Positions 1 through 59,437 of a stretch of 59,437 bases of DNA are shown piece after piece. The notes beneath the pieces were generated by a model. It saw only the letters and a program-made list of their open reading frames with translations. It did not search any database and had not been told where the DNA came from. The stretch's first letter is position 1. Every line of letters begins with the position of its first letter. Made by a program: the position numbers and the translations under genes. The DNA is from an uncultured Opitutaceae bacterium (GTDB lineage: Bacteria; Verrucomicrobiota; Verrucomicrobiia; Opitutales; Opitutaceae): the NCBI GenBank assembly GCA_937902925.1, contig CALFNN010000022.1, forward strand, positions 1-59,437, in the 5' to 3' direction.

Positions 1-1547
1 AGGTGCAGCCCGCTGAGCGGCAGCCCGCGCGTGTCGAGGTAGTTCATCGTCAGTTTGCCGTTCGCCTGAATGACGATGGGCTCGGCGTGCGGATCGACCG
101 TCTTGCCGTAAACGTTGTAAGCGCCGCCTTCTTCGGCGATCATCGTGAACCCGTAGTAACACTCCGTCTGCGAAAGAATGCTGATCGTCAGCACGGATTT
201 GCCGGCGCCGGTCGTGCCCAGGACCACCGCGTTCTGCGGCGTGAGGCTGTTGCCCTCCCCGCAAAACGTCCGTCCGCCGACGAGATTGCCGTTGGCACCC
301 TCGAAAAGGAATTCTGCATCCTCCAGATGGCCGACCGGCGTGGAGGAAAACGGCAGGATATTCGCGACCAGCGCATCGTCGTAATCGTGCCAGAGCGCGG
401 TGTAGCGGCTGAAGGACCAGCCCGGCCATGAACTGTAGAAGAAATTGCGCGCCGACGTTTCGAGTGCCGGCTCGTAAGCCTGCGCCCGCTCCATGTTGCC
501 CACCGCGGCTTTCAGCGCGGTGAGCTTGGCGCGCAAATCCTCGCGCGTTTTGTCCCACGCGCGGATGATGTATTGAATGCGGTAGGGTGAACTGTCGCCG
601 TTGCTGTAGCGCGCGATCTTCGCCGCCTTCGTTTTCATCGCCGCAAGGAGTTTGATTTTCCGCAGGCTCTCGTAGTCGCCCTCGACGCGCGTCAGCTCTT
701 TTTGCTCGCGGTCGATCAATCGCTCCACATCGACCGGCTCGATGTTGACCGTGATGCCGTAGTCGCGGAACCCGAGTTTCGTGAGCAGGTAGGCGATCCC
801 CGGCCGAGTGCGTTTTGGCAGCGATTTCAACACGAGCATCCCGTGATAGTAACCGTCGTGATAAAACCCGGTGTCGGGTTTTTCCAGCGGACGGCACTCG
901 CCGTGCCAGCAGTTCTCCTGAATCGACTTCTCGGGATCGAAGAATTCGAGCGGGTCGGAGATCTTCCGCTCATGCAGCGATGGATTGAGAAATTCCAGAT
1001 AGTGCAGGAAATGATCGGCGTCCGTCATCGCGCGCACCCGCCCGCCCGCGCTGCCGAACAACGCTTCGAGAAACAAACCGATTTGGTGAAACTCCTCCTG
1101 ATAGGCGCTCAGGAGCGCCGCCGTCGAGGCGCGGCCCCGCGTGGGGCCGAACGCGTCGCCGTCCACCGGCATCGTGAAATACAACCGGAGCCGTTCGCGG
1201 CGTAGTCGCCCCGCCTCGTCCATACCCCAATTCCGCACGAATATTTCGTTGCGCACGCGCTGCGTCCACGGATTCGTCGCCCGCTCAACGGTGGCGCCAC
1301 GGAATTTGAGAAGCGCCGGGCGGAACGTGCCGCTGTTGTCCCACTGCACTTGCAGGCGATGGTTGGGCTTCAGCCCCGCCAGGAGCGCTGTCAGGTCGGA
1401 TTCGAGCGCGTTGTGGTGCACCGGATCGGCGTTCTCCAAATCCGAGGGTGTCACCTCGAAACCGCGCGTAATGAAGCCGCCGCGGTGCAGCCCCTCGAAA
1501 ACGATCACGTTTTCGCCGAAGAAACCGTCTGTCGGTTCGACACGCAT
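1..1547 (-). CDS. VirB4/TraC-type T4SS ATPase (3' part cut by window edge)
   Basis: This frame reads from an ATG at 1547 down to base 1 without a stop, so about 515 residues are visible and the C-terminus lies outside the window. The Walker A motif GTTGAGKSVLT sits around residues 443-453 and is preceded by a roughly 440-residue N-terminal domain, the arrangement of VirB4/TraC/TrbE motor ATPases that power pilus assembly and transfer at the inner membrane. The start lies 2 bases after the stop of the VirB3-like gene, so the two are translationally coupled. The order pilin, VirB3-like, VirB4 is the standard T4SS order. The family call is firm. Which T4SS subtype it belongs to cannot be decided from this fragment. 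Confidence 0.85.
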   Translation of the reverse strand, partial: MRVEPTDGFFGENVIVFEGLHRGGFITRGFEVTPSDLENADPVHHNALESDLTALLAGLKPNHRLQVQWDNSGTFRPALLKFRGATVERATNPWTQRVRNEIFVRNWGMDEAGRLRRERLRLYFTMPVDGDAFGPTRGRASTAALLSAYQEEFHQIGLFLEALFGSAGGRVRAMTDADHFLHYLEFLNPSLHERKISDPLEFFDPEKSIQENCWHGECRPLEKPDTGFYHDGYYHGMLVLKSLPKRTRPGIAYLLTKLGFRDYGITVNIEPVDVERLIDREQKELTRVEGDYESLRKIKLLAAMKTKAAKIARYSNGDSSPYRIQYIIRAWDKTREDLRAKLTALKAAVGNMERAQAYEPALETSARNFFYSSWPGWSFSRYTALWHDYDDALVANILPFSSTPVGHLEDAEFLFEGANGNLVGGRTFCGEGNSLTPQNAVVLGTTGAGKSVLTISILSQTECYYGFTMIAEEGGAYNVYGKTVDPHAEPIVIQANGKLTMNYLDTRGLPLSGLH

Positions 1548-1549
1548 GG

Positions 1550-2152
1550 TCAAATCTCCCCGCGCTCCACCAGCGCGTCTTCCAGCATATCTTCGGTCGC
1601 GACCAGTTCCTCGCGGAGATTCTCGTAGGCCGCCAACGTCACCGTGGGCACTTCCGGCTCCGTCGGCTTCTTGGGTTTCGTCGCCGCTGGCATGCCCTCA
1701 CGCGGCGCAGGCGACGATGACGACGATGAGCGACCTCCCAGACCGCAGCTTGCGGCCGACCCGCGGGCCGTTGCGAGCCGGGGCATCTCGACTTCGACGG
1801 CTGCGGTCGCCGAGAACGGATTCGCGGGACGACGCTCGCGCGGGCCGAAGGCCAGTTCCAGCACCCCCGCGTCGATCAGGGCGGACTCGAAAAAATCGGT
1901 GTCGTAGTGCTCGGGCCGGTTATTCTTCAGCGCGAACACATATATTATAGAGAGGAGGCAGAGGACGACGCCGGCCATGAGGCAGAGGAGCAGCGAGACG
2001 CCGAAGATGCCCCACAGCAGAATCACCATGAGGATAGTCGTCCCGGCCGACCCGAGCAGATACCAGCCCGAGTTGCCGCTCATCCCGAGGAACTCGCCTT
2101 TCGACTGCGCTCCTTGATTGGCGTCGTGCTCGTTGAGGTGCGCCGTAGGCAT
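1550..2152 (-). CDS. VirB3/TrbD-like T4SS membrane protein with extended C-terminus
   Basis: About 200 residues. A hydrophobic stretch near residues 30-75 (containing TILMVILLWGIFGVSLLLCL) gives one or two membrane segments, followed by the short 'ENRPEHYD'-like cytoplasmic region seen in VirB3/TrbD proteins. The remaining 100 or so residues are low complexity, rich in Ser, Pro and charged residues, and longer than in typical VirB3 (about 100 aa). It lies between the pilin and the VirB4 ATPase, the VirB3 position. The start is uncertain: ATG 2152 (26 bases after the pilin stop) or ATG 2083, which begins MSGNSGWYLL just before the membrane segment. The call rests on position and topology rather than on diagnostic motifs. 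Confidence 0.6.
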   Translation of the reverse strand: MPTAHLNEHDANQGAQSKGEFLGMSGNSGWYLLGSAGTTILMVILLWGIFGVSLLLCLMAGVVLCLLSIIYVFALKNNRPEHYDTDFFESALIDAGVLELAFGPRERRPANPFSATAAVEVEMPRLATARGSAASCGLGGRSSSSSSPAPREGMPAATKPKKPTEPEVPTVTLAAYENLREELVATEDMLEDALVERGEI

Positions 2153-2175
2153 GACACGATGCGGACAAAGCTGCG

Positions 2176-2580
2176 TCAGGGGGTGAAGGCACCAACCTCC
2201 GGCGCCGTGAGCCCGAAGTTCGTCCACATCGTCTTCACGATGGCGAACGCGAGCCCGCTGACCATCGCGCCCGCGAACGCCCACTTGGCGATCTGATGCC
2301 GCCCGGTCATCATGGCGATGCCGGCGGCGATGATGCCGACCGCCGCGAGCGTTCCGCTGAGATACATGATCGTCGCGTTACCCGACTCGACGGAGGTCTG
2401 GAGATCCGATGCCGCCCGAACGAACGATGGAAACACGAGCGCCGCGAGGGCGAGGATCGCCATCCGTTTCCGATTCTCGCCGCCTTGCGGCTGAACTTCC
2501 CAAAGGCGCAGTGCTTTCCCGATCATCACCGCGCCGCACACCGATGCCACCCACGGCATCACGAACAGTAGCGTTGTCAT
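2176..2580 (-). CDS. VirB2/TrbC-type conjugative pilin
   Basis: A 134-residue membrane protein. A hydrophobic segment (MAILALAALVFPSFVRAAS, about residues 40-58) ends in a plausible signal-peptidase site. Two further hydrophobic helices follow, separated by a short polar loop (MMTGRHQIAKW). That hairpin is the hallmark of VirB2/TrbC propilins. ATG 2580 is preceded by GAGGAG at good spacing. It is the first gene of the visible T4SS operon, followed by VirB3-like and VirB4 genes. The N-terminus is longer than in classical TrbC. Assignment is from topology and gene order. Confidence 0.7.
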   Translation of the reverse strand: MTTLLFVMPWVASVCGAVMIGKALRLWEVQPQGGENRKRMAILALAALVFPSFVRAASDLQTSVESGNATIMYLSGTLAAVGIIAAGIAMMTGRHQIAKWAFAGAMVSGLAFAIVKTMWTNFGLTAPEVGAFTP

Positions 2581-2725
2581 TTGATTTTTCTCCTCGTGCC
2601 GGCGCTCATCGGGGGCCGTTCCCCGACGCCCCCGATTCGCTCGCACCAGCGGCAAATCAAACGCGTTGGCGACGAGAAGAAAAATATCCGCCTGCGCGGC
2701 AAGCGCGGGAAACTGCCGTTTTTTG

Positions 2726-2740
2726 GGTAGTTAAACTACC
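2726..2740. promoter_or_regulatory. Palindrome GGTAGTT-A-AACTACC, putative transfer operator
   Basis: A perfect 7-bp inverted repeat with a single central base, about 145 bases upstream of the pilin gene start and preceded by a T-run. A second, imperfect TTGGGTAGCGAAGTTAC copy follows at 2746-2762. Related GGGTAGT motifs occur between the relaxase and coupling-protein genes. This suggests an operator for a transfer regulator or a relaxosome-protein site. Inference from the repeat only. Confidence 0.45.
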
Positions 2741-2821
2741 GTGATTTGGGTAGCGAAGTTACGTCACGGTTTTCACTCGGGGAAAGTTACGGAGCGTTTT
2801 TCGCCGGTTCCCTTCGGCTGC

Positions 2822-3208
2822 TCAACCAGCTCCGAGATCGAGTTCAGTTTGGCCTTTTCGCTTCGCCGCCGCTTCGACCGGCCGCACAAAACGTATCTCG
2901 GTCGCGAAGGTGTCAATCATGCGTTCGCTTTCCTTTTCAAATTTCGGCTGCGCGCAGAGACGTGTGAGCACCTGGTCCTCCAGCGCGAGATAGAGCGGAC
3001 CAAGATTGTGCCCGCGGATGACGACCAGCCAATCCGCAATCAGCACGTGGATTACGTCGGGCTCCATATCGTAGTCCCACCGAGCCTCGGCATAGCGCAT
3101 CCACGGGAAATTGCGCCGCTGCCCGCGACCATCGTCAAAGGTGACGTGCTGCGGACGCGGTGCGGTATCGAAATGCTGCCGCGGTTTTCTGACGAATCCC
3201 ATTTCCAT
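2822..3208 (-). CDS. Hypothetical protein coupled to the relaxase gene
   Basis: A 128-residue soluble protein of no family I recognise. It has aromatic-rich patches (RWDYDMEPDVIHVLIADWLV) and a charged C-terminal half, with no signal peptide or membrane segment. Its ATG at 3208 overlaps the relaxase stop (TGATG; a GTG at 3211 is an alternative), so the two are translationally coupled and probably made together. Being the partner of a MobF relaxase on a transfer element suggests a role in DNA processing, but nothing in the sequence proves it. Confidence 0.7.
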   Translation of the reverse strand: MEMGFVRKPRQHFDTAPRPQHVTFDDGRGQRRNFPWMRYAEARWDYDMEPDVIHVLIADWLVVIRGHNLGPLYLALEDQVLTRLCAQPKFEKESERMIDTFATEIRFVRPVEAAAKRKGQTELDLGAG

Positions 3209-5952
3209 CACGGCTCCATGCGCTCACCGCGCGTTTCCTGCATCTGTTGCCAGTGCCTCACCATGCCGAGCCATTGCCACATCCGCTCGCGCATCCGTTG
3301 CGTTGCGCGCACCGTCTCCCGCTGGTCCGCGACGATCCGGTGCCGGGCGACAAACTCCGTCGCCAGCTCCCGGCCGGGATCGGCGCGAGAGAGCCGGTCG
3401 AGAATCGCCTCGCGGTGCGAAACGTAGATGCGATGCGCGCCACGATACCGCGTGTTGCCGACATAGAATTGTCGTCGCATGAGCGCGCGCTCGGCGACCT
3501 CGCCGAGCACGATCAGCGACTCTTCTGCCGTGCTACCCTGCGCGCGATACGAGGTCAGCGCGTGCCCGTAGGTCCACGCCTTGAAATCCGCGGGCAGCGC
3601 ATGACCGTCGGAGAGCACAATCGTGTTGGTCGCCGGATCGACGTGCGCCACGTCCTTGAAATCGCCGTTGGCGAATCCCTCCGTGTCCTCCCGCCCGCGA
3701 ATCAGGAGCCGGTCGCCAGCCGCGACCGGCAGCATTTGCGGGCGGCCCACGTCGAACGCACCGCGTTGCCGACGCGTGATTTTCTCCGTGCGATCCTTCG
3801 CTCCGCGCACCCGGAGGCCATCCGGCAAGACCTCCGCGACTTCGGCGGCCGTGCCGCGGCGGAAGAACCGGGTATCGCGCACAAACAGCAGCCGGTCCCC
3901 GCGCTGGTATTGGTTCCAGTGTGCCTTCTGCTCCTCCGACCATGTGAGCGGTTTGATCGCCTCGCGCACTACCTCGGTCTCGCCGAGCCGACCGTGCCGA
4001 CGCAGCGCCGCGCGCGCGTGGACATTGAACCGTTCGATCTCATCCCAGAACGGGATCACGACGAGCGTCTCGACACCGTGCGCGAGATTGTCGGCGTAGT
4101 GCTCGGCGGCGCGCGCGAAAAGCACTTCGTCATCGCGGGTATCTTCGATCAATCCGCGCCGCGCCGCGTAGTGAAACGCGTCGGCCACTTCGCCGCTCGC
4201 GAGCAACCGGCTGAAGTGGCGATCCGACTCGCCGCGCTGCCGCAGCACTTCCGCGAGCCGCACGACCGGCGTGCCGGTGTGTTTGATGACATTTCGTAGC
4301 GCGTCGCCTCGCTGCACGCTATAGTGCTGCTTCGCGTCGCCGACCAGGAGCACCCGCGCCGAGCGTTCGTGCGCAAGGCGCGTGAGCGTTTCGAGTTGCT
4401 GGGTGGACAGCAGCCCAGCCTCATCGACGAGGAGCACGCGCTGCGCAGCCTGCGCCTGCAATGCCTCGCTCACGAGGAAGCGCTGCACCGTGTCGGCATT
4501 CGCGAATCCCGCATGAGTCAGCGCCTCGCGCGCCCGTGTCGTCGGCGCCAACGGAATGAATGGCTGACCGCCGGCCACCCGATGCGCCGCTTCGATCGCC
4601 GTGAGCACGGTCGTCTTGCCGGTGCCGGCGTCGCCTACGAGCACGCTGACGAAATCCTTGCTCGCGAGCAACGACCGCGCCGCGATCCGTTGCCCCTGCG
4701 TCAACTTCTCCGGCAGGTGCGTCGCGTCACCGAGCGCGAACCGCGTGTTCCGCCCTTCGCGCACGCGCCGCACGGTCGATTGCTCCTCGCGCTGGATGGT
4801 CCGCAGGCTCATCTCGCCGTCGCTGCGGATGATGTCCGGGTGCGCTTCGAGCGTCTCACGTAGCTCGCGCCACCGATAGAAATCCGGGTGCAGTTCGAGC
4901 GCGGCGCTCAGCACCTCGCCCTCACGCACGACGCTGCTGCGCTCGTAAACGTGGCGCAGCGCCGCTTCCAACACGGTCAGCGTCTGACCCTGCGATTGCT
5001 GCTGCCGCTGGCCCTGCGTGCGCGCCCGGCGCACGAGTTCGTCCAACGCCCGCGTTTCCTCACGGTCGAGTTGCTCGCGCTGGCGCGCGCGCACTTCTGG
5101 CGTGCTGATTTCCGAGAGCTTGTTCGCTCGCGATTCACGGACGAGGATTTCAACTTCGCGCTTCGTCGGCCGTCGACCCTTCTGCTTCGCGAATTCCTCC
5201 GCGAGTTCCTGCACGTGGCGCGAGCGTTTCGAGAAACGCTCGCGCAGATGCTCAACGCCGCGGACCGAGAACCCTTTCGAGTTCATGCCGTAGGGCTCGT
5301 AGCCGAGCTGGCGCAGCCGGCTCGACAATTCGCGGTAGAACACCTGCCGCAGATACGGCGACGCCCGCAGCATTTCATTTTGCTTGAGCGCGAACCATTG
5401 CGACCGTTCCGCGTCCCATGTCGCGTTCGCCAGCACGGCATGAACGTGCAATTGCGGATCGAGATCGCGGCTGGTATCGTGAACGAACTTGGCGCCGACG
5501 TAATTCCGCGTGAGACGCAGCGATTCCGTTTCATGCGCCGCGCCGCGACGTTCGCGGACGGCGGCGTAACGCTCCATTTCCCCGAGCGCGATCTTCACGG
5601 ACTCGGAAAACGCTGCGCGCACGCGTTCATCTCCGCCGACCATCGCCAGCACGCTCACGTCCTTCGGCGCAGAAATCTGAATATCGAAGAACGCGACCCG
5701 GTTTGCCGGTGCCCGCGCGGTCAGCCGTTCCTTGGTGCCCGGATGCAGGTTTCGCCGCAGCGCTTCAAACGGTTCTTCGGTGACACCCCCTTCGAGCCCG
5801 AGCGCCGCCGCGCCTTGACCGATCCATTCTCCGCGAACCTCTTTCTCGCCTTCCTGCCAGTAGTCATTTTTCCGGAGATGTTGCGAGAGGTAGGTCGCTC
5901 CGTTGCGAATCAATCCAATCGTGATCATGCGAATTGAATACGCGCGCTTCAT
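3208..5952 (-). CDS. MobF-family conjugative relaxase-helicase (TrwC/TraI-like)
   Basis: 914 residues. The N-terminal relaxase domain has tyrosines at 21 and 31 (ATYLSQHLRKNDYW) in the place of the TrwC catalytic tyrosines, an EWIGQGAAALGL segment matching the TrwC pattern, and the metal-binding three-His motif around LHVHAVLANATW. The C-terminal half is a RecD-like helicase with Walker A GDAGTGKTTVL, Walker B LLVDEAGLLS and a late YRAQGSTAEE motif. Such proteins nick oriT, stay bound to the 5' end and unwind the transferred strand. ATG 5928 (MITIGLIRNG) is an equally plausible start and would match TrwC length better at the N-terminus. It faces away from the coupling-protein gene, with the probable oriT between them. 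Confidence 0.92.
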   Translation of the reverse strand: MKRAYSIRMITIGLIRNGATYLSQHLRKNDYWQEGEKEVRGEWIGQGAAALGLEGGVTEEPFEALRRNLHPGTKERLTARAPANRVAFFDIQISAPKDVSVLAMVGGDERVRAAFSESVKIALGEMERYAAVRERRGAAHETESLRLTRNYVGAKFVHDTSRDLDPQLHVHAVLANATWDAERSQWFALKQNEMLRASPYLRQVFYRELSSRLRQLGYEPYGMNSKGFSVRGVEHLRERFSKRSRHVQELAEEFAKQKGRRPTKREVEILVRESRANKLSEISTPEVRARQREQLDREETRALDELVRRARTQGQRQQQSQGQTLTVLEAALRHVYERSSVVREGEVLSAALELHPDFYRWRELRETLEAHPDIIRSDGEMSLRTIQREEQSTVRRVREGRNTRFALGDATHLPEKLTQGQRIAARSLLASKDFVSVLVGDAGTGKTTVLTAIEAAHRVAGGQPFIPLAPTTRAREALTHAGFANADTVQRFLVSEALQAQAAQRVLLVDEAGLLSTQQLETLTRLAHERSARVLLVGDAKQHYSVQRGDALRNVIKHTGTPVVRLAEVLRQRGESDRHFSRLLASGEVADAFHYAARRGLIEDTRDDEVLFARAAEHYADNLAHGVETLVVIPFWDEIERFNVHARAALRRHGRLGETEVVREAIKPLTWSEEQKAHWNQYQRGDRLLFVRDTRFFRRGTAAEVAEVLPDGLRVRGAKDRTEKITRRQRGAFDVGRPQMLPVAAGDRLLIRGREDTEGFANGDFKDVAHVDPATNTIVLSDGHALPADFKAWTYGHALTSYRAQGSTAEESLIVLGEVAERALMRRQFYVGNTRYRGAHRIYVSHREAILDRLSRADPGRELATEFVARHRIVADQRETVRATQRMRERMWQWLGMVRHWQQMQETRGERMEP

Positions 5953-6234
5953 TCAATTCCACAACGCCGCGCGTCTGCCGAATCTGCGGTAGTTTACCTC
6001 CCCGAAAAAGGGTAGTCGCGCGCTTCCGTTCGAGAATCATTCGCTACGACGAGCCGGACCGGTCTTCGAAAACCGCCCGCCCTTTTGGCCGTAGACGCAA
6101 GGCCCCATCGAGTTCGTGGGTTTTCGAGCCTCATCAAATCCCGGCCCAAACGGGCGGGCGAAAACTACCCTTTTTTGGGGAGATTCGCGTTCTCGACGCG
6201 CGCGAAGAAAGGGGCTTCATGCGAGTCGAATCCG
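5953..6234. other. Candidate oriT / divergent regulatory region with GGGTAGT repeats
   Basis: About 280 bases between the divergent relaxase and coupling-protein genes. Seen: GGTA-GTT-TACC at 5988-5998, AAAAAGGGTAGT ending at 6016, and the same motif inverted as ACTACCCTTTTTT at 6164-6176. MobF relaxases usually act on an oriT next to their own gene, and the region also has to hold both promoters. Placing oriT here is inference; no nic site can be named. Confidence 0.45.
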
Positions 6235-7869
6235 ATGAGTGCCGCGAAAAGAATCCCGCCGCCTACGGTGCTTTTGCGTGGATGGTTGCACGATCCGCAC
6301 GCCATCACGGTCGGTATTTTCGCCGTTTTCGCGCTCGCGCTGGGCTTGGCCGGCTGGCTCGTTTTGCGCAATCTTCGCCACAACGAGCCTGGTCTGAGGG
6401 CGTCCGTCGCGTTCTGGCTCGCGCTCGTGATCGCGGGCACGGGGCTCGTCGGCGCGCAACGGTTGCCGGAACGGTTCTTCATTCCGGTGGGCGGCGCGGC
6501 GTGCCTAGCTGCGAGCAGCCTCTTTTTCTTCGCCGACCGGCATCGTTTTATCCGCGATCCACAAAAACGCATCGTCGCGGATCGGTGGGAAATCGTCCTG
6601 ACCTTTGCGCGGTTTCGCTGGACGCGCGACAAAGTGAACCGGCATTTCTTTTTCACGGGCGACACCGGTTCGGGCAAGACGACGGGCATGAACGCTCTGC
6701 TCGCGGCGCTGATGAGCCGCAATCCGCGGCTCGGCGGAATGGTGATGGCGAACAAGGGCGACGAGTGGTTTTTCGTCGAATGGCTCGCCAAGAAATACGG
6801 TCGCGAACGCGACCTCATCCGGTTGCGCCCGCGCACGGTAGGCGACAAGGAGCCGCCGGCTCATCGGCTCAATGTCACCGGCGACGCGCGCTTCCCGTTC
6901 ACGACGCGGGCGCGCATCCTCGTGGACACGGCGGCGGCGCTGAACCCGAAGGACGAACGGAGTTTTTTCAAAACGAAAGGCGCCGCGCATCTCGCCCGCG
7001 CGCTCGAGTTGTTGAGCGAATTGGGCCGGCCGACGACGGCCACGAACGCCTGCACGCTGCTAACGGCGCCCCTTGAAATGGAGGGAGCATTGCGCCAACT
7101 GGCCGAGAAGGAGCCGAACGCCCGGCGGGTCCAATTGGCCGAGCAGCTCCAGCGCACCTACGTGCAACACGAAGCGAAGGAGCAGCGCGCCGGCGAAGTC
7201 GGCACCTCCCAGAACTACCTTGAATACCTCGGCACGCCGGAAATCGCCGAGGTTTTCAGCAGCGATCTAAAAGACACCTGCTCGATCGCCGAGGTGGACG
7301 ACGGCAAAATCTTTTGCGTGGACGTGCCGCAGGACTTCACGACCGAGCGGCAATACGTTTTCACGGTGATGAAGCTACTCTTGTATCGGCACGCGTTGCG
7401 CCGCTACTCGCTTCCGCCGTGGCAGAAATACGCGCTGAACCAGCTCATCTACGTCGGCGACGAATTCCAGACGGCGATCACGGCGTCGCAGGACGGCACC
7501 AGCGATTTCAACGTCGTGGATCGGCTGCGCGATTGCTGGCTGATGCTCCTCATCTCCGCCCAGGCGTTTGAATCGCTGATTCCGCCGCAGACGCGGGACC
7601 AGGCCGAAGTGCTCGCACTCAATTTGAAGAACCTCTTCATGTATCGCGCCGCCTCGGAGGCCGATGCCCTTCGCTGTGCGAACGCGGTCGGCAAGCACTG
7701 GATTGAGCGGGCCAGCCGCACCGCGCATCTCGACCATACGGCCTACACCTATCAGCGGGTCGAGGACTACCGGATCAAACCGCACGAATTCCGCAATTTG
7801 CCTGACCACACGGCCGTTGTCCGTCATTGCACCAACGGCTACAAGAAGGTCTCCCTTCGCCCCGCTTAA
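6235..7869 (+). CDS. VirD4/TraD-type conjugative coupling protein
   Basis: 544 residues. Up to three N-terminal membrane segments lie within about residues 20-105, followed by a hexameric-ATPase core with Walker A GDTGSGKTTGMNAL and a Walker B-like LIYVGDEFQ further on. This is the architecture of type IV coupling proteins, which bring the relaxase-DNA complex to the secretion channel. The start ATG 6235 (MSAAKRIPPP) is preferred because the membrane segments then fall at the usual place; the frame is open further upstream. It diverges from the MobF relaxase and is followed 24 bases later by a small gene. The family call is strong. Confidence 0.88.
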   Translation: MSAAKRIPPPTVLLRGWLHDPHAITVGIFAVFALALGLAGWLVLRNLRHNEPGLRASVAFWLALVIAGTGLVGAQRLPERFFIPVGGAACLAASSLFFFADRHRFIRDPQKRIVADRWEIVLTFARFRWTRDKVNRHFFFTGDTGSGKTTGMNALLAALMSRNPRLGGMVMANKGDEWFFVEWLAKKYGRERDLIRLRPRTVGDKEPPAHRLNVTGDARFPFTTRARILVDTAAALNPKDERSFFKTKGAAHLARALELLSELGRPTTATNACTLLTAPLEMEGALRQLAEKEPNARRVQLAEQLQRTYVQHEAKEQRAGEVGTSQNYLEYLGTPEIAEVFSSDLKDTCSIAEVDDGKIFCVDVPQDFTTERQYVFTVMKLLLYRHALRRYSLPPWQKYALNQLIYVGDEFQTAITASQDGTSDFNVVDRLRDCWLMLLISAQAFESLIPPQTRDQAEVLALNLKNLFMYRAASEADALRCANAVGKHWIERASRTAHLDHTAYTYQRVEDYRIKPHEFRNLPDHTAVVRHCTNGYKKVSLRPA

Positions 7870-7893
7870 CCCCCAACATCGAACTCACCCACG

Positions 7894-8178
7894 ATGAACC
7901 CGAACGAAAATCCCGATCTCACCGCATCGAACCTAGCCGCCCTCCGCAACCAGCCCGAGGCACTGAAGGTCATCACGGAGCGGCTGAAGGTGAAACAAAT
8001 GGGGCCGGCCGATCACATCCGCACCAAGCACGAAGTGAAAGCTTGGCTGGAGGCGGACGGCAATCTGAAGGAGGCGGAGGCCATCATCACGCGTGCTAGG
8101 GCGCGTCGGGAGTTGTGGCAGACGCAGAGCGTCACCCAAAAAATGACGGAGCGACAGGAACGTAGAATGGAGCAGTAA
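7894..8178 (+). CDS. Small hypothetical protein downstream of coupling protein
   Basis: 94 residues, highly charged and predicted mostly helical, with no Cys, no signal peptide and no recognised domain. ATG 7894 follows the coupling-protein stop by 24 bases on the same strand, so it is probably the last gene of the transfer operon. It ends 20 bases before the convergent MOSC gene, marking the border between transfer backbone and nitrogen-metabolism cargo. Function unknown. Confidence 0.65.
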   Translation: MNPNENPDLTASNLAALRNQPEALKVITERLKVKQMGPADHIRTKHEVKAWLEADGNLKEAEAIITRARARRELWQTQSVTQKMTERQERRMEQ

Positions 8179-8197
8179 CGGCACCGGCCGTTTTCGG

Positions 8198-8704
8198 CTA
8201 TCGAGGTGCCAGCGCCCGGCCTCTTTCGTGATAGCGGGACAGAGCTTCATCTTCACACCCCAGAAACCCGCTGGTGACAATGCGGGCGCGCAAGCCACCA
8301 CGGCCTTTCATCCATGTCTCTGCCCCACGACCCAAGGCATGATCCATCCAATAGCACGGGCGACACTCCTCCACGCCTAAAAAGGAGACGCCTTGAACGC
8401 TGAATTCCTCGCCGATCAAGCGGGCGAGCGCGACGCCTTCCGTGATGACATTGCGCCGGAGCGCCCTCGCGCCGACCCCAGGCAAGCCCAACTCTTTACG
8501 CAAGGCCTCGAACACTTCCCACTCGAAAAACGTGATCTGCCCTTTGTAGTCCGGCCGGTAGCCGAAGAAACGATCGCCGCGCAATCCCTCGCCCGCAACG
8601 CACTCGACCTGCTCGACCTCACGAATCGGATGTTCGCCGGCCGGCTGGCCGTGATGGCCGAAGTAGTTGTGCCCGGTTGAAATGAAGAGATGGCGAATGT
8701 GCAT
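8198..8704 (-). CDS. MOSC-domain protein
   Basis: 168 residues. The sequence has the MOSC pattern: GEGLRGDRFFGY near residue 40, an RNVITEGV segment in the middle, and a Cys-containing LGVEECRPC motif toward the C-terminus. MOSC domains are found in molybdenum-cofactor sulfurases and in Moco-binding YiiM/YcbX-type proteins. Its place as the last gene of the molybdoenzyme/NarK cluster, 18 bases after narK, suggests it handles the molybdenum cofactor for the adjacent oxidoreductase or detoxifies N-hydroxylated compounds. The exact activity cannot be read from sequence. Confidence 0.8.
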   Translation of the reverse strand: MHIRHLFISTGHNYFGHHGQPAGEHPIREVEQVECVAGEGLRGDRFFGYRPDYKGQITFFEWEVFEALRKELGLPGVGARALRRNVITEGVALARLIGEEFSVQGVSFLGVEECRPCYWMDHALGRGAETWMKGRGGLRARIVTSGFLGCEDEALSRYHERGRALAPR

Positions 8705-8722
8705 GGGCGAATCTCGGCGAAT

Positions 8723-10255
8723 TCAGCAGCGCGTCGGCGATGTGCGGCGCCAGTAGAATGCCCAGTTGAGCGCAAAGCACCCGAGTGCAAACAGGGCCAT
8801 GGCGGTGTAAGCCCACGCCGGCGAACCGAACCGTTCCATGCACCACCCGAGCAAGAGCGGCGGGAAGAAACCGCCCAGCGCGCCAAGACAGCTCACGAAG
8901 CCGATCGCCGGGCCGGCCTCCGTCCCCATCACGGTTGGGATGATTTTGAAAATCGAGCCGTTGCCCAAACCCGCCGCGGCGCAAAGGATCATGATCGTCC
9001 AGAAAAACCCTGTGAACTCATCCGGCTGGAGAAATTGCGCCAGGCTGAATCCGCACACGCCCATCACCGCGATGCTCACTGCCGTCACCGCGCCTGCGCT
9101 CCATTTGTCGGCGAGCCAGCCGCCGAGCGGGCGGGTCAGTGTGGCCACCAGCACGGCGAACGGGGAAAAGAACAAGGGATTCGGCGCGCCGCCCGGCGCC
9201 TTGGCGAAGACCTCATTGATGATCAGCGGGAGCGACGCGCCCATCGCCACGAAGGCGCCGAAGGTGAGAAAATACAGGGTCGAGAGAATCCAGGTGTGCG
9301 CGCGGCGCGCCACGACGAGTTGCGAGGCGAGAGACTTGGCCGGCTGCGGATAGTTTTCCGTGCCGAACCAGATCGCCGCCGCGCAGCCGAGGATCAGTGG
9401 CACCCAGATAAAGGCGGCGTTGCTCAACCACACCGGTTGCGTCGCGCCGCCCGCCAGCTTGAGCGAAAGCGGGCTGCCTGATAGCGCGCCAAACGCCGCG
9501 AGTCCGATCACGGCGGGAATTGTGAACTGCGCGATCGTCACGCCGAGATTGCCGAGGCCGTTGATGCCGAGCGCGGACCCCTGCAAGCGCTTGGGAAACC
9601 ATAGCGTGACCGTGGCCATGGAGGTCGCGAAATTCGCGCCGGCGATGCCCGTGAGCGCGGCCCAGAAAAGCAGCGTGCCGAAGGAGGCGTGCGGATCGCG
9701 CAGCACGAGCCCGGTGCCGATGCACGGGATCAGCATGAGCAGCGTGACTACGGTGTAGGCGTTGCGGCTGCCGAAGCGGGAGACGATCAGTCCGTAGGGA
9801 ATCCGCAGCAGCGAACCTAGCACGACGGGCGCCGCCGTGATCCAGAATTTCTGTTGCGGCGAGATCGCAAAGCCCGCGCCGGCGAGTTTCACCGAAATCG
9901 CCGACCACATGAACCAGACGGCAAACGCGAGCGCGAGCGACACCGCGCTGATGACGAGCGTCCGCCAGGCGAGCGCCGCGCGCACGAACGGTTCTGGTTT
10001 CTCGTCCACGAGGACGCCGCGGATCGGCTGGGGTAGAAACTGCAGCAGGCCCGCCCCGCCGAGAAACAGCGCGAGCGAGCCGTAGAACGCCGGCCACACG
10101 ATACTGTGGTCACCGCCCAACGCGGTGTTGAGCACGGCGGTGAGCAGCCATACCTGGAGCACCACGATGAGTATGAGCACGCCGATGATGCCGACGAAAA
10201 GCGTGTTGGTCTTATTGGGATGCGCCTGACTCTGCGCGCGTCGAAATGTGCTCAC
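8723..10255 (-). CDS. narK: NarK-family nitrate/nitrite transporter (MFS)
   Basis: 510 residues with about twelve hydrophobic helices. It shows the nitrate/nitrite porter signatures: a glycine-rich segment GLGNLGVTIAQF in the first half and AAGLGNGSIFKIIPT in the second, with conserved Arg in SLLRIPYGLIVSRFG. It lies between the Rieske and MOSC genes in a same-strand cluster with a molybdopterin oxidoreductase, so it most likely brings nitrate in or exchanges it for nitrite. The first 20 or so residues are polar, with the first helix after that. Substrate is inferred from family and context. Confidence 0.87.
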   Translation of the reverse strand: MSTFRRAQSQAHPNKTNTLFVGIIGVLILIVVLQVWLLTAVLNTALGGDHSIVWPAFYGSLALFLGGAGLLQFLPQPIRGVLVDEKPEPFVRAALAWRTLVISAVSLALAFAVWFMWSAISVKLAGAGFAISPQQKFWITAAPVVLGSLLRIPYGLIVSRFGSRNAYTVVTLLMLIPCIGTGLVLRDPHASFGTLLFWAALTGIAGANFATSMATVTLWFPKRLQGSALGINGLGNLGVTIAQFTIPAVIGLAAFGALSGSPLSLKLAGGATQPVWLSNAAFIWVPLILGCAAAIWFGTENYPQPAKSLASQLVVARRAHTWILSTLYFLTFGAFVAMGASLPLIINEVFAKAPGGAPNPLFFSPFAVLVATLTRPLGGWLADKWSAGAVTAVSIAVMGVCGFSLAQFLQPDEFTGFFWTIMILCAAAGLGNGSIFKIIPTVMGTEAGPAIGFVSCLGALGGFFPPLLLGWCMERFGSPAWAYTAMALFALGCFALNWAFYWRRTSPTRC

Positions 10256-10258
10256 GGC

Positions 10259-10780
10259 TCAGGCGGGTTGCGGGCCAAGCTCCGCCACGAATATCTCCTC
10301 GCCGCGGACGATCACCGCGAGCTGTGGCAGCGGCCGCGGCGGCGGTCCTTGGAGCACCGCGCCGGTGCGAGCGTCGAACCAGCCGTTGTGGCACGGGCAC
10401 TCGATCTTGTCGGAGCCCGGCTTGTAGAAAACGGCACACGACAGGTGCGTGCACTTCTGTTCGTAGGCGCGCCACTCGCCGGATTCGAGGTGGATGAGAA
10501 TGTAGGGCGTGGTGGATCCCGGCACGACGAACGCGCGCGTGCCGCCGACGGGCACGTCGCCGAGGCGGCAGACACGTTGCTCGCCCACGATGCGGTGCGG
10601 CGGGAGGAGCTTGTCTTTCACCGCCACAAACGCGGTGCCGGCGGCAAGGCCGCCGGAAACGAGGCAGAGAAACTTCGCGAACTCCCGGCGCGAGACATGC
10701 GTGGCTTCCACGCGTTCGTGAGGAAAATCGGCCTCCCACGCCGGGCGAGGTTTGAGCGGGTTGTCTTCGTTTTCAGCCAT
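10259..10780 (-). CDS. Rieske [2Fe-2S] protein with N-terminal anchor
   Basis: 173 residues. The Rieske cluster motifs are both present: CTHLSC and CPCHNGWF, giving two Cys and two His ligands. The N-terminus has SRREFAKFLCLVSGG, a Tat-like twin-arginine followed by a hydrophobic stretch, so the domain is probably exported and membrane-anchored. It sits 4 bases upstream of narK and 7 bases downstream of the ferredoxin gene, which indicates one operon. A Rieske subunit beside a Nap/Nas-type molybdoenzyme and a NarI-like membrane protein suggests electron transfer from the quinol pool to the catalytic subunit. Confidence 0.9.
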   Translation of the reverse strand: MAENEDNPLKPRPAWEADFPHERVEATHVSRREFAKFLCLVSGGLAAGTAFVAVKDKLLPPHRIVGEQRVCRLGDVPVGGTRAFVVPGSTTPYILIHLESGEWRAYEQKCTHLSCAVFYKPGSDKIECPCHNGWFDARTGAVLQGPPPRPLPQLAVIVRGEEIFVAELGPQPA

Positions 10781-10786
10781 GGCGGT

Positions 10787-11356
10787 TTAGTCGACGCTCA
10801 GCGCGGTGCTCCCGGCCGGCATCATGATGTTAACCTTCGTGCGCACGGTCTGCGCCCCGAACATAAAGGTGTTCACCGGCGTGCTGTTCGGGCGCATCTG
10901 CGCGATCTTCTCACGCTTGCCGAACCAGAGCGCGCCGCTCGGGCAGACCGTCGCGCACATGGGCCGCTTGCCCGCGCTGGTGCGGTCATAGCACATGTTG
11001 CACTTCATCATGATCTGCGTCTCCTCCATCTTTTTTGGGACGCCGAACGGGCACGCGAGCACGCAGTTCGCGCAGGAGATGCAGCGGGCGGTGTTCGCCG
11101 TGTGGACGATGCCAAACTCGTCCTTGGTGATTGCGTCCGCCGGGCAAACGCGGGCGCACGCCGGGTCCTCGCAATGCATGCAAACCTGCACGGAGGTTTG
11201 CGTGCTGATGTAGCGGTCGACGTAGTCGACATGGATCATCGACGTCTGGCCGTTGGTCTCGCACTCGGCGCAGGCCATTTCACATGCACGGCAGCCGATG
11301 CAGCGCTGCGGATCGATGAAGAACTCTTCGTCCGTCTTGATTTGCGTGTTCTGCAT
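10787..11356 (-). CDS. Four-cluster 4Fe-4S ferredoxin subunit (DmsB/NrfC type)
   Basis: 189 residues with four Cys-rich groups in order: [35 protein letters not shown] and [20 protein letters not shown]. This is the electron-transfer subunit of the DMSO-reductase superfamily, wiring the molybdoenzyme to its membrane partner. No signal peptide is visible. It may act in the cytoplasm or be exported as a complex with a partner. It starts 13 bases after the molybdopterin subunit gene and is followed at once by the Rieske gene. Confidence 0.9.
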
Positions 11357-11368
11357 GCGTCGGGCGGT

Positions 11369-13585
11369 TCAGGGACTGGCGAAAGCGGTGCGGGCGTCTC
11401 CCACGGGTTCGGGGTGGCCGAGCGGCTCGAGCCGCGCGGCGCAGACCTTGAACTCGGGGATCTTGGAAACCGGATCGAGGTGCCCGGAGGTAAGCTGGTT
11501 CGCCGACTTGCGGCCGGGCCAGTGATAGGGGATGAACACTGTGTCTGTGCGGATTGTCTCGACGAGCTGGGCCGGAAACTCCGCCGCCCCGCGGCGCGTG
11601 ACGACCCGCACGACTTCGCGGTCGTGGATATTGTAACGCGCGGCGAGCGTCGGGTGAATCTCCAGCAGCGGCTCGGGATATTGATCGACCAGTTTGCCGA
11701 TCCGGCGCGTCTGCGTGCCGCTGAGATACTGCGAGACGACGCGGCCGGTCGTGAGGATGACCGGATACTCCGCATCGGTGATTTCGCCGGGATCGCGATA
11801 GCTTACCGGGTTGAAATGCGCCTTGCCGTCGGGCGTCGCGAATTTCCGATCCTCCCACAGCCGCGGCGTGCCCGGATGGTCGAGCGTCGGACACGGCCAG
11901 AACACGCCCATGTTTTTTTCGATCTTCTCGTAGGTGATCCCGAAGTAGTCCGCGGTTCCGCCTTGGGACGCATAACGTAGCTCGGTGAATATTTCCTCCG
12001 AGGTCTTGAATTCGAACTTGTCGCCGGCCCCGAGTCGGCGGGCGAGTTCGAGCAGGATGTCGGTGTCGGTGCGGGCCTCGCCCGGCGGCGTGACGGCGCG
12101 GCGGATGCGGACCACGCGGCCTTCGGCGGTGGTGACCGTGCCGTCCTCCTCCTCGTGCAGCGAACCGGGCAGCACGATGTCGGCGTGCCGGGCGGTTTCG
12201 TTGAGGAAAAAATCGATCGCCGTGTAGTGCTCCAGTTTTTCGAACGCCTCGCGCACGTAGTTGTTGTTGGGGAGCGAGACAACGGGGTTGAAACAGATGC
12301 TGATCATGCCGCGAATCTCGCCGCGGTGAATCGCCTCAATGATTTCGTAGGCGGTCAGCCCTTTATGGGGAATTTCCGGCTCGGGCACGTTCCAGACGCG
12401 GGCGATGTGAGCCCGATGCTCGGGATTCTCGATGTCGCGGTTGCCGGGCAACTGGTCGCACTTGTGGCCGTGTTCACGGCCGCCCTGGCCGTTGCCCTGA
12501 CCCGTGATGGTGCCGTAGCCGCAATACGGTTTGCCAATCCGCCCGGTGGCGAGGACGAGGTTGATGCACGAGACGACGTTCTCGACGCCCTTGCTGTGGT
12601 GTTCGATCCCGCGCGCGTGGAGCAGGAAACTCGTCTTGGCGCGGCCCCACATCTCGGCGGCGCGCATGATCTTTGCGGCGTCGATGCCGGTGGTCTGCTC
12701 GGCCCACGTGAGATCGTAGTCCTTCACGGCGGCGGTCGCCTCCGCGAATCCGCTCGTGTGCTGCGCGATGAAGTCGTGGTCGAGCCAGTCGTGTTTTACG
12801 AGCTGGTGCAGGATCGCGCCGTAGAGCGCGGAATCGCGTCCCGGCCGGATCGGCAGATGCAGGTCGGCGGTGCGCGCGATCGGCGTGAGGCGCGGGTCGA
12901 CGACGATGAGCTTCGCGCCGTTGTCGCGCGCCTGCCAGATCCAGTGCGTGAGCGTGGGGAACGTTTCGCTGACGTTCGTGCCGCAGATCATGATGACCTC
13001 GGCGTGCGCGAGGTCGGCGTAGGTGTTGGACGCGCGGTCGAGACCGAAGGCCTTCTTGTTGCCCGCGCCGGCGCTGACCATGCAGAGCCGGCCGTTGTAA
13101 TCGAGGTTGCGCGTCTTGAGCGCGAGGCGGGCAAACTTGCCGACGAGGTAGCTTTTCTCGTTCGTCAGCGAAACACCCGAGAGCATGGCGAAGGCATGCG
13201 GCCCGTGCTCCGCCTGGATGCGTCTGATCTCGGCCACGGTGCGGTCAAGCGCGGCGTCCCAGCCGAGTGGCCGGAAGCCCGCGCCCTCGACGCGCCCGAA
13301 CGGATGGAGCAGTCGGTCGGGGTGGTTGTTCTGGAGATAGCGCTGCACGCCCTTCGGACAAAGCCGTCCCTCGTTGAAGGGAAACTCCTCCCACGGATCG
13401 AAGCCGACCACGCGGTTGTTTTTAACCAGGAGCTTGATGCCGCATTGCATGCCGCAGAAGCAGCAATGCGTTTTCACCACCTCGTCCGGTTCGTCGCGTC
13501 CCACAAAACCCTCGCGCGGCGGGTAGTTCTTGTGCGGACCGAAGTCGGCGATGAGTTGTTCGGACGAAACCGGAAGCTTGGCCAT
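11369..13585 (-). CDS. Molybdopterin oxidoreductase, probable nitrate reductase catalytic subunit (Nap/Nas type)
   Basis: 738 residues, the usual length for Nas/Nap enzymes. A [4Fe-4S] motif lies at the N-terminus (CFCGMQC, then a Cys in RLCPKG about 30 residues on). Further in is [11 protein letters not shown], matching the region that carries the cysteine ligand to molybdenum in periplasmic/assimilatory nitrate reductases (NapA: CMASA). The C-terminal third holds the molydopterin-dinucleotide binding domain ([18 protein letters not shown]). There is no Tat signal, so it is either cytoplasmic or moved with a partner. Context (NarK, ferredoxin, Rieske, membrane subunit) supports nitrate as the substrate; formate or another substrate is possible. 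Confidence 0.83.
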
Positions 13586-13603
13586 GGTGGACGAGGACGA
13601 GAG

Positions 13604-14650
13604 TTAGCCGAAGTAAGTGCCGGATTCCTTGCGCGCGGCGAGGTGTGCCTTGGCGAGCGCGGCGCGTTTGCCCTGCGGGCTGAGGTCGAGGTGCGAGGAA
13701 CCGTCGGCGCGCGTAAAATCGTAACCGAGCTCGCGGGTGACCGCCTTCAAGTCGTCGACGTGGAGCTGGGTGGCAAATTCGTCTTTGGTATGGCGGCAGA
13801 CCGCCTGCGGGCCGAGCGCGCCCTCGCGTCGATAGATCGCCACGCCGAGTTGCGCCGGTCGTTGAAAGATGTGGAAGAATTTTCCAAAGGGCATCCAGAG
13901 CAGGAAAAGGATCACGACGATGGCGTGCGTGATGCCCATGAACTGGTGCGCCCGGCCCTGCATGAATTCATAGTCCCAGGTCAGGCCGAGTCCGGTGACG
14001 GCAATCGCCGCGAGCAACAGCAACGGCAGGATGTCGCCCTCGAAAGTCTGGATCGCGATCTGGCCGGCGTCGGTCAGACGCCGCCGCATCATCAGCCCGA
14101 TCCCGACAATGATCATCACCGACGACCAGTTCAGGACATGGAAGATGTTCGCAGCGACGAAGCTGTTCAGCGGAAACGAAAACAGCGCAAAGCCGAACAC
14201 GTGCGCCACGTAGGTATCGATGGTGCCGGAGGCGAGCGTGAAATGGATCCAGCCGAAGGTGAGCGGGAAAGTGACGGCAAACGCGATCACGCAGCCCCAG
14301 GCCATCAGCATGTGGCCGGACCAGCGCGCCAGCCCGCGTTTGCGGATGAAGCTCTGCGCGCCGAGGTCGGTGAAGGCGTGTTTCACCAAGGCCCAGCCAT
14401 GGCCGAACATCCGGCCGGAGAAGAAAAACTGCCACCCGCGCCGCCAGTAGAGCCGCGTCGGCGGGCGCTGGAGCCAAACGGTGTAGCGGTAAACCAGACC
14501 GAACCACGCAAACACCGATCCGAAAAGATAAGCGATCAGCGCGCCGTCAAAATTCTGGAGATTGCGCGAGCCGATGATGACCGCGGCAATCAACAGGAGC
14601 GTTGCAAGCGACGCGACGATCAGCGCGCGGAGATTGAGGGTGCTAAGCAT
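13604..14650 (-). CDS. NarI/HdrE-like membrane cytochrome subunit
   Basis: 348 residues with about six hydrophobic helices and a soluble C-terminal tail of 80 residues. Histidines lie in or near the helices (WSGHMLMAWG, YVAHVFGF, IFHVLNWS, AHQFMGITHAIV), suitable for ligating b-type hemes. This resembles the quinol-oxidising membrane subunits of NarI/HdrE/DsrM type. It is the first gene of the same-strand cluster, 18 bases before the molybdopterin gene, so it probably passes electrons from quinol to the ferredoxin and Rieske subunits. Heme count and quinone site cannot be fixed by eye. Confidence 0.75.
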   Translation of the reverse strand: MLSTLNLRALIVASLATLLLIAAVIIGSRNLQNFDGALIAYLFGSVFAWFGLVYRYTVWLQRPPTRLYWRRGWQFFFSGRMFGHGWALVKHAFTDLGAQSFIRKRGLARWSGHMLMAWGCVIAFAVTFPLTFGWIHFTLASGTIDTYVAHVFGFALFSFPLNSFVAANIFHVLNWSSVMIIVGIGLMMRRRLTDAGQIAIQTFEGDILPLLLLAAIAVTGLGLTWDYEFMQGRAHQFMGITHAIVVILFLLWMPFGKFFHIFQRPAQLGVAIYRREGALGPQAVCRHTKDEFATQLHVDDLKAVTRELGYDFTRADGSSHLDLSPQGKRAALAKAHLAARKESGTYFG

Positions 14651-14808
14651 GGCGGACGGGGAAGTGGTTCACGAAAGCGCGAGGCTCGCAGAAGGCAACC
14701 CCGCACCGGCGAGAGGAAAATTCTTCAATGGATGCACGTGAATCGGCCCGTGGTCGGAGCGCCGGGTTTCGAAACTGCATCACAACCGAAAGTCGCCCGG
14801 CACTGGTG

Positions 14809-15153
14809 TCAGTGAGGATTCCCAATGCCATGCGCGTGCGCCAAATACTCGCCGATCATGCGGGCGCCTTCGACGAAGGCGCGGCCATTCGCGTGCTGCA
14901 CTTTTAGCGTGGCGGGGACGCTCGATGGGCTCGTGGCCAATACCAGCACGGGGCAACTTTGGTTTTTCTCGCCCAACAAAGATGCCAACTCCGGCCGTGG
15001 GCGCGGGAAATCCACATAATGGATGTCGATGCTCTGCTTGAGCGCCGGATAAAACTCCATCAAGCCGATCACCTCGGCACAGCCGGGACAGTAATAGGTT
15101 TCGCCCTGATCGCGAAAATCGTGTTTGAGGAGATACAATTGATCGTGGTTCAT
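14809..15153 (-). CDS. DUF3088 protein, copy 1
   Basis: 114 residues of the DUF3088 family. It has a CPGC pair (YYCPGCAEV) near residue 22 in a thioredoxin-fold-like context and the segment SIDIHYVDFPRPRPEL. Function is unknown in the literature I can recall. A second copy, about three-quarters identical, is at 46051-46395. Copy 1 stands between the nitronate-monooxygenase-like gene and the nitrate reductase cluster, and copy 2 directly follows an NsrR fragment, so both are associated with nitrosative-stress genes. A small palindrome ATACGGGTGTAT lies 15 or so bases upstream of its start. Confidence 0.8.
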   Translation of the reverse strand: MNHDQLYLLKHDFRDQGETYYCPGCAEVIGLMEFYPALKQSIDIHYVDFPRPRPELASLLGEKNQSCPVLVLATSPSSVPATLKVQHANGRAFVEGARMIGEYLAHAHGIGNPH

Positions 15154-15178
15154 GATGTTTTATTGATACGGGTGTATT

Positions 15179-16603
15179 TCACGCCGGTCCGAGCAAGCGA
15201 CGGACGACATCGGCGGCAGTATAGGAACACTTTCCCGGCGTGAGAAATTGCGCGATCCTGCGGAGGTCGTTACCCGCCGTCACAAGTGCTGGCTCCTCGC
15301 CGTGTCCAGGCCGAACCTGCGCGAAACCAGCTGTGGCAAACAGGCCGTTGCAGAGGCATTTGCGGCCCACTGTTTCTCCACGGCCTCCGCCTTTTCGAAG
15401 AAAGTCTTCGATTGGCTCACTCGGACAGCGATAGCCGACGATGCCATCCGCCTTGCGGTAAGGCCGCCGGAGGGCACCGATGTCACAGATGCGCTCGCGG
15501 GCCGCAAAAATCGCCGAGTCGGAAAGGGTGCCTCCCAAGGCCGCCACCTTGAAAGGAAAGCCGGTAGGCGAAGCCAGCGGATCGGTGAAAATTTCCGCGT
15601 GCCCGGAGCGAGAAAGCTCGAGGGACTGCCGCTTGATCTCTGGGTGGAGACCTGATTCCTCGCAGAAGGCGAAAGCGGTTCCGGCCTGGATGCCGGCGGC
15701 TCCGAGGTGCAGCGCTTCTTCAAGCTTTCCCGGCTGTCCGTAGGAACCCGCCAGCCAGAACGGCAGCCCCAGCATGCGGATTTTCTCAAGTTCGGGGACA
15801 TCGCGCGGGCCATAGACCGGTTCGCCCGTGGAGCTAAGGTGCAAGGGGCCGCGGGGTGGTGCGTTGTGGCCTCCAGCGCTCTCACCTTCGACGATGAAAC
15901 CGTCCACGCAGCCGTTGGATTTGCGCTCCAGCGTGACGGCCAGCGTTGCCGAGGATATGATCGCAAAGAACTCGGGACGCTTGAGCGTCGGTGCGATTCC
16001 ACCGCAGAATGCCGAGGGATCGAAGGCAGATACGAATTCTTCTCCGTGAAGCGCCCCTTCGACGTCGATCTTCAGCTGGGCGGGTTCGCCTCCGGCTAGC
16101 CGGTCGAGCACGCCGGGAATAGTGCGCGGAATTCCGGCTCCCATAAGCACGCAGGCCACTCCCGCGAGCATGGCGCCGAACAGCGCCGGCAATGTCGGGA
16201 GCTGAATTTTTTCGAGGAGGTTGATGCCGACAAGACCATCGTGACCTTCCTTGGCGAGAAATACCTCGACGAAAGCACCGAGGACCACTGGCTCAACAAA
16301 GCGTGAGCCGGGGTTCAGCGAAGCCAGAGGGACAAGGCGAAAGGGTGAGCCCTCAGGTTTCCCGCCTTCGATGAAATAGTCCGCCAGCACGCGTTCGGCC
16401 ACGGCGGGGAACGGAAAATGGGCCATCGCCCGACGGGCAGCCCCGCTGGGATCACCCAGTTGCAGGCGCCGCGCAAGAATCGTCTCGATGCCCGTTCCTG
16501 ACACGACGCCCAATTGCCCGAGACGTGATACAGACCGCGCGAGCCTCCAGTTGGAGATAGCGACGCCCATGCCGCCCTGAATGATTTTCGGAAATGCGAT
16601 CAC
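15179..16603 (-). CDS. Nitronate monooxygenase / 2-nitropropane dioxygenase-like flavoenzyme
   Basis: 474 residues from GTG 16603, which begins just before FPKIIQGGMGVAIS, the FMN-binding start of this family; the frame is open further upstream into nadA. A central FIVEGESAGGHNAP segment matches the glycine-His region (E-[AG]-x-GGH) of nitronate monooxygenases. A later LGAAGIQAGTAFAFCEES carries the second flavin-phosphate site. It is longer than classical NMO (about 330 aa), with an extra C-terminal cysteine-containing domain (GRKCLCNGLFA), as in a long subfamily often found near denitrification genes. It probably deals with nitro compounds formed under NO stress, but the substrate is unproven. 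Confidence 0.82.
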   Translation of the reverse strand: MIAFPKIIQGGMGVAISNWRLARSVSRLGQLGVVSGTGIETILARRLQLGDPSGAARRAMAHFPFPAVAERVLADYFIEGGKPEGSPFRLVPLASLNPGSRFVEPVVLGAFVEVFLAKEGHDGLVGINLLEKIQLPTLPALFGAMLAGVACVLMGAGIPRTIPGVLDRLAGGEPAQLKIDVEGALHGEEFVSAFDPSAFCGGIAPTLKRPEFFAIISSATLAVTLERKSNGCVDGFIVEGESAGGHNAPPRGPLHLSSTGEPVYGPRDVPELEKIRMLGLPFWLAGSYGQPGKLEEALHLGAAGIQAGTAFAFCEESGLHPEIKRQSLELSRSGHAEIFTDPLASPTGFPFKVAALGGTLSDSAIFAARERICDIGALRRPYRKADGIVGYRCPSEPIEDFLRKGGGRGETVGRKCLCNGLFATAGFAQVRPGHGEEPALVTAGNDLRRIAQFLTPGKCSYTAADVVRRLLGPA

Positions 16604-16661
16604 CCGTGTCCAAGTAAGTTTTTTCTGAGAACGACTTTCCCCAAGCCGAATGAATCGTGTC

Positions 16662-17717
16662 TCATGATCCCTCAATCCTTCCAGCGGAGATCGCCAGCAT
16701 CTGCTCGATCGGTAACCGTGCCCGTTCCGAAATTTCCGCGGACAATTCAATGCGCGGGGCGAGATTCTTCATGCAGTCGCGCAGCTTTTCGAGCGTGTTC
16801 ATTTTCATATAGCGACATTCGCTGCAGCGGCAGCCGTCGGTGGGCATCTGCGTGGCGTCGAATGTAGGCGCGCAGATGAATTCTTTGCCGGGGCATTCCT
16901 TCTTCAGCCGATGGATGATGCCCGATTCAGTGACGATCACGAACTGGCGGGCCGGGCTTGTTCGACAATACGTTATCATTTTCTCGGTCGAACAGACCGT
17001 ATCGGCCAACTCCCTCACTTCGCGCAGGCTCTCGGGATGGACGACCACCTTGGCTCCAGGGAAGCGCTTGCGCAGGCGCAGCAGGTTGTCGCAACGAAAC
17101 TCGACATGCGCGTAACAGTTCCCACGCCAGAGTGTCATCGGCCTCTTTGTCTGCTCCCTGACCCAGGCTCCGAGGTTTTCGTCAGGGACGAATAAGATGT
17201 CTTTGTCCGCAGGGACCGACTCGACGATTTTGACGGCATTGCCACTGGTGCAGATGACATCGCAGAGTGCCTTCACCTCCGCACTGCAATTAATGTAGGC
17301 AATGGTGAAGAAGTTTGGGTTGGTCTCTTGCAGAGCTCGCAACTGGTCTGCCGGGCAGCTCTCCTCAAGCGAGCATCCGGCGGCATTATCGGGCAACACG
17401 ACGAGTTTGTCCGGGTTGAGAATCTTGGCTGTCTCGGCCATGAAATGCACGCCACAGAAGACAATCACTTCTGCATGGGTCGCCGCAGCTTGTTGGGCCA
17501 GTCCGAGCGAATCGCCAACAAAGTCCGCGACGTCTTGAATCTCCGGAACTTGATAATTGTGCGCGAGAATGACGGCGTTGAGCCTGAACTTGAGATCGAG
17601 GATTTCGCGAGCGAGCACGTCGGCATCTCGTGATGAACTCGGATTCCAGAGCTGCGAAAGATCGCCATCGGCAACAGAACTTTGGTTCGATCCGAGAAGA
17701 TTCATGGTATAGGTCAC
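16662..17717 (-). CDS. nadA: Quinolinate synthase A
   Basis: 351 residues. The family features are clear: AHNYQVPEIQDVADFVGDSL near the N-terminus, GVHFMAETAK, and the cysteines that hold the [4Fe-4S] cluster, including the C-terminal GCRCSECRYMKMNTLEKL region. It condenses iminoaspartate and dihydroxyacetone phosphate to quinolinate for NAD synthesis. There is no nadB or nadC nearby, which is odd for biosynthesis and suggests an extra copy. The GTG start at 17717 overlaps the GNAT stop; ATG 17705 is the alternative. The cluster is NO- and oxygen-sensitive, so being in an operon with the RIC repair protein is informative. Confidence 0.9.
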   Translation of the reverse strand: MTYTMNLLGSNQSSVADGDLSQLWNPSSSRDADVLAREILDLKFRLNAVILAHNYQVPEIQDVADFVGDSLGLAQQAAATHAEVIVFCGVHFMAETAKILNPDKLVVLPDNAAGCSLEESCPADQLRALQETNPNFFTIAYINCSAEVKALCDVICTSGNAVKIVESVPADKDILFVPDENLGAWVREQTKRPMTLWRGNCYAHVEFRCDNLLRLRKRFPGAKVVVHPESLREVRELADTVCSTEKMITYCRTSPARQFVIVTESGIIHRLKKECPGKEFICAPTFDATQMPTDGCRCSECRYMKMNTLEKLRDCMKNLAPRIELSAEISERARLPIEQMLAISAGRIEGS

Positions 17718-18010
17718 CGACCCGTGAGGTCGGAAAATTCGGTGTTTCGCTCAATGTATGCCGCGACGTAGGAACAGCGCGGATCAATTTTCCAGTGCTG
17801 TTGCCGCGCTGCTTTCAATGCGCCTCGGACCAGCGCAGCGGCGATCCCTTTCCCGCGGAGACTCTCGGGCACATGGGTGTGATCGAAGCTGACACATCCG
17901 CTTCCATCGGTGTAGCTCAAGTAAGCGAGGTCATTGCTCACCCGCATCTCGAAACGCCGCAGAACGACGTTGTGCACCAGCGCCGGAGGCAATTGAATCC
18001 TGTTCGTCAT
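17714..18010 (-). CDS. GNAT-type N-acetyltransferase (YjdJ-like)
   Basis: 98 residues. The acetyl-CoA binding signature PESLRGKGIAAALVRGAL is in the middle, followed by the KIDPRCSYVAAYI segment with a conserved Cys that is typical of the small YjdJ/Gtt1-like acetyltransferases. ATG 18010 overlaps the stop of the PLP-enzyme gene (ATGA), and its own stop overlaps the nadA GTG start, so it is tightly coupled on both sides. Substrate unknown. The coupling argues that it acts with its neighbours rather than alone. Confidence 0.8.
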   Translation of the reverse strand: MTNRIQLPPALVHNVVLRRFEMRVSNDLAYLSYTDGSGCVSFDHTHVPESLRGKGIAAALVRGALKAARQQHWKIDPRCSYVAAYIERNTEFSDLTGR

Positions 18011-19401
18011 GGCGCTGCGGAATGCGGGTTCCGCGTAATTGATTCGGTCGCCAGCGCTTGTTCGAAGTCTTTCCACAGATCTTCGATCTCCTCGATTCCG
18101 ACGGAGAGACGAACCAGTCCATCGCTAATGCCCGCACGCTGGCGTTCGGCCGGGCTCATCGTTCGGTGCGAGGTGCGACTTGGGACACAAATCAAGCTTT
18201 CAACTCCGCCGAGGCTCAATGCCGGCATGATCACGCGAAGCCGACTCATCATGCGATCAACCTGGGCGGGATCGCGCAGTTCGAATGAAAGCATGCCGCC
18301 GAATCCGCGCATCTGCCGCGCCGCGAGCGCGTGCGTAGAATGATCCGGAAGTCCCGGATAGTTGACGCGGGCAACGGCCGGATGCGTTTGCAGGAAGCGA
18401 GCGAGGGCGAGCGCGTTTTCGTTGTGTCGCTGGACGCGGATGGCGAGCGTTTTCAGACCGCGTTCGAGTTGGGAACAGGCGTGCGCGTCCAGCATCCCGC
18501 CGAAATTCACGGCGCCCGCCATGACGCGGCGAATCAACTCTGCCGCGCCCACCACCACGCCGGCGTTCACATCGCTGTGGCCGTTGAGATATTTCGTGGC
18601 GCTGTGAACGACGGCGTCGAATCCGTAGCCGAGGGGGTTTTGGTTAATCGGTGTGGCGAACGTGTTGTCGACAAACGTCAGCACCGCGTGATGCCGGCCC
18701 AGCGCGGCCACGGCTGCGAGGTCGACGCAGCGTAGCAGCGGATTCGACGGCGATTCGACGTAGATCAACCGGGTCTCGGGCCGCACGACCGTCGCGAATT
18801 CCGCCGCGTCCGCACCCCAGGAAACCTCCACGCCGAGGCGCGTCAGCTCGCGGTTGATGAACTGCACCGTGCCACCGTAGAGATCGTTTTGGAAAATCGC
18901 GTGGTCGCCGGGCTTGAGGTGGGCCAGCAGCAGCGTCGAGATTGCCGCCATGCCGGAGCCGAAGACGACTGCGGCCTCGCCCTTTTCGAGCGCGGCGACT
19001 TTGCGAGCGATGACCTGCTGGTTGGGCGTGTTGAAGTAACGCGGATAGATGTTTTCGTTCGCCGGATTGGGAAAAGCGTAGGCCGTGGAGGTGAAAATGG
19101 GACTGCACGCGCCGCCGATCCGGGCCTCATGATGCGTGCCCGCATGGATACAAAGGGTCGACGCTCCAGGTGGGTTTTGGCCCGGGGAACGAGATTCGGT
19201 CGTGTCGCTCCGCGGCGCCACGCCAGTCTTCGACGACCAGGCGTCCCAAGCACCGAACTCAGGGCAGCAGGAGCCGGCGACGCTTATGCATTCCGGGCAA
19301 AGCAAGCGATCACCCATCCGCACCGCCTCGAAGCGACCGCAGGCTTCGCAGATCGCGCCCGCCGCGGGAACGGATGAGATGGGGGATGAGGCCGAATTCA
19401 T
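18007..19401 (-). CDS. Cys/Met-metabolism PLP enzyme with N-terminal zinc ribbon
   Basis: 464 residues. From about residue 80 it is a typical cystathionine gamma-synthase/O-acetylhomoserine sulfhydrylase fold: YPRYFNTPNQQVIARKVAALE, FGSGMAAIST, and the PLP lysine in SATKYLNGHSD. The first 80 residues are unusual: CEACGRF, CPEC and CCPE groups form a probable zinc ribbon (CEAC..CPEC), followed by a linker. I know of no standard family member with this ribbon. It could sense metal or thiol state or dock a partner. The enzyme probably makes or breaks a sulfur amino acid, perhaps to supply cysteine sulfur for Fe-S repair. Exact reaction not determinable. Confidence 0.85.
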   Translation of the reverse strand: MNSASSPISSVPAAGAICEACGRFEAVRMGDRLLCPECISVAGSCCPEFGAWDAWSSKTGVAPRSDTTESRSPGQNPPGASTLCIHAGTHHEARIGGACSPIFTSTAYAFPNPANENIYPRYFNTPNQQVIARKVAALEKGEAAVVFGSGMAAISTLLLAHLKPGDHAIFQNDLYGGTVQFINRELTRLGVEVSWGADAAEFATVVRPETRLIYVESPSNPLLRCVDLAAVAALGRHHAVLTFVDNTFATPINQNPLGYGFDAVVHSATKYLNGHSDVNAGVVVGAAELIRRVMAGAVNFGGMLDAHACSQLERGLKTLAIRVQRHNENALALARFLQTHPAVARVNYPGLPDHSTHALAARQMRGFGGMLSFELRDPAQVDRMMSRLRVIMPALSLGGVESLICVPSRTSHRTMSPAERQRAGISDGLVRLSVGIEEIEDLWKDFEQALATESITRNPHSAAP

Positions 19402-19500
19402 GAGGGAAAGAGGAAATGAACTCCGTCGGGTGGCGGCGGCGAAATCTCTTCCGCGGCCTTTCGATTTGGGACCGACCCAGCAGCGATCACCTTGATAAAG

Positions 19501-19944
19501 TCAGTAGTCCGGGAATTCTCGCAAATAGCAGGTCGGACTGGACGGTTCAGGCGTATCGTCCCCGGCGGCGGTTGAATGACCCGCCAGCCCTGAATCAGTG
19601 ATGATCCGCTGGAGAGCCTGCGCAGCTTCCTGTGGATCGAAGTCCTCGTGATACGTCTTTTTTACTCCCATTTTGCTGAGGTCGTAATGCTTGTCGGCCT
19701 GGAGACCGTGGCGTTTAAGGATCTGCGCGGCGCAATGCAGCGGGCAGCCGTCCAGCGCGATGATTGGGCGCCCGGATTTGGCGGTTCGCACGAGCGGCTT
19801 CACGTCTCCGCCCACTCCGGCGATGCACGACATCTCGGCCACCTTAAGCCGGTCCAACCGGACGGCGATGTAGTTGGCCATCTGCGCGGCGCTGGAGGCG
19901 CCGGAGCAGGAATAGACCAAGGGAAGCGGCCGGCCTGGTTTCAT
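19501..19944 (-). CDS. DGC-domain putative zinc-binding protein
   Basis: 147 residues. The family signature is complete: YSCSGASSAAQMANYIAVRL at the start, EMSCIAGVGGD, and the ALDGCPLHC motif that names the DGC domain. These small proteins are thought to bind zinc through their cysteines and are common beside Fe-S or nitrosative-stress genes. ATG 19944 overlaps the RIC stop (ATGA), so the two are coupled. The canonical second Cys of the first CSGC-type motif is Ala here (CSGA), a small departure. The C-terminal 30 residues are variable. Confidence 0.85.
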   Translation of the reverse strand: MKPGRPLPLVYSCSGASSAAQMANYIAVRLDRLKVAEMSCIAGVGGDVKPLVRTAKSGRPIIALDGCPLHCAAQILKRHGLQADKHYDLSKMGVKKTYHEDFDPQEAAQALQRIITDSGLAGHSTAAGDDTPEPSSPTCYLREFPDY

Positions 19945-20642
19945 CTCGCACCGCTGGCCAGCGCCCGGGGAAATAACACGTTGTTCTCCTTGTGGACGTG
20001 CTGGTGGGTCTCTTGCTCCAGGTTGGCCAATCCGTCGTAGAGAGCGCGGAAAGTATTACAGGCCCACTCCGGCGGCGAATAGTTGTCGGTCAGCTCGCGG
20101 AACCGGGACAGGGCGGCGCCGGCACGATCGTGTTCGGATTCGAGCTTATCGAGCGCACCTTTCAACGGGGCGGCTCCGGCTCCGCCGGCGGATTCCAGCT
20201 GGCGGATCGCGGGAAAGATTTTTTCTTCCTCCTCCTGCGTATGAGCGGACATGGCCGCGTTGAAACTCTCAAATACCTCGCGCACCTCCCGGAGCCGGGG
20301 TTCATGGTCACCATGCACGGCGGCGACCTTGCGTGTCATGAAATCCAAACGCGGCAGCTCTTCGCGGAGATAACCGTGGTGGATCTGCTCGATGTGATCG
20401 CACAGCGCGGAAAGGCTCAGCGCGGCGGGATCGGACGATGCGGCGGCGGATGGGCCGGCGTCCAAGGCGGCCAGCATGGCGACGACGGTTGCCGCATCGA
20501 GATTCTTGGCGCGGCAGGCGTCGGCGAGCGGCTTCTTTCCGCCGCAGCAGTAGTCGATGCCGAGGCTCTCGAAGATGCGTGAACGGGCCGGCGCAGACCG
20601 GACAATTTCACCGACAGTGGTCTCAACGGTAATCTGATTCAT
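19941..20642 (-). CDS. RIC-type di-iron protein for Fe-S cluster repair (YtfE/ScdA family)
   Basis: 233 residues from ATG 20642. The N-terminal ScdA_N-type domain carries GIDYCCGGKKPL. The C-terminal hemerythrin-like domain has the iron ligands in HIEQIHHGYLREELP, HGDHEPRL, HTQEEEEKIFP, ESEHDRAG and HQHVHKENNVLFP. RIC proteins repair Fe-S clusters damaged by NO or oxidants and are classic NsrR/FNR targets. It is divergent from an Rrf2 regulator and heads the long minus-strand series DGC, PLP enzyme, GNAT, NadA, NMO-like and DUF3088. A TTG at 20663 is an alternative start. Confidence 0.92.
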   Translation of the reverse strand: MNQITVETTVGEIVRSAPARSRIFESLGIDYCCGGKKPLADACRAKNLDAATVVAMLAALDAGPSAAASSDPAALSLSALCDHIEQIHHGYLREELPRLDFMTRKVAAVHGDHEPRLREVREVFESFNAAMSAHTQEEEEKIFPAIRQLESAGGAGAAPLKGALDKLESEHDRAGAALSRFRELTDNYSPPEWACNTFRALYDGLANLEQETHQHVHKENNVLFPRALASGAR

Positions 20643-20692
20643 AGGTAAACGGTGCGCTTGCAAAATTGGATGTCAATGTCCAGTTATCGGTC
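20643..20692. promoter_or_regulatory. Divergent RIC / Rrf2 promoter region
   Basis: Only 50 bases separate the two divergent starts, so both promoters and the operator must lie here or extend into the coding ends. A short direct repeat ATGTC-A-ATGTC stands at 20670-20680. The AT-rich patch is a likely binding site for the Rrf2 protein. No consensus NsrR palindrome is visible. Confidence 0.5.
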
Positions 20693-21154
20693 ATGCAGCT
20701 GATTTCGCGCACCTCCGAATATGCCTTGCGGGCCGTGATCTGGCTGGTCCAGGAGCCAGCGCGTTCGCAGACCACCCGGCAGATCGCCAAGGCCACCCGC
20801 ACCCCGCCGGACTACACTTCGAAGGTTTTGCAACTGCTCGCCAAGGCCGGCGTGGTGCGAAGTCAGCGCGGGCTGGGCGGCGGTTTTCAACTCGTGCGCG
20901 AGCCAACGGACATCACCGTGTTGGAAGTCATCAATGCGATGGATCCGCTGGAACGCATTCACACCTGTCCTCTGGGCCTGAAGGCGCACGGAAAAAACCT
21001 TTGTCCATTGCACTGCGGCATGAACGACGTGGCGCAGCAAATGGAGGCAGCCTTCGCAAAAACGAAACTCGCGGATCTGCTCAACGACGACTCGGCCTCC
21101 GTTCCGTTGGGCATCAAACTAAAGCCCACACGCCGTTCCCCGACCGCGGCCTGA
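20693..21154 (+). CDS. Rrf2-family Fe-S regulator (NsrR/IscR-like)
   Basis: 153 residues from ATG 20693 (MQLISRTSEYALRAV), the typical Rrf2 start. A winged HTH is followed by RGLGGGFQL (wing). Three cysteines follow in HTCPLG...LCPLHC with spacing C-x11-C-x3-C, different from NsrR (C-x7-C-x5-C) and IscR but common in other Rrf2 proteins, so a cluster is likely. It is divergent from RIC, so NO or Fe-S status probably controls the RIC series through it. The effector is inferred. Confidence 0.88.
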   Translation: MQLISRTSEYALRAVIWLVQEPARSQTTRQIAKATRTPPDYTSKVLQLLAKAGVVRSQRGLGGGFQLVREPTDITVLEVINAMDPLERIHTCPLGLKAHGKNLCPLHCGMNDVAQQMEAAFAKTKLADLLNDDSASVPLGIKLKPTRRSPTAA

Positions 21155-21722
21155 TCCGGTCGCGATCGCGAAGGCCACCACGCAGCTCAACCGATTGACG
21201 CTAGCGCTGTTCGCCGGCCGGCGCCACGGCAGGCCACCTATCAGCGGATAAACTGAATCCGAACTCCTCCGCCTAGCGGCAAGGCGTCCAGGGCTTCGCC
21301 GAGAAATGGCTGACCGGATAGTGTCCAGCCCAGCCGACAAAGGGAATGAGCAAGACAATCACCCGCGATGGAATGCCGCCGGGGCTTTCGCTGCCGTAGG
21401 AGTGAACTTGTCCTGAGCGCCTTGGCGGTAGGCGATGATCATGGTCGGGGGCGCCCCTTCGACCGTGTCGTTCCGCTTCAGGTCTTCGATGTCGATGACG
21501 GGTCCGTTGCGCACCACCCCGGGAACCAGCCGGCCGCCCCGCGCGCGCGCGGTCTTGATCCAGCTCAAGTTCTGATGGATTTGGACTGTGCAGCGACGGC
21601 GGTCCGACGATGATTTCAGTGCCGATTTTTTTTCATGCGACCTCCGACCTCCTTCGTTCCCGCTGGCGCTCGCCAGAATAGATTTTGAGCCTCGCCCTCC
21701 CGGCTTTTGCTCCGGCCACCGC
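21155..21722. other. Gene-poor gap between Rrf2 and the copper receptor
   Basis: About 570 bases with no gene I can assign. A minus-strand open frame (about 21359-21600, without a convincing ATG) has good third-position G/C bias and encodes the phrase NGPVIDIEDLKRND; it could be a fragment of a decayed gene. A TCGCGATCGCGA palindrome is at 21160-21171. Probably a boundary between the nitrosative-stress block and the copper block. Confidence 0.4.
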
Positions 21723-22694
21723 ATGCGCCACAAAATCTCCCTCGTCCTGACGCTCGCCGCATGGCTCCTCGCCACGGGCAGCCAATGGGATTTCGTGCAG
21801 ACGTTCGCGTGGGGCCGCATGATCGTCGACTACTCGCATGACATGACCGTGGCGCAGGCGGTGACGAAAACATTTTCGCCGCAAACCATGTGCTCCCTCT
21901 GCCACGCCGTCGCCGACGCGAAGCAGAAGGAGTCCAACAACGCCGGGGTCCCCAACGCGAAAACTCCCGGCAAGATTCTGCTCTTGTGCACCCCGCGCGC
22001 CCTCGTGCTCGCTTCGCCGGCGTCGTCGTATGCCGGACTGATCGCTCCCGAGCCGGCGCCGACGAGCGCCGACCGCTCCCCTCCGCCGAGCCCGCCCCCG
22101 CGCGCCCTGACCTCAATTCGATGGAGCGCAGGCTTCCGGCCTGCCCGCCGTGTTCGCGCGTGCGATTCATTTTCGCCGCGTCCGTCTCGCTGCCGGCACT
22201 ACGCGGCGCCCGTGTTTCGCGCGGGCGCGTCCGGCCATGCAGCCATCCGCAAATCCATTCAAGAATCTGTCCTTCCATGCAATTTTTTCCCTTTTCTCAT
22301 TCTGTCACCCCATCCGTTCTCGCGATCACGCTCGCACTCTCCATCGCCCCGCTCGGCGCCCAGACCGCTCCAGCCGAACCGGCCGGACAGCTTATCCCGC
22401 TCGTGGTCACCGCCACCGCGCTCGGTGCGAAGCCACTCGAATCCGTCCTCGACACCAAAGCCGCCGCCCAACCCATTCCCGCTCAGGACGGCGCCGATAT
22501 TCTCAAGACCGTTCCGGGCTTCTCCGTCAGCCGCAAGGGCGGAGCCGATGGCGAGGTCGTCCTCCGCGGCCAAGCCGGCTCGCGTCTCGATCTGCTCCTC
22601 GACGGCGAAAGCGCGCTCGGCGGTTGCCCTCACCGCATGGACCCACCCACCGCCTACATTTTCCCCGCCGCGTTCGATCGCGTCACCATCCTGA
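21723..22694 (+). CDS. Small exported Cys-containing protein of copper-receptor loci; tail uncertain
   Basis: The N-terminal 70 or so residues look real: a signal-like segment ISLVLTLAAWLLATGS, then VAQAVTKTFSPQTMCSLCHAV with a CxxC pair, a pattern I associate with small proteins encoded just before TonB-dependent copper receptors. The frame has no stop until 22694, 400 bases into the receptor gene, and its tail is Pro/Arg-rich, so the natural gene probably ends near 22130 and a frameshift or lost stop is likely. Possible role: periplasmic copper handling. The end given is only the open-frame end. Confidence 0.45.
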   Translation: MRHKISLVLTLAAWLLATGSQWDFVQTFAWGRMIVDYSHDMTVAQAVTKTFSPQTMCSLCHAVADAKQKESNNAGVPNAKTPGKILLLCTPRALVLASPASSYAGLIAPEPAPTSADRSPPPSPPPRALTSIRWSAGFRPARRVRACDSFSPRPSRCRHYAAPVFRAGASGHAAIRKSIQESVLPCNFFPFLILSPHPFSRSRSHSPSPRSAPRPLQPNRPDSLSRSWSPPPRSVRSHSNPSSTPKPPPNPFPLRTAPIFSRPFRASPSAARAEPMARSSSAAKPARVSICSSTAKARSAVALTAWTHPPPTFSPPRSIASPS

Positions 22695-24367
22695 AGGGAC
22701 CGCAGACCGTTCTCTACGGTCCGGGTAATTCGGCCGGTGTCGTCCTGTTCGAGCGCGATCTCCATCGCTTCGCCGCGCCGGGTGTCGTCGTCGACGGCTC
22801 GCTGACCTTCGCCAGCTTCGGGCGCGACGACGAAGCCGTCAACGTGCGCGCCGGCGTCCCCGCTTTCTATCTCCAGGCCGCCGCCAACCGCTCGGGGTCC
22901 GATGACTACCGCGACGGCGACGGACGCGCCGTGCATTCCCACTACGAGCGCTCCAGTGTGAAAGCCGCCGCCGGCTGGACTCCTGATGCCAGCACTCTCG
23001 TTGAACTCTCCGCCACCGTCAGTGAGGGTGAGGCCGCCTACGGCTACAGCATGATGGATGCAACCCAGCTCGACCGCGAAAATTTCGGCCTTCGTTTCCG
23101 CAAAACCGCCGTCTCACCGCTGGTCGCCAAGCTTGAGGCCCAGCTCTACTACAACTTCGTCGACCATGTGATGGACGACTACAGCCTGCGCTCCTTCACG
23201 CCGTCGATGATGGGTCCAACTCCGTCCGCTTCGAATCCCGATCATCGTCTCTTCGGCGGCCGAACTGTCGTTGAACTCGCTCTCGCTTCCGGCACCACCG
23301 TCAAGCTCGGCGGCGACTTTACCGTCGCTCGTCACCGTTCCCGCAGCACGACCAACCAGCCGGCAATGCCCTATCAGTCGCTGCCCCGCATCGCCGACGC
23401 GACGAGCGACGATTATGGTGTCTTCGGGGAGGTCACCCAACCCCTGGCCGCGTCGGCCCGCCTCATCGCGGGCCTGCGGTTCGATGCGTGGCGCGCCGAG
23501 GATCGGCGCGCCGTGATCGCCAGCATGATGGGTTCGACGCCAAATCCTACGGCCCACGAACGGCGCCGCGAGACTCACCCCGGCGGCTTCGTCCGCTACG
23601 AACACGATCTCGCCGCCATGCCCGCGACCGTCTACCTCGGAGTCGGCTACACGAAACGCTCGCCCGACTACTGGGAGCTTATGACCAACGAAAGCCTCGC
23701 AACCAAGAGTTCGTTCCACGCCGCGGCGGAAAAAACGACGCAACTCGACACCGGCCTGACTTATCGGCGCGGACCTCTCACCGGCTCCGTCTCCGTGTTC
23801 GTCAACGCCGCCGACGACTACATCCTGGTCCAAACCAACGTGCCGAAGAGCAGCGGCATGGGCATGACGACCAGCATGGCCACGGTCACCCGCAATATCG
23901 ACGCCTCCTCCTTCGGTGGCGAAGCGGGCCTCGGCTATACGCTCGCCGACCATTGGAAACTCGACGCCAGCGTCGCGACCGTGCGCGGCCGCAACAAAAC
24001 CGATCATAGGCCTCTCGCCCAGCAACCGCCGCTCGAAGCTCGTCTCGGGGTCGCCTTCGCTGCGTCCGCGTGGTCGGTCGGCGGCCTTGCGCGCCTCGTG
24101 GCTGCGCAAAAACGCGTTGCGCTCAACCAAGGCACGATCATCGGCCAAGACCTGGGCCGCACAGGCGGCTTCGCCGTCTTCTCGCTCAACGCCGGCTGGC
24201 GGGTAAACGCTCACGCGCTGCTCACCACGGGCGTCGATAATCTCTTCGACCAAACCTACGCCGAACACCTCAGCCGCAGCGGCGGGGCCGTCACCGGCTA
24301 TCCGGTCACGACGCGCATCAACGAACCCGGCCGCACTTGCTGGATCCGGCTCGCCGTCACTTTCTAG
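22277..24367 (+). CDS. TonB-dependent copper receptor (OprC/NosA-type)
   Basis: 696 residues from ATG 22277, with a signal peptide ending near SIAPLGAQT. The plug domain follows (VLRGQAGSRLDLLLDGESALGG), with GGCPHRMDPPTAYIFPAAFD leading into KGPQTVLYGPGNSAGVVLFE; the latter run is characteristic of OprC/NosA, the outer-membrane copper receptors linked to nitrous-oxide reductase maturation. Met-rich loops (SMMGPTP, SGMGMTTSM) suit copper binding. It ends with the beta-barrel phenylalanine (LAVTF). NosA was first described as an outer-membrane protein needed for copper delivery to NosZ, so its presence beside the nos block is functional rather than incidental. Confidence 0.9.
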   Translation: MQFFPFSHSVTPSVLAITLALSIAPLGAQTAPAEPAGQLIPLVVTATALGAKPLESVLDTKAAAQPIPAQDGADILKTVPGFSVSRKGGADGEVVLRGQAGSRLDLLLDGESALGGCPHRMDPPTAYIFPAAFDRVTILKGPQTVLYGPGNSAGVVLFERDLHRFAAPGVVVDGSLTFASFGRDDEAVNVRAGVPAFYLQAAANRSGSDDYRDGDGRAVHSHYERSSVKAAAGWTPDASTLVELSATVSEGEAAYGYSMMDATQLDRENFGLRFRKTAVSPLVAKLEAQLYYNFVDHVMDDYSLRSFTPSMMGPTPSASNPDHRLFGGRTVVELALASGTTVKLGGDFTVARHRSRSTTNQPAMPYQSLPRIADATSDDYGVFGEVTQPLAASARLIAGLRFDAWRAEDRRAVIASMMGSTPNPTAHERRRETHPGGFVRYEHDLAAMPATVYLGVGYTKRSPDYWELMTNESLATKSSFHAAAEKTTQLDTGLTYRRGPLTGSVSVFVNAADDYILVQTNVPKSSGMGMTTSMATVTRNIDASSFGGEAGLGYTLADHWKLDASVATVRGRNKTDHRPLAQQPPLEARLGVAFAASAWSVGGLARLVAAQKRVALNQGTIIGQDLGRTGGFAVFSLNAGWRVNAHALLTTGVDNLFDQTYAEHLSRSGGAVTGYPVTTRINEPGRTCWIRLAVTF

Positions 24368-24545
24368 CAACAGACCGGCAATTTCACCCTCCCGAGCGCC
24401 GCGATGGCGGCCCGATGCCGCTTGGGTCGGCCGCCGCTTCTTCTCCCGCGACGTCCGTCTGGCCGCCACGGTCGGCGGGGCGCTCGTCGATTTTGGTCTT
24501 CACCGTGTGAAGGCGATGCGGCCCACGGTGAATCGTTTCCGATTG

Positions 24546-25196
24546 TTACTTTTCCTCGTGTATATGCTCTGAGGTAGGCGTTTCATCGTTCTCCGCGAAA
24601 TGCCCGTGCGCCGCACGGGTGGCCGCCTGATAAATGCCTTCGACGTAGTGAATGTATTCGACGTAAGCCCTCACAGCCTCGCGACCGGCCTCGACGTCGT
24701 CCCGGGCAAATTTCTTTTTCTCCACCGCTCCGTTGAAATGCTCGCGCAGGCCATGCTCGATTTTCTCCGCAAGGAGTTTCAACACCGGGTCGACGTTTCC
24801 GGTCTCTAAAGCCTCGTCGCCTGCAGGGATGGCGGGGCCGAGGTCACGGCCGGCGGGTTTAAGTCCGGTAAAGGACGCGCCTTCACCAACCCGATGGATG
24901 CGCACGAGCGTCTCGAAGAAATACATGTCGGCGAGCTTGCGCGCCGCGGGGTTGAGTTTGCGCACCGCAAGGGTCTGGTCGAACGCGTGCTTGATCTCCG
25001 TTTCATCGGCCTTTTGCACCCAGATGAGGACAAGGTTGACGTTGCCTTCCGCCAGCGCCTTTTGCGCAGCTTTGACGACGGGACCGTCGAGGCCGTCGCA
25101 GTGCGCCTGCGCGCGGGAAGGCGCGAAGAACAGTCCCACCGCCAGCGCGGTAAGGACGGTGAGGAGGATTGGGGACTTCTTGGTTTTCGTTTTCAT
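24546..25196 (-). CDS. Exported DUF6448 protein
   Basis: 216 residues from ATG 25196. A signal peptide (LLTVLTALAVGLFFAPSRAQA) precedes AHCDGLDGPV, the conserved start of DUF6448 proteins; the mature part is helical and His-rich, with a late cluster (AHGHF...SEHIHEEK) suited to metal binding. No function is established. It lies between the copper receptor and an RND efflux operon on the minus strand, 70 bases downstream of the permease end, and may be the last gene of that operon. A periplasmic metal role is inferred. Confidence 0.78.
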   Translation of the reverse strand: MKTKTKKSPILLTVLTALAVGLFFAPSRAQAHCDGLDGPVVKAAQKALAEGNVNLVLIWVQKADETEIKHAFDQTLAVRKLNPAARKLADMYFFETLVRIHRVGEGASFTGLKPAGRDLGPAIPAGDEALETGNVDPVLKLLAEKIEHGLREHFNGAVEKKKFARDDVEAGREAVRAYVEYIHYVEGIYQAATRAAHGHFAENDETPTSEHIHEEK

Positions 25197-25265
25197 GATG
25201 TGACTGGGTTGAAACGCGGTATTGCCACTTCTGTTGGCAGGGACGGCTGTAAGCATCGGGGCCGG

Positions 25266-28200
25266 CTACGGTGCGGCTGCGGGTGGTGTGGCAGAAGTCG
25301 GGATCGCCGAGGTCCCGTGGTTGAACACTCGCCGCAAGGCCGACGCGGCGTCATCAAACAGTGTATACAGGATCGGCACGTAAACGATCGTCAGGAAGGT
25401 GGAGATGAGCAGTCCTCCGATGGCCACCACCGCGAGCGGCGACAGGCGCTCCAGGCCAATCGCCCATTCGAACGCGATGGGCAGCATGCCCACCGCGGTC
25501 CCTACGGCGGTCATGAGGATCGGCCGGGTGCGGATGCGCACGGAGTCGATCAGGGCATCGTGGGTATTGGCGCCGCGCTCCTTGGCGGCGGCGATGAAGT
25601 CGATCAGCAAAATCGAATTCTTCACCACGATGCCGGCGAGCAGGATTATGCCCATCATGGAGGGCATGCAGCTGTGCTTGCCCGCCAGTAAAAGACTCCA
25701 GATCGCACCGATCAGAGCCAGCGGGATCGCCGACATGATCGTCAGCGGATGCACCCAGGATTTGAACGCCGGGACCAAGGAGAAATACAGCAGCACCAAG
25801 CCCAGCGCGAGGGCCTGCAGGAGGAGCACGAACGACTCGTTCATCTGTTTGATCTCGCCTTCGTGCGTCAGGGTGTAGCCCGGCGGCAGCGTGAGGTCCG
25901 CCAAGGCCTTATCCACGTCTTCCTGCAGATGGGAGATCGGCTGCCGGGCCCGATAGGCCTGGATGTCCAGGGTGCGTTCGAGACCCTGCCGGGTGATGAC
26001 CGATGGCACGATTCGTTGGGCGACGGTCCCCAGCGCCGCCAGCGGCACGCGGCCGGTCGGAGTTATGATGGGAAAGGTGTCGAGCTGCGCGGCGCGTTCC
26101 CGCTGGACTCCCGGCAACTGGACCCAGAGCGGCAATCCGTCCTGATTAGGCACCCGGAAAATCGACCCCGGCATGCCGCGCACGGCGCCCGCGAGTTGGC
26201 CGGTCACCGCGGCCGGTGAAATCTGATGCAGTGCAAGTTTCTCGGGATCGGCGGTGAATTGGACTTCGACCGAATCGAGCGTCCAGGAGCGCGAGATGGA
26301 CGTGGCGCCGCGCAGGTTTCCCCGCAACCGGCGTTCCACCTCGGTGCCGAGGCGGTCGAGTTCCACGAGATCCGGACCGGCTAGCATCACGTCAACCGAG
26401 GCCCGGATGGTGGAAAGCGGCGTGGCTCCGAAATCGAAGACGTCCACGCTCTTCAAACCCGGGATGCGGTCGAACTCCGTGCGCAGCGCCGCTTCGATTT
26501 CCCAGATGGAGGTTTCGCGGTGGAAGCGATCCTGCAAATGCACCGTCATGGTGCCCTGCTGGGGCAGGCGACCCGCGCCGAAGGAGATGACGCCGGGCTC
26601 CGAGCCGAGCAGCGACGACACGGATCGCACTTCCGGTCGTTGGCGGACAAGCTCCTCCATGCGGGAGAGAATCTTCTCGGTCTGTTGCAGGGACGTGTTG
26701 GCGTCGGTTTCGAAGCTGACCTTGATGATGCCGGCATCCATCGGCGGCATGAGGTCGCGGCCGACCAACGGCATCTGGCGCAACGAAACGGCGAGCATCA
26801 GGAACGCCCCGAGCAGGAACCAGCCGCGGTGTTGCAGGGCAAATCCGGTGAGCCGCACATAAAAATCGCGGATGGGCTCGACGATGGCGTGGTCAAAACC
26901 GGCGACCAGCTGCTCGAAACGATTGCGGCCCGCGCCGGCTTTGCGCCGCAACAGGAGCGGCGCCAGCAAGGGAATCACCGTCACCGAGACGAAGTAGGAC
27001 GCAGCCAGCGCCACGACGAGCGCGAGGGACAGGGGGCGCATCACGGTCTGCACGTAACCGCCGATATAGATGATCGGCAGCAGCACCATCATCGTGGCAT
27101 AGGTGCCCGAAAAGATCGCCAGCATGACCTCCTGCGTGCCACCGACGACGGCCGCGCGGGCGTCGATGCCCTTTTCGAGGTAGTGGCGCTCGATGTTTTC
27201 GAGCACCACGATGGCATCGTCGAGCAGCATGCCGACGGCGACAATCACCGCGGTGAGCGTCACCATGTTGAACTCGTAGCCGATCAGCCACATCGCGGCG
27301 AAGGTCAGCAGGTAGGTGAAGGGGATGGAGATCGCCGCGAGCAGCATGCCGCGCACGTCCGCCAAAAACAGAAAGATCACCAGCACCGTCATGATCACGG
27401 CGTCGCGGAGCGCATCGAGCATGTTGCCGACGGACAGCTCGATGAGTTCGCCTTGGTTGTCGGGAATGCTGAAGTCGACTCCGGGGTAGGTGCGGGCCAG
27501 TTCCGGCAGGACGGCGGCCACGTCGGCGAGCGTGCGCAGGGCGTTGCCCGAGTTGGCGCGTTGGATATTGATCGCGATGGCGGGTTCACCGTTGCCGTGA
27601 TAAGCGCTCTGCGGGTCCAGCACCCCGCGATGCAGCGAGGCAATGTCGGCAAGGTGAATGTTGCCGCCGGCCCGCCGGGCGACGACGATGTTCCCCACGT
27701 CGGCCAGACTCTCGAACTCGCCCGTGCGTTTGAAGAGAAACTGGCTGTCCGAGTTAATCAGCAGACCCATGGGCTGATTGGCGTTGAAAGCGGCGAGCCG
27801 CTGGCTCACGTCGGCGGCGGTCAGGCCAAAACGTTCCAGCCGGTCGCGGTCGAGTGTCACCCGCACCACGGGTTGCTGCGCACCAAAGACCTCGACATTG
27901 GTCACCTCGGGCAACCGCAGGAGGCGCTCCTTGATCGGGTTGTCCGCCAATTGCCGGACCATCGACAAATCCAGCGGCGAGCCGGGCTTGGGGCGCAGGG
28001 CCAGGGTCATGACGGCCGGTGTGGCCGAGGAGACCTTGAAAATCGCCGGCGGACGAATGCCGTCCGGCAGGAGGGCTTTGATTTTCTGCAGTCCGTTGGC
28101 CACGTCGGTGGCTGCGGCCTCGAGGCCTTTGGCGTATTCAAACTCCACCGTCACGGCGGAGACTTCGTCCTTGCTGATGGACGTCACGCGGCGGGCCTGC

Positions 28201-28424
28201 TCGATCGTGCTGAGTTCCTTCTCGATCGTCCGGCTCACCTGCGTTTCCATATCGCCCGAGGAAGCGCCGGGGTAAACCGTCACCACGGCGATCTGCGGAC
28301 GCTCGGAATCCGGGAAGAGATTCACCGGCATGCGACGATAGCCGACAAAGCCCACCACGGCGGCCAGCAGCACCAGTGAGGTGACCAAGTGCGGCTTCTT
28401 TAGGTAGCGTTCGACGAGGTTCAC
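25266..28424 (-). CDS. RND efflux permease (AcrB/MdtB-type)
   Basis: 1052 residues. An N-terminal membrane helix precedes the pore domains (YPGASSGDMETQVSRTIEKEL), and helix 4 carries the proton-relay pair in GMLLDDAIVVLENIERH. The second half repeats the fold (AGIVVKNSILLIDFI). The CusA Met-triad is not obvious, so drug or organic-solute export is as likely as metal export. It overlaps the adaptor gene by 4 bases (stop/ATG) and is the third gene of TolC-adaptor-permease order. Regulated presumably by the TetR protein at the operon head. Confidence 0.92.
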   Translation of the reverse strand: MNLVERYLKKPHLVTSLVLLAAVVGFVGYRRMPVNLFPDSERPQIAVVTVYPGASSGDMETQVSRTIEKELSTIEQARRVTSISKDEVSAVTVEFEYAKGLEAAATDVANGLQKIKALLPDGIRPPAIFKVSSATPAVMTLALRPKPGSPLDLSMVRQLADNPIKERLLRLPEVTNVEVFGAQQPVVRVTLDRDRLERFGLTAADVSQRLAAFNANQPMGLLINSDSQFLFKRTGEFESLADVGNIVVARRAGGNIHLADIASLHRGVLDPQSAYHGNGEPAIAINIQRANSGNALRTLADVAAVLPELARTYPGVDFSIPDNQGELIELSVGNMLDALRDAVIMTVLVIFLFLADVRGMLLAAISIPFTYLLTFAAMWLIGYEFNMVTLTAVIVAVGMLLDDAIVVLENIERHYLEKGIDARAAVVGGTQEVMLAIFSGTYATMMVLLPIIYIGGYVQTVMRPLSLALVVALAASYFVSVTVIPLLAPLLLRRKAGAGRNRFEQLVAGFDHAIVEPIRDFYVRLTGFALQHRGWFLLGAFLMLAVSLRQMPLVGRDLMPPMDAGIIKVSFETDANTSLQQTEKILSRMEELVRQRPEVRSVSSLLGSEPGVISFGAGRLPQQGTMTVHLQDRFHRETSIWEIEAALRTEFDRIPGLKSVDVFDFGATPLSTIRASVDVMLAGPDLVELDRLGTEVERRLRGNLRGATSISRSWTLDSVEVQFTADPEKLALHQISPAAVTGQLAGAVRGMPGSIFRVPNQDGLPLWVQLPGVQRERAAQLDTFPIITPTGRVPLAALGTVAQRIVPSVITRQGLERTLDIQAYRARQPISHLQEDVDKALADLTLPPGYTLTHEGEIKQMNESFVLLLQALALGLVLLYFSLVPAFKSWVHPLTIMSAIPLALIGAIWSLLLAGKHSCMPSMMGIILLAGIVVKNSILLIDFIAAAKERGANTHDALIDSVRIRTRPILMTAVGTAVGMLPIAFEWAIGLERLSPLAVVAIGGLLISTFLTIVYVPILYTLFDDAASALRRVFNHGTSAIPTSATPPAAAP

Positions 28425-29536
28425 GGCGCGCTCCGGTTGTTTTTGCGGACCACGGCGACAATCGTGCCCTCCGCGAAGGTCATGAGGCGCGAGGGACGAG
28501 CCACGATGACTGCGGCCCCAGCCTGCAACGCACTGCCGACGACCGCGACCTTGTCGGCCGAACGGGCGAGCACCTTCACCTGGACGGGGTGCACGTTTAG
28601 CCGCGCATCGACGACGAACACCCAGACACCTGTCACACCCTCCAGCAACGCCTCGGCCGGGACCGACAGCCCTTCGCTGGCGCCGACTTCAACGTCCACG
28701 CCTACCGTGGCGCCGGAGACAAAGCCCGTCGGAGGCTTTGCCACATCGACTTCGAGTGCCGCGAGATGATTGTCGCTCATCGCCGGGAAAACGCGCGTTA
28801 CCGTTGCAGTCAGCGTGCCTCCGGCACCGCTCAAGATCACCGGCAGCCCCGGCCGCAGCCCCGGCAGATCTTCCGGCGGCAACTCGGCGCGCACGCGGAC
28901 AGATTGCTGCCGGATCAATTTGAACAACGACTTGCCGGGCACGGCGAGGTCGCCGGGATCGGCAAGGCGTCGGGCTACCACGCCGTCAACAGGCGCCGTG
29001 ATCCGGCAGTAGGCGAGGCGGATGCGGGCCTGATCGAGGCGTTTCTCCGTCACCTGCAGTTGCGCCCGCGCGGCGGCTTCGGTCGCTTGGGAGCGGTCCC
29101 ACTGTTCCTGCGCGATGCCCTTGACCTCAAGCAGGCGCTGGTCGCGCGCGGTGGCGTCGCGTTGAACCTCCCAGGCAGTTTGCGCCGCTGTCTGCATCGC
29201 CTCGGCCTCGGCCAACGCATTCTGAAACTCCCGGTCGTCGAGCAAAGCGAGGATCTGGCCGGGTTGGACCGGATCGCCTTCCCGCACGTTGACCTCCATG
29301 ATGCGCGCCATCACCTGTGGGGCCACGTCGGCCTCGTCCGCCCCCAGAACGATCCCAAGCGCGTGCCGGGTCTGGACGACACGCTCCGCCGTTACTCGCG
29401 CCGTTTCCACAGCGGGCACGACGGCTGGCACCAACGGTGCGGTCTCCTTTTGATGCACGCGGCGCACGCGCACGGCAACGAGGCCCGCCACGATGAGCAA
29501 CCCAGCGATGAGCGTGACAACAATTTTGGTTTTCAT
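28421..29536 (-). CDS. RND periplasmic adaptor (membrane fusion protein)
   Basis: 371 residues. A single N-terminal membrane segment (IVVTLIAGLLIVAGLVAVRV) anchors it. A lipoyl/barrel-sandwich hybrid (VREGDPVQPGQILALLDDREF) is split by a coiled-coil hairpin rich in Ala/Gln/Glu, with the second half in VDGVVARRLADPGDLAVPGKSL. This is the adaptor that joins the RND permease and TolC-type channel. Its ATG overlaps the upstream gene end (29533), and its own stop overlaps the permease start, giving a tightly coupled operon. Confidence 0.92.
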   Translation of the reverse strand: MKTKIVVTLIAGLLIVAGLVAVRVRRVHQKETAPLVPAVVPAVETARVTAERVVQTRHALGIVLGADEADVAPQVMARIMEVNVREGDPVQPGQILALLDDREFQNALAEAEAMQTAAQTAWEVQRDATARDQRLLEVKGIAQEQWDRSQATEAAARAQLQVTEKRLDQARIRLAYCRITAPVDGVVARRLADPGDLAVPGKSLFKLIRQQSVRVRAELPPEDLPGLRPGLPVILSGAGGTLTATVTRVFPAMSDNHLAALEVDVAKPPTGFVSGATVGVDVEVGASEGLSVPAEALLEGVTGVWVFVVDARLNVHPVQVKVLARSADKVAVVGSALQAGAAVIVARPSRLMTFAEGTIVAVVRKNNRSAP

Positions 29537-30858
29537 TTAACGATCTCTTTTTCGACGATGGTATTGAGGCGTTCCGCGGTGGTCCTGCGGTCTGCCGTCG
29601 CGGTCGCGAGTGCGGCGTGAGCGCTTTCTTCGCGGGCTCGTGCCCGGAGCAGGTCTTCGATGATTCCGGCGCCGGTGTCATACCGCACTTGCTCGATCTG
29701 CGCCGCCTCCGCAGCGGCGGCCACCCGCGCCTCGGCCGCCACGATGCCGGCCTGACTGGCGCGAAGCCGGGCCAGCGTTTCCTGTAACTCGGCCGCGACG
29801 TTGAGTTTGGCTTGCACCACCGCTTGCTCGGCGGCGGCAAATCGCGCCCGGCTCGCTCTCAGCCGTTGAACGTCCGCGGTGCCGGAGAACACGGGGAAGA
29901 CGACGCCGATGGATACGCCCCAAGTCTCCAGATTCCGGTCAATATTGAATGCGGTGTGCTCGAGATAATTTGCGCTGCCGGTCACTCGCGGGAGGAAGGC
30001 GCTGCGCGCCACCTTTGACGCGTAATCCGCCTGCTCCTTTTCCAATTGAGCGACGTGCACGGTGGTGTTGCCGCCCCACCCGGCGTGTAAGTCGTCAGCC
30101 GACAGCTCCAGAGCGGCGGGCGTTTCGGACATTGGGTCTACGACGAGCACGCCTGCGGGATCCCGGCCCAAAAGAGCCAGCAACAAAGCGCCCACTCTCG
30201 TGCGATCTGCTTCGACGTTCGCGAGCTGCGCCCTGGTGCTCTCCAGTTCATCGAGCAGCTTCAGACGATCCAGTTCCGGACGTTTTCCGGCAGCCACGGC
30301 CACCTGAAGCCGGGCCTTGGTTTGTTCCAAAGCCGCCATCTGGCTGCCCAAGGCAGTCGAGACCCGGTCAAGCGCCTGCGCCGCCGAGTAGAGTGAAACG
30401 GCGTTGAAACGGATCTGCCAACGTGTGCCGTCTTGGATTGCCTCCGCTTTGCGCGCTTCAAGGCCGGCAATCTTGACCTGATTCAGGAGCCGACCGCCCA
30501 GAAACAAGGGCACCTCGTAGAGCAGCCCGTAATGAGCCTGGCTGCGATCGAAGGGCAGAGTCGCCAGGCCGCCGCTCACCAGTTCGCGCGACATGGGGCG
30601 CAAAATCTGATCGTCGTTGAAATAGCCGTAGGACGCGGTGGCGTTGAGTTCGCCGTAGCGGCTGCGAGACACGGCCTCGGCCTCCCGGGAGGCGGCGTTT
30701 GCGCGATGCGTTTGGGCGTGGAGACGAGGGCTGGACTTCATCGCTTCGGCCACCGTTTGGGCGAGTGAGAGATTCGTGGGTTCGGACCCGATCAGCTGCA
30801 CGCTGGATTGCATAATCCCGGCGGTGAGGCCGCAGACAATCAATGTTAGTCGCTTCAT
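29533..30858 (-). CDS. TolC-family outer-membrane efflux channel
   Basis: 441 residues. A signal peptide (LIVCGLTAGIMQSSVQ) is followed by two repeats of long helices typical of OEP/TolC proteins. The first half carries SLAQTVAEAMKSSPRLHAQ, the usual start of the OEP fold. The middle has TWGVSIGVVFPVFSGTADVQ, a frequent OEP beta-strand segment. It is the first structural gene of the efflux operon, just after a small gene and the TetR regulator. Substrate unknown. Confidence 0.9.
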   Translation of the reverse strand: MKRLTLIVCGLTAGIMQSSVQLIGSEPTNLSLAQTVAEAMKSSPRLHAQTHRANAASREAEAVSRSRYGELNATASYGYFNDDQILRPMSRELVSGGLATLPFDRSQAHYGLLYEVPLFLGGRLLNQVKIAGLEARKAEAIQDGTRWQIRFNAVSLYSAAQALDRVSTALGSQMAALEQTKARLQVAVAAGKRPELDRLKLLDELESTRAQLANVEADRTRVGALLLALLGRDPAGVLVVDPMSETPAALELSADDLHAGWGGNTTVHVAQLEKEQADYASKVARSAFLPRVTGSANYLEHTAFNIDRNLETWGVSIGVVFPVFSGTADVQRLRASRARFAAAEQAVVQAKLNVAAELQETLARLRASQAGIVAAEARVAAAAEAAQIEQVRYDTGAGIIEDLLRARAREESAHAALATATADRRTTAERLNTIVEKEIVK

Positions 30859-30870
30859 ACTTTGCTCCTT

Positions 30871-31200
30871 TCATCCGGCTGGACGCCGGGCACAGACAGA
30901 TTCCAAATCCTCCGACCACCCAGAACCCGAACTCGGAGCGTCTGCAACGCCTGCCGCAACGAGGCCCGCCTCCGCGACAGCGGGACAATACGCCGGCGTC
31001 AGCACGAGTTCGTTGCCCATGCGGGTATTCGTCGAGACTGAGCTCGACCGCGCGAGCGCCCATCGCCGCCGGGCGAAACCGAGTTTCCGACGATTCGACG
31101 GTTGCGCGGCGCCTGAGAGTCGATGCTGACCGGCGTTCAGAGAACTGTCCCAGGCTACAAACAACGTCAGGGCCAAGAGCACAAGGGAGGTGAAGATCAT
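30871..31200 (-). CDS. Possible small exported protein between tetR and tolC
   Basis: 109 residues. The ATG overlaps the TetR stop (ATGA) and the gene ends 12 bases before the TolC start. The N-terminus is a clear hydrophobic segment (IFTSLVLLALTLFVAW), so the protein would be anchored or secreted; the rest is Ser/Ala-rich with two Cys. The coupling and position argue it is real; the poor composition of the C-terminal part argues against. I recognise no family. Confidence 0.45.
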   Translation of the reverse strand: MIFTSLVLLALTLFVAWDSSLNAGQHRLSGAAQPSNRRKLGFARRRWALARSSSVSTNTRMGNELVLTPAYCPAVAEAGLVAAGVADAPSSGSGWSEDLESVCARRPAG

Positions 31201-31880
31201 GGTCGTTCGCCCGCTTCTCCCTTTTTCCCAATCGTTGTTTTCTTCTGTGGACCGCAGGGCGGCGTAGCCGCGCGGGCGGTTTCCGGTTGCGCGAGCATCA
31301 GGCTAAAAAGCTGCCAGGCGTGCTCCGCGTGCTGGCCTATATCAAATTTGCCGTCGCTCATCATCCACAGGATGGCCGCCGGTTGAATCAGACCTAAAAA
31401 CATGACGGCTGCGGCGTCGGGAGACACATCGGGCCGCGTTCGCCCTGTCGCCTGCGCCTCCCGCACCAGGATGGCCACCTCGTTGAGGTAATTGCTAATC
31501 ATCCGATAAACTTTGAGTCGGCGTCTGCCCTGACCAGCGAAGATCTCCTCGGAGAGCACGACGCGGGGAATACCGCCGTTGCTCCGGATCAGCTCCAGGT
31601 GGAGGAGCAGTAAGCGGTGAAGTCGATCCAGAGGATCAGAAACCTCTACGCGGACCGCCTGCACATTACCCAGCAGCCGCTGCGAAATCATATCGAGCAC
31701 CACATCCAGAATTTCGTCCTTGCTTCGAAAGTGACGGTAAATACCGGAGGGAACGACCCCTACCTCGTTGGCGACGCCGGCGACGCTCAGGCCCGCCACG
31801 CCGTTGCGGCCGATCAGGGCGAGAGCGGCCTGGGCGATCTGCTCCTGCCGGACTTCGGTCTTGGTGTTGGGTGCGCGCAT
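31197..31880 (-). CDS. TetR/AcrR-family repressor of the efflux operon
   Basis: 227 residues. The N-terminal HTH is typical: QIAQAALALIGRNGVAGLSV then GVVPSGIYRHFRSKDEILD. The C-terminal ligand domain is helical and unclassified. It is the first gene of the operon with the small protein, TolC, adaptor and permease. Palindromes GTGAAT-ACTG-ATTCAC (32022-32037) and the related GTGAATCGACGTTCGC just before its start (31890-31905) are probable operators, implying autorepression that also silences the pump. Confidence 0.9.
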   Translation of the reverse strand: MRAPNTKTEVRQEQIAQAALALIGRNGVAGLSVAGVANEVGVVPSGIYRHFRSKDEILDVVLDMISQRLLGNVQAVRVEVSDPLDRLHRLLLLHLELIRSNGGIPRVVLSEEIFAGQGRRRLKVYRMISNYLNEVAILVREAQATGRTRPDVSPDAAAVMFLGLIQPAAILWMMSDGKFDIGQHAEHAWQLFSLMLAQPETARAATPPCGPQKKTTIGKKGEAGERP

Positions 31881-32371
31881 GTTAATAATGTGAATCGACG
31901 TTCGCTTATGCGATAAAAAGCAACTCGGTCACTCGTTGGGCCAGATTCACCGTCATTTTCGACATGTTCTATAGGCGGTTCTTCATTCTCACCATGGCTG
32001 GCTTGGCTGGCCCGATAATAAAGTGAATACTGATTCACACTTAGTCAAGCATTTTGTCAGATTCTTGAAACGCTAAAAATAGCGCTGGTGTCGACGATTC
32101 ACCTCGGCCCCAAAGCCCACCGATTCCGACGCAAACCGGAAGTCAGAGCTTCACGCGATCTTGTTCGACGTGCGACGTGTTGGTCGAAGTCCCCGAAAAA
32201 CCCGGCGTGCCGGAAAGGGTCGGAGTTCAAAACCGGAGAGGACAAAGCTATCCGTCTTCTGGCGGTTCATGCTTCGCGTGAGCGCCTGATTCTGCCGCTG
32301 GCTTCAAACGGCTGCCGGTCTTCGACCGCGAAGCCATATGTCCCCATCGATCCGCGAATGTCTCGACGAAC
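31881..32371. promoter_or_regulatory. Intergenic region with TetR operators between the efflux and nos blocks
   Basis: About 490 bases without a convincing gene. Seen: GTGAAT-ACTG-ATTCAC, a perfect 6-bp inverted repeat at 32022-32037, and a related half-degenerate site GTGAATCGACGTTCGC at 31890-31905 directly before tetR. These give the efflux operon promoter. The remainder, 32040-32371, is the downstream side of nosY; no terminator with a T-run and no nosL were found. Confidence 0.6.
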
Positions 32372-33181
32372 TCAGCTGTCGGTCCGGCGCCGCACGCCCA
32401 GCCACGCGGCGCCAGCCGAACCCGTCGCCCAAAGCGTAAACACCACGGCGAGCCAGACGGACGCGTGCGCCACCCACCAGCCGGTGAGCCGCCCGGCCTC
32501 GATGCCGCTGAACGCCGCACGCTCGACCGAGAACAGCACGGTGACGCGATACGCATCGAGTGGATTGATCATCATCGCCCCGACCCAGAAATCCGGATTC
32601 TGTTGAATCGATGGCGCCCCCGCCATCGCCAGGAGCAAGAGATCGGTGCCAAACAAAAGCACGAACCATACCGCCACCGCCGCGATCAATCCGCGCACGC
32701 TGTCGCGAACCCAGAAGCCCAGCGCGAGTCCGACCAGCGCACATACAGCACTGACACCGGCCGCACCGCCGGTCGCCAGCAAGAGTTCACGCGAGCCGCC
32801 GCCTGCCAAGAGCGTCGGCACGCCCAGTAACGCCGCCGCACTCATCACGAGAACGATGAGCGCGAGGACCTTCCCTGTGAGCCATGGGCCTACCCCCGCC
32901 GGCTGGCCGAGTAGCCAGGTGAATTCATCCGCCTCCGCGTGCGCCGAGCTGAGTCCGAGTAACAACGCCGAAAGCGAAACCGCATAGAGCACGGCGTGTA
33001 ACAGCCACCACGCTGCGCCGCGCGCGAGCGCGTCGCCCGGCGTGAGCAACGGCAGCAGCCCGGCCGTCAGCACGAGCAATATGTAGGCGTGTAGAAACCG
33101 GTTGAGCCGGTGACTCAACACTTCCCGGCCGACGGTGGCGCGGGCGACGGTGAAAAACGAAGGCAGCGGGCGGGCATTCAT
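32372..33181 (-). CDS. nosY: NosY ABC permease for NosZ copper-site maturation
   Basis: 269 residues from ATG 33181 (MNARPLPSFF), close to the usual NosY length of about 275. Six hydrophobic helices, with the NosY-like segment HAEADEFTWLLGQPAGVGPWLTGKVLAL (residues about 80-107) and NPLDAYRV toward the end. NosY is the membrane part of the NosDFY complex that delivers copper or sulfur to NosZ. It follows nosF with an 8-base gap. The last gene of the nosZ operon as seen here. Confidence 0.88.
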   Translation of the reverse strand: MNARPLPSFFTVARATVGREVLSHRLNRFLHAYILLVLTAGLLPLLTPGDALARGAAWWLLHAVLYAVSLSALLLGLSSAHAEADEFTWLLGQPAGVGPWLTGKVLALIVLVMSAAALLGVPTLLAGGGSRELLLATGGAAGVSAVCALVGLALGFWVRDSVRGLIAAVAVWFVLLFGTDLLLLAMAGAPSIQQNPDFWVGAMMINPLDAYRVTVLFSVERAAFSGIEAGRLTGWWVAHASVWLAVVFTLWATGSAGAAWLGVRRRTDS

Positions 33182-33189
33182 CGGAGCTT

Positions 33190-33903
33190 TCAGCCGCAGA
33201 CGGAGAGCCTGCTTGGAGCTTCGCCCGGAATACCGGTGCGGGCGAAAAATCCTTCGCGGAGCCGGTCGGGTGGGATTTCGCCCGCACAACGCCCGTCGGC
33301 GACCACGAGGCAGCGATCGACCTGGCCCTCCCACTCGCCGAGCAGATGGGTGGCGATCAGAACGGTGCACCCGCGCCGCGCCTCGGTGGTGAGAAATTGC
33401 TGGAGCCGTTGCCGCCAATCCGGGTCGAGGCTCAGCCCAGGCTCGTCGAGCAACAACACCGACGCATCCGCGAGTGCAAAAACGGCGAGGGCCAGCCGCT
33501 GCCGCAGACCGCCTGAAAGTTTGCCCGTTGGAATCCGCGCGAACTCCGCGAGACCCCACGCCTCGAGCGCATCAGTCGCGGCGCGGCGATCGCGTCCGCG
33601 CAATTGCGCGTAAAATCCCGCCACTTGCCCGGTCGTCAGCCGCGGGTGAAACCGCGGCGCCTGGGGCAGGAACGAGAGCTGCGCCAGCGCCGGAGTTCGG
33701 TGGCGCCGCAAGTCGTAGCCGGCGATGGCCACGGTGCCGCCGTCGGGATCCGCCAGACCGGCGAGCAGGCGAAGCGTCGTGGTTTTGCCCGCGCCGTTTG
33801 CGCCCACCAGCAGCGTGACCACACCCGGTTCGGCCACGAGATCCAGCCCGGCAAGCACATGCCGCGAACCAAACGACTTCGTCAAATTACGCGTCAGAAT
33901 CAT
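33190..33903 (-). CDS. nosF: NosF ABC ATPase
   Basis: 237 residues with all ABC motifs: Walker A GANGAGKTTTL, signature LSGGLRQRL, Walker B VLLLDEPGLSLD, and the switch His in LIATHLLGEWE. It powers NosY-NosD in NosZ assembly. Its ATG overlaps the nosD stop by 4 bases. The last ten residues are unusual and may not matter. Gene order D-F-Y is that of all nos clusters. Confidence 0.92.
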   Translation of the reverse strand: MILTRNLTKSFGSRHVLAGLDLVAEPGVVTLLVGANGAGKTTTLRLLAGLADPDGGTVAIAGYDLRRHRTPALAQLSFLPQAPRFHPRLTTGQVAGFYAQLRGRDRRAATDALEAWGLAEFARIPTGKLSGGLRQRLALAVFALADASVLLLDEPGLSLDPDWRQRLQQFLTTEARRGCTVLIATHLLGEWEGQVDRCLVVADGRCAGEIPPDRLREGFFARTGIPGEAPSRLSVCG

Positions 33904-35207
33904 GGCAGGACGTTCGCGATCGCCAACGGGCGCGGATCGGTAATGCCGGGGAGGTCAGGGAGCGCAAGGCGGCTGTGAATCAGGCGCAACAGCCTTTCGC
34001 CCGGGCTCGCGGAAAGCAGCCCGATGGCGGGGAACGTGCGCCGCCACGCGCCGAAAAGATCCGGCTCGCGATGCGGCAGATCAGCGACGCCGTCGCGGTC
34101 GAGATCGAGCCTCACCGCATCGTCCCAGTAGTTCCCGCGGCCGGCGACGGCCCAGAGGTTGGCCATATTGGTGCCGCTCGTCTCCAGCGGATGAATGTTG
34201 CCGGTAAAGGTGTTTTCAAAAAAACGGCTGTCCGACGTGCTGTCGCCCACGCGCAGGCCGACGTAGTTTCCCGCGATGCGATTGGCGCGAATCGTGTCGT
34301 TATTCCCGTTTTCCATGAACAGCCCGATGGTGTTCCCCTCGATCGTGTTTTCCTCGATGCGGGTGTCGTCGATCGACTGCAGCAGCAGTCCGTAGGCGCG
34401 ATGGCTGCGGTTCGAAATGAACCGATTCGCCCGCAACACGAGTTTCTTGGAATACATCAGCGCGGCGCCGGCGGCATTGTCGGAAAACACGTTTCGCTCG
34501 AAGACATTTTCGTCGGAATACATGTAGTGCAGCCCGTAGCGGACCTGTGAGATGGTGTTGCCGCGGACCAGGGTGTGCCCGGTGAACGAAAAATACACGC
34601 CATCGCGCACGCCGCGAATCGTGTTACCGGCAATGAGATGACCGGACGAATTCCAGAGGTGAATCCCATTGCCGCGCCGGTCCTGCGGGTCGGGCACGCT
34701 GCAGAGTTCGCCGCTCGCCGCATCGCCGGCTTTGAGCCCTGCCATGACGGGATTGGCGACCGCCTCGTTGGCCGCACCGTCGCCGATGATGACGTTGCGG
34801 AGAATGCGGCAATCGTTGGCCTTGCGCACGTAGATGCCGTGCAGCATGTCAGAAATGCGGTTGTCGCGGATGAGGGCGCGCGCTCCGGTAATGTGGATCG
34901 CCGCGTCATCGGTGGAGAGATTGCGGCCGGAGCCGCGGATGACGAAACCGGCGATTTCAACGTCAGGCGCACGGATGGCGACGACGTTGCCCCGCTTGTC
35001 GCCGCGGAGGATCGCACCGGGCGCGCCGAGGAGGTGCAGCGGCTTTTCTATAACGAAGACTCCGTCATAGGTGCCGGCCTCCACCCGCAGCACCGCGCCT
35101 GGAGCGGCCCCGGCGATTTTGGTGCGCAGACGATCTCCCGCCGTTTCACCAGAAGACAGCAGCGGCACCGCAAGTGCGACGAGCAGCGCCAGAACTCGGC
35201 GCCTCAT
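33900..35207 (-). CDS. nosD: NosD periplasmic copper-site maturation protein
   Basis: 435 residues from ATG 35207 (MRRRVLALLVALAVPLLSSG, a Sec signal). The rest is a right-handed parallel beta-helix with the repeated N-x-I/x-N-x pattern (RNVIIGD, GNTIRGV, GNTISQV, ERNVFSDN, ANRFISN, ENTIEGN), the NosD/CASH fold. NosD takes copper to apo-NosZ. ATG overlaps the upstream gene stop (ATGA), so it is coupled to the NosB-like gene. Confidence 0.93.
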   Translation of the reverse strand: MRRRVLALLVALAVPLLSSGETAGDRLRTKIAGAAPGAVLRVEAGTYDGVFVIEKPLHLLGAPGAILRGDKRGNVVAIRAPDVEIAGFVIRGSGRNLSTDDAAIHITGARALIRDNRISDMLHGIYVRKANDCRILRNVIIGDGAANEAVANPVMAGLKAGDAASGELCSVPDPQDRRGNGIHLWNSSGHLIAGNTIRGVRDGVYFSFTGHTLVRGNTISQVRYGLHYMYSDENVFERNVFSDNAAGAALMYSKKLVLRANRFISNRSHRAYGLLLQSIDDTRIEENTIEGNTIGLFMENGNNDTIRANRIAGNYVGLRVGDSTSDSRFFENTFTGNIHPLETSGTNMANLWAVAGRGNYWDDAVRLDLDRDGVADLPHREPDLFGAWRRTFPAIGLLSASPGERLLRLIHSRLALPDLPGITDPRPLAIANVLP

Positions 35208-35821
35208 GGCTCCTCCTTTCGTGAACACCAGATCGCCGCAGCAATCAGGATAGGGAACAACGTGAAAAGCACGCCGCCGGCCTCGGGCAGGCTGGTTTGG
35301 ACGAAGTTGGCGATTTTCTGGCTCCCGAGCAGGATCGGGGTGAACGGCTTGATCGTCATCGGCGCGTGCGGATTAAGCGAATGGCCGTAAGTATAGAGTC
35401 GGTAATAAAAGCTCCCGAGGGAAAAGAATGTGAAGTAACTGAACGACACGCCTAGATCGATGAGACTGAGCATGCGGCCGATCACCGCGGCTCGCAGCGA
35501 GAGCAGCGCAAAAACGCCGAAAGCGAACGGCATCCACCGCATCTCGACGAAATCCTCCTCCACCAGCGGCTTCATGCCGATGTAATGGTTAAGCATGTTG
35601 ATCTCGGGAAGGTCCTGCCCGTGATTTCCTCCCACGAGTTTGTGGGTGTAGATATAAAGCGCTAAACCCTCTTGATATTGCGGTGCCACGAGTCGGATTT
35701 GCCAAAGCGGCAAAAACGCCGCGGCCACCACCGTCGCGGCGGCCACCAACAAGAGCAGTCGCGAGCGCAGACTCAATGAGCGACGCAAGAAGACAGATTC
35801 CCGTTGGAAGAGCTTTTTCAT
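35204..35821 (-). CDS. nosB: NosB-like membrane protein of clade II nos clusters
   Basis: 205 residues with about four or five hydrophobic helices and a periplasmic loop (LVGGNHGQDLPEINMLNHYIGM) after the first one. A polytopic membrane protein in this slot between nosZ and nosD is known as NosB in clade II (atypical) nos clusters such as that of Wolinella. Function is unknown; it may assist NosZ export or electron delivery. Position is the main evidence. Confidence 0.75.
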   Translation of the reverse strand: MKKLFQRESVFLRRSLSLRSRLLLLVAAATVVAAAFLPLWQIRLVAPQYQEGLALYIYTHKLVGGNHGQDLPEINMLNHYIGMKPLVEEDFVEMRWMPFAFGVFALLSLRAAVIGRMLSLIDLGVSFSYFTFFSLGSFYYRLYTYGHSLNPHAPMTIKPFTPILLGSQKIANFVQTSLPEAGGVLFTLFPILIAAAIWCSRKEEP

Positions 35822-35890
35822 GACGGTGACTGAGGACGGTCGCGCGGCGGAGGCGAAGGGCGCCCGCCGCGCTCGGACCGACAGGGAGCG

Positions 35891-37792
35891 TTACTTCTCC
35901 GCGAGGCTCGCAGGTTTCACGGCTAGGTAGCCCTGCATCTCCTGGTGGAGCGCCGAGCAGAAGTTCGTGCAGTAAAACGGAAACACCCCGGACTTCTTCA
36001 TCGTCAGCCGCACCGTCTTCGTCTCGCCCGGATCGATGACGAGGTTGACGTTTTGCTCGACGATGCCGAGGCCGTGGATCATGTCCGGCGTCTGCTCGAC
36101 ATTCGTCACGTGGATGACCAACTCGTCGCCCTCCTGGGCGTCGATGCGATCCGGCGTAAAGTGACTGCGGATCGCGATCATCTTCACCTCGACGACGCGG
36201 CCATGGCGGGTGACGCCGGTGTCCTTCGCATCCCAGACGGCATCCGGATCGGTGTTCTCCGCCTTCGGATAAACTTCGATCGGCTTGATTGTGTCGGCCT
36301 TCAGGATCTGCGCGAAATGCGGCTCGGGTTCGGTGAAAGTTTCGTAGAGCACCTGCATTTTCTTTCCCGTGATGTCGATAAGCTCGCTGTCCTCGGGTTG
36401 CGACGGACCGACGGAAAGATGGCGCCCCTTCGAAAGCTTGTTCATCGCCACGAGATACTTCCCGTAAGGCTGCTTCGTCTCGCTGCCGCCGATGACGAGG
36501 TGGCCGATGTTGTAGTGCACGGTGATCTTATCGAGGACCACCTTGTTGAGATCGGCGCGTTCCTCGGCCGTCCACGGCGGCATTTTCCATTTGGCCACAG
36601 CTGACTCGATGAACAGCGACGTGTAGGCGTTGCCCTGGCCGTCGTATTGGGTGTGCAGGGGGCCGAGGCCGACCGGCACCTCACCCTCGATCACGGCGTC
36701 GTGTCGGATCACTGGCACGCCGCGAAACTCGGACTCGAAGTCCTTTTTCTCGATCGCCGCCTGGATCTTGGTGAAATCGAACACCGACGCGATCGGCTGC
36801 AATTTGCCCGCAGCGACGATCCAGCGGCCGGACGGATCGGTGTCGATGCCGTGCGGCGATTTTGGCACGGGCAAATAATAGAGCACGCCCGGGACTTTCG
36901 CGGGATCGAGCACCGGCACACCGTCGAGCAGCGTGGCCCGGCCTTCCTTTACGGCCGCCTCCGCGGCGCGCCAATTCACGATCGCCGCATAGTCGCGTTC
37001 GCCCTGACTGGCGTTGGCCTCGAGTTGATCGTGGGCCATCTCGGTATTGTAGGAGGTCCAAAACGCCCAGCCGCTGCTCGGCCCCTTGCCGGTCGAGCCG
37101 AGATCCCAGTCGAAGGGCGGCGTGATGATCTGCCAGCCCACGCTCATCTCGCCGGACTTCGGATCGACGCGAATGCCGCTGACCGCGCCGTTGAACTCCT
37201 TGGCGTAGTCGTTCGGATCCGCATAGCGGCCTTTCGGCAGCGGCACGGAAAAGCGCGTGGCGACCAAGACGTATTCCGTATTCTCCGTGACGAACGACGA
37301 GCCGTGGTTGCCCATCGAGTTGGGAATCGGTCCGAGAATCTGCCTCGTCTTGAAATCACGGAGATCGATTCGGGCGATCCGGTTGTTGGCATTGTCATTC
37401 ACAAACAGCCAGCGACCGTCGTAAAGCCCGTCGGTCTTCGAAAGCCCCGGGTGATGCACGTCGCCCCACGTATAGTCACCGAGCATTTTCTTACTCTCTT
37501 CGTCATAGCCATAGCCGGTGCCCGGATAGCGCCCGAACACCGGGATCGTGGTGATGTGTCGCATCGACGGCAGGCCGGCGACAAACACCTGGCCCGAGTG
37601 CCCGCCGGAATAGAACAGGTAGAATTCGTCCTTGTCGCCGGGCGCCACCCACGTGCGCGCCGCGGCGGAGTTCACCTCGGTTGGCTTGGCGGTGGACGAC
37701 GCCGTGGTTTTCCCGGGAGGGTTGCAACCGGTGAAGAGCAGAAGCGCGCCGGTCAGGGCCGCCGGGGCGATGAGTTGTTGGAGTAGTTTCAT
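35891..37792 (-). CDS. nosZ: Nitrous-oxide reductase, clade II
   Basis: 633 residues. The seven-bladed propeller domain carries the CuZ histidines (WGDVHHPG, SMGNHGSS, SPHGID, GPLHTQYDG and others), and the C-terminal cupredoxin has the CuA motif CTNFCSALHQEM, C-x3-C-x3-H-x2-M. It reduces N2O to N2 in the periplasm. The N-terminus has no twin-arginine; it shows a Sec signal with lipobox LLFTGC, so clade II and probably membrane-tethered. It is the second gene after azurin and begins the azurin-nosZ-B-D-F-Y operon. Confidence 0.97.
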   Translation of the reverse strand: MKLLQQLIAPAALTGALLLFTGCNPPGKTTASSTAKPTEVNSAAARTWVAPGDKDEFYLFYSGGHSGQVFVAGLPSMRHITTIPVFGRYPGTGYGYDEESKKMLGDYTWGDVHHPGLSKTDGLYDGRWLFVNDNANNRIARIDLRDFKTRQILGPIPNSMGNHGSSFVTENTEYVLVATRFSVPLPKGRYADPNDYAKEFNGAVSGIRVDPKSGEMSVGWQIITPPFDWDLGSTGKGPSSGWAFWTSYNTEMAHDQLEANASQGERDYAAIVNWRAAEAAVKEGRATLLDGVPVLDPAKVPGVLYYLPVPKSPHGIDTDPSGRWIVAAGKLQPIASVFDFTKIQAAIEKKDFESEFRGVPVIRHDAVIEGEVPVGLGPLHTQYDGQGNAYTSLFIESAVAKWKMPPWTAEERADLNKVVLDKITVHYNIGHLVIGGSETKQPYGKYLVAMNKLSKGRHLSVGPSQPEDSELIDITGKKMQVLYETFTEPEPHFAQILKADTIKPIEVYPKAENTDPDAVWDAKDTGVTRHGRVVEVKMIAIRSHFTPDRIDAQEGDELVIHVTNVEQTPDMIHGLGIVEQNVNLVIDPGETKTVRLTMKKSGVFPFYCTNFCSALHQEMQGYLAVKPASLAEK

Positions 37793-37816
37793 GGTCGTTG
37801 ATGTTCGTCGGTGCCG

Positions 37817-38350
37817 TTACTCGACGATCAGTTCACCCTTCATTCCGACCTGCATGTGACCGGGAAACGCGCACAGGAACGGATAGCGGCCCGGCTTCGT
37901 CGGAGCGTAGAAGAGCGCCGTGGCGGATTCCTTCGGGCCGAGCAACTTCGTCGAGGCGAGGACGCGGTCTTTGAACGAGACGGGCACGTATTCGGTCGCC
38001 GCCGCCGTGGCGGCTTCACTGGCGAATGCGTTGAGGTCGGTGCCCTCGGCCAGCAGCACCCAGTTGTGGCCCATCGAGAATTTCGGCACCGTGCCTTCGT
38101 TGGTAAGCGTAACCGCCAGTGCTTCGCCGGGCTTGGCGTGGATTTCCGTGATGTTGAACTTCATGGTGTCGTTCGCCGTGATCGCGATGGCACGTCCCGT
38201 GGCAGGTTTGGCGGCAGCGGGGGAGTTCGCCTCGGCTGCGGGGGCGGCGGTCGAAGCGGTGTCCGCCGCAGGTTGCGACCGACCACAGCCGGCCAGCGCG
38301 AGAGCCGCGATCGCGGCGGTTCCAAAAAAGATGCGGGAGGTGGTTTTCAT
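37817..38350 (-). CDS. Azurin-like cupredoxin lipoprotein
   Basis: 177 residues. A lipoprotein signal (ALALAGC) and an Ala/Pro-rich linker precede a 125-residue azurin domain: NDTMKFNITEIHAKPGE, MGHNWVLL (His ligand), VASTKLLGPKES, and FLCAFPGHMQVGM, giving Cys, His and Met ligands. It would donate electrons to NosZ or NirK. It is the first gene of the nosZ operon and has a TTGAT-CCAC-GTCAA box 41-54 bases upstream. Confidence 0.93.
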   Translation of the reverse strand: MKTTSRIFFGTAAIAALALAGCGRSQPAADTASTAAPAAEANSPAAAKPATGRAIAITANDTMKFNITEIHAKPGEALAVTLTNEGTVPKFSMGHNWVLLAEGTDLNAFASEAATAAATEYVPVSFKDRVLASTKLLGPKESATALFYAPTKPGRYPFLCAFPGHMQVGMKGELIVE

Positions 38351-38390
38351 AGGAATAGCTCAAGCATAGCCCGGATGCGCCGGGGCCGCC

Positions 38391-38404
38391 TTGATCCACG
38401 TCAA
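38391..38404. promoter_or_regulatory. FNR/DNR-type box upstream of azurin-nosZ
   Basis: TTGAT-CCAC-GTCAA, nine of ten consensus bases. It is centred about 47 bases before the azurin ATG on the minus strand, a plausible activator site for the azurin-nosZ operon. A second, perfect box for the divergent sco gene lies 42 bases away. Confidence 0.7.
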
Positions 38405-38445
38405 GGCACGCCGCTTTTAGGCGAAGCGGCGAATCCAACGCCGGC

Positions 38446-38459
38446 TTGATGCGCATCAA
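38446..38459. promoter_or_regulatory. Perfect FNR/DNR-type box upstream of sco
   Basis: TTGAT-GCGC-ATCAA matches the FNR/DNR/NnrR consensus in all ten positions. It is centred about 40 bases before the sco ATG at 38493. Confidence 0.75.
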
Positions 38460-38492
38460 GGCGCGCCCTTCCCGTTCTGCCATAATGCGGGC

Positions 38493-39341
38493 ATGCAACT
38501 GCGCTCTCTCTTTTTGTTCGCCGCCCTGATTGCAGGCTTCCCAGTTTCACGCACGCTAGCGGCCGACCAAGTCTTCGAAGTCGCGGGTGTGATCCGCGCC
38601 CCTCTCGCCGACGGCCGGCTCGTCATCGCCCACGACGACATTCCTGGGTTCATGCCGGCGATGACCATGGCCTTTACGGTCGCGAATCCCGCCGACGCCG
38701 CGTCGCTCAAGCCGGGCGACAAGGTCCGCTTTCAACTCCGCGTCGGCGAGACTGCGTCGACCGTGGGTGACTTCAAGGTGAGTGGCCATGAGGCGCCGGC
38801 GGTTGCGGCAAAGCCAACGACGGCGACGCGTGGTCGCCTCCGTGAAGGTGATGCCGTGCCGCAATTTTCGTTCATCGATCAGGACAGCCGGCCCTTCGCG
38901 TCCGCCGAATTCCGCGGGCGGCTAACCGTCCTTACCTTCATTTTCACCCGCTGCCCGGTGCCCGAATATTGTCCCGCGATGGCGTTGCGGTTTGCGCAAC
39001 TGCAAAAGGCGATCGCTTCCGATCCGAAGCTCGCGGCGAATGTGCGGTTGTTGAGCATCACGCTCGACCCGGAGTTCGACCGCCCCGACATCCTGAAAGC
39101 CTATGGCCAGGCCGTCGGTGCCGATCCGACCATCTGGCGGTTCGCCACCGGCGGGAAAGACGAGGTTGCGGCGCTCGTAAAATCGTTCGCGGTCTTTACC
39201 GAGCGCAACGGCGCAACGCTCGATCACACGCTCTGCACCGCGTTGATCGGTGGCGATGGCCGCGTCGTCGAAATCTGGCGCGGCAACGGCTGGCGCGCCG
39301 CCGACGTGCTGACCACCATCACCCGCGTGGCTGGCGAATGA
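38493..39341 (+). CDS. CusF-like plus Sco1/SenC copper chaperone fusion
   Basis: 282 residues with a signal peptide (FLFAALIAGFPVSRTLAAD). Residues about 25-95 form a CusF-type copper-binding domain (DIPGFMPAMTMAFTV, with two Met of the MPxMTM motif). The rest is a Sco1/SenC thioredoxin fold with CPVPEYCP in the copper-binding loop, C-x5-C rather than the canonical C-x3-C, and a distal His in LDHTL. It probably delivers copper to NosZ CuA or an oxidase. Nos clusters often carry such a Sco protein, but the CusF fusion is less common. It has its own FNR box. Confidence 0.88.
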   Translation: MQLRSLFLFAALIAGFPVSRTLAADQVFEVAGVIRAPLADGRLVIAHDDIPGFMPAMTMAFTVANPADAASLKPGDKVRFQLRVGETASTVGDFKVSGHEAPAVAAKPTTATRGRLREGDAVPQFSFIDQDSRPFASAEFRGRLTVLTFIFTRCPVPEYCPAMALRFAQLQKAIASDPKLAANVRLLSITLDPEFDRPDILKAYGQAVGADPTIWRFATGGKDEVAALVKSFAVFTERNGATLDHTLCTALIGGDGRVVEIWRGNGWRAADVLTTITRVAGE

Positions 39342-39473
39342 AACCCAAATTCCTACCGAAGACAGACGTCGTTCGCCGGAAAAACGGGTTAAACGTAGCG
39401 CAATCGGTCGACTACCAAACCGCCTGGGCTGGACGGACCGCATTTTGTTCGCGTTTTCCGGACGCGAATCGAC

Positions 39474-39487
39474 TTGATGCAGATCAA
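39474..39487. promoter_or_regulatory. FNR/DNR-type box upstream of small Cys protein
   Basis: TTGAT-GCAG-ATCAA, all ten consensus bases. It is centred about 90 bases upstream of the start at 39570, so the transcript probably begins around 39525. Confidence 0.7.
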
Positions 39488-39569
39488 GGCGGCAGCCGAC
39501 AGCTTCGCGTAGTCTTCCAACAATGCCGAGCGCCCGGATAGCCGGGCGCTGCGCTCTACCCGACTACCG

Positions 39570-39785
39570 ATGAGTTTTTCTTGCCCCCATTTTCGTATCG
39601 ATGACGACCACTGCCTTCGTCTCAAAACGGATTGCGTGCCCGGGCGGCGAGGTTGCGTCCTCGAAGGCAAGGCGGTGTTCGCCGTGCCGGCGGAGCAACG
39701 GGTGCGCGAACGCGAGGAAGAGAATCGACGGAAGGCGGCAGAAAAAGTGTGGGGTGTGCCGACGGACGCGATGCCAAGCGAGTGA
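39570..39785 (+). CDS. Small Cys-containing protein, FNR-box gene
   Basis: 71 residues with four Cys in the first 30 (SCPHFRIDDDHCLRLKTDC...GRRGC), then a charged helical tail (VREREEENRRKAAEKVWG). The pattern suggests a metal site, zinc or iron-sulfur. An FNR box stands about 90 bases upstream, and the next gene follows 45 bases later. I know of similar small open frames in related bacteria only vaguely, so family is uncertain. Confidence 0.6.
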   Translation: MSFSCPHFRIDDDHCLRLKTDCVPGRRGCVLEGKAVFAVPAEQRVREREEENRRKAAEKVWGVPTDAMPSE

Positions 39786-39829
39786 ATGGCGCTCTTGCCC
39801 GAGGATTGATTGGAAACACTTCGTTCCAA

Positions 39830-40276
39830 ATGAAAATTGACCTCGAAAACGCGTTGCGCGCGCGTCGCGCCCAAATTCGCGCCCGCTGGTTGGAGATTTT
39901 ATTCGTCGAACCTGTCAATACGCCCCTCGGCAATCCGAGCACGCTCGTCTTTCTCCTCGATGAAACGCTCGACGCTGTATTTGCGGCGCTGCATCGCGGA
40001 CCTTTCACTCGGCCGGTGATCGCACCCGAGTGCGCGTGCGGCCGAAATCCGTATCTGTCCTATTTTCGCGCTGGCACGCAGGCATTGTTCGAGGCGCTGG
40101 TGCTGATCCAAGCGGAGATTCCGGACCTCGATCCCGGCGAACGCGATACCGCGTTCATGGAGTTGCGCGGTGTGATCAACCGGCTTGCGCGACAGGAGAT
40201 CGACGGGTTTGGTTCGTTGTGCAAACAACGTGATCGCCCGCCGAGCGAAAAATCCGGAGATCTGCCACGATTGTGA
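39830..40276 (+). CDS. Hypothetical protein, probably co-transcribed with the small Cys protein
   Basis: 148 residues from ATG 39830 (MKIDLENALRARRAQIRARW). A helical N-terminal part, a CAC motif in the middle (PECACGRNPY), and a charged C-terminus; no signal or membrane segment. The N-terminal pattern resembles RsbR-N-like bundles in a general way, without diagnostic residues. It ends convergent with the DUF488 gene. Function unknown. The frame is open from 39632 upstream, but ATG 39830 avoids overlap with the preceding gene. Confidence 0.65.
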   Translation: MKIDLENALRARRAQIRARWLEILFVEPVNTPLGNPSTLVFLLDETLDAVFAALHRGPFTRPVIAPECACGRNPYLSYFRAGTQALFEALVLIQAEIPDLDPGERDTAFMELRGVINRLARQEIDGFGSLCKQRDRPPSEKSGDLPRL

Positions 40277-40313
40277 GGAATGGCGGCGTCCGAGCGCGGT
40301 CGCGATGGTGCGC

Positions 40314-40706
40314 TCAACTCCGCCGCAACCTGCGCCCGCGCTTCAGCAACAAGTAGGCGCGGAGTGCGACCACGTTGTTGTGCTCGGTGTCGCGGGAGCT
40401 GAAGAGCAGCGTCACCGACCCGGCCATCGTCGCGTCGAGGATCGGTCGCCACGCTTCCGGATTCGCCTCAAGTTCAGCCCGGTAGCGGAGTTGGAACTCC
40501 TCCCAGCGGACGGGATCGTGGCCGAACCATTCACGTAGCGCCGTGCTGGGCGCGACGTCGCGCAGCCAGCCATCTAGCTTCAATGCCTCTTTTTTCATCC
40601 CTCGCGGCCAGAGCCGCTCCACGAGCAACCGGCGTCCGTCCGTCGCCGCGGGCGGATCGTAAACACGTTTGATCGCGATCGACGGCGTCGGGCGCGGCGC
40701 ACTCAT
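40314..40706 (-). CDS. DUF488 family protein
   Basis: 130 residues from ATG 40706. The family pattern is clear: KRVYDPPAATDGRRLLVERL WPRG near the start, WFGHDPVRWEEF in the middle, VTLLFSSRDTEHNNVVALR at the end. DUF488 proteins are small, unknown, often with anaerobic or stress genes. ATG overlaps the AhpD-like gene stop. It ends the DUF2249 operon. Confidence 0.85.
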   Translation of the reverse strand: MSAPRPTPSIAIKRVYDPPAATDGRRLLVERLWPRGMKKEALKLDGWLRDVAPSTALREWFGHDPVRWEEFQLRYRAELEANPEAWRPILDATMAGSVTLLFSSRDTEHNNVVALRAYLLLKRGRRLRRS

Positions 40707-41179
40707 GAGACCGAACGCGTCGTGGGCGGCGGCGGCTGATAGGTGCCCGGTTCCTTGCGGAAGGCGATCGCGAGGCGGTTCCAGCCGTTGATGGCAACGA
40801 TAGCGAGCGTGAGGTCGACCAGTTGTCGGTGATCGAACTGTGGCCGAACCTCGGCGTAGATCTCGTCCGACACGTGGTCCTCGCCGAGACGCGTCACGGC
40901 TTCGGTCCAGGCGAGCGCGGCGCGTTCGCGTGCGTCGAAAAACGGCGTCTCGCGCCATGCGCTCAACGCATAGAGGCGCTGTTCCGTTTCGCCGGCGACG
41001 CGTGCGTCCTTGGTATGCATGTCGAGACAGTAGGCGCAGCCGTTGAGCTGAGATGCCCGCGTCTTTACGAGTTGGAGCAGCCGGTGATCGAGGCCGGATT
41101 GACGCACATGGAGTTCGAGTGCCCGCATGGCTTCGAATCCCTTCGGCGATGCTTCCGCGTAATTCAGTCGTTCTTTCAT
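40703..41179 (-). CDS. AhpD/carboxymuconolactone-decarboxylase-like protein
   Basis: 158 residues with the CxxC-x3-H motif CAYCLDMHTK at about residues 48-57, the peroxidase-like disulfide centre of AhpD-type proteins. It would reduce peroxides or other electrophiles, perhaps nitrosylated compounds. Its stop overlaps the DUF488 ATG; it follows DUF59 by 30 bases. Regulated with the operon by the FNR box at 43778. Confidence 0.87.
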   Translation of the reverse strand: MKERLNYAEASPKGFEAMRALELHVRQSGLDHRLLQLVKTRASQLNGCAYCLDMHTKDARVAGETEQRLYALSAWRETPFFDARERAALAWTEAVTRLGEDHVSDEIYAEVRPQFDHRQLVDLTLAIVAINGWNRLAIAFRKEPGTYQPPPPTTRSVS

Positions 41180-41209
41180 GGCCGCACGTTGTTTCGCCTG
41201 GCGGTTCCG

Positions 41210-41521
41210 TCAATCGATCCGGCCGAGTTGCCGCTGCGCCGATTCGCTCAGCATCTCTGGCGTCCATTGCGGGTCGAACACCATCGCGACGGCGACGCTC
41301 TTTGCGCCGGGCAATCCCGCGAGCGCCTCTTTCGTCCCTTCATAGATCCAGCCGCCCGACGGGCAACTCGGTGTCGTCAGCGTCATCGTGACGGCGATGT
41401 CGCCCGCGTTGCACTCGACACTGTAGATGAGCCCGAGATCGACGATGTTGATGCCGAATTCCGGATCGGGAATCGAGCGCAGCACCTCCCAGACTGCCGC
41501 CGAATCGGGTGTTGCGCTCAT
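41210..41521 (-). CDS. DUF59/MIP18-type Fe-S assembly protein
   Basis: 103 residues from ATG 41521 (MSATPDSAAVWEVL). DPEFGINIVDLGLIYSV and LTTPSCPSGGWIYE are the two conserved DUF59 segments; the Cys is the metal-exchange residue of SufT/PaaD-type factors. It would assist Fe-S maturation in the DUF2249 operon. ATG overlaps the membrane-protein stop (ATGA). A long open frame in the same phase upstream is not translated as such. Confidence 0.85.
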   Translation of the reverse strand: MSATPDSAAVWEVLRSIPDPEFGINIVDLGLIYSVECNAGDIAVTMTLTTPSCPSGGWIYEGTKEALAGLPGAKSVAVAMVFDPQWTPEMLSESAQRQLGRID

Positions 41522-42924
41522 CGTGCACCTCCAGGTTTCGTCGCGGGCGCCAGCGCGGGCACAGCCCAGAGGTGTTTCAAAACCCCAAGCATATCGGTGA
41601 CGAACAGCGCCACGCCCACTGCCAGCAACCAAGCTCCGACCTGGAGCCACGGTTCGCTCAACGTCCAGGCCCCGACCAGCAACGGCGCGACCGCGATACC
41701 TTGCAGCGCGAGTCCCCAGCGTTCGATCCGTGGATGCGTCAATGCACCCGCCGACGGCGTCGGTCCACGACCGACGCGGGGACCGTAGGCGCGCATCCAG
41801 GTGAGAAATGGCACGATCTTGCACATCATTCCGGCAATGCAGGGCAAAAGTCCGGCGGCGAGCCCGAGGATCGCGTAGACCATCGCGCCGAATCCGCCAG
41901 GCGCCGAGCCCCACGGTGAACCCGGCGACACGAGCACAACCCCCGCGATGGCCGCGGCGCACACGCCCACGCCGCCGCGCAGGAACGAACGCGTTCCCGG
42001 ATCGAGCGCGCGCTTCTTGCGCGTGGCGAGCGCACGCCTGAGACCGACCCCGGAACAAATCATACCGGCGGTGATGGCCAGCGCGGCCAGCAGCCCGAGC
42101 GGCGCGAAGTGCCAGACCAGCGCGGGCGCGAGTGCGAGTAGACCGGCTTGCGATAGGCCGAGGCCGAGGTTCGCCAGCCGCCAGTCGCGCACTTCGCCGA
42201 GCGTGAACATCGGCACGAGTTGAAACCCCACCCCTTGCAGCAACGTGAAAAAGAATCCCACGAGCCCGAGGTGCGCATGCGCGCGCAACAGAGCCACCGG
42301 GTCGATCGGAATGAAATTCCAATAACGATTCGCCGCCAAAAGCAGCCCGACCAGAACCGTGGTCATCAGCCACCCGGCTGCGAGCGTAAGCGACCAGGCG
42401 ACCGTGCCGCGCCGGCCCGAGTGTCGCACCGTCCGCCACGTGTTGACGGCGAAGAGGACAATGCCGAGTGCGACGGCAAAACCGAAATGCCCGAGCAACC
42501 GCAGATCCCAGCGCCAAAATGAATACACCATTCCCGGCACGCCGACCGCATGCAGCCCGAAGTGCCACCAGCCGTGCCGCTCATTGCACAGCGTCGTCCC
42601 GAGTGCGACGGGAGCGAGTTGATAGACCGCGCCGCACGCCACGGTGACGAAGAAACCCAGCACCCAGGCGTGCGTGAGCGCGACGACCTGAGGATGCGGG
42701 TGCGGCAGGCTCAGCAGCGTTGGCTGTGCCACGAGCAGCGCGGTCGCGGCCACGAGCCAGGCCAGCCCAAGTCCCATGAACGCCAGCGGCAGGCGGCCTT
42801 GCGTCGCGAGCCAGTTGCCCGAGAATGCCGACGGGCGGACATGCGTGGCCGGGCGGGCTGGCCGCGAATCAGGCGCGCGCGAGGGTGGTGATCCAACTGC
42901 CGTCAGGCTGTTCATTGCAGTCAT
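41518..42924 (-). CDS. NnrS/heme-copper-oxidase-like polytopic membrane protein
   Basis: 468 residues, about twelve hydrophobic helices. Starts are ATG 42924 (MTAMNSL) or 42915, overlapping the DUF2249 gene. Helix His motifs: ALTHAWVLGFF, RHGWWHFGLH, and RAHAHLGLVGFF, the last reminiscent of the heme-copper HxH in cbb3/NOR subunits or of NnrS. Such proteins are thought to bind heme and copper and act in NO tolerance. Since no NO reductase is found here, this is the only heme-type membrane candidate in the denitrification set. Not assignable to NorB by eye. Confidence 0.65.
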   Translation of the reverse strand: MTAMNSLTAVGSPPSRAPDSRPARPATHVRPSAFSGNWLATQGRLPLAFMGLGLAWLVAATALLVAQPTLLSLPHPHPQVVALTHAWVLGFFVTVACGAVYQLAPVALGTTLCNERHGWWHFGLHAVGVPGMVYSFWRWDLRLLGHFGFAVALGIVLFAVNTWRTVRHSGRRGTVAWSLTLAAGWLMTTVLVGLLLAANRYWNFIPIDPVALLRAHAHLGLVGFFFTLLQGVGFQLVPMFTLGEVRDWRLANLGLGLSQAGLLALAPALVWHFAPLGLLAALAITAGMICSGVGLRRALATRKKRALDPGTRSFLRGGVGVCAAAIAGVVLVSPGSPWGSAPGGFGAMVYAILGLAAGLLPCIAGMMCKIVPFLTWMRAYGPRVGRGPTPSAGALTHPRIERWGLALQGIAVAPLLVGAWTLSEPWLQVGAWLLAVGVALFVTDMLGVLKHLWAVPALAPATKPGGAR

Positions 42925-43405
42925 GGCGGAATCCGCGTTGTCCGGCCTCGCCGAATAGGTGGCACGGCTCACGGTCCGTGTGGGCGCGCAAGGTGGCACC
43001 GGCGGGTAACGACTCCAGCGCATCGAGAATCCGGACCAGCGGTTCGGGCGGCTCAAGCCCGCGCACGTCGATTTCCTGCACGCCGTTTGAGGCGGCAGGT
43101 GCGGCCACCCGGGCTGCGGCCGGCTGGGCGACGGGCTGGAGCTTGGTTATTTTCACGCGGAAATCCTCCGGCCCGCGCTCCACGTATTCCCACGAAAACG
43201 CGCCGGGAAACTCGGCGTCGAATTGATAGCGCAGCGGCACGGGATCGTGATCGTTGAGCAAAATGAAATGCTGGCCGACAGGCAGATCGAACCAGCGTTG
43301 GAAAATCTGGGCGTGCTTAACGCGGCAGGGAATCGGGCGAACATCGAACACGACTTCGGATTCGAGGGCCGCCGCGGAGGTGGTTTCAGTGGTTTGTGGT
43401 TTCAT
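42869..43405 (-). CDS. Double DUF2249 protein
   Basis: 178 residues from ATG 43405. Two DUF2249 repeats: LESEVVFDVRPIPCRVKH to WEYVERGPEDFRVKITK (first), and NGVQEIDVRGLEPPEPLV to DGSWITTLARA (second). DUF2249 has a TusA-like fold with small ligand or redox roles and is often beside denitrification and heme-copper genes. The frame is open further upstream, but this start gives the first repeat. It overlaps the membrane-protein start. Confidence 0.85.
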   Translation of the reverse strand: MKPQTTETTSAAALESEVVFDVRPIPCRVKHAQIFQRWFDLPVGQHFILLNDHDPVPLRYQFDAEFPGAFSWEYVERGPEDFRVKITKLQPVAQPAAARVAAPAASNGVQEIDVRGLEPPEPLVRILDALESLPAGATLRAHTDREPCHLFGEAGQRGFRHDCNEQPDGSWITTLARA

Positions 43406-43445
43406 GATTTCGGGTTGAACGGCGCGCGAACGGGCGCACCTGGTT

Positions 43446-43742
43446 TCAAAATGGAGGAGTTGCCGCCTGGCGTCGCACGACGGTTCGCCAAGTCCCATCG
43501 GGCAGTTCGCCGGTCTCGGCGCTGACAGCATGGACGGCCAGCGCTCGCAAGAGTTGGGTCGGCTCGACTCTGCTACGTAGAAACTGAGGATAGCCCGTCG
43601 GGATCGCGGTCAGTGCGGCGAGGACGGCCTTCAACTGGTTCGGCGGCGCAGAGCCACGCGCGTCGAGTTCCGTCGGCCACGCGACCGCCGGCGCCGCGCC
43701 GCGATCGTCGAGGGGCGTTGGCGAGTGTGGTTGGCCTTTCAT
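43446..43742 (-). CDS. Single-domain DUF2249-like protein
   Basis: 98 residues. ELDARGSAPPNQLKAVLAAL to LPDGTWRTVVRRQ follows the DUF2249 pattern of its neighbour. It is the first gene of the operon; the FNR box TTGATGCAGGTCAA is at 43778-43791, about 43 bases before its ATG at its centre. Together with the following gene it gives three DUF2249 domains in a row. Confidence 0.72.
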   Translation of the reverse strand: MKGQPHSPTPLDDRGAAPAVAWPTELDARGSAPPNQLKAVLAALTAIPTGYPQFLRSRVEPTQLLRALAVHAVSAETGELPDGTWRTVVRRQAATPPF

Positions 43743-43777
43743 GCGTGGCAGTATCGCACCAACCGCCGCGTCGCGCC

Positions 43778-43791
43778 TTGATGCAGGTCAA
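43778..43791. promoter_or_regulatory. FNR/DNR-type box of the DUF2249 operon
   Basis: TTGAT-GCAG-GTCAA, nine of ten consensus bases. It is centred about 42 bases before the start of the first DUF2249 gene, an activator position. Confidence 0.7.
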
Positions 43792-43865
43792 TACGAACCT
43801 GACTTCCGGGCAAAACATCGGTTAGCCTTCGCGGGCGCGAATGCATGACGGCGGTGAAGCGCCGC

Positions 43866-44783
43866 CTAGAACAACACGTTGTCGATGAATTGCGCGAGGT
43901 GCTCCGGCAACTTTCGGTGCCGCCGCACGACGACGACCAGTTCGCGGACGAAGCGATCCGGCCAGCGCAATCGGTGCAACGACCGCTTGCCGCCATAGAG
44001 CGCGAGTGCGCGCACCGGCACGAACCCGACACCCATCCCGAGCGCGACGAGGTTGATGATCAAATCGAAGCCCGGCAACTGCATGCCGGGCGGCACGGCA
44101 CAGCCCTGTCGGGCCATCCACGTGCGCAGCCGGCGGCCGGTGTTTGCCCGTTCATCGAGCAGCAGCCAATTCTGTCGGTTCATCCATGCGACCCGGTTCG
44201 CCCGCCTCGTCGCCTGCGCTGCGAATTCGCCGGCGGCCACCGCGCCGCCGATCAAAGTGAAGGTGTCATTGAACCGGTGCGTCACCCGCACGGTTTGCGG
44301 CAGCCGCCGCGGCGGGCACAACACGCCGACATCGAGTTCGTTGGCTTCGAGCCCCGACAATATCTCCGCACTCGGCAGGTAGAAGACGCGGTAGCCCACC
44401 TGCGGGAGCCGCCGGAGGTTCGCGTGAAAAAATCCCGGCAGATAAGCGAGCCCAACTGACCGCGACACACCAACTCGAATCTCCTTCTTCGCACCGGTGA
44501 ATTCCTCGCGTAGTGTTTTCAGCGTCTGGTCGATGTCTCCGACCAGCCGGACGGATTCGCGCCACAAGGCTTGGCCGGCAGGAGTGAGCCGCACGTTGCG
44601 GGTCGTCCGCTCGAACAAACTCAGGCCGAGGCTCGCCTCGATGCCCTGCACCTGTCGCGTGACGGCGCTCTGCGTCACGCCGGCGACCTCGGCGGCCTTG
44701 GTAAAGCTGCGGTGCTGCGCGACGAGGTGAAAGAGATGCAACTCGTAGAGATCGAACGGCGTGGTCGGAAGATACTCATTCAT
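43866..44783 (-). CDS. LysR-family transcriptional regulator
   Basis: 305 residues from ATG 44783 (an ATG at 44792 adds three). The N-terminal HTH is typical: FHLVAQHRSFTKAAEVAG then TQSAVTRQVQGIEASLG. The C-terminal substrate domain is a periplasmic-binding fold, effector unknown. It diverges from the ferredoxin and truncated FTR1 genes. The intergenic AT-rich stretch at 44790-44815 (ATCAATCCATACGACTAATG) is a possible LysR site. Confidence 0.9.
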   Translation of the reverse strand: MNEYLPTTPFDLYELHLFHLVAQHRSFTKAAEVAGVTQSAVTRQVQGIEASLGLSLFERTTRNVRLTPAGQALWRESVRLVGDIDQTLKTLREEFTGAKKEIRVGVSRSVGLAYLPGFFHANLRRLPQVGYRVFYLPSAEILSGLEANELDVGVLCPPRRLPQTVRVTHRFNDTFTLIGGAVAAGEFAAQATRRANRVAWMNRQNWLLLDERANTGRRLRTWMARQGCAVPPGMQLPGFDLIINLVALGMGVGFVPVRALALYGGKRSLHRLRWPDRFVRELVVVVRRHRKLPEHLAQFIDNVLF

Positions 44784-44863
44784 GTGATGCATCAATCCAT
44801 ACGACTAATGAATTTATCGCGCAAGCCCGCCGGGTGTATCTTCGCCTCGAATCCAACACCACC

Positions 44864-45106
44864 ATGGCTATTCCCTCCGACCGCCTCCCCCAGAACGTTC
44901 CCGGCCGCTATTATGTCGATGCCCAGTGCATCGATTGCGACCTCTGCCGCGAAACCGCGCCGACCATCTTCGGCCGCCACGACGAATCGGGCTATTCATT
45001 TGTCCGGCGCCAGCCACTGACGTCCGAGGAAATCGCGCTCGCGGAAGAGGCGGTCGAAGGCTGCCCGGTGGAGGCGATCGGCAACGACGGCGGCGACGCG
45101 GCGTGA
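44864..45106 (+). CDS. Single-cluster 4Fe-4S ferredoxin
   Basis: 80 residues from ATG 44864. QCIDCDLCRETAP and GCPVEAIG give the four Cys for one [4Fe-4S] cluster, the small monocluster ferredoxin pattern. The function is electron transfer to an unknown partner; it stands 15 bases before the FTR1 chimera and diverges from LysR. Confidence 0.88.
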   Translation: MAIPSDRLPQNVPGRYYVDAQCIDCDLCRETAPTIFGRHDESGYSFVRRQPLTSEEIALAEEAVEGCPVEAIGNDGGDAA

Positions 45107-45121
45107 GCGCCGGATAAAGCC

Positions 45122-46012
45122 ATGCTCTCGAGTTTTCTCCTAGCGCTGCGCGAAGGCACCGAAGCCGCGCTCGTGATCGGCATCGTGCTTGGCGCGCTGC
45201 GGAAAATCCGCCGCCCCGACTGCGCACGGGTCGCTTGGCTGGGCGTGCTCACCGCGGTCGCGGCAAGCGTTCTGGCCGCGGTCGCCTTGCGGGCACTCGG
45301 CTTGAGTTTCACCGGTCGGGCCGAGCCGATCTTTGAAGGCTCCACGCTGTTCGTCGCGGCTGGGTTGCTCACCTGGATGATCGTCTGGATGGCGCGTCAG
45401 TCGCGCAAACTGAAGGTCGGCCTCGAAGCGGACGTGCGGCAGGCAGTGTGCGTGCCGGGCCGGCGCGGGGTGTTCGCACTGATGTTCGTCGCGGTCGCGC
45501 GCGAGGGACTCGAACTGGCGATTTTTCTTACCGCATCCGCCTTCGATGCCGGGACCGCGCAGACGATCGGAGGCTCGCTGCTGGGTCTCGCGGCGGCAGC
45601 GTTTTTCGGATACCTGCTGTTCACGTGCACGTGGCGATTGGACCTGCGGTGGTTCTTCCGTCTCACCGGCGCGCTCTCGCTCCTGTTCGCTGCGGGGCTG
45701 GTGGCGAAAGGCGTGCATGCGCTGGGGAGGGCGGGGTTTCTCGCCACCCGCCGCGGAATGGGCGGTGGCTTCCGCCTCGCGCTGCCGCCGGAGAAAACCA
45801 GTCTCGGAGCCGTCATTCGCCTCACGCAAGCCAATGACGCCATGGTAGATTGTCAGGATGGCCCCGCTACGCTCTGCCGCATTTTTCCGGCCTGCCGTTT
45901 AAGACAAGCGTTGAAGGAAGCGAGTGGGGCGTTCTTCGCTGTGCTTGATTGCTACTCCCTGGCCAGCCTGGTGAAACCAAGGGCCGAGTTGAAAGAGCTT
46001 TTGAAAATCTGA
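45122..46012 (+). CDS. In-frame chimera: truncated FTR1 iron permease joined to an NsrR C-terminus
   Basis: 296 residues. Residues 1 to about 203 are an FTR1 permease with REGTE and REGLE, and helices to GLVAKGVHALGRAG. From there on the sequence is the C-terminal half of NsrR: FLATRRGMGGGFRLAL (wing), then Cys in DCQDGPATLCRIFPAC with C-x7-C-x5-C spacing as in NsrR, and ending AELKELLKI. The last FTR1 helix and the NsrR HTH are both missing. The join is at GRAGF, a phrase that both parents can have, so a deletion by short homology is likely. Neither half should work as its parent. A genuine fusion function cannot be excluded. Confidence 0.82.
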   Translation: MLSSFLLALREGTEAALVIGIVLGALRKIRRPDCARVAWLGVLTAVAASVLAAVALRALGLSFTGRAEPIFEGSTLFVAAGLLTWMIVWMARQSRKLKVGLEADVRQAVCVPGRRGVFALMFVAVAREGLELAIFLTASAFDAGTAQTIGGSLLGLAAAAFFGYLLFTCTWRLDLRWFFRLTGALSLLFAAGLVAKGVHALGRAGFLATRRGMGGGFRLALPPEKTSLGAVIRLTQANDAMVDCQDGPATLCRIFPACRLRQALKEASGAFFAVLDCYSLASLVKPRAELKELLKI

Positions 46013-46027
46013 CGGACCCAATCCGTC
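46011..46027. terminator. Short hairpin after the FTR1-NsrR chimera
   Basis: GACGGA-CCCAA-TCCGTC, a 6-bp stem with a 5-base loop overlapping the stop of the chimera. There is no T-run, so it is weak or not a true terminator; it lies 24 bases before the DUF3088 start. Confidence 0.3.
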
Positions 46028-46050
46028 GCAATCCCAAGGGGAAGATCATC

Positions 46051-46395
46051 ATGAACCACGATCAATTGTATCTGCTGAAGCCAGACTTCCAAGATCAGGG
46101 CAAAACCTACTATTGCCCGGGCTGCGCCGAGGTCATTGGCATTCTTGAATTTTATCCCGAACTCAAGCGGAGTATCGACATTCACTACGTGGATTTTCCG
46201 CGTCCTCGTCCGGAGTTGATTTCACTGCTGGGCGAGGCCAACCAAGGCTGCCCGGTTCTGGTGCTTGCCACCGTGCCGCAAATTCTCCCGGCGCAGCTCA
46301 ACGTGCAACGAGCCAACGGACGCGCCTTCGTGGCGAACGCGAGGGAGATCGGCGCCTATCTCGCCCATGTCCACGGCATCGGGCTGCCGCATTGA
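46051..46395 (+). CDS. DUF3088 protein, copy 2
   Basis: 114 residues, starting MNHDQLYLLKPDFQDQGK and about three-quarters identical to the copy at 14809-15153. The CPGC pair and HYVDFPRPRPEL are kept. It follows the NsrR tail of the chimera by 38 bases, so in the parent organism it was probably cotranscribed with nsrR. An AAGGGGAAG ribosome-binding site lies just upstream. Confidence 0.82.
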   Translation: MNHDQLYLLKPDFQDQGKTYYCPGCAEVIGILEFYPELKRSIDIHYVDFPRPRPELISLLGEANQGCPVLVLATVPQILPAQLNVQRANGRAFVANAREIGAYLAHVHGIGLPH

Positions 46396-46416
46396 ACCAT
46401 CATTCAACCTCAATAA

Positions 46417-47778
<1,362 letters not shown>

Positions 47779-47822
47779 ACCAAGAAAACAAACCCATTTG
47801 ATCAAAGCGGCCATCATCACAC

Positions 47823-48290
47823 CCTACTATCCCCGGCACCGGCATCAGGAGTTCTTGAAGTTCCTCCAACGGCTAACGGCTCGACGCCGAGTTCCCCGCC
47901 GGGAAACACCTGCACCTGATCCTCGATAACTATGGCACCCACGGCCACCCACGCGTCCAGCGCTGATTGGCTCGGCATCCCCGGTTTGCGCTGCACTTCA
48001 TCCCCACCAGCTCGAGTTGGCTCAACCTCATTGAACGCTGGTTCGCCGAACTCAGTCAGAAGACCGTGCGTCGCGGTGTTTTTCACAGCGTGCGCGATCT
48101 GCAACGCGCGATCGCTGAGTTTCTCGCCGCTTGGAATGCTGCTCCTGCACCTTTCGTGTGGACCGCCAGCGTTGAGTCTCTCCTAGAAAAAATTGCCCGC
48201 GCCCGCCAACGCCTCGAGCAGATCTCGCCGGGCTCCATGCAACCCAAACCCACGCACGCAAACGACGCCCAAACGCCCCGACGCGCATGA
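47823..48290 (+). pseudogene. IS630-family transposase remnant (C-terminal part, frameshifted)
   Basis: The C-terminal DDE region of an IS630 transposase survives in pieces: HLHLILDNYGTHGHPRVQR in one frame, ending at a stop near 47966, then from about 47967 in another frame RHPRFALHFIPTSSSWLNLI and ERWFAELSQKTVRRG, which hold the last catalytic Asp and Glu motifs. The N-terminal two-thirds is missing. At least two frame changes make it inactive. Confidence 0.85.
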
Positions 48291-48296
48291 AAACAG

Positions 48297-48341
48297 CCCG
48301 TCCCACTACCTCGCACTTATGCCGACCTATTTGCGGGACAC
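48297..48341. repeat. Possible IS terminal inverted-repeat fragment
   Basis: CCGTCCCACTACC and GCGGGACACTAC face each other just after the transposase remnant (about 48297-48350), the kind of end expected for the inactive IS630 element. No matching left end was found, consistent with truncation. Confidence 0.3.
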
Positions 48342-48493
48342 TACACTAGCTAGTGGAAACACCCGACAATCTGCTGGTCGACGAACTGAGCGTGAGACCC
48401 CTGGACTCGAATCCGCCTTGATCGTCCCGTCGCCTCAGCCCGACCGGCTCGATTAGAATGATGGGCCGCAGCCGGAGGCAGAAGGAATTGCCG

Positions 48494-50440
48494 ATGCTGA
48501 AACCACCTGTTCCCATGGGAAATCTCATGCTTGTCCTGACGTTGCTTATCGGCGCGCTCGCACCCGCTCAGTTGCGCGCCGAGACCTCTTCGGTGCAAGT
48601 CGCCTGGCGCCTGCTCGACTACATCGCCGTTGACTACCCTGGAGCAGTTCGGGATGGCAAGGTCATCAGCCAAAGTGAATTCGCCGAAATGACGGAATTC
48701 GCGGCAACCGCCCATCAGCGGATCGACACCTTGCCGGCTACCAATGCGAAACGTCATCTACAGCATCAGGTGGCGGCATTACAGGGCCTCATCGGCGGCA
48801 AAGCGCAGCCCGCTGCCGTTGCGGCGGCAGCACGCTCGCTGGCAACCGACCTCATCAGGGTCTTCCCGGTGCCAATCACACCGACGAAGCCACTCGATTT
48901 TGACCGCGGACGAAAGCTGTTCGCTCGATCCTGCGCGAGCTGCCACGGCCCGAACGGCGACGGCCATGGTCTGGCTGCGGTAGGCCTGCAACCACCACCC
49001 ATTGCCTTTACCGCCCGAAAACGCGCCCGCGAGCGCAGTGTGTTCGCGCTCGAGCAGGTTATCGAGCAGGGAATCCCCGGCACCAGCATGGCCAGCTTTG
49101 CCGCGCTGCCGTCGCAGGACCGCTGGGATTTGGCCCTCTATGTCAGCGCCTTCGCTTACCCGGCAAGCTTGGCATCCGAAGGCGAGTGGATATGGAAAAG
49201 TGATTCGGCGCTACGCGCCCGGATCGACCTCAAAAGCATCGTCACCACAACGCCGGCTTCGCTGGCTGAAGGGATCGGCGTCGGGAAAGCCGACGCCGTC
49301 ACCGCCTATTTGCGTCGTCACCCGGCGGCGGTTCTTGAGTCAACGACCGGCCCGGTCGCGCTCACCCGCACCCGATTGAACGAGGCGCTGACGGCCTACG
49401 CCAAGGGCGACCGCAAAGGGGCGGCCGATCTGGCGCTGTCGGCCTATCTTGATGGCTTCGAGCCGGTCGAGCCAATCCTGTCGGCGCGCGACCACGCACT
49501 CATGGTTCGAATCGAAAGGGCGATGGGTGAGCTGCGTGCCGGTATCGCCGAGGGCCGGCCGCTCGATGAAGTGCGGAGCCAGGCCGCCGCGCTCGACGCG
49601 CCGTTCACCGCCGCGGAATCGGCCCTCGCTCCTGGCGAAGCGTCCGCTGTGTCCAGTTTCCTCGGCGCGTTCACGATCCTGCTGCGGGAAGGGTTGGAAG
49701 CCCTCTTGATCGTCGTCACGATGGTCGCCTTCCTGCGGCAAACAAATCGCGCCGACGTGCTGCCCTATGTGCATGGCGGTTGGCTCACGGCTCTGGGGGC
49801 GGGCGCACTAAGCTGGGCTACCGCCACCTATTTCATCGACATCAGCGGCGCGAGCCGGGAGATGACGGAAGGTTTTGGCTCGGTCTTCGCTGCCTGCGTG
49901 CTTTTGTGGGTCGGGGTTTGGATGCATGGCAAGAGCAGCTTGGCCGCGTGGCAGCGCTATATTCGCGGCAAGTTGAACCACGCGCTCAACGGCCGTGCGG
50001 GCTGGCTTCTGTTCAGCTTGTCTTTCCTCGTCGTCTATCGCGAGGTGTTCGAGACCATCCTGTTTTATGCCGCGATCTGGCATCACGGAAATGGCGGCAT
50101 CGTTTTGACAGGGGCCGCGGCGGCGGTTGTTGCCCTGCTCGTCATCGCCTGGATGATGCTGCGCTACAGTCGCACGCTACCGATCAACCGGTTTTTCGCC
50201 TACAGCTCGACGTTGATTGCGGTGCTGGCAATAGTTCTGACCGGCAAAGGCGTGGCGGCGTTGCAGGAGGCAGGCTATCTGCCCATCCATCCGCTCGCGG
50301 GCTTCCCCCGGATCGCAACCCTGGGGCTTTTCCCCACCCGTGAAGGCATCGTCGCAATGCTGGGCATGATCATCCTGTTGGCGGTCAGTTTCGCTTATAA
50401 TTATCGCAAGATCAAAAAGGAGATGCAATCAACCGCGTAG
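48494..50440 (+). CDS. Cytochrome c-FTR1 iron permease
   Basis: 648 residues from ATG 48494 with a signal peptide (LMLVLTLLIGALAPAQLRAE). A helical N-terminal part precedes a single c-type heme domain (CASCHGPNGDGHG, Met ligand probably in GTSMASF). The last 280 residues are FTR1 with REGLE and REVFE in seven helices. Such fused permeases are thought to import iron, with the cytochrome oxidising Fe(II). It stands between the IS630 remnant and nirK, so it is in the shuffled block. It is a complete counterpart to the truncated FTR1 at 45122. Confidence 0.9.
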   Translation: MLKPPVPMGNLMLVLTLLIGALAPAQLRAETSSVQVAWRLLDYIAVDYPGAVRDGKVISQSEFAEMTEFAATAHQRIDTLPATNAKRHLQHQVAALQGLIGGKAQPAAVAAAARSLATDLIRVFPVPITPTKPLDFDRGRKLFARSCASCHGPNGDGHGLAAVGLQPPPIAFTARKRARERSVFALEQVIEQGIPGTSMASFAALPSQDRWDLALYVSAFAYPASLASEGEWIWKSDSALRARIDLKSIVTTTPASLAEGIGVGKADAVTAYLRRHPAAVLESTTGPVALTRTRLNEALTAYAKGDRKGAADLALSAYLDGFEPVEPILSARDHALMVRIERAMGELRAGIAEGRPLDEVRSQAAALDAPFTAAESALAPGEASAVSSFLGAFTILLREGLEALLIVVTMVAFLRQTNRADVLPYVHGGWLTALGAGALSWATATYFIDISGASREMTEGFGSVFAACVLLWVGVWMHGKSSLAAWQRYIRGKLNHALNGRAGWLLFSLSFLVVYREVFETILFYAAIWHHGNGGIVLTGAAAAVVALLVIAWMMLRYSRTLPINRFFAYSSTLIAVLAIVLTGKGVAALQEAGYLPIHPLAGFPRIATLGLFPTREGIVAMLGMIILLAVSFAYNYRKIKKEMQSTA

Positions 50441-50670
50441 CCATCAAAGCCCGTGGGCGCCATCACGCCAAGGCCGGCTACAGGGACCTGCGTGTTGCAC
50501 GAACAAGCCCGCGCAACAAGCTTCTTGCCGAGGCAACAGCCGCCCCAACCTTGCCAAAACCCGATCTCAATCTCATATTGCTTTGAACCACGGTCGCCCG
50601 CCGGCGGTCCATGTTCTATATCCACGCTCGGCCTCATCCGGATCCAAACGCATAAAACCATTCCAAGATT

Positions 50671-51882
50671 ATGAAACCGTCCGCCTTGGTGTTCACGACC
50701 CAAAAGGCAAGTTTCATGCCGGCAACGACCGGTGACCTGCTGCCGATCCGGACAATTCGGGGCCGGTGCAACGAGTCAGCGCGGTGGCCGACCGCGATCA
50801 GACATCTGTTGCTTGGCGTTGGAGCAGCCTTGCTGCCGGTCGCGCTGCCAGCGACAGCAGTCGCCGCAACCCCGCCACTTGAACGCATTTCGGAAACGCT
50901 GGTGCCGCCGCCCAATTTACCCGCGCACGAGCAGGCGGATCAACACCCACCCCGCATCGTGCAGGTCACCCTGACGGTGCGCGAAAAGCAGATCCAAGTG
51001 GCACCGGGCGCTATGATTTGGGCGTTGACCTACGACGGCAGCGTGCCTGCGCCAATCATCGTGGTGCACCAAAATGACTACCTGGAACTTACCTTGATCA
51101 ATCCGGCGACCAACTCACTCACGCACAATATAGACTTTCATGCCGCGACCGGGGCGCTGGGTGGGGCGGAGTTGACCTACGTGGCTCCCGGCCAGGAGGC
51201 CGTTCTTCGCTTCAAATGCATCAAGACGGGCGTATTTGTCTATCACTGCGCACCGGGCGGCGCCATGATTCCGCTGCATGTTGCCTCGGGGATGAACGGC
51301 GTGCTCATGGTGCTTCCCCGCGAGGGGCTGACGGACCGGCAGGGACGCCCGTTGCACTACGACAAGGCCTATTATGTTGGCGAGCAAGACTTTTATCTCG
51401 CCCAAGATAAGGACGGGAATTACAAAAGCTACGCAGCGGCGGGAGGGAATTTCGGCGACATGCTCGGGCTGATGAAGACGTTGACTCCAACCTTCGAGGT
51501 GTTTGAGGGCAGTGTGGGGGCGCTGGAGGGAGAGCACGCGCTCACGGCCAACGTCGGCGAAAATGTGTTGTTCATTCACAGTCAAGCCGACTTGGATACC
51601 CGGATACACTTGATTGGCGGGCACGCCGACTATGTCTGGATGGGTGGCTCTTTTGCCAACCCTCCGCAACGCGACTATCAGACTTGGTTCGTGCCGGCTG
51701 GCAGTGCGGTGGCTGCCATGTATAGATTCCGCCAGCCTGGCACCTACGCTTATCTGAATCACCAACTGGCCGAAGCCGTCTTGCTGGGGGCGGAGGCTCA
51801 AGTCAAAGTTTCTGGCCAATGGGACGATGATCTGATGACGCAGGTGCAGAAACCCGGCCCGATTCCGAACCCGAAAAGATGA
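50671..51882 (+). CDS. nirK: Copper-containing nitrite reductase
   Basis: 403 residues (ATG 50716, preceded by AAAAGGCAAG, is a good alternative start). After a signal ([21 protein letters not shown]) come the cupredoxin domains: [29 protein letters not shown] with the type 1 Cys, His and Met, and [12 protein letters not shown] with the type 2 His. It reduces nitrite to NO in the periplasm. No FNR box of the type found elsewhere in this region is visible upstream, so it may be controlled otherwise or have come with its own promoter. It ends 135 bases before the convergent ptsI. Confidence 0.96.
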
Positions 51883-51912
51883 CGTTCGGCATAATCGATG
51901 TGTCGCCTAACC

Positions 51913-51927
51913 GGCCCTGGCAGGGCC
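51913..51927. terminator. Hairpin between nirK and ptsI
   Basis: GGCCCT-GGC-AGGGCC, a perfect 6-bp GC stem with a 3-base loop 31 bases after the nirK stop and between convergent genes. No T-run follows, so strength is uncertain. Confidence 0.5.
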
Positions 51928-52017
51928 GCCAGTCCTCGGCCCGACAACCCGGTCAGACCACCTCCGAGGATCAATGAAGGTTCATCGATCATGCGGTGGA
52001 TGATTTCCGCCACTTGG

Positions 52018-53874
52018 TCACACGGGGTGTGCGGCGGCCTCACCGCATCGATCAGCCACGCCCAGGCAGGCCTTGACTTCGGCGATGGTGCCGGCGGCGA
52101 GGACCCGAGCCGCCAATTGCCGCGCCGCGGCCATGCTGAGTGAGCACACCACACGTTTGATCTCCAGAATCTCTCCCGGCGCCACGCTGAATGACGTTAC
52201 GCCCAGGCCCAGCAGCAAGGCGGTATACGCAGGGTTGCCCGCGATCTCGCCACAAAGCGAGACGGCCTTCCCTTCGGCCGCAGCCGCATCGAGCACAAAC
52301 TTGAGCGACTGGATGACCGCGGGATGCAGCGGCTCGTAGTAGGCCGCCATCTCCATGCTCGTGCGATCAGTCGTCAGCAGGTATTGCACGAGGTCGTTGG
52401 AACCGATGCTGAGGAAATCCGCCTCGCGCGCGATCCACCGCGCGGTGACTGCGGCCGAGGGCGTTTCGATCATCGCGCCGATCAGGATGCCTGCGTTGAA
52501 CGGTTGACCTTCGCGCCGTAGCTCCTCCTTCGTGCTTTCGACGGCCGCCCGCGCCGCGATGAATTCCTCAACGCCGCCGATCATGGGAAACAAGAGCGAT
52601 ACGGGATGCGTGGCGCTCAACCGCAGGATGGCGCGCAACTGCGTGCGCAAAATTTGCGGATGACCCAGTAGCAGCCGTGTTCCGCGACGCCCAAGCGATG
52701 GATTAGCCTCGGCCGGGAGCGGGAAATACGGGAGCAGCTTGTCGCTGCCGACATCGAGGGTTCGAATAACCACGTTGCCCGGACGGACGTGATCGGCCGC
52801 GGTCCGGTAAACCTGATATTGCTGCTCTTCGGTCGGAAACTGAGCGTGTGCAAAAAAGGCGAATTCGGTGCGGTAGAGTCCGATGCCCTCGGCGCCGAAG
52901 GCCGCCGCCATCGCAGCGTCAGCGACTTTGCCGACGTTCGCATTGAGCTTGATCGCCACGCCGTCGCTCGTCACGGCGGGCACGTCGATCAGGTCTTTCA
53001 AGGCGTTACGCCGCGCGTCCAGGTCCACCTGAAGCCGGTCATATTCGCGTTGGATGTCAGCCGTTGGGTTGATGAAAACGCGACCGGCGAGGCCGTCGAC
53101 GATCAGATGATCGTTGGGTTTGATTCGTTGGGTGGCGCCATCCGCATGGATGACGGTCGGGATTCCCAGCGAGCGCGCGAGAATCACCGCGTGGGCCGTG
53201 GCGCCACCCCGCTCGGCCACAAGGCCGCGGACCTTGTTTTGGTCCAGGCTGGCGGCAAGCGATGGCAACAACTCGCGCGCGACGATGATGCTTCCCGCGG
53301 GCAGATCCCGGATCGTCGTCTCCTCGTGGTGCAGCAAATGACCGAGCAACCGCCGCGCCACATCGCGCACGTCGGCGGCGCGTTCGCGGAACACCGGGTC
53401 GTCGATCTGGTTGAACGCCGCAGTGAGTTTTTCGGCGGCGTCGCTCACGGCCGCTTCGACGTTGATTTTGCTGCGGAGGCAGCGCTGCGTGATTTCCTTC
53501 CGCAGCATGGGATCGTGTAGCATCTCGGCCTGCGCCGCGAAAATCGCAGCCTCGGCGTTGCCCGATCTTTGCTGGATTTGGCTCTGCAAGACGCGCAGTT
53601 CGCCGTCCGCTGCACGTAGCGCGGCTTCGAGTTTCTCGATTTCCTGCGGCACCTCGGCGTCAGCCACTGCGCGTCGTGGCACAACGACCGATTCGTCGCA
53701 GCGGCAGATGAAGGCCGGACCTCGCGCCAGGCCCGCCGACGCCGCGACGCCAAGGATCATCGCGCGGTTCTCGACGGCGGTGGAAGACGGAGTGGCGACA
53801 TCGGCTGCCGAGGACGACCCGACACCGACGGCGGCTTTATCCGTGGCAATCGCTGGCACTTTGACGTAGGGCAT
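52018..53874 (-). CDS. ptsI: PTS enzyme I (phosphoenolpyruvate-protein phosphotransferase)
   Basis: 618 residues, 35-40 more at the N-terminus than standard EI. The active-site His is in ERGGATAHAVILARSL; the PEP-binding and catalytic segments follow: GIGLYRTEFAFF, LDVGSDKLLPYF, DFLSIGSNDLVQYLL and SLCGEIAGNP. It phosphorylates HPr from PEP. No HPr or EII is nearby, so the partner must be elsewhere. The FNR box at 53927-53940 is 52-66 bases upstream of the ATG, which ties it to the nitrogen-oxide regulon, an unusual setting for EI. Confidence 0.93.
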   Translation of the reverse strand: MPYVKVPAIATDKAAVGVGSSSAADVATPSSTAVENRAMILGVAASAGLARGPAFICRCDESVVVPRRAVADAEVPQEIEKLEAALRAADGELRVLQSQIQQRSGNAEAAIFAAQAEMLHDPMLRKEITQRCLRSKINVEAAVSDAAEKLTAAFNQIDDPVFRERAADVRDVARRLLGHLLHHEETTIRDLPAGSIIVARELLPSLAASLDQNKVRGLVAERGGATAHAVILARSLGIPTVIHADGATQRIKPNDHLIVDGLAGRVFINPTADIQREYDRLQVDLDARRNALKDLIDVPAVTSDGVAIKLNANVGKVADAAMAAAFGAEGIGLYRTEFAFFAHAQFPTEEQQYQVYRTAADHVRPGNVVIRTLDVGSDKLLPYFPLPAEANPSLGRRGTRLLLGHPQILRTQLRAILRLSATHPVSLLFPMIGGVEEFIAARAAVESTKEELRREGQPFNAGILIGAMIETPSAAVTARWIAREADFLSIGSNDLVQYLLTTDRTSMEMAAYYEPLHPAVIQSLKFVLDAAAAEGKAVSLCGEIAGNPAYTALLLGLGVTSFSVAPGEILEIKRVVCSLSMAAARQLAARVLAAGTIAEVKACLGVADRCGEAAAHPV

Positions 53875-53926
53875 GGCCCAACGGTAACCGGTTTAGGACG
53901 CGAGGGAAATTATTTTCCCGACCGAC

Positions 53927-53940
53927 TTGATGCAGCTCAA
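53927..53940. promoter_or_regulatory. FNR/DNR-type box upstream of ptsI
   Basis: TTGAT-GCAG-CTCAA, nine of ten consensus bases. It is centred about 59 bases before the ptsI ATG, in the gap after the Crp/Fnr gene. Confidence 0.65.
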
Positions 53941-53971
53941 GTTGCCTGCCGGTTTGGCCGGCGCGCCACGT

Positions 53972-54682
53972 TCACGCCGTGGCTCCGGCGTAGGCCCTGA
54001 GGCGCGCGCCATCGAGCACATAGATTCTGGAACCCGCTACGCGAATGACCCCTTCCTTCCGCAGCCGGGCAAAGGTGCGGGAGAGCGTTTCGCTCGTCAC
54101 GCCGATTTGACTGGCCAGCACGTTCTTCGCCACGGGCAGATCAAACACCGCGGGGCACCCGGCGGCGGCGGCGGGACTCTGCCGCAACAGCCATTCGGCG
54201 AGGCGCGACTCGACCTGACGCCCTCGCGAGTCCTGCAGCAATCGCAGCAGTTCCTTCAGGTGCAGGCTCATCGACGCGAGCATTTGCAGCGCGAGGTCGG
54301 GCTTCCGGCTCAGGACATCGCGGAAATGCGCTTTGCGCACGAGGATTACCCGTGAATATTCCAGAGCCATCGCGTTGGCGGGATAGCGGTCCATCGCCAT
54401 CGCGGCTTCGGCGAAGCTCTCGGGCGCGCGAAACACCGAGAAAATCTGCTCCCGCCCGTCTGGCGTGACAAAGAAGATGCCGACCTGACCGAGTTGAATG
54501 ACGTGAAAACCATCCACCGGTTCGCCTTCACGAAACAGCACCTCGCGTTTTTCGAGGCTGCGGATGCGGCAGCCCTCCGCGATGGTCGCGAGATCTTCGG
54601 ACGACAATCCGGCGAACATCCGGCACTGCCTTAGGCCGGCGATGAGCACCGTGAGATGATGATCGAGGGACGCATCGCGCAT
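53972..54682 (-). CDS. Crp/Fnr-family regulator (DNR-like)
   Basis: 236 residues from ATG 54682 (GTG 54712 is possible). The cyclic-nucleotide-like domain holds MFAGLSSEDLATIAEGC and GEPVDGFHVIQLGQVGIFFV; the HTH has VTSETLSRTFARLRKEG, with the E--SR recognition residues that read TTGAT in FNR. It lacks the N-terminal Cys group of oxygen-sensing FNR, so it is DNR/NnrR-like. It is next to ptsI, and five TTGAT-N4-ATCAA boxes in the window fit it. Confidence 0.9.
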   Translation of the reverse strand: MRDASLDHHLTVLIAGLRQCRMFAGLSSEDLATIAEGCRIRSLEKREVLFREGEPVDGFHVIQLGQVGIFFVTPDGREQIFSVFRAPESFAEAAMAMDRYPANAMALEYSRVILVRKAHFRDVLSRKPDLALQMLASMSLHLKELLRLLQDSRGRQVESRLAEWLLRQSPAAAAGCPAVFDLPVAKNVLASQIGVTSETLSRTFARLRKEGVIRVAGSRIYVLDGARLRAYAGATA

Positions 54683-54793
54683 GGCATCGAGGCTGGCGCA
54701 TTGCACCCTCACATTTCAATCCATGACTGTGGCAGTAATGCCTATGCGGGTATGATATTTCTTTTGGCCTCTTCTCCGGCCCGCGAAATCATA

Positions 54794-55021
54794 TCACTGT
54801 TTTTCGAGTAGCCGGATGAGTCGCAGAACGACATGAAATTGGCGCAGACGTTTACCTTGCTCCCAATCCGATACCGTCTGCTGAGAAACGCCGACTTCGC
54901 GCGCGAACTGCCCTTGGCTCAACTCAAGCCGCTCCCGCAATCTCCGAATCGCGGCGGCTAGCGCCGTGATCGAACGCGCGGTCGGTTTCGTCGGCAAACG
55001 GTTCATCTCGTCAGGCTTCAC
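54794..55021 (-). CDS. Small XRE-type regulator
   Basis: 75 residues from GTG 55021 (ATG 55006 possible). The HTH is LRERLELSQGQFAREVGV followed by QTVSDWEQGKR, typical XRE. Stand-alone; no obvious target. Lies between the Crp/Fnr gene and a response regulator. Confidence 0.85.
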   Translation of the reverse strand: MKPDEMNRLPTKPTARSITALAAAIRRLRERLELSQGQFAREVGVSQQTVSDWEQGKRLRQFHVVLRLIRLLEKQ

Positions 55022-55072
55022 AGACCACCGCCTTCGTCGAAGCCTGCACGTGTCGTCGGCGCTCTCGGCGTT

Positions 55073-55498
55073 TCATGGCGTGCTTTCGATCACTTGCCGA
55101 ACAATCGCCAGCAAGGCGTCGAGTTGCACAGGCTTGCTCAAAATGTGATCGACGGCCAGTGCGCGGTAAGCTTCGACCTCGGCATCACGCAGACGGGAGC
55201 TGTGAACGACGATGGTGCCGGAGAACGCGGTATCGCGAAGTTTCGAGACCAGCGCCAGACCCGATCGGCGGGGCATTTGGTGATCTGTGATCAGCAGGTG
55301 GAAAAACTTCACGTCGGCGGTGATTCGCTCCAGCGCCTCCTCGCCATCCGCCACGCGCTCGACGTGGTGCCCCTCGCGCTCCAACACGCTCTTTACCAGG
55401 AAGGCGATTGGATCGTCGTCCTCCGCGCAAAGCACCCGCAGCGCCTTCCGTCCGTGAGCGTTGGTTGGCTGCGCCCGTTCCCGCGCCCCGCGGTTCAT
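55073..55498 (-). CDS. Single-domain response regulator 1
   Basis: 141 residues, only a receiver domain: CAEDDDP (acidic pocket), LLITDHQMP (phospho-Asp) and SKPVQ (Lys). There is no output domain, so it acts on a partner protein. It overlaps the second regulator by 4 bases (stop/ATG). Confidence 0.88.
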   Translation of the reverse strand: MNRGARERAQPTNAHGRKALRVLCAEDDDPIAFLVKSVLEREGHHVERVADGEEALERITADVKFFHLLITDHQMPRRSGLALVSKLRDTAFSGTIVVHSSRLRDAEVEAYRALAVDHILSKPVQLDALLAIVRQVIESTP

Positions 55499-55938
55499 AC
55501 GGCAGAGTGCGCCACTGCCCCACCAGTGGCTGAAGGGGCGTCGGAAGGAACCGGCGGCAACGGCGATGAAAAGCCCTCTTCGAGGCGGGCCAAAAAGGCC
55601 GGATGATTGAACGGTTTTTGCATGACCCCGAGCGCGCCGAGATCGGCGCTACGACGTTCAAAACCGCCGGAGAATGCTCCCGTCATGAACCACACGCGGA
55701 GCGCTCGCCCGCGCGTCTGCGCTTGGCCCTGCAACCGCAGGCAGGTGTCAAAGCCGTTCATCACCGGCATATGGACATCGATCAACGCCCCGTCGATTGA
55801 CTCCTGTTCGGCCAGCGCGAGCCCCGCTGCACCGGACTCCGCCGTCAGAACACGATAGTTCGCCAGCTCCAGAAAATACGCCAGCGACGTGCACACGGAA
55901 GATTGATCGTCGATTACAAGCAGGGTGCGTTGGGACAT
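55495..55938 (-). CDS. Single-domain response regulator 2
   Basis: 147 residues from ATG 55938 (MSQRTLLVIDDQ). LVIDDQ, LIDVHMP and KPF are the receiver Asp and Lys motifs; no output domain. The upstream ATG 55962 adds a few residues. No histidine kinase is nearby, so the partner kinase is elsewhere. Confidence 0.87.
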   Translation of the reverse strand: MSQRTLLVIDDQSSVCTSLAYFLELANYRVLTAESGAAGLALAEQESIDGALIDVHMPVMNGFDTCLRLQGQAQTRGRALRVWFMTGAFSGGFERRSADLGALGVMQKPFNHPAFLARLEEGFSSPLPPVPSDAPSATGGAVAHSAV

Positions 55939-56087
55939 TGGCGGGGTGGGGCTTTCTGTCACTTTAAGTCAACTTGCGGAAGGGCATCTTCCCGCTCAAT
56001 GCCGATGACTGCGCATTTTTTGTGCATCTGTAATAGGAGTATCATCGTGCGGTCATAGACAAGCCGATCCGACTGCTAGCATGGGCA

Positions 56088-56396
56088 GTGACTCCTACTC
56101 TCCGGCTCGCCCAAAATCTCCGCTACCTCCGACTGCGGGCCGATTTCACTCAGGAGCAGATGGCCGAGATCGTCGGGTTCGAATTCAAGTTCTATCAGAA
56201 GCTGGAGGGTGGTCGAAAACCCCAGATCAAAGTTGAGACGGTCGAACGGCTGGCGAAGCCCTTTGGCTTGGAGGCGTGGCAGTTGCTCGCTCCCCTTGCG
56301 ACGTTGCGCCGGGCCAAAGTCAAATTTCCTAAAACTCGCACTCCTTCGTCTCGCGGGCCGCGGGCCAAGTGGAAGGGGGAGCGTCGGGTTCAATAA
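56088..56396 (+). CDS. XRE-type regulator, first of two
   Basis: 102 residues, GTG start. HTH region FTQEQMAEIVGFEFKFYQKL then EGGRKPQIKVETVERLA; the C-terminal part is basic. Same direction as the second XRE gene 88 bases on. Likely plasmid or defence-associated. Confidence 0.75.
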   Translation: MTPTLRLAQNLRYLRLRADFTQEQMAEIVGFEFKFYQKLEGGRKPQIKVETVERLAKPFGLEAWQLLAPLATLRRAKVKFPKTRTPSSRGPRAKWKGERRVQ

Positions 56397-56484
56397 AAGT
56401 CTTCGATCCATGCGTTGCGTGTCGGTGCGGCCATCCTGACTACTGTCTGTGTCAATCAGGGTCAACAAATTTTAGAATCCCGGC

Positions 56485-56721
56485 TTGGATACCACCGAAG
56501 CCTTCGCCCACGTCCTCCTCCGTTTTCGCCAGCAAAAGGGGCTTACCCATGAAGCCCTCGCCGAGCGCTCCGGTTTGCATCCCACCACGCTGTCCCTGTT
56601 GGAGCGTTCCAAGCGGCAGCCCAGCCTCACCACGATTTTCTTGCTGGCGGATGGACTCGGGATCGAGCCCGACAAACTCATCCGTGAAGTGAAGAAATTG
56701 CGGCCCAAGCTCCGGAAGTAA
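56485..56721 (+). CDS. XRE-type regulator, second of two
   Basis: 78 residues, TTG start. FRQQKGLTHEALAERSGL and HPTTLSLLERSKRQPS form a clear XRE HTH. Followed 86 bases later by a PD-(D/E)XK-like gene, so it may control it. Confidence 0.8.
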   Translation: MDTTEAFAHVLLRFRQQKGLTHEALAERSGLHPTTLSLLERSKRQPSLTTIFLLADGLGIEPDKLIREVKKLRPKLRK

Positions 56722-56807
56722 TTTTCCGCCCCACTCCTCGCGGGACAAGCCCATGCAGCGAACTTGCGGGCCGCACGCGCGAGACTCAAGGTAGGTAGTC
56801 CAGCCCC

Positions 56808-57659
56808 GTGAAAGCCCACCGCCACGCCAAGCCCTTTCCCGGCCCTAAGCTCTATCAGCAACGTGCGGAGGTCGCTCTGCCGTTGCTCGTGCGCCAAGCT
56901 TTCGCTCAGCACGATGTCACCTACCAGGATTTGGCGCGGGAGATGGGCATGGCGAATCACCGCAACCTCAACTACGTGCTCGGAAGCGTAGGTTTCGCGC
57001 TCGTGAAGCTTGGGCGGAAATGGGGCGAAAAAATCCCGCCCATTCAGACGCTCGTGGTGAACAAGAAAACCCGGCTGCCGGGATCGGGCGGTCGCTGGTT
57101 CGCGGCGGGCGCTCGCCACCAGCAACTCGATCCCGCCGCACTCAAGCTTGTGATCTTGGAGCGACACGCAGCCGTATTCAAATATCCCAAGTGGCGCGAC
57201 GTGCTGCGCCACTTCAACCTTCCTGAAGTTGAGACCGCTTTTGCCGATCTGCATGAACGGGCCGCGAAATCAGGTAGAGGCGGCCCGGAGAGCCAGCGGC
57301 ACATCGACCTGAAAAACGAGATCGCTCAAAAGCCGTGGCTGGCGGGGTTGAAATTTCCGCCCGGTGGCACCGTCGAACGTCCGATTCCTTCCGGCGACGA
57401 GTTGGATGTCTGCTTTGAATCCAACGACGCCTTGGCCGGGGTTGAAGTTAAGTCGCTGACCTCGGACGAGGCTGACCTCGCGCGTGGGTTATATCAGGCC
57501 GTCAAGTATGAGGCCGTTCTCACGAAGTGGGTCGCTTTTCAGCGCAAACGGCAGCTTGTCTCCGTGGTTCTTGTGGTTGAAGGGACGTTGCCGAACCGTT
57601 TGCTGGCGTTGCGCAACGCTCTTGGCGTCCGGGTCGTCGAGTTGAAGCGTGTCAGGTGA
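56808..57659 (+). CDS. PD-(D/E)XK-like protein with N-terminal HTH-like region
   Basis: 283 residues, GTG start. The N-terminal part is helical (LAREMGMANHRNLNYVLGSV) and could be a DNA-binding region. The C-terminal half has a candidate nuclease core: GDELDVCFESND with the acidic residue, GVEVKS as E-x-K, and GLYQAVKYEAVL as the QxxxY-type helix. It could be a restriction-type or mobile-element endonuclease. It follows an XRE regulator. No partner methylase is visible. Family unassigned. Confidence 0.6.
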   Translation: MKAHRHAKPFPGPKLYQQRAEVALPLLVRQAFAQHDVTYQDLAREMGMANHRNLNYVLGSVGFALVKLGRKWGEKIPPIQTLVVNKKTRLPGSGGRWFAAGARHQQLDPAALKLVILERHAAVFKYPKWRDVLRHFNLPEVETAFADLHERAAKSGRGGPESQRHIDLKNEIAQKPWLAGLKFPPGGTVERPIPSGDELDVCFESNDALAGVEVKSLTSDEADLARGLYQAVKYEAVLTKWVAFQRKRQLVSVVLVVEGTLPNRLLALRNALGVRVVELKRVR

Positions 57660-58442
57660 GAGGATCGCGTCGTCGTTTCCGTTCCGCCGGGCATTGATTA
57701 TCGGGCAGGGGAAAGGTCTTTCCCCTCGGTCGAGCCTGCGTCTCGCCCTCCCTATTCTGCGGGGACACCCCGCAACGCCCCGACGCCGGCCAGGGCCGGA
57801 ATTCTTCCAGCGCGCCACTCCGCGGGTGGCGTTCCGGCGCTCCGTTACGCTCACGCGGAATCTTGGTCGCTGCGAAACGGAGACGGCTCGGCTTCCGCGC
57901 TTTTCGGCCGCCTTTGGCGAACCGTCGCCCGAGCCCGACCGTTCGCCAAGTCGCTTGCTCCGCAGGCTGCGCGCCCGACCTCGGCGGCCCCGCGCTCCCG
58001 CTGGTCGCCGACTCCGTTCCTCCGCGCCCCGATTCCCGCGTCGGCTCCACTGCGCACCTCCACGCCGCCCGCTGCGCTGGCCGTGATGACAGTTGTCAGC
58101 AACGGGCTTCGCCCGACCCGCTGAAATCGCTCAAACGCCGCTGGGCTGGGTCGCTCGCTCTCGTTGCGCCGCTCGCGCATTCATAGAGTGCGAAGCCTGT
58201 CCCCTGTGGGCTGCCTCATTATAGCGCACGGGGTCCGGCTGGCGGCCCTGCGGCGCGAGCGCCTCGGTCCGTCCGCGCCTCAAGGTCGTGCCGCCCAAGC
58301 CCGGCCTCCACCTTGACCCTCGGCGCTGATCGTCGGCATCCCTCCGGGGCGGCCGATTTAACGGTTCGGCTCGGATGGGGTCCGCGCAGCGCGGCCCGCT
58401 GCACCAGCGCCCTCGTTGGGGCGCAAGAGAAAGCAGAAAGTC
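57660..58442. other. Hairpin-rich non-coding stretch
   Basis: About 780 bases with no gene I accept. GGGGAAAG-GT-CTTTCCCC at 57708-57725 is a perfect 8-bp stem, probably a terminator for the gene ending at 57659. Nested repeats GCCGGAA...TTCCGGC and CGCCAC...GTGGCG at about 57796-57836 form a larger cruciform. Short frames here have poor composition. It could be an origin, a regulatory RNA or debris, and it leads up to DUF932. Confidence 0.5.
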
Positions 58443-59309
58443 ATGACAACGATTGAAACGGTTCCGGCCTCCCGCGCTTCCCGCGCGTTCTCCCTCGACG
58501 ATCTCCGCCGCGTCGCTCCTTCGGTGTTTGCCGAGTCGGCGCGTCCCGGAGTGTCATCCCGCTACACCTTCGTTTCCACGGCGCAGGTCGTTGACCTGCT
58601 TCAGGGCGAAGGCTGGGAGCCCGTCAAAGCGAACCAGCAGCGCGTGCGGCTCTCCGACCGGCAGGGCTTCCAGATGCATGAAGTCCGCTTCGCCCGGCGC
58701 GACGATCTTGCCCGCGACCATTTCGAGGTCGGCGATTGCCGGCCCGAGTTGGTCCTGCAAAACGCGCACGATGGCACGCGCGCCTATCGCATCGACGCCG
58801 GACTTTACCGGCTCGTCTGCCGCAACGGGCTTGTGGTCGCGGACGCTGATTTCGCGCATGTCGCCATCCGGCACGTCGACGTTTCGGCGGACAAGTTCGC
58901 CGCGGCCGCGCAGGCAGTCGCACAGAGCACGCCGCGTGTGCTGGAGGTCATCGCCCGCTGGCGGGCCGTGCAGTTGACCGGGCTCGCCCGGCACAATTTC
59001 GCGTGCCGGGCGGCGGCGTTGCGCTGGGATGCCGAACAACCGGTGACGCGGCTCCTCAACCCGGACGCGTTGCTGGCGCCCGTGCGCTATGGTGACCGGG
59101 AAACCGATCTCTGGACGACGTTCAACGTCGCGCAGGAGCATTTGCTGCGCGGCGGTCTCCGCTACTCCGGCCACATCCCCGCGGCGCCCGACGCGGTGTT
59201 CCCGACGCACTTCGTCCGTAACACGACGCGGCCGGTCGGCGGCCTGACCCAAGCCCAGGCCCTCAACAAGGCGCTGTGGGCGCTCGCCGAGGAATTCTCG
59301 CAAAACTGA
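58443..59309 (+). CDS. DUF932 plasmid/phage protein
   Basis: 288 residues from ATG 58443 (AGAAAG-type RBS). The pattern SSRYTFVSTAQVVDLLQGEGW, HEVRFAR, LQNAHDGTRAYRIDAGLYRL VCRNGLVV is that of DUF932, common on plasmids and mobile islands. Function unknown, perhaps anti-restriction or DNA maintenance. It is followed by a partial gene. Confidence 0.92.
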   Translation: MTTIETVPASRASRAFSLDDLRRVAPSVFAESARPGVSSRYTFVSTAQVVDLLQGEGWEPVKANQQRVRLSDRQGFQMHEVRFARRDDLARDHFEVGDCRPELVLQNAHDGTRAYRIDAGLYRLVCRNGLVVADADFAHVAIRHVDVSADKFAAAAQAVAQSTPRVLEVIARWRAVQLTGLARHNFACRAAALRWDAEQPVTRLLNPDALLAPVRYGDRETDLWTTFNVAQEHLLRGGLRYSGHIPAAPDAVFPTHFVRNTTRPVGGLTQAQALNKALWALAEEFSQN

Positions 59310-59356
59310 AACCCTCAACGGGAGCGGCGGTGCGCCGCCGCTCCCACCTTTTTCCC

Positions 59357-59437
59357 ATGACCAATCTCAATTTTCCCGTGCGGCGCCGCACTCGCGACGC
59401 CTATCCCGTGCTCCGGCACAAGCCGGAGAAAATCGTC
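59357..59437 (+). CDS. Partial gene at the right edge
   Basis: ATG 59357 opens MTNLNFPVRRRTRDAYPVLR and runs into the window edge; 27 residues are visible. It follows DUF932 closely, so it is likely in the same plasmid operon. No function can be given. Confidence 0.5.
   Translation, partial: MTNLNFPVRRRTRDAYPVLRHKPEKIV

Follow-up and report, generated by a model that had tools for sequence, protein, structure and literature searches.

Chimeric genes at the endpoints of insertions and deletions are a known kind of event, in which a brief stretch common to two partial genes links them in frame. The gene analysed here has that likeness and differs only in the genes involved, the pairing of an FTR1 permease with an NsrR-type regulator being new to us. 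Its first ~203 residues resemble an FTR1/EfeU permease, with both REGxE motifs and with the ferredoxin and LysR-type neighbours in the same order as in relatives G529, G003 and G033; unlike such permeases, it has an Rrf2 tail where the G529 gene continues for ~90 codons that include the last helix. That tail in turn resembles the NsrR/RirA repressors of the Rrf2 family in its wing, its C-x7-C-x5-C cysteines, the helix that follows them and a DUF3088 neighbour (as at loci L073 and L074), whereas it is without the helix carrying Asp8 and Arg12, the recognition helix and a promoter of its own, and stands behind a membrane protein. For the NsrR of S. coelicolor, passages of PMC5411485 describe a cluster bound by three cysteines of one subunit and, as fourth ligand, by Asp8 of the other, and report that the D8A change abolished DNA binding. 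DUF3088 is referred to as thioredoxin-like in a section of PMC3091736. A search of the literature in PMC gave no paper pairing NsrR with DUF3088, or combining NsrR, FTR1 and nitric oxide.

The window, by which we mean the whole stretch of DNA analysed, comprises 59,437 nucleotides of an uncultured Opitutaceae bacterium. Within it, the FTR1-Rrf2 chimera is very probably the scar of a junction, left by insertion of a gene block together with an in-frame deletion between FTR1 and nsrR, as judged from comparison of sequences.

Two halves of one reading frame

The chimera (45122-46012, forward strand) starts with ATG and encodes 296 amino acids in an unbroken frame. Residues 1-203 match Pfam FTR1 (PF03239; 129.9 bits against a gathering threshold of 25.3, E 1.5e-37, profile positions 1-211 of 284), and residues 194-285 match Pfam Rrf2 (PF02082; 67.6 bits, E 1.6e-18, profile positions 40-131 of 132). 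In intact relatives the same profiles are covered at positions 1-267 of 284 (FTR1 of G529) and 1-131 of 132 (regulators of L073, L074 and G405). An earlier sequence-only reading had described an in-frame chimera between FTR1 and the C-terminus of NsrR, and the single open frame with its two Pfam halves bears this out.

The NCBIfam models are less decisive. The chimera scores 184.3 bits with EfeU (NF041756, cut-off 255), 72.3 with RirA (cut-off 193) and 62.5 with NsrR (cut-off 182; the NsrR/RirA models are NF008240 and NF008886). The intact FTR1 proteins of G529 and G003 likewise stay under the EfeU cut-off (219.8 and 228.1 against 255), as do the intact regulators of L073, L074 and G405 with both regulator models (100-116 against 182 for NsrR, 101-112 against 193 for RirA). 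Thus, the low scores of the chimera do not come from the fusion alone, and the models do not separate NsrR from RirA here, since the intact regulators miss both cut-offs. We label the tail nsrR because of its gene context and of the operator-like palindrome described below.

The FTR1/EfeU half (45122-45717, forward strand) has 77% amino acid identity to the intact FTR1 of G529, with REGTE at residue 10 and REGLE at residue 127. Six helices are predicted in it; the seventh and last, predicted from hydropathy at residues 242-260 in G529 and 255-273 in G003, is absent from the chimera, in agreement with the earlier reading. The NsrR/RirA-type C-terminal part (45725-46012, forward strand) retains the wing, the three cysteines and the following helix, and is 53% identical to the L073 regulator and 51% to that of L074. 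It aligns from about residue 41 of an intact homologue, so that the first ~45 residues, with Asp8, Arg12 and the recognition helix, are gone; Asp8 and Arg12 are both kept in the intact regulators of L073, L074, L174 and L175. The cysteines C244, C252 and C258 form the C-x7-C-x5-C pattern, which had been called intact, and the next gene (46051-46395, forward strand, with its own ATG) does encode a DUF3088 protein, as had also been proposed (PF11287; 114.9 bits against a gathering threshold of 26.4).

The ancestral locus and the inserted block

The genes on either side of the block belong to a locus that is uninterrupted in relatives. On the left are a LysR-type regulator (43869-44795, reverse strand; Pfam LysR; 95% amino acid identity to G529 and 75% to G003) and a single-cluster ferredoxin (Fer4_13; 44834-45106, forward strand; 93% and 83%), which ends 15 bp upstream of the chimera. 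On the right is a ptsI-like gene (52018-53874, reverse strand; TIGR01417 profile positions 1-562 of 565), whose 3' end is altered at the right breakpoint, 52066: where the G529 form has ~31 final codons, this gene has ~15 other residues (52018-52065), and the domain is nearly complete. The order LysR-ferredoxin-FTR1-ptsI is common to G529 and G003 and is also the order of the flanks in the window. FTR1 and ptsI are convergent, with a gap of 13 bp in G003, a genome of one contig, and an overlap of four bases in G529. The best explanation of these arrangements is an ancestral layout in which LysR on the reverse strand was followed by ferredoxin and FTR1 on the forward strand, the latter facing ptsI almost without a gap. 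Against it, ptsI adjoins FTR1 in only two (G529 and G003) of the four relatives whose FTR1 region was examined; G033 has DUF2249 genes after FTR1 instead of ptsI, and G412 carries its ptsI on the opposite side of LysR.

Both breakpoints can be read from the DNA of G529, a member of the same family. Positions 42147-45717 of the window correspond to 6529-10122 of its contig L172 at 85.5% nucleotide identity, and positions 52066-53018 correspond to 10489-11441 of the same contig at 90.9%. Between these two matches G529 has 366 bp, made up of the FTR1 end and the ~31 final ptsI codons, and the window has 6.35 kb instead. This 366-bp interval has no significant match in the window's 6.0 Mb genome (the next best covers 23 bases at E 0.009), and no remnant of FTR1 was seen beside ptsI when the six frames of 51880-52100 were read by eye. 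The proposal that the fusion arose as a block was assembled into the FTR1 locus agrees with this comparison. The accompanying proposal, in which a deletion took away the end of FTR1 and the beginning of nsrR, fits as far as it goes; it is insufficient alone, and an insertion is also required, because the 6.35 kb between FTR1 and ptsI have replaced the tail of ptsI as well.

The block (45718-52065) consists of the truncated nsrR, the DUF3088 gene, gdhA, an IS630 remnant, a cytochrome c-FTR1 gene, nirK and ~180 bp beyond. The gdhA gene (46429-47778, forward strand) encodes an NADP-type glutamate dehydrogenase. The IS630-type transposase remnant (47967-48290, forward strand) reaches 50 bits with the NCBIfam IS630 model (cut-off 100, profile positions 245-298 of 299) and 25.1 bits with Pfam DDE_3 (cut-off 28.6), and has an in-frame stop just upstream. 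The cytochrome c-FTR1 protein (48458-50440, forward strand) has a last helix predicted at residues 629-647, and nirK (50671-51882, forward strand) encodes a copper nitrite reductase (TIGR02376, 464 bits). At its right end the block has an open stretch of 73 residues, for which no plasmid match appeared at E 0.01. In G005 and G052, FTR1 matches lie in open frames of 730 and 704 codons, similar in length to the cytochrome c-FTR1 gene of the block.

Base composition changes at the left edge of the block, where GC drops from 0.67 to ~0.55. GC3 is 0.81 in the FTR1 half, 0.68 in the regulator tail, 0.69-0.76 in the four other block genes and 0.77-0.81 in three native flank genes. By itself the GC step says little, because a similar dip (0.58 at 54500-55249) occurs outside the block and the block itself climbs to 0.67 inside the cytochrome c-FTR1 gene.

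Units of the kind found at the left end of the block exist intact in other genomes. At L073 and L074, both from Verrucomicrobia MAGs, an nsrR gene (5542-5970) with its N-terminal part is immediately followed by DUF3088 (6001-6345), so that the nsrR-DUF3088 unit postulated from the window alone is real. These are at least two cases among the best 80 of 360 DUF3088 loci, a lower bound since several of the 80 are short or end near the match; in L082 and L145, from the same 80, an Rrf2-like match lies at another place in the DUF3088 flank. At L175 (genome G405, 6927-10008) the two genes share one run without being adjacent: ferredoxin comes first, then nsrR, then a sigma factor of the ECF type (Pfam), and an unnamed gene and DUF2231 separate these from DUF3088. 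In the Verrucomicrobiales MAG of L072, gdhA directly follows DUF3088, and the gdhA of the block is 93% identical to that gene and 86% to the one in G048, the other 28 matching relatives lying at 56-76% (75 other genomes searched).

Upstream of nsrR, a palindrome of the type TGTATTTCAAATACA is present with one mismatch in L073 and with none in L074 and G426. G405 has a weaker palindrome before nsrR and a better site, with one mismatch, before the ferredoxin gene; its run from ferredoxin through nsrR, the sigma factor and DUF2231 to DUF3088 is a possible NsrR-controlled operon that would include a sigma factor. Sites for the NsrR-type palindrome TGTATTTNAAATACA at up to one mismatch occur in four of seven genomes (G426, G405, G529 and G003); there are none at this threshold in the window's genome or in G033 and G412, and none within the window at up to three mismatches. 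The absence of operators from the window's genome is at most suggestive, since G033 and G412 are likewise without sites, and G529 and G003 have sites despite showing no close regulator match at E 1e-9.

Position and origin of the join

The relatives also place the left junction. Intact FTR1 sequences read KGVHEFNEIGW (G529), KGVHELNEAGW (G033) and KGVHEFNEAGW (G003) at this point, intact regulators have a sequence like VHDLGRSGYL (VKVVHDLGRSGYLETRRGIGGG in L074), and the chimera has AKGVHALGRAGFLATRRGMGGG. Thus, the two families meet at V-H-x-L (45711-45724, forward strand), a short stretch coded alike and in equal codon phase in FTR1 and nsrR, and the blastn match to the intact G529 FTR1 gene ends at 45717. 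The sequence-only reading had put the join at a GRAGF phrase shared by both; GRAGF belongs to the regulator side, and that part of the reading falls. Because V-H is in equal codon phase in both genes, a crossover there is automatically in frame, which accounts for the continuity of the reading frame. Microhomology at the join is plausible: the FTR1 of G529 and the nsrR of G405 have nine bases in common there, a match that is neither significant nor proof, as the parental nsrR is missing and eight-base words common to FTR1 and nsrR gene pairs are frequent (6-35 per pair).

In the simplest version of the proposed history, a block nsrR-DUF3088-gdhA-IS630-cytochrome c/FTR1-nirK would first have been inserted near the 3' end of ptsI. 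A deletion between the V-H-x-L stretches of FTR1 and nsrR would then have removed the end of FTR1 and a scrap of ptsI, along with the promoter and the initial ~45 codons of nsrR. The frame may have been kept because a stop at the join could cause transcriptional polarity. The breakpoints, the uninterrupted relatives, the intact donor-type units and the missing parts are all visible, which makes this a clear example of a gene block stitched into a chromosome; the order of events, the deletion mechanism and the function we infer. The intermediate is likewise deduced, since FTR1 was not found ahead of an intact nsrR-DUF3088 pair, an arrangement that the earlier reading had suggested looking for, in any relative.

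One complex replacement would give an identical final structure. Incoming DNA would have recombined between FTR1 and ptsI and removed the 366 bp at once, and the truncation of both flanking genes is as expected from such an exchange; two illegitimate joins would, however, be needed in one event. We consider this single step possible though rather unlikely. It is a variant of the junction scar in the order of events, so that the odds of the two overlap.

A different matter is whether the join exists in the chromosome at all, as an assembler could have joined two unrelated sequences at 45711-45724. The window is one whole contig of a draft genome of 105 contigs, and the join sits at the composition step. 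Against this, beyond the block the contig resumes the ancestral locus it had left, matching at 91% identity the contig of one relative that also covers the left flank, the genome has no loose FTR1 3' end or FTR1 C-terminus elsewhere and no second close copy of the regulator (other Rrf2 matches are at 25-35%), and the join keeps the frame. Because both sides rejoin one locus, two bracketing false joins would be needed. The two-sided synteny with G529 thus opposes an assembly join, which we regard as highly improbable.

A stable family of fused proteins was looked for as well. Searches with the whole protein found the same fusion in none of 94 and 249 other genomes (overlapping sets), and outside the window's own genome no match from the FTR1 side extends beyond residue 233 of 296. 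Across 175 loci, the sole cases with both halves on a single strand are five copies, overlapping one another, of the locus in the window itself. Scanning contigs for the complete fusion yielded 52 pattern matches, none of them a confirmed relative; with the tail alone, 288 genomes were searched and the best 30 loci inspected. With no second occurrence in relatives, family or collected loci, a stable fused family, which the earlier reading had named as one case that would speak against it, is rejected for the genomes searched. An unfused neighbourhood of similar genes was seen at L071, a Polymorphobacter plasmid, where FTR1, hmp, DUF1971 and truncated haemoglobin genes adjoin an NsrR-like gene (1-3339).

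State of the product and its transcription

Most likely, the protein works poorly or not at all as a permease, and its sensor tail is without function. It is very unlikely that the tail acts as a DNA-binding repressor, because its first ~45 residues, with Asp8, Arg12 and the recognition helix, are lost. For the permease half, the positive-inside rule allows the tail to be placed from the charges of the loops between the six predicted helices: lysines and arginines number 5, 7 and 2 after helices 1, 3 and 5, and 2 and 0 after helices 2 and 4. Provided that the native topology persists, these charges would place the tail outside the cytoplasm. Single-sequence structure prediction of the chimera was too poor for use (mean pLDDT 50.9).

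Against G529, dN/dS is 0.18 for the FTR1 half, 0.08 for LysR, 0.15 for ferredoxin and 0.13 for DUF2249 (the last compared with G529 only; the G529 ptsI was left out, its match covering <60% of the query). Lineage-specific changes in the FTR1 half, window against G529, number 12 against 6, 18 against 9 and 9 against 13, none of the differences being significant. Neither dN/dS nor the relative rates support reading the FTR1 half as an old pseudogene, and together with the open frame they speak against complete decay. The tail deviates at two of 14 strongly conserved columns (I33T and E43Q, in alignment numbering). The comparison set was made from 30 loci, merged to 28 homologues after removal of duplicates, and excludes the five own-locus copies and loci that do not have the three-cysteine pattern; 18 of the 28 deviate at none of these columns, five at one, two at two, and the three most distant at four to six. 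These observations fit a rather recent scar, or weak selection. Damage to the permease may have been tolerable owing to the cytochrome c-FTR1 protein of the block, in which the last helix is predicted.

The open frame could alternatively be that of a functional chimera, a permease whose cysteine-rich NsrR-type tail senses nitric oxide or iron and tunes iron uptake. Such a role would be in keeping with the intact C-x7-C-x5-C and both REGxE motifs, with an FTR1 half free of clear pseudogene-like acceleration, and with neighbouring genes for nitrogen oxides. Yet the protein occurs once among the genomes searched, it lacks Asp8, Arg12 and the recognition helix, the tail is predicted outside the cytoplasm (native topology assumed) and it carries I33T and E43Q at conserved positions; in our judgement this reading, like misassembly, is highly improbable. 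The narrower proposal of a working membrane protein, in which a three-cysteine nitric oxide or iron sensor stripped of DNA binding acts on the iron permease, we likewise hold to be highly improbable, and if true it would mean that chance recombination had created an iron gate responding directly to nitric oxide or redox state. A scar is the likeliest product of this event, which is unusually well mapped. An odd domain combination such as FTR1-Rrf2 can be a scar, which is relevant for automated annotation.

Ferredoxin, chimera, DUF3088 and gdhA form a tight co-directional run with gaps of 15, 38 and 33 bp, and the first genes of the block are for this reason perhaps under a native promoter: DUF3088 and gdhA may now be read from that of ferredoxin and FTR1, in place of the nsrR promoter. 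In 44700-52200, terminator-like patterns number six against 7.4 expected, two of them overlapping inside the FTR1 half, and promoter-like patterns are somewhat in excess (five against 1.8 expected). One promoter-like site (9/12), at 46392-46419 just upstream of gdhA, means that gdhA may have its own promoter.

The nsrR-DUF3088 and DUF3088-gdhA pairs in Verrucomicrobia offer a lead for a role of the thioredoxin-like DUF3088 protein in the response to nitrosative stress. The window contains a second DUF3088 gene (14812-15153, reverse strand), 80% identical to that of the block and directly after a nitronate-monooxygenase-like gene (15179-16750, reverse strand; Pfam NMO, 54 bits). At 19941-21154, a gene for the iron-sulphur repair protein RIC is divergent from a different Rrf2 regulator (20666-21154); at L174 (genome G426) and L073, it is nsrR itself that occupies the divergent position beside RIC.
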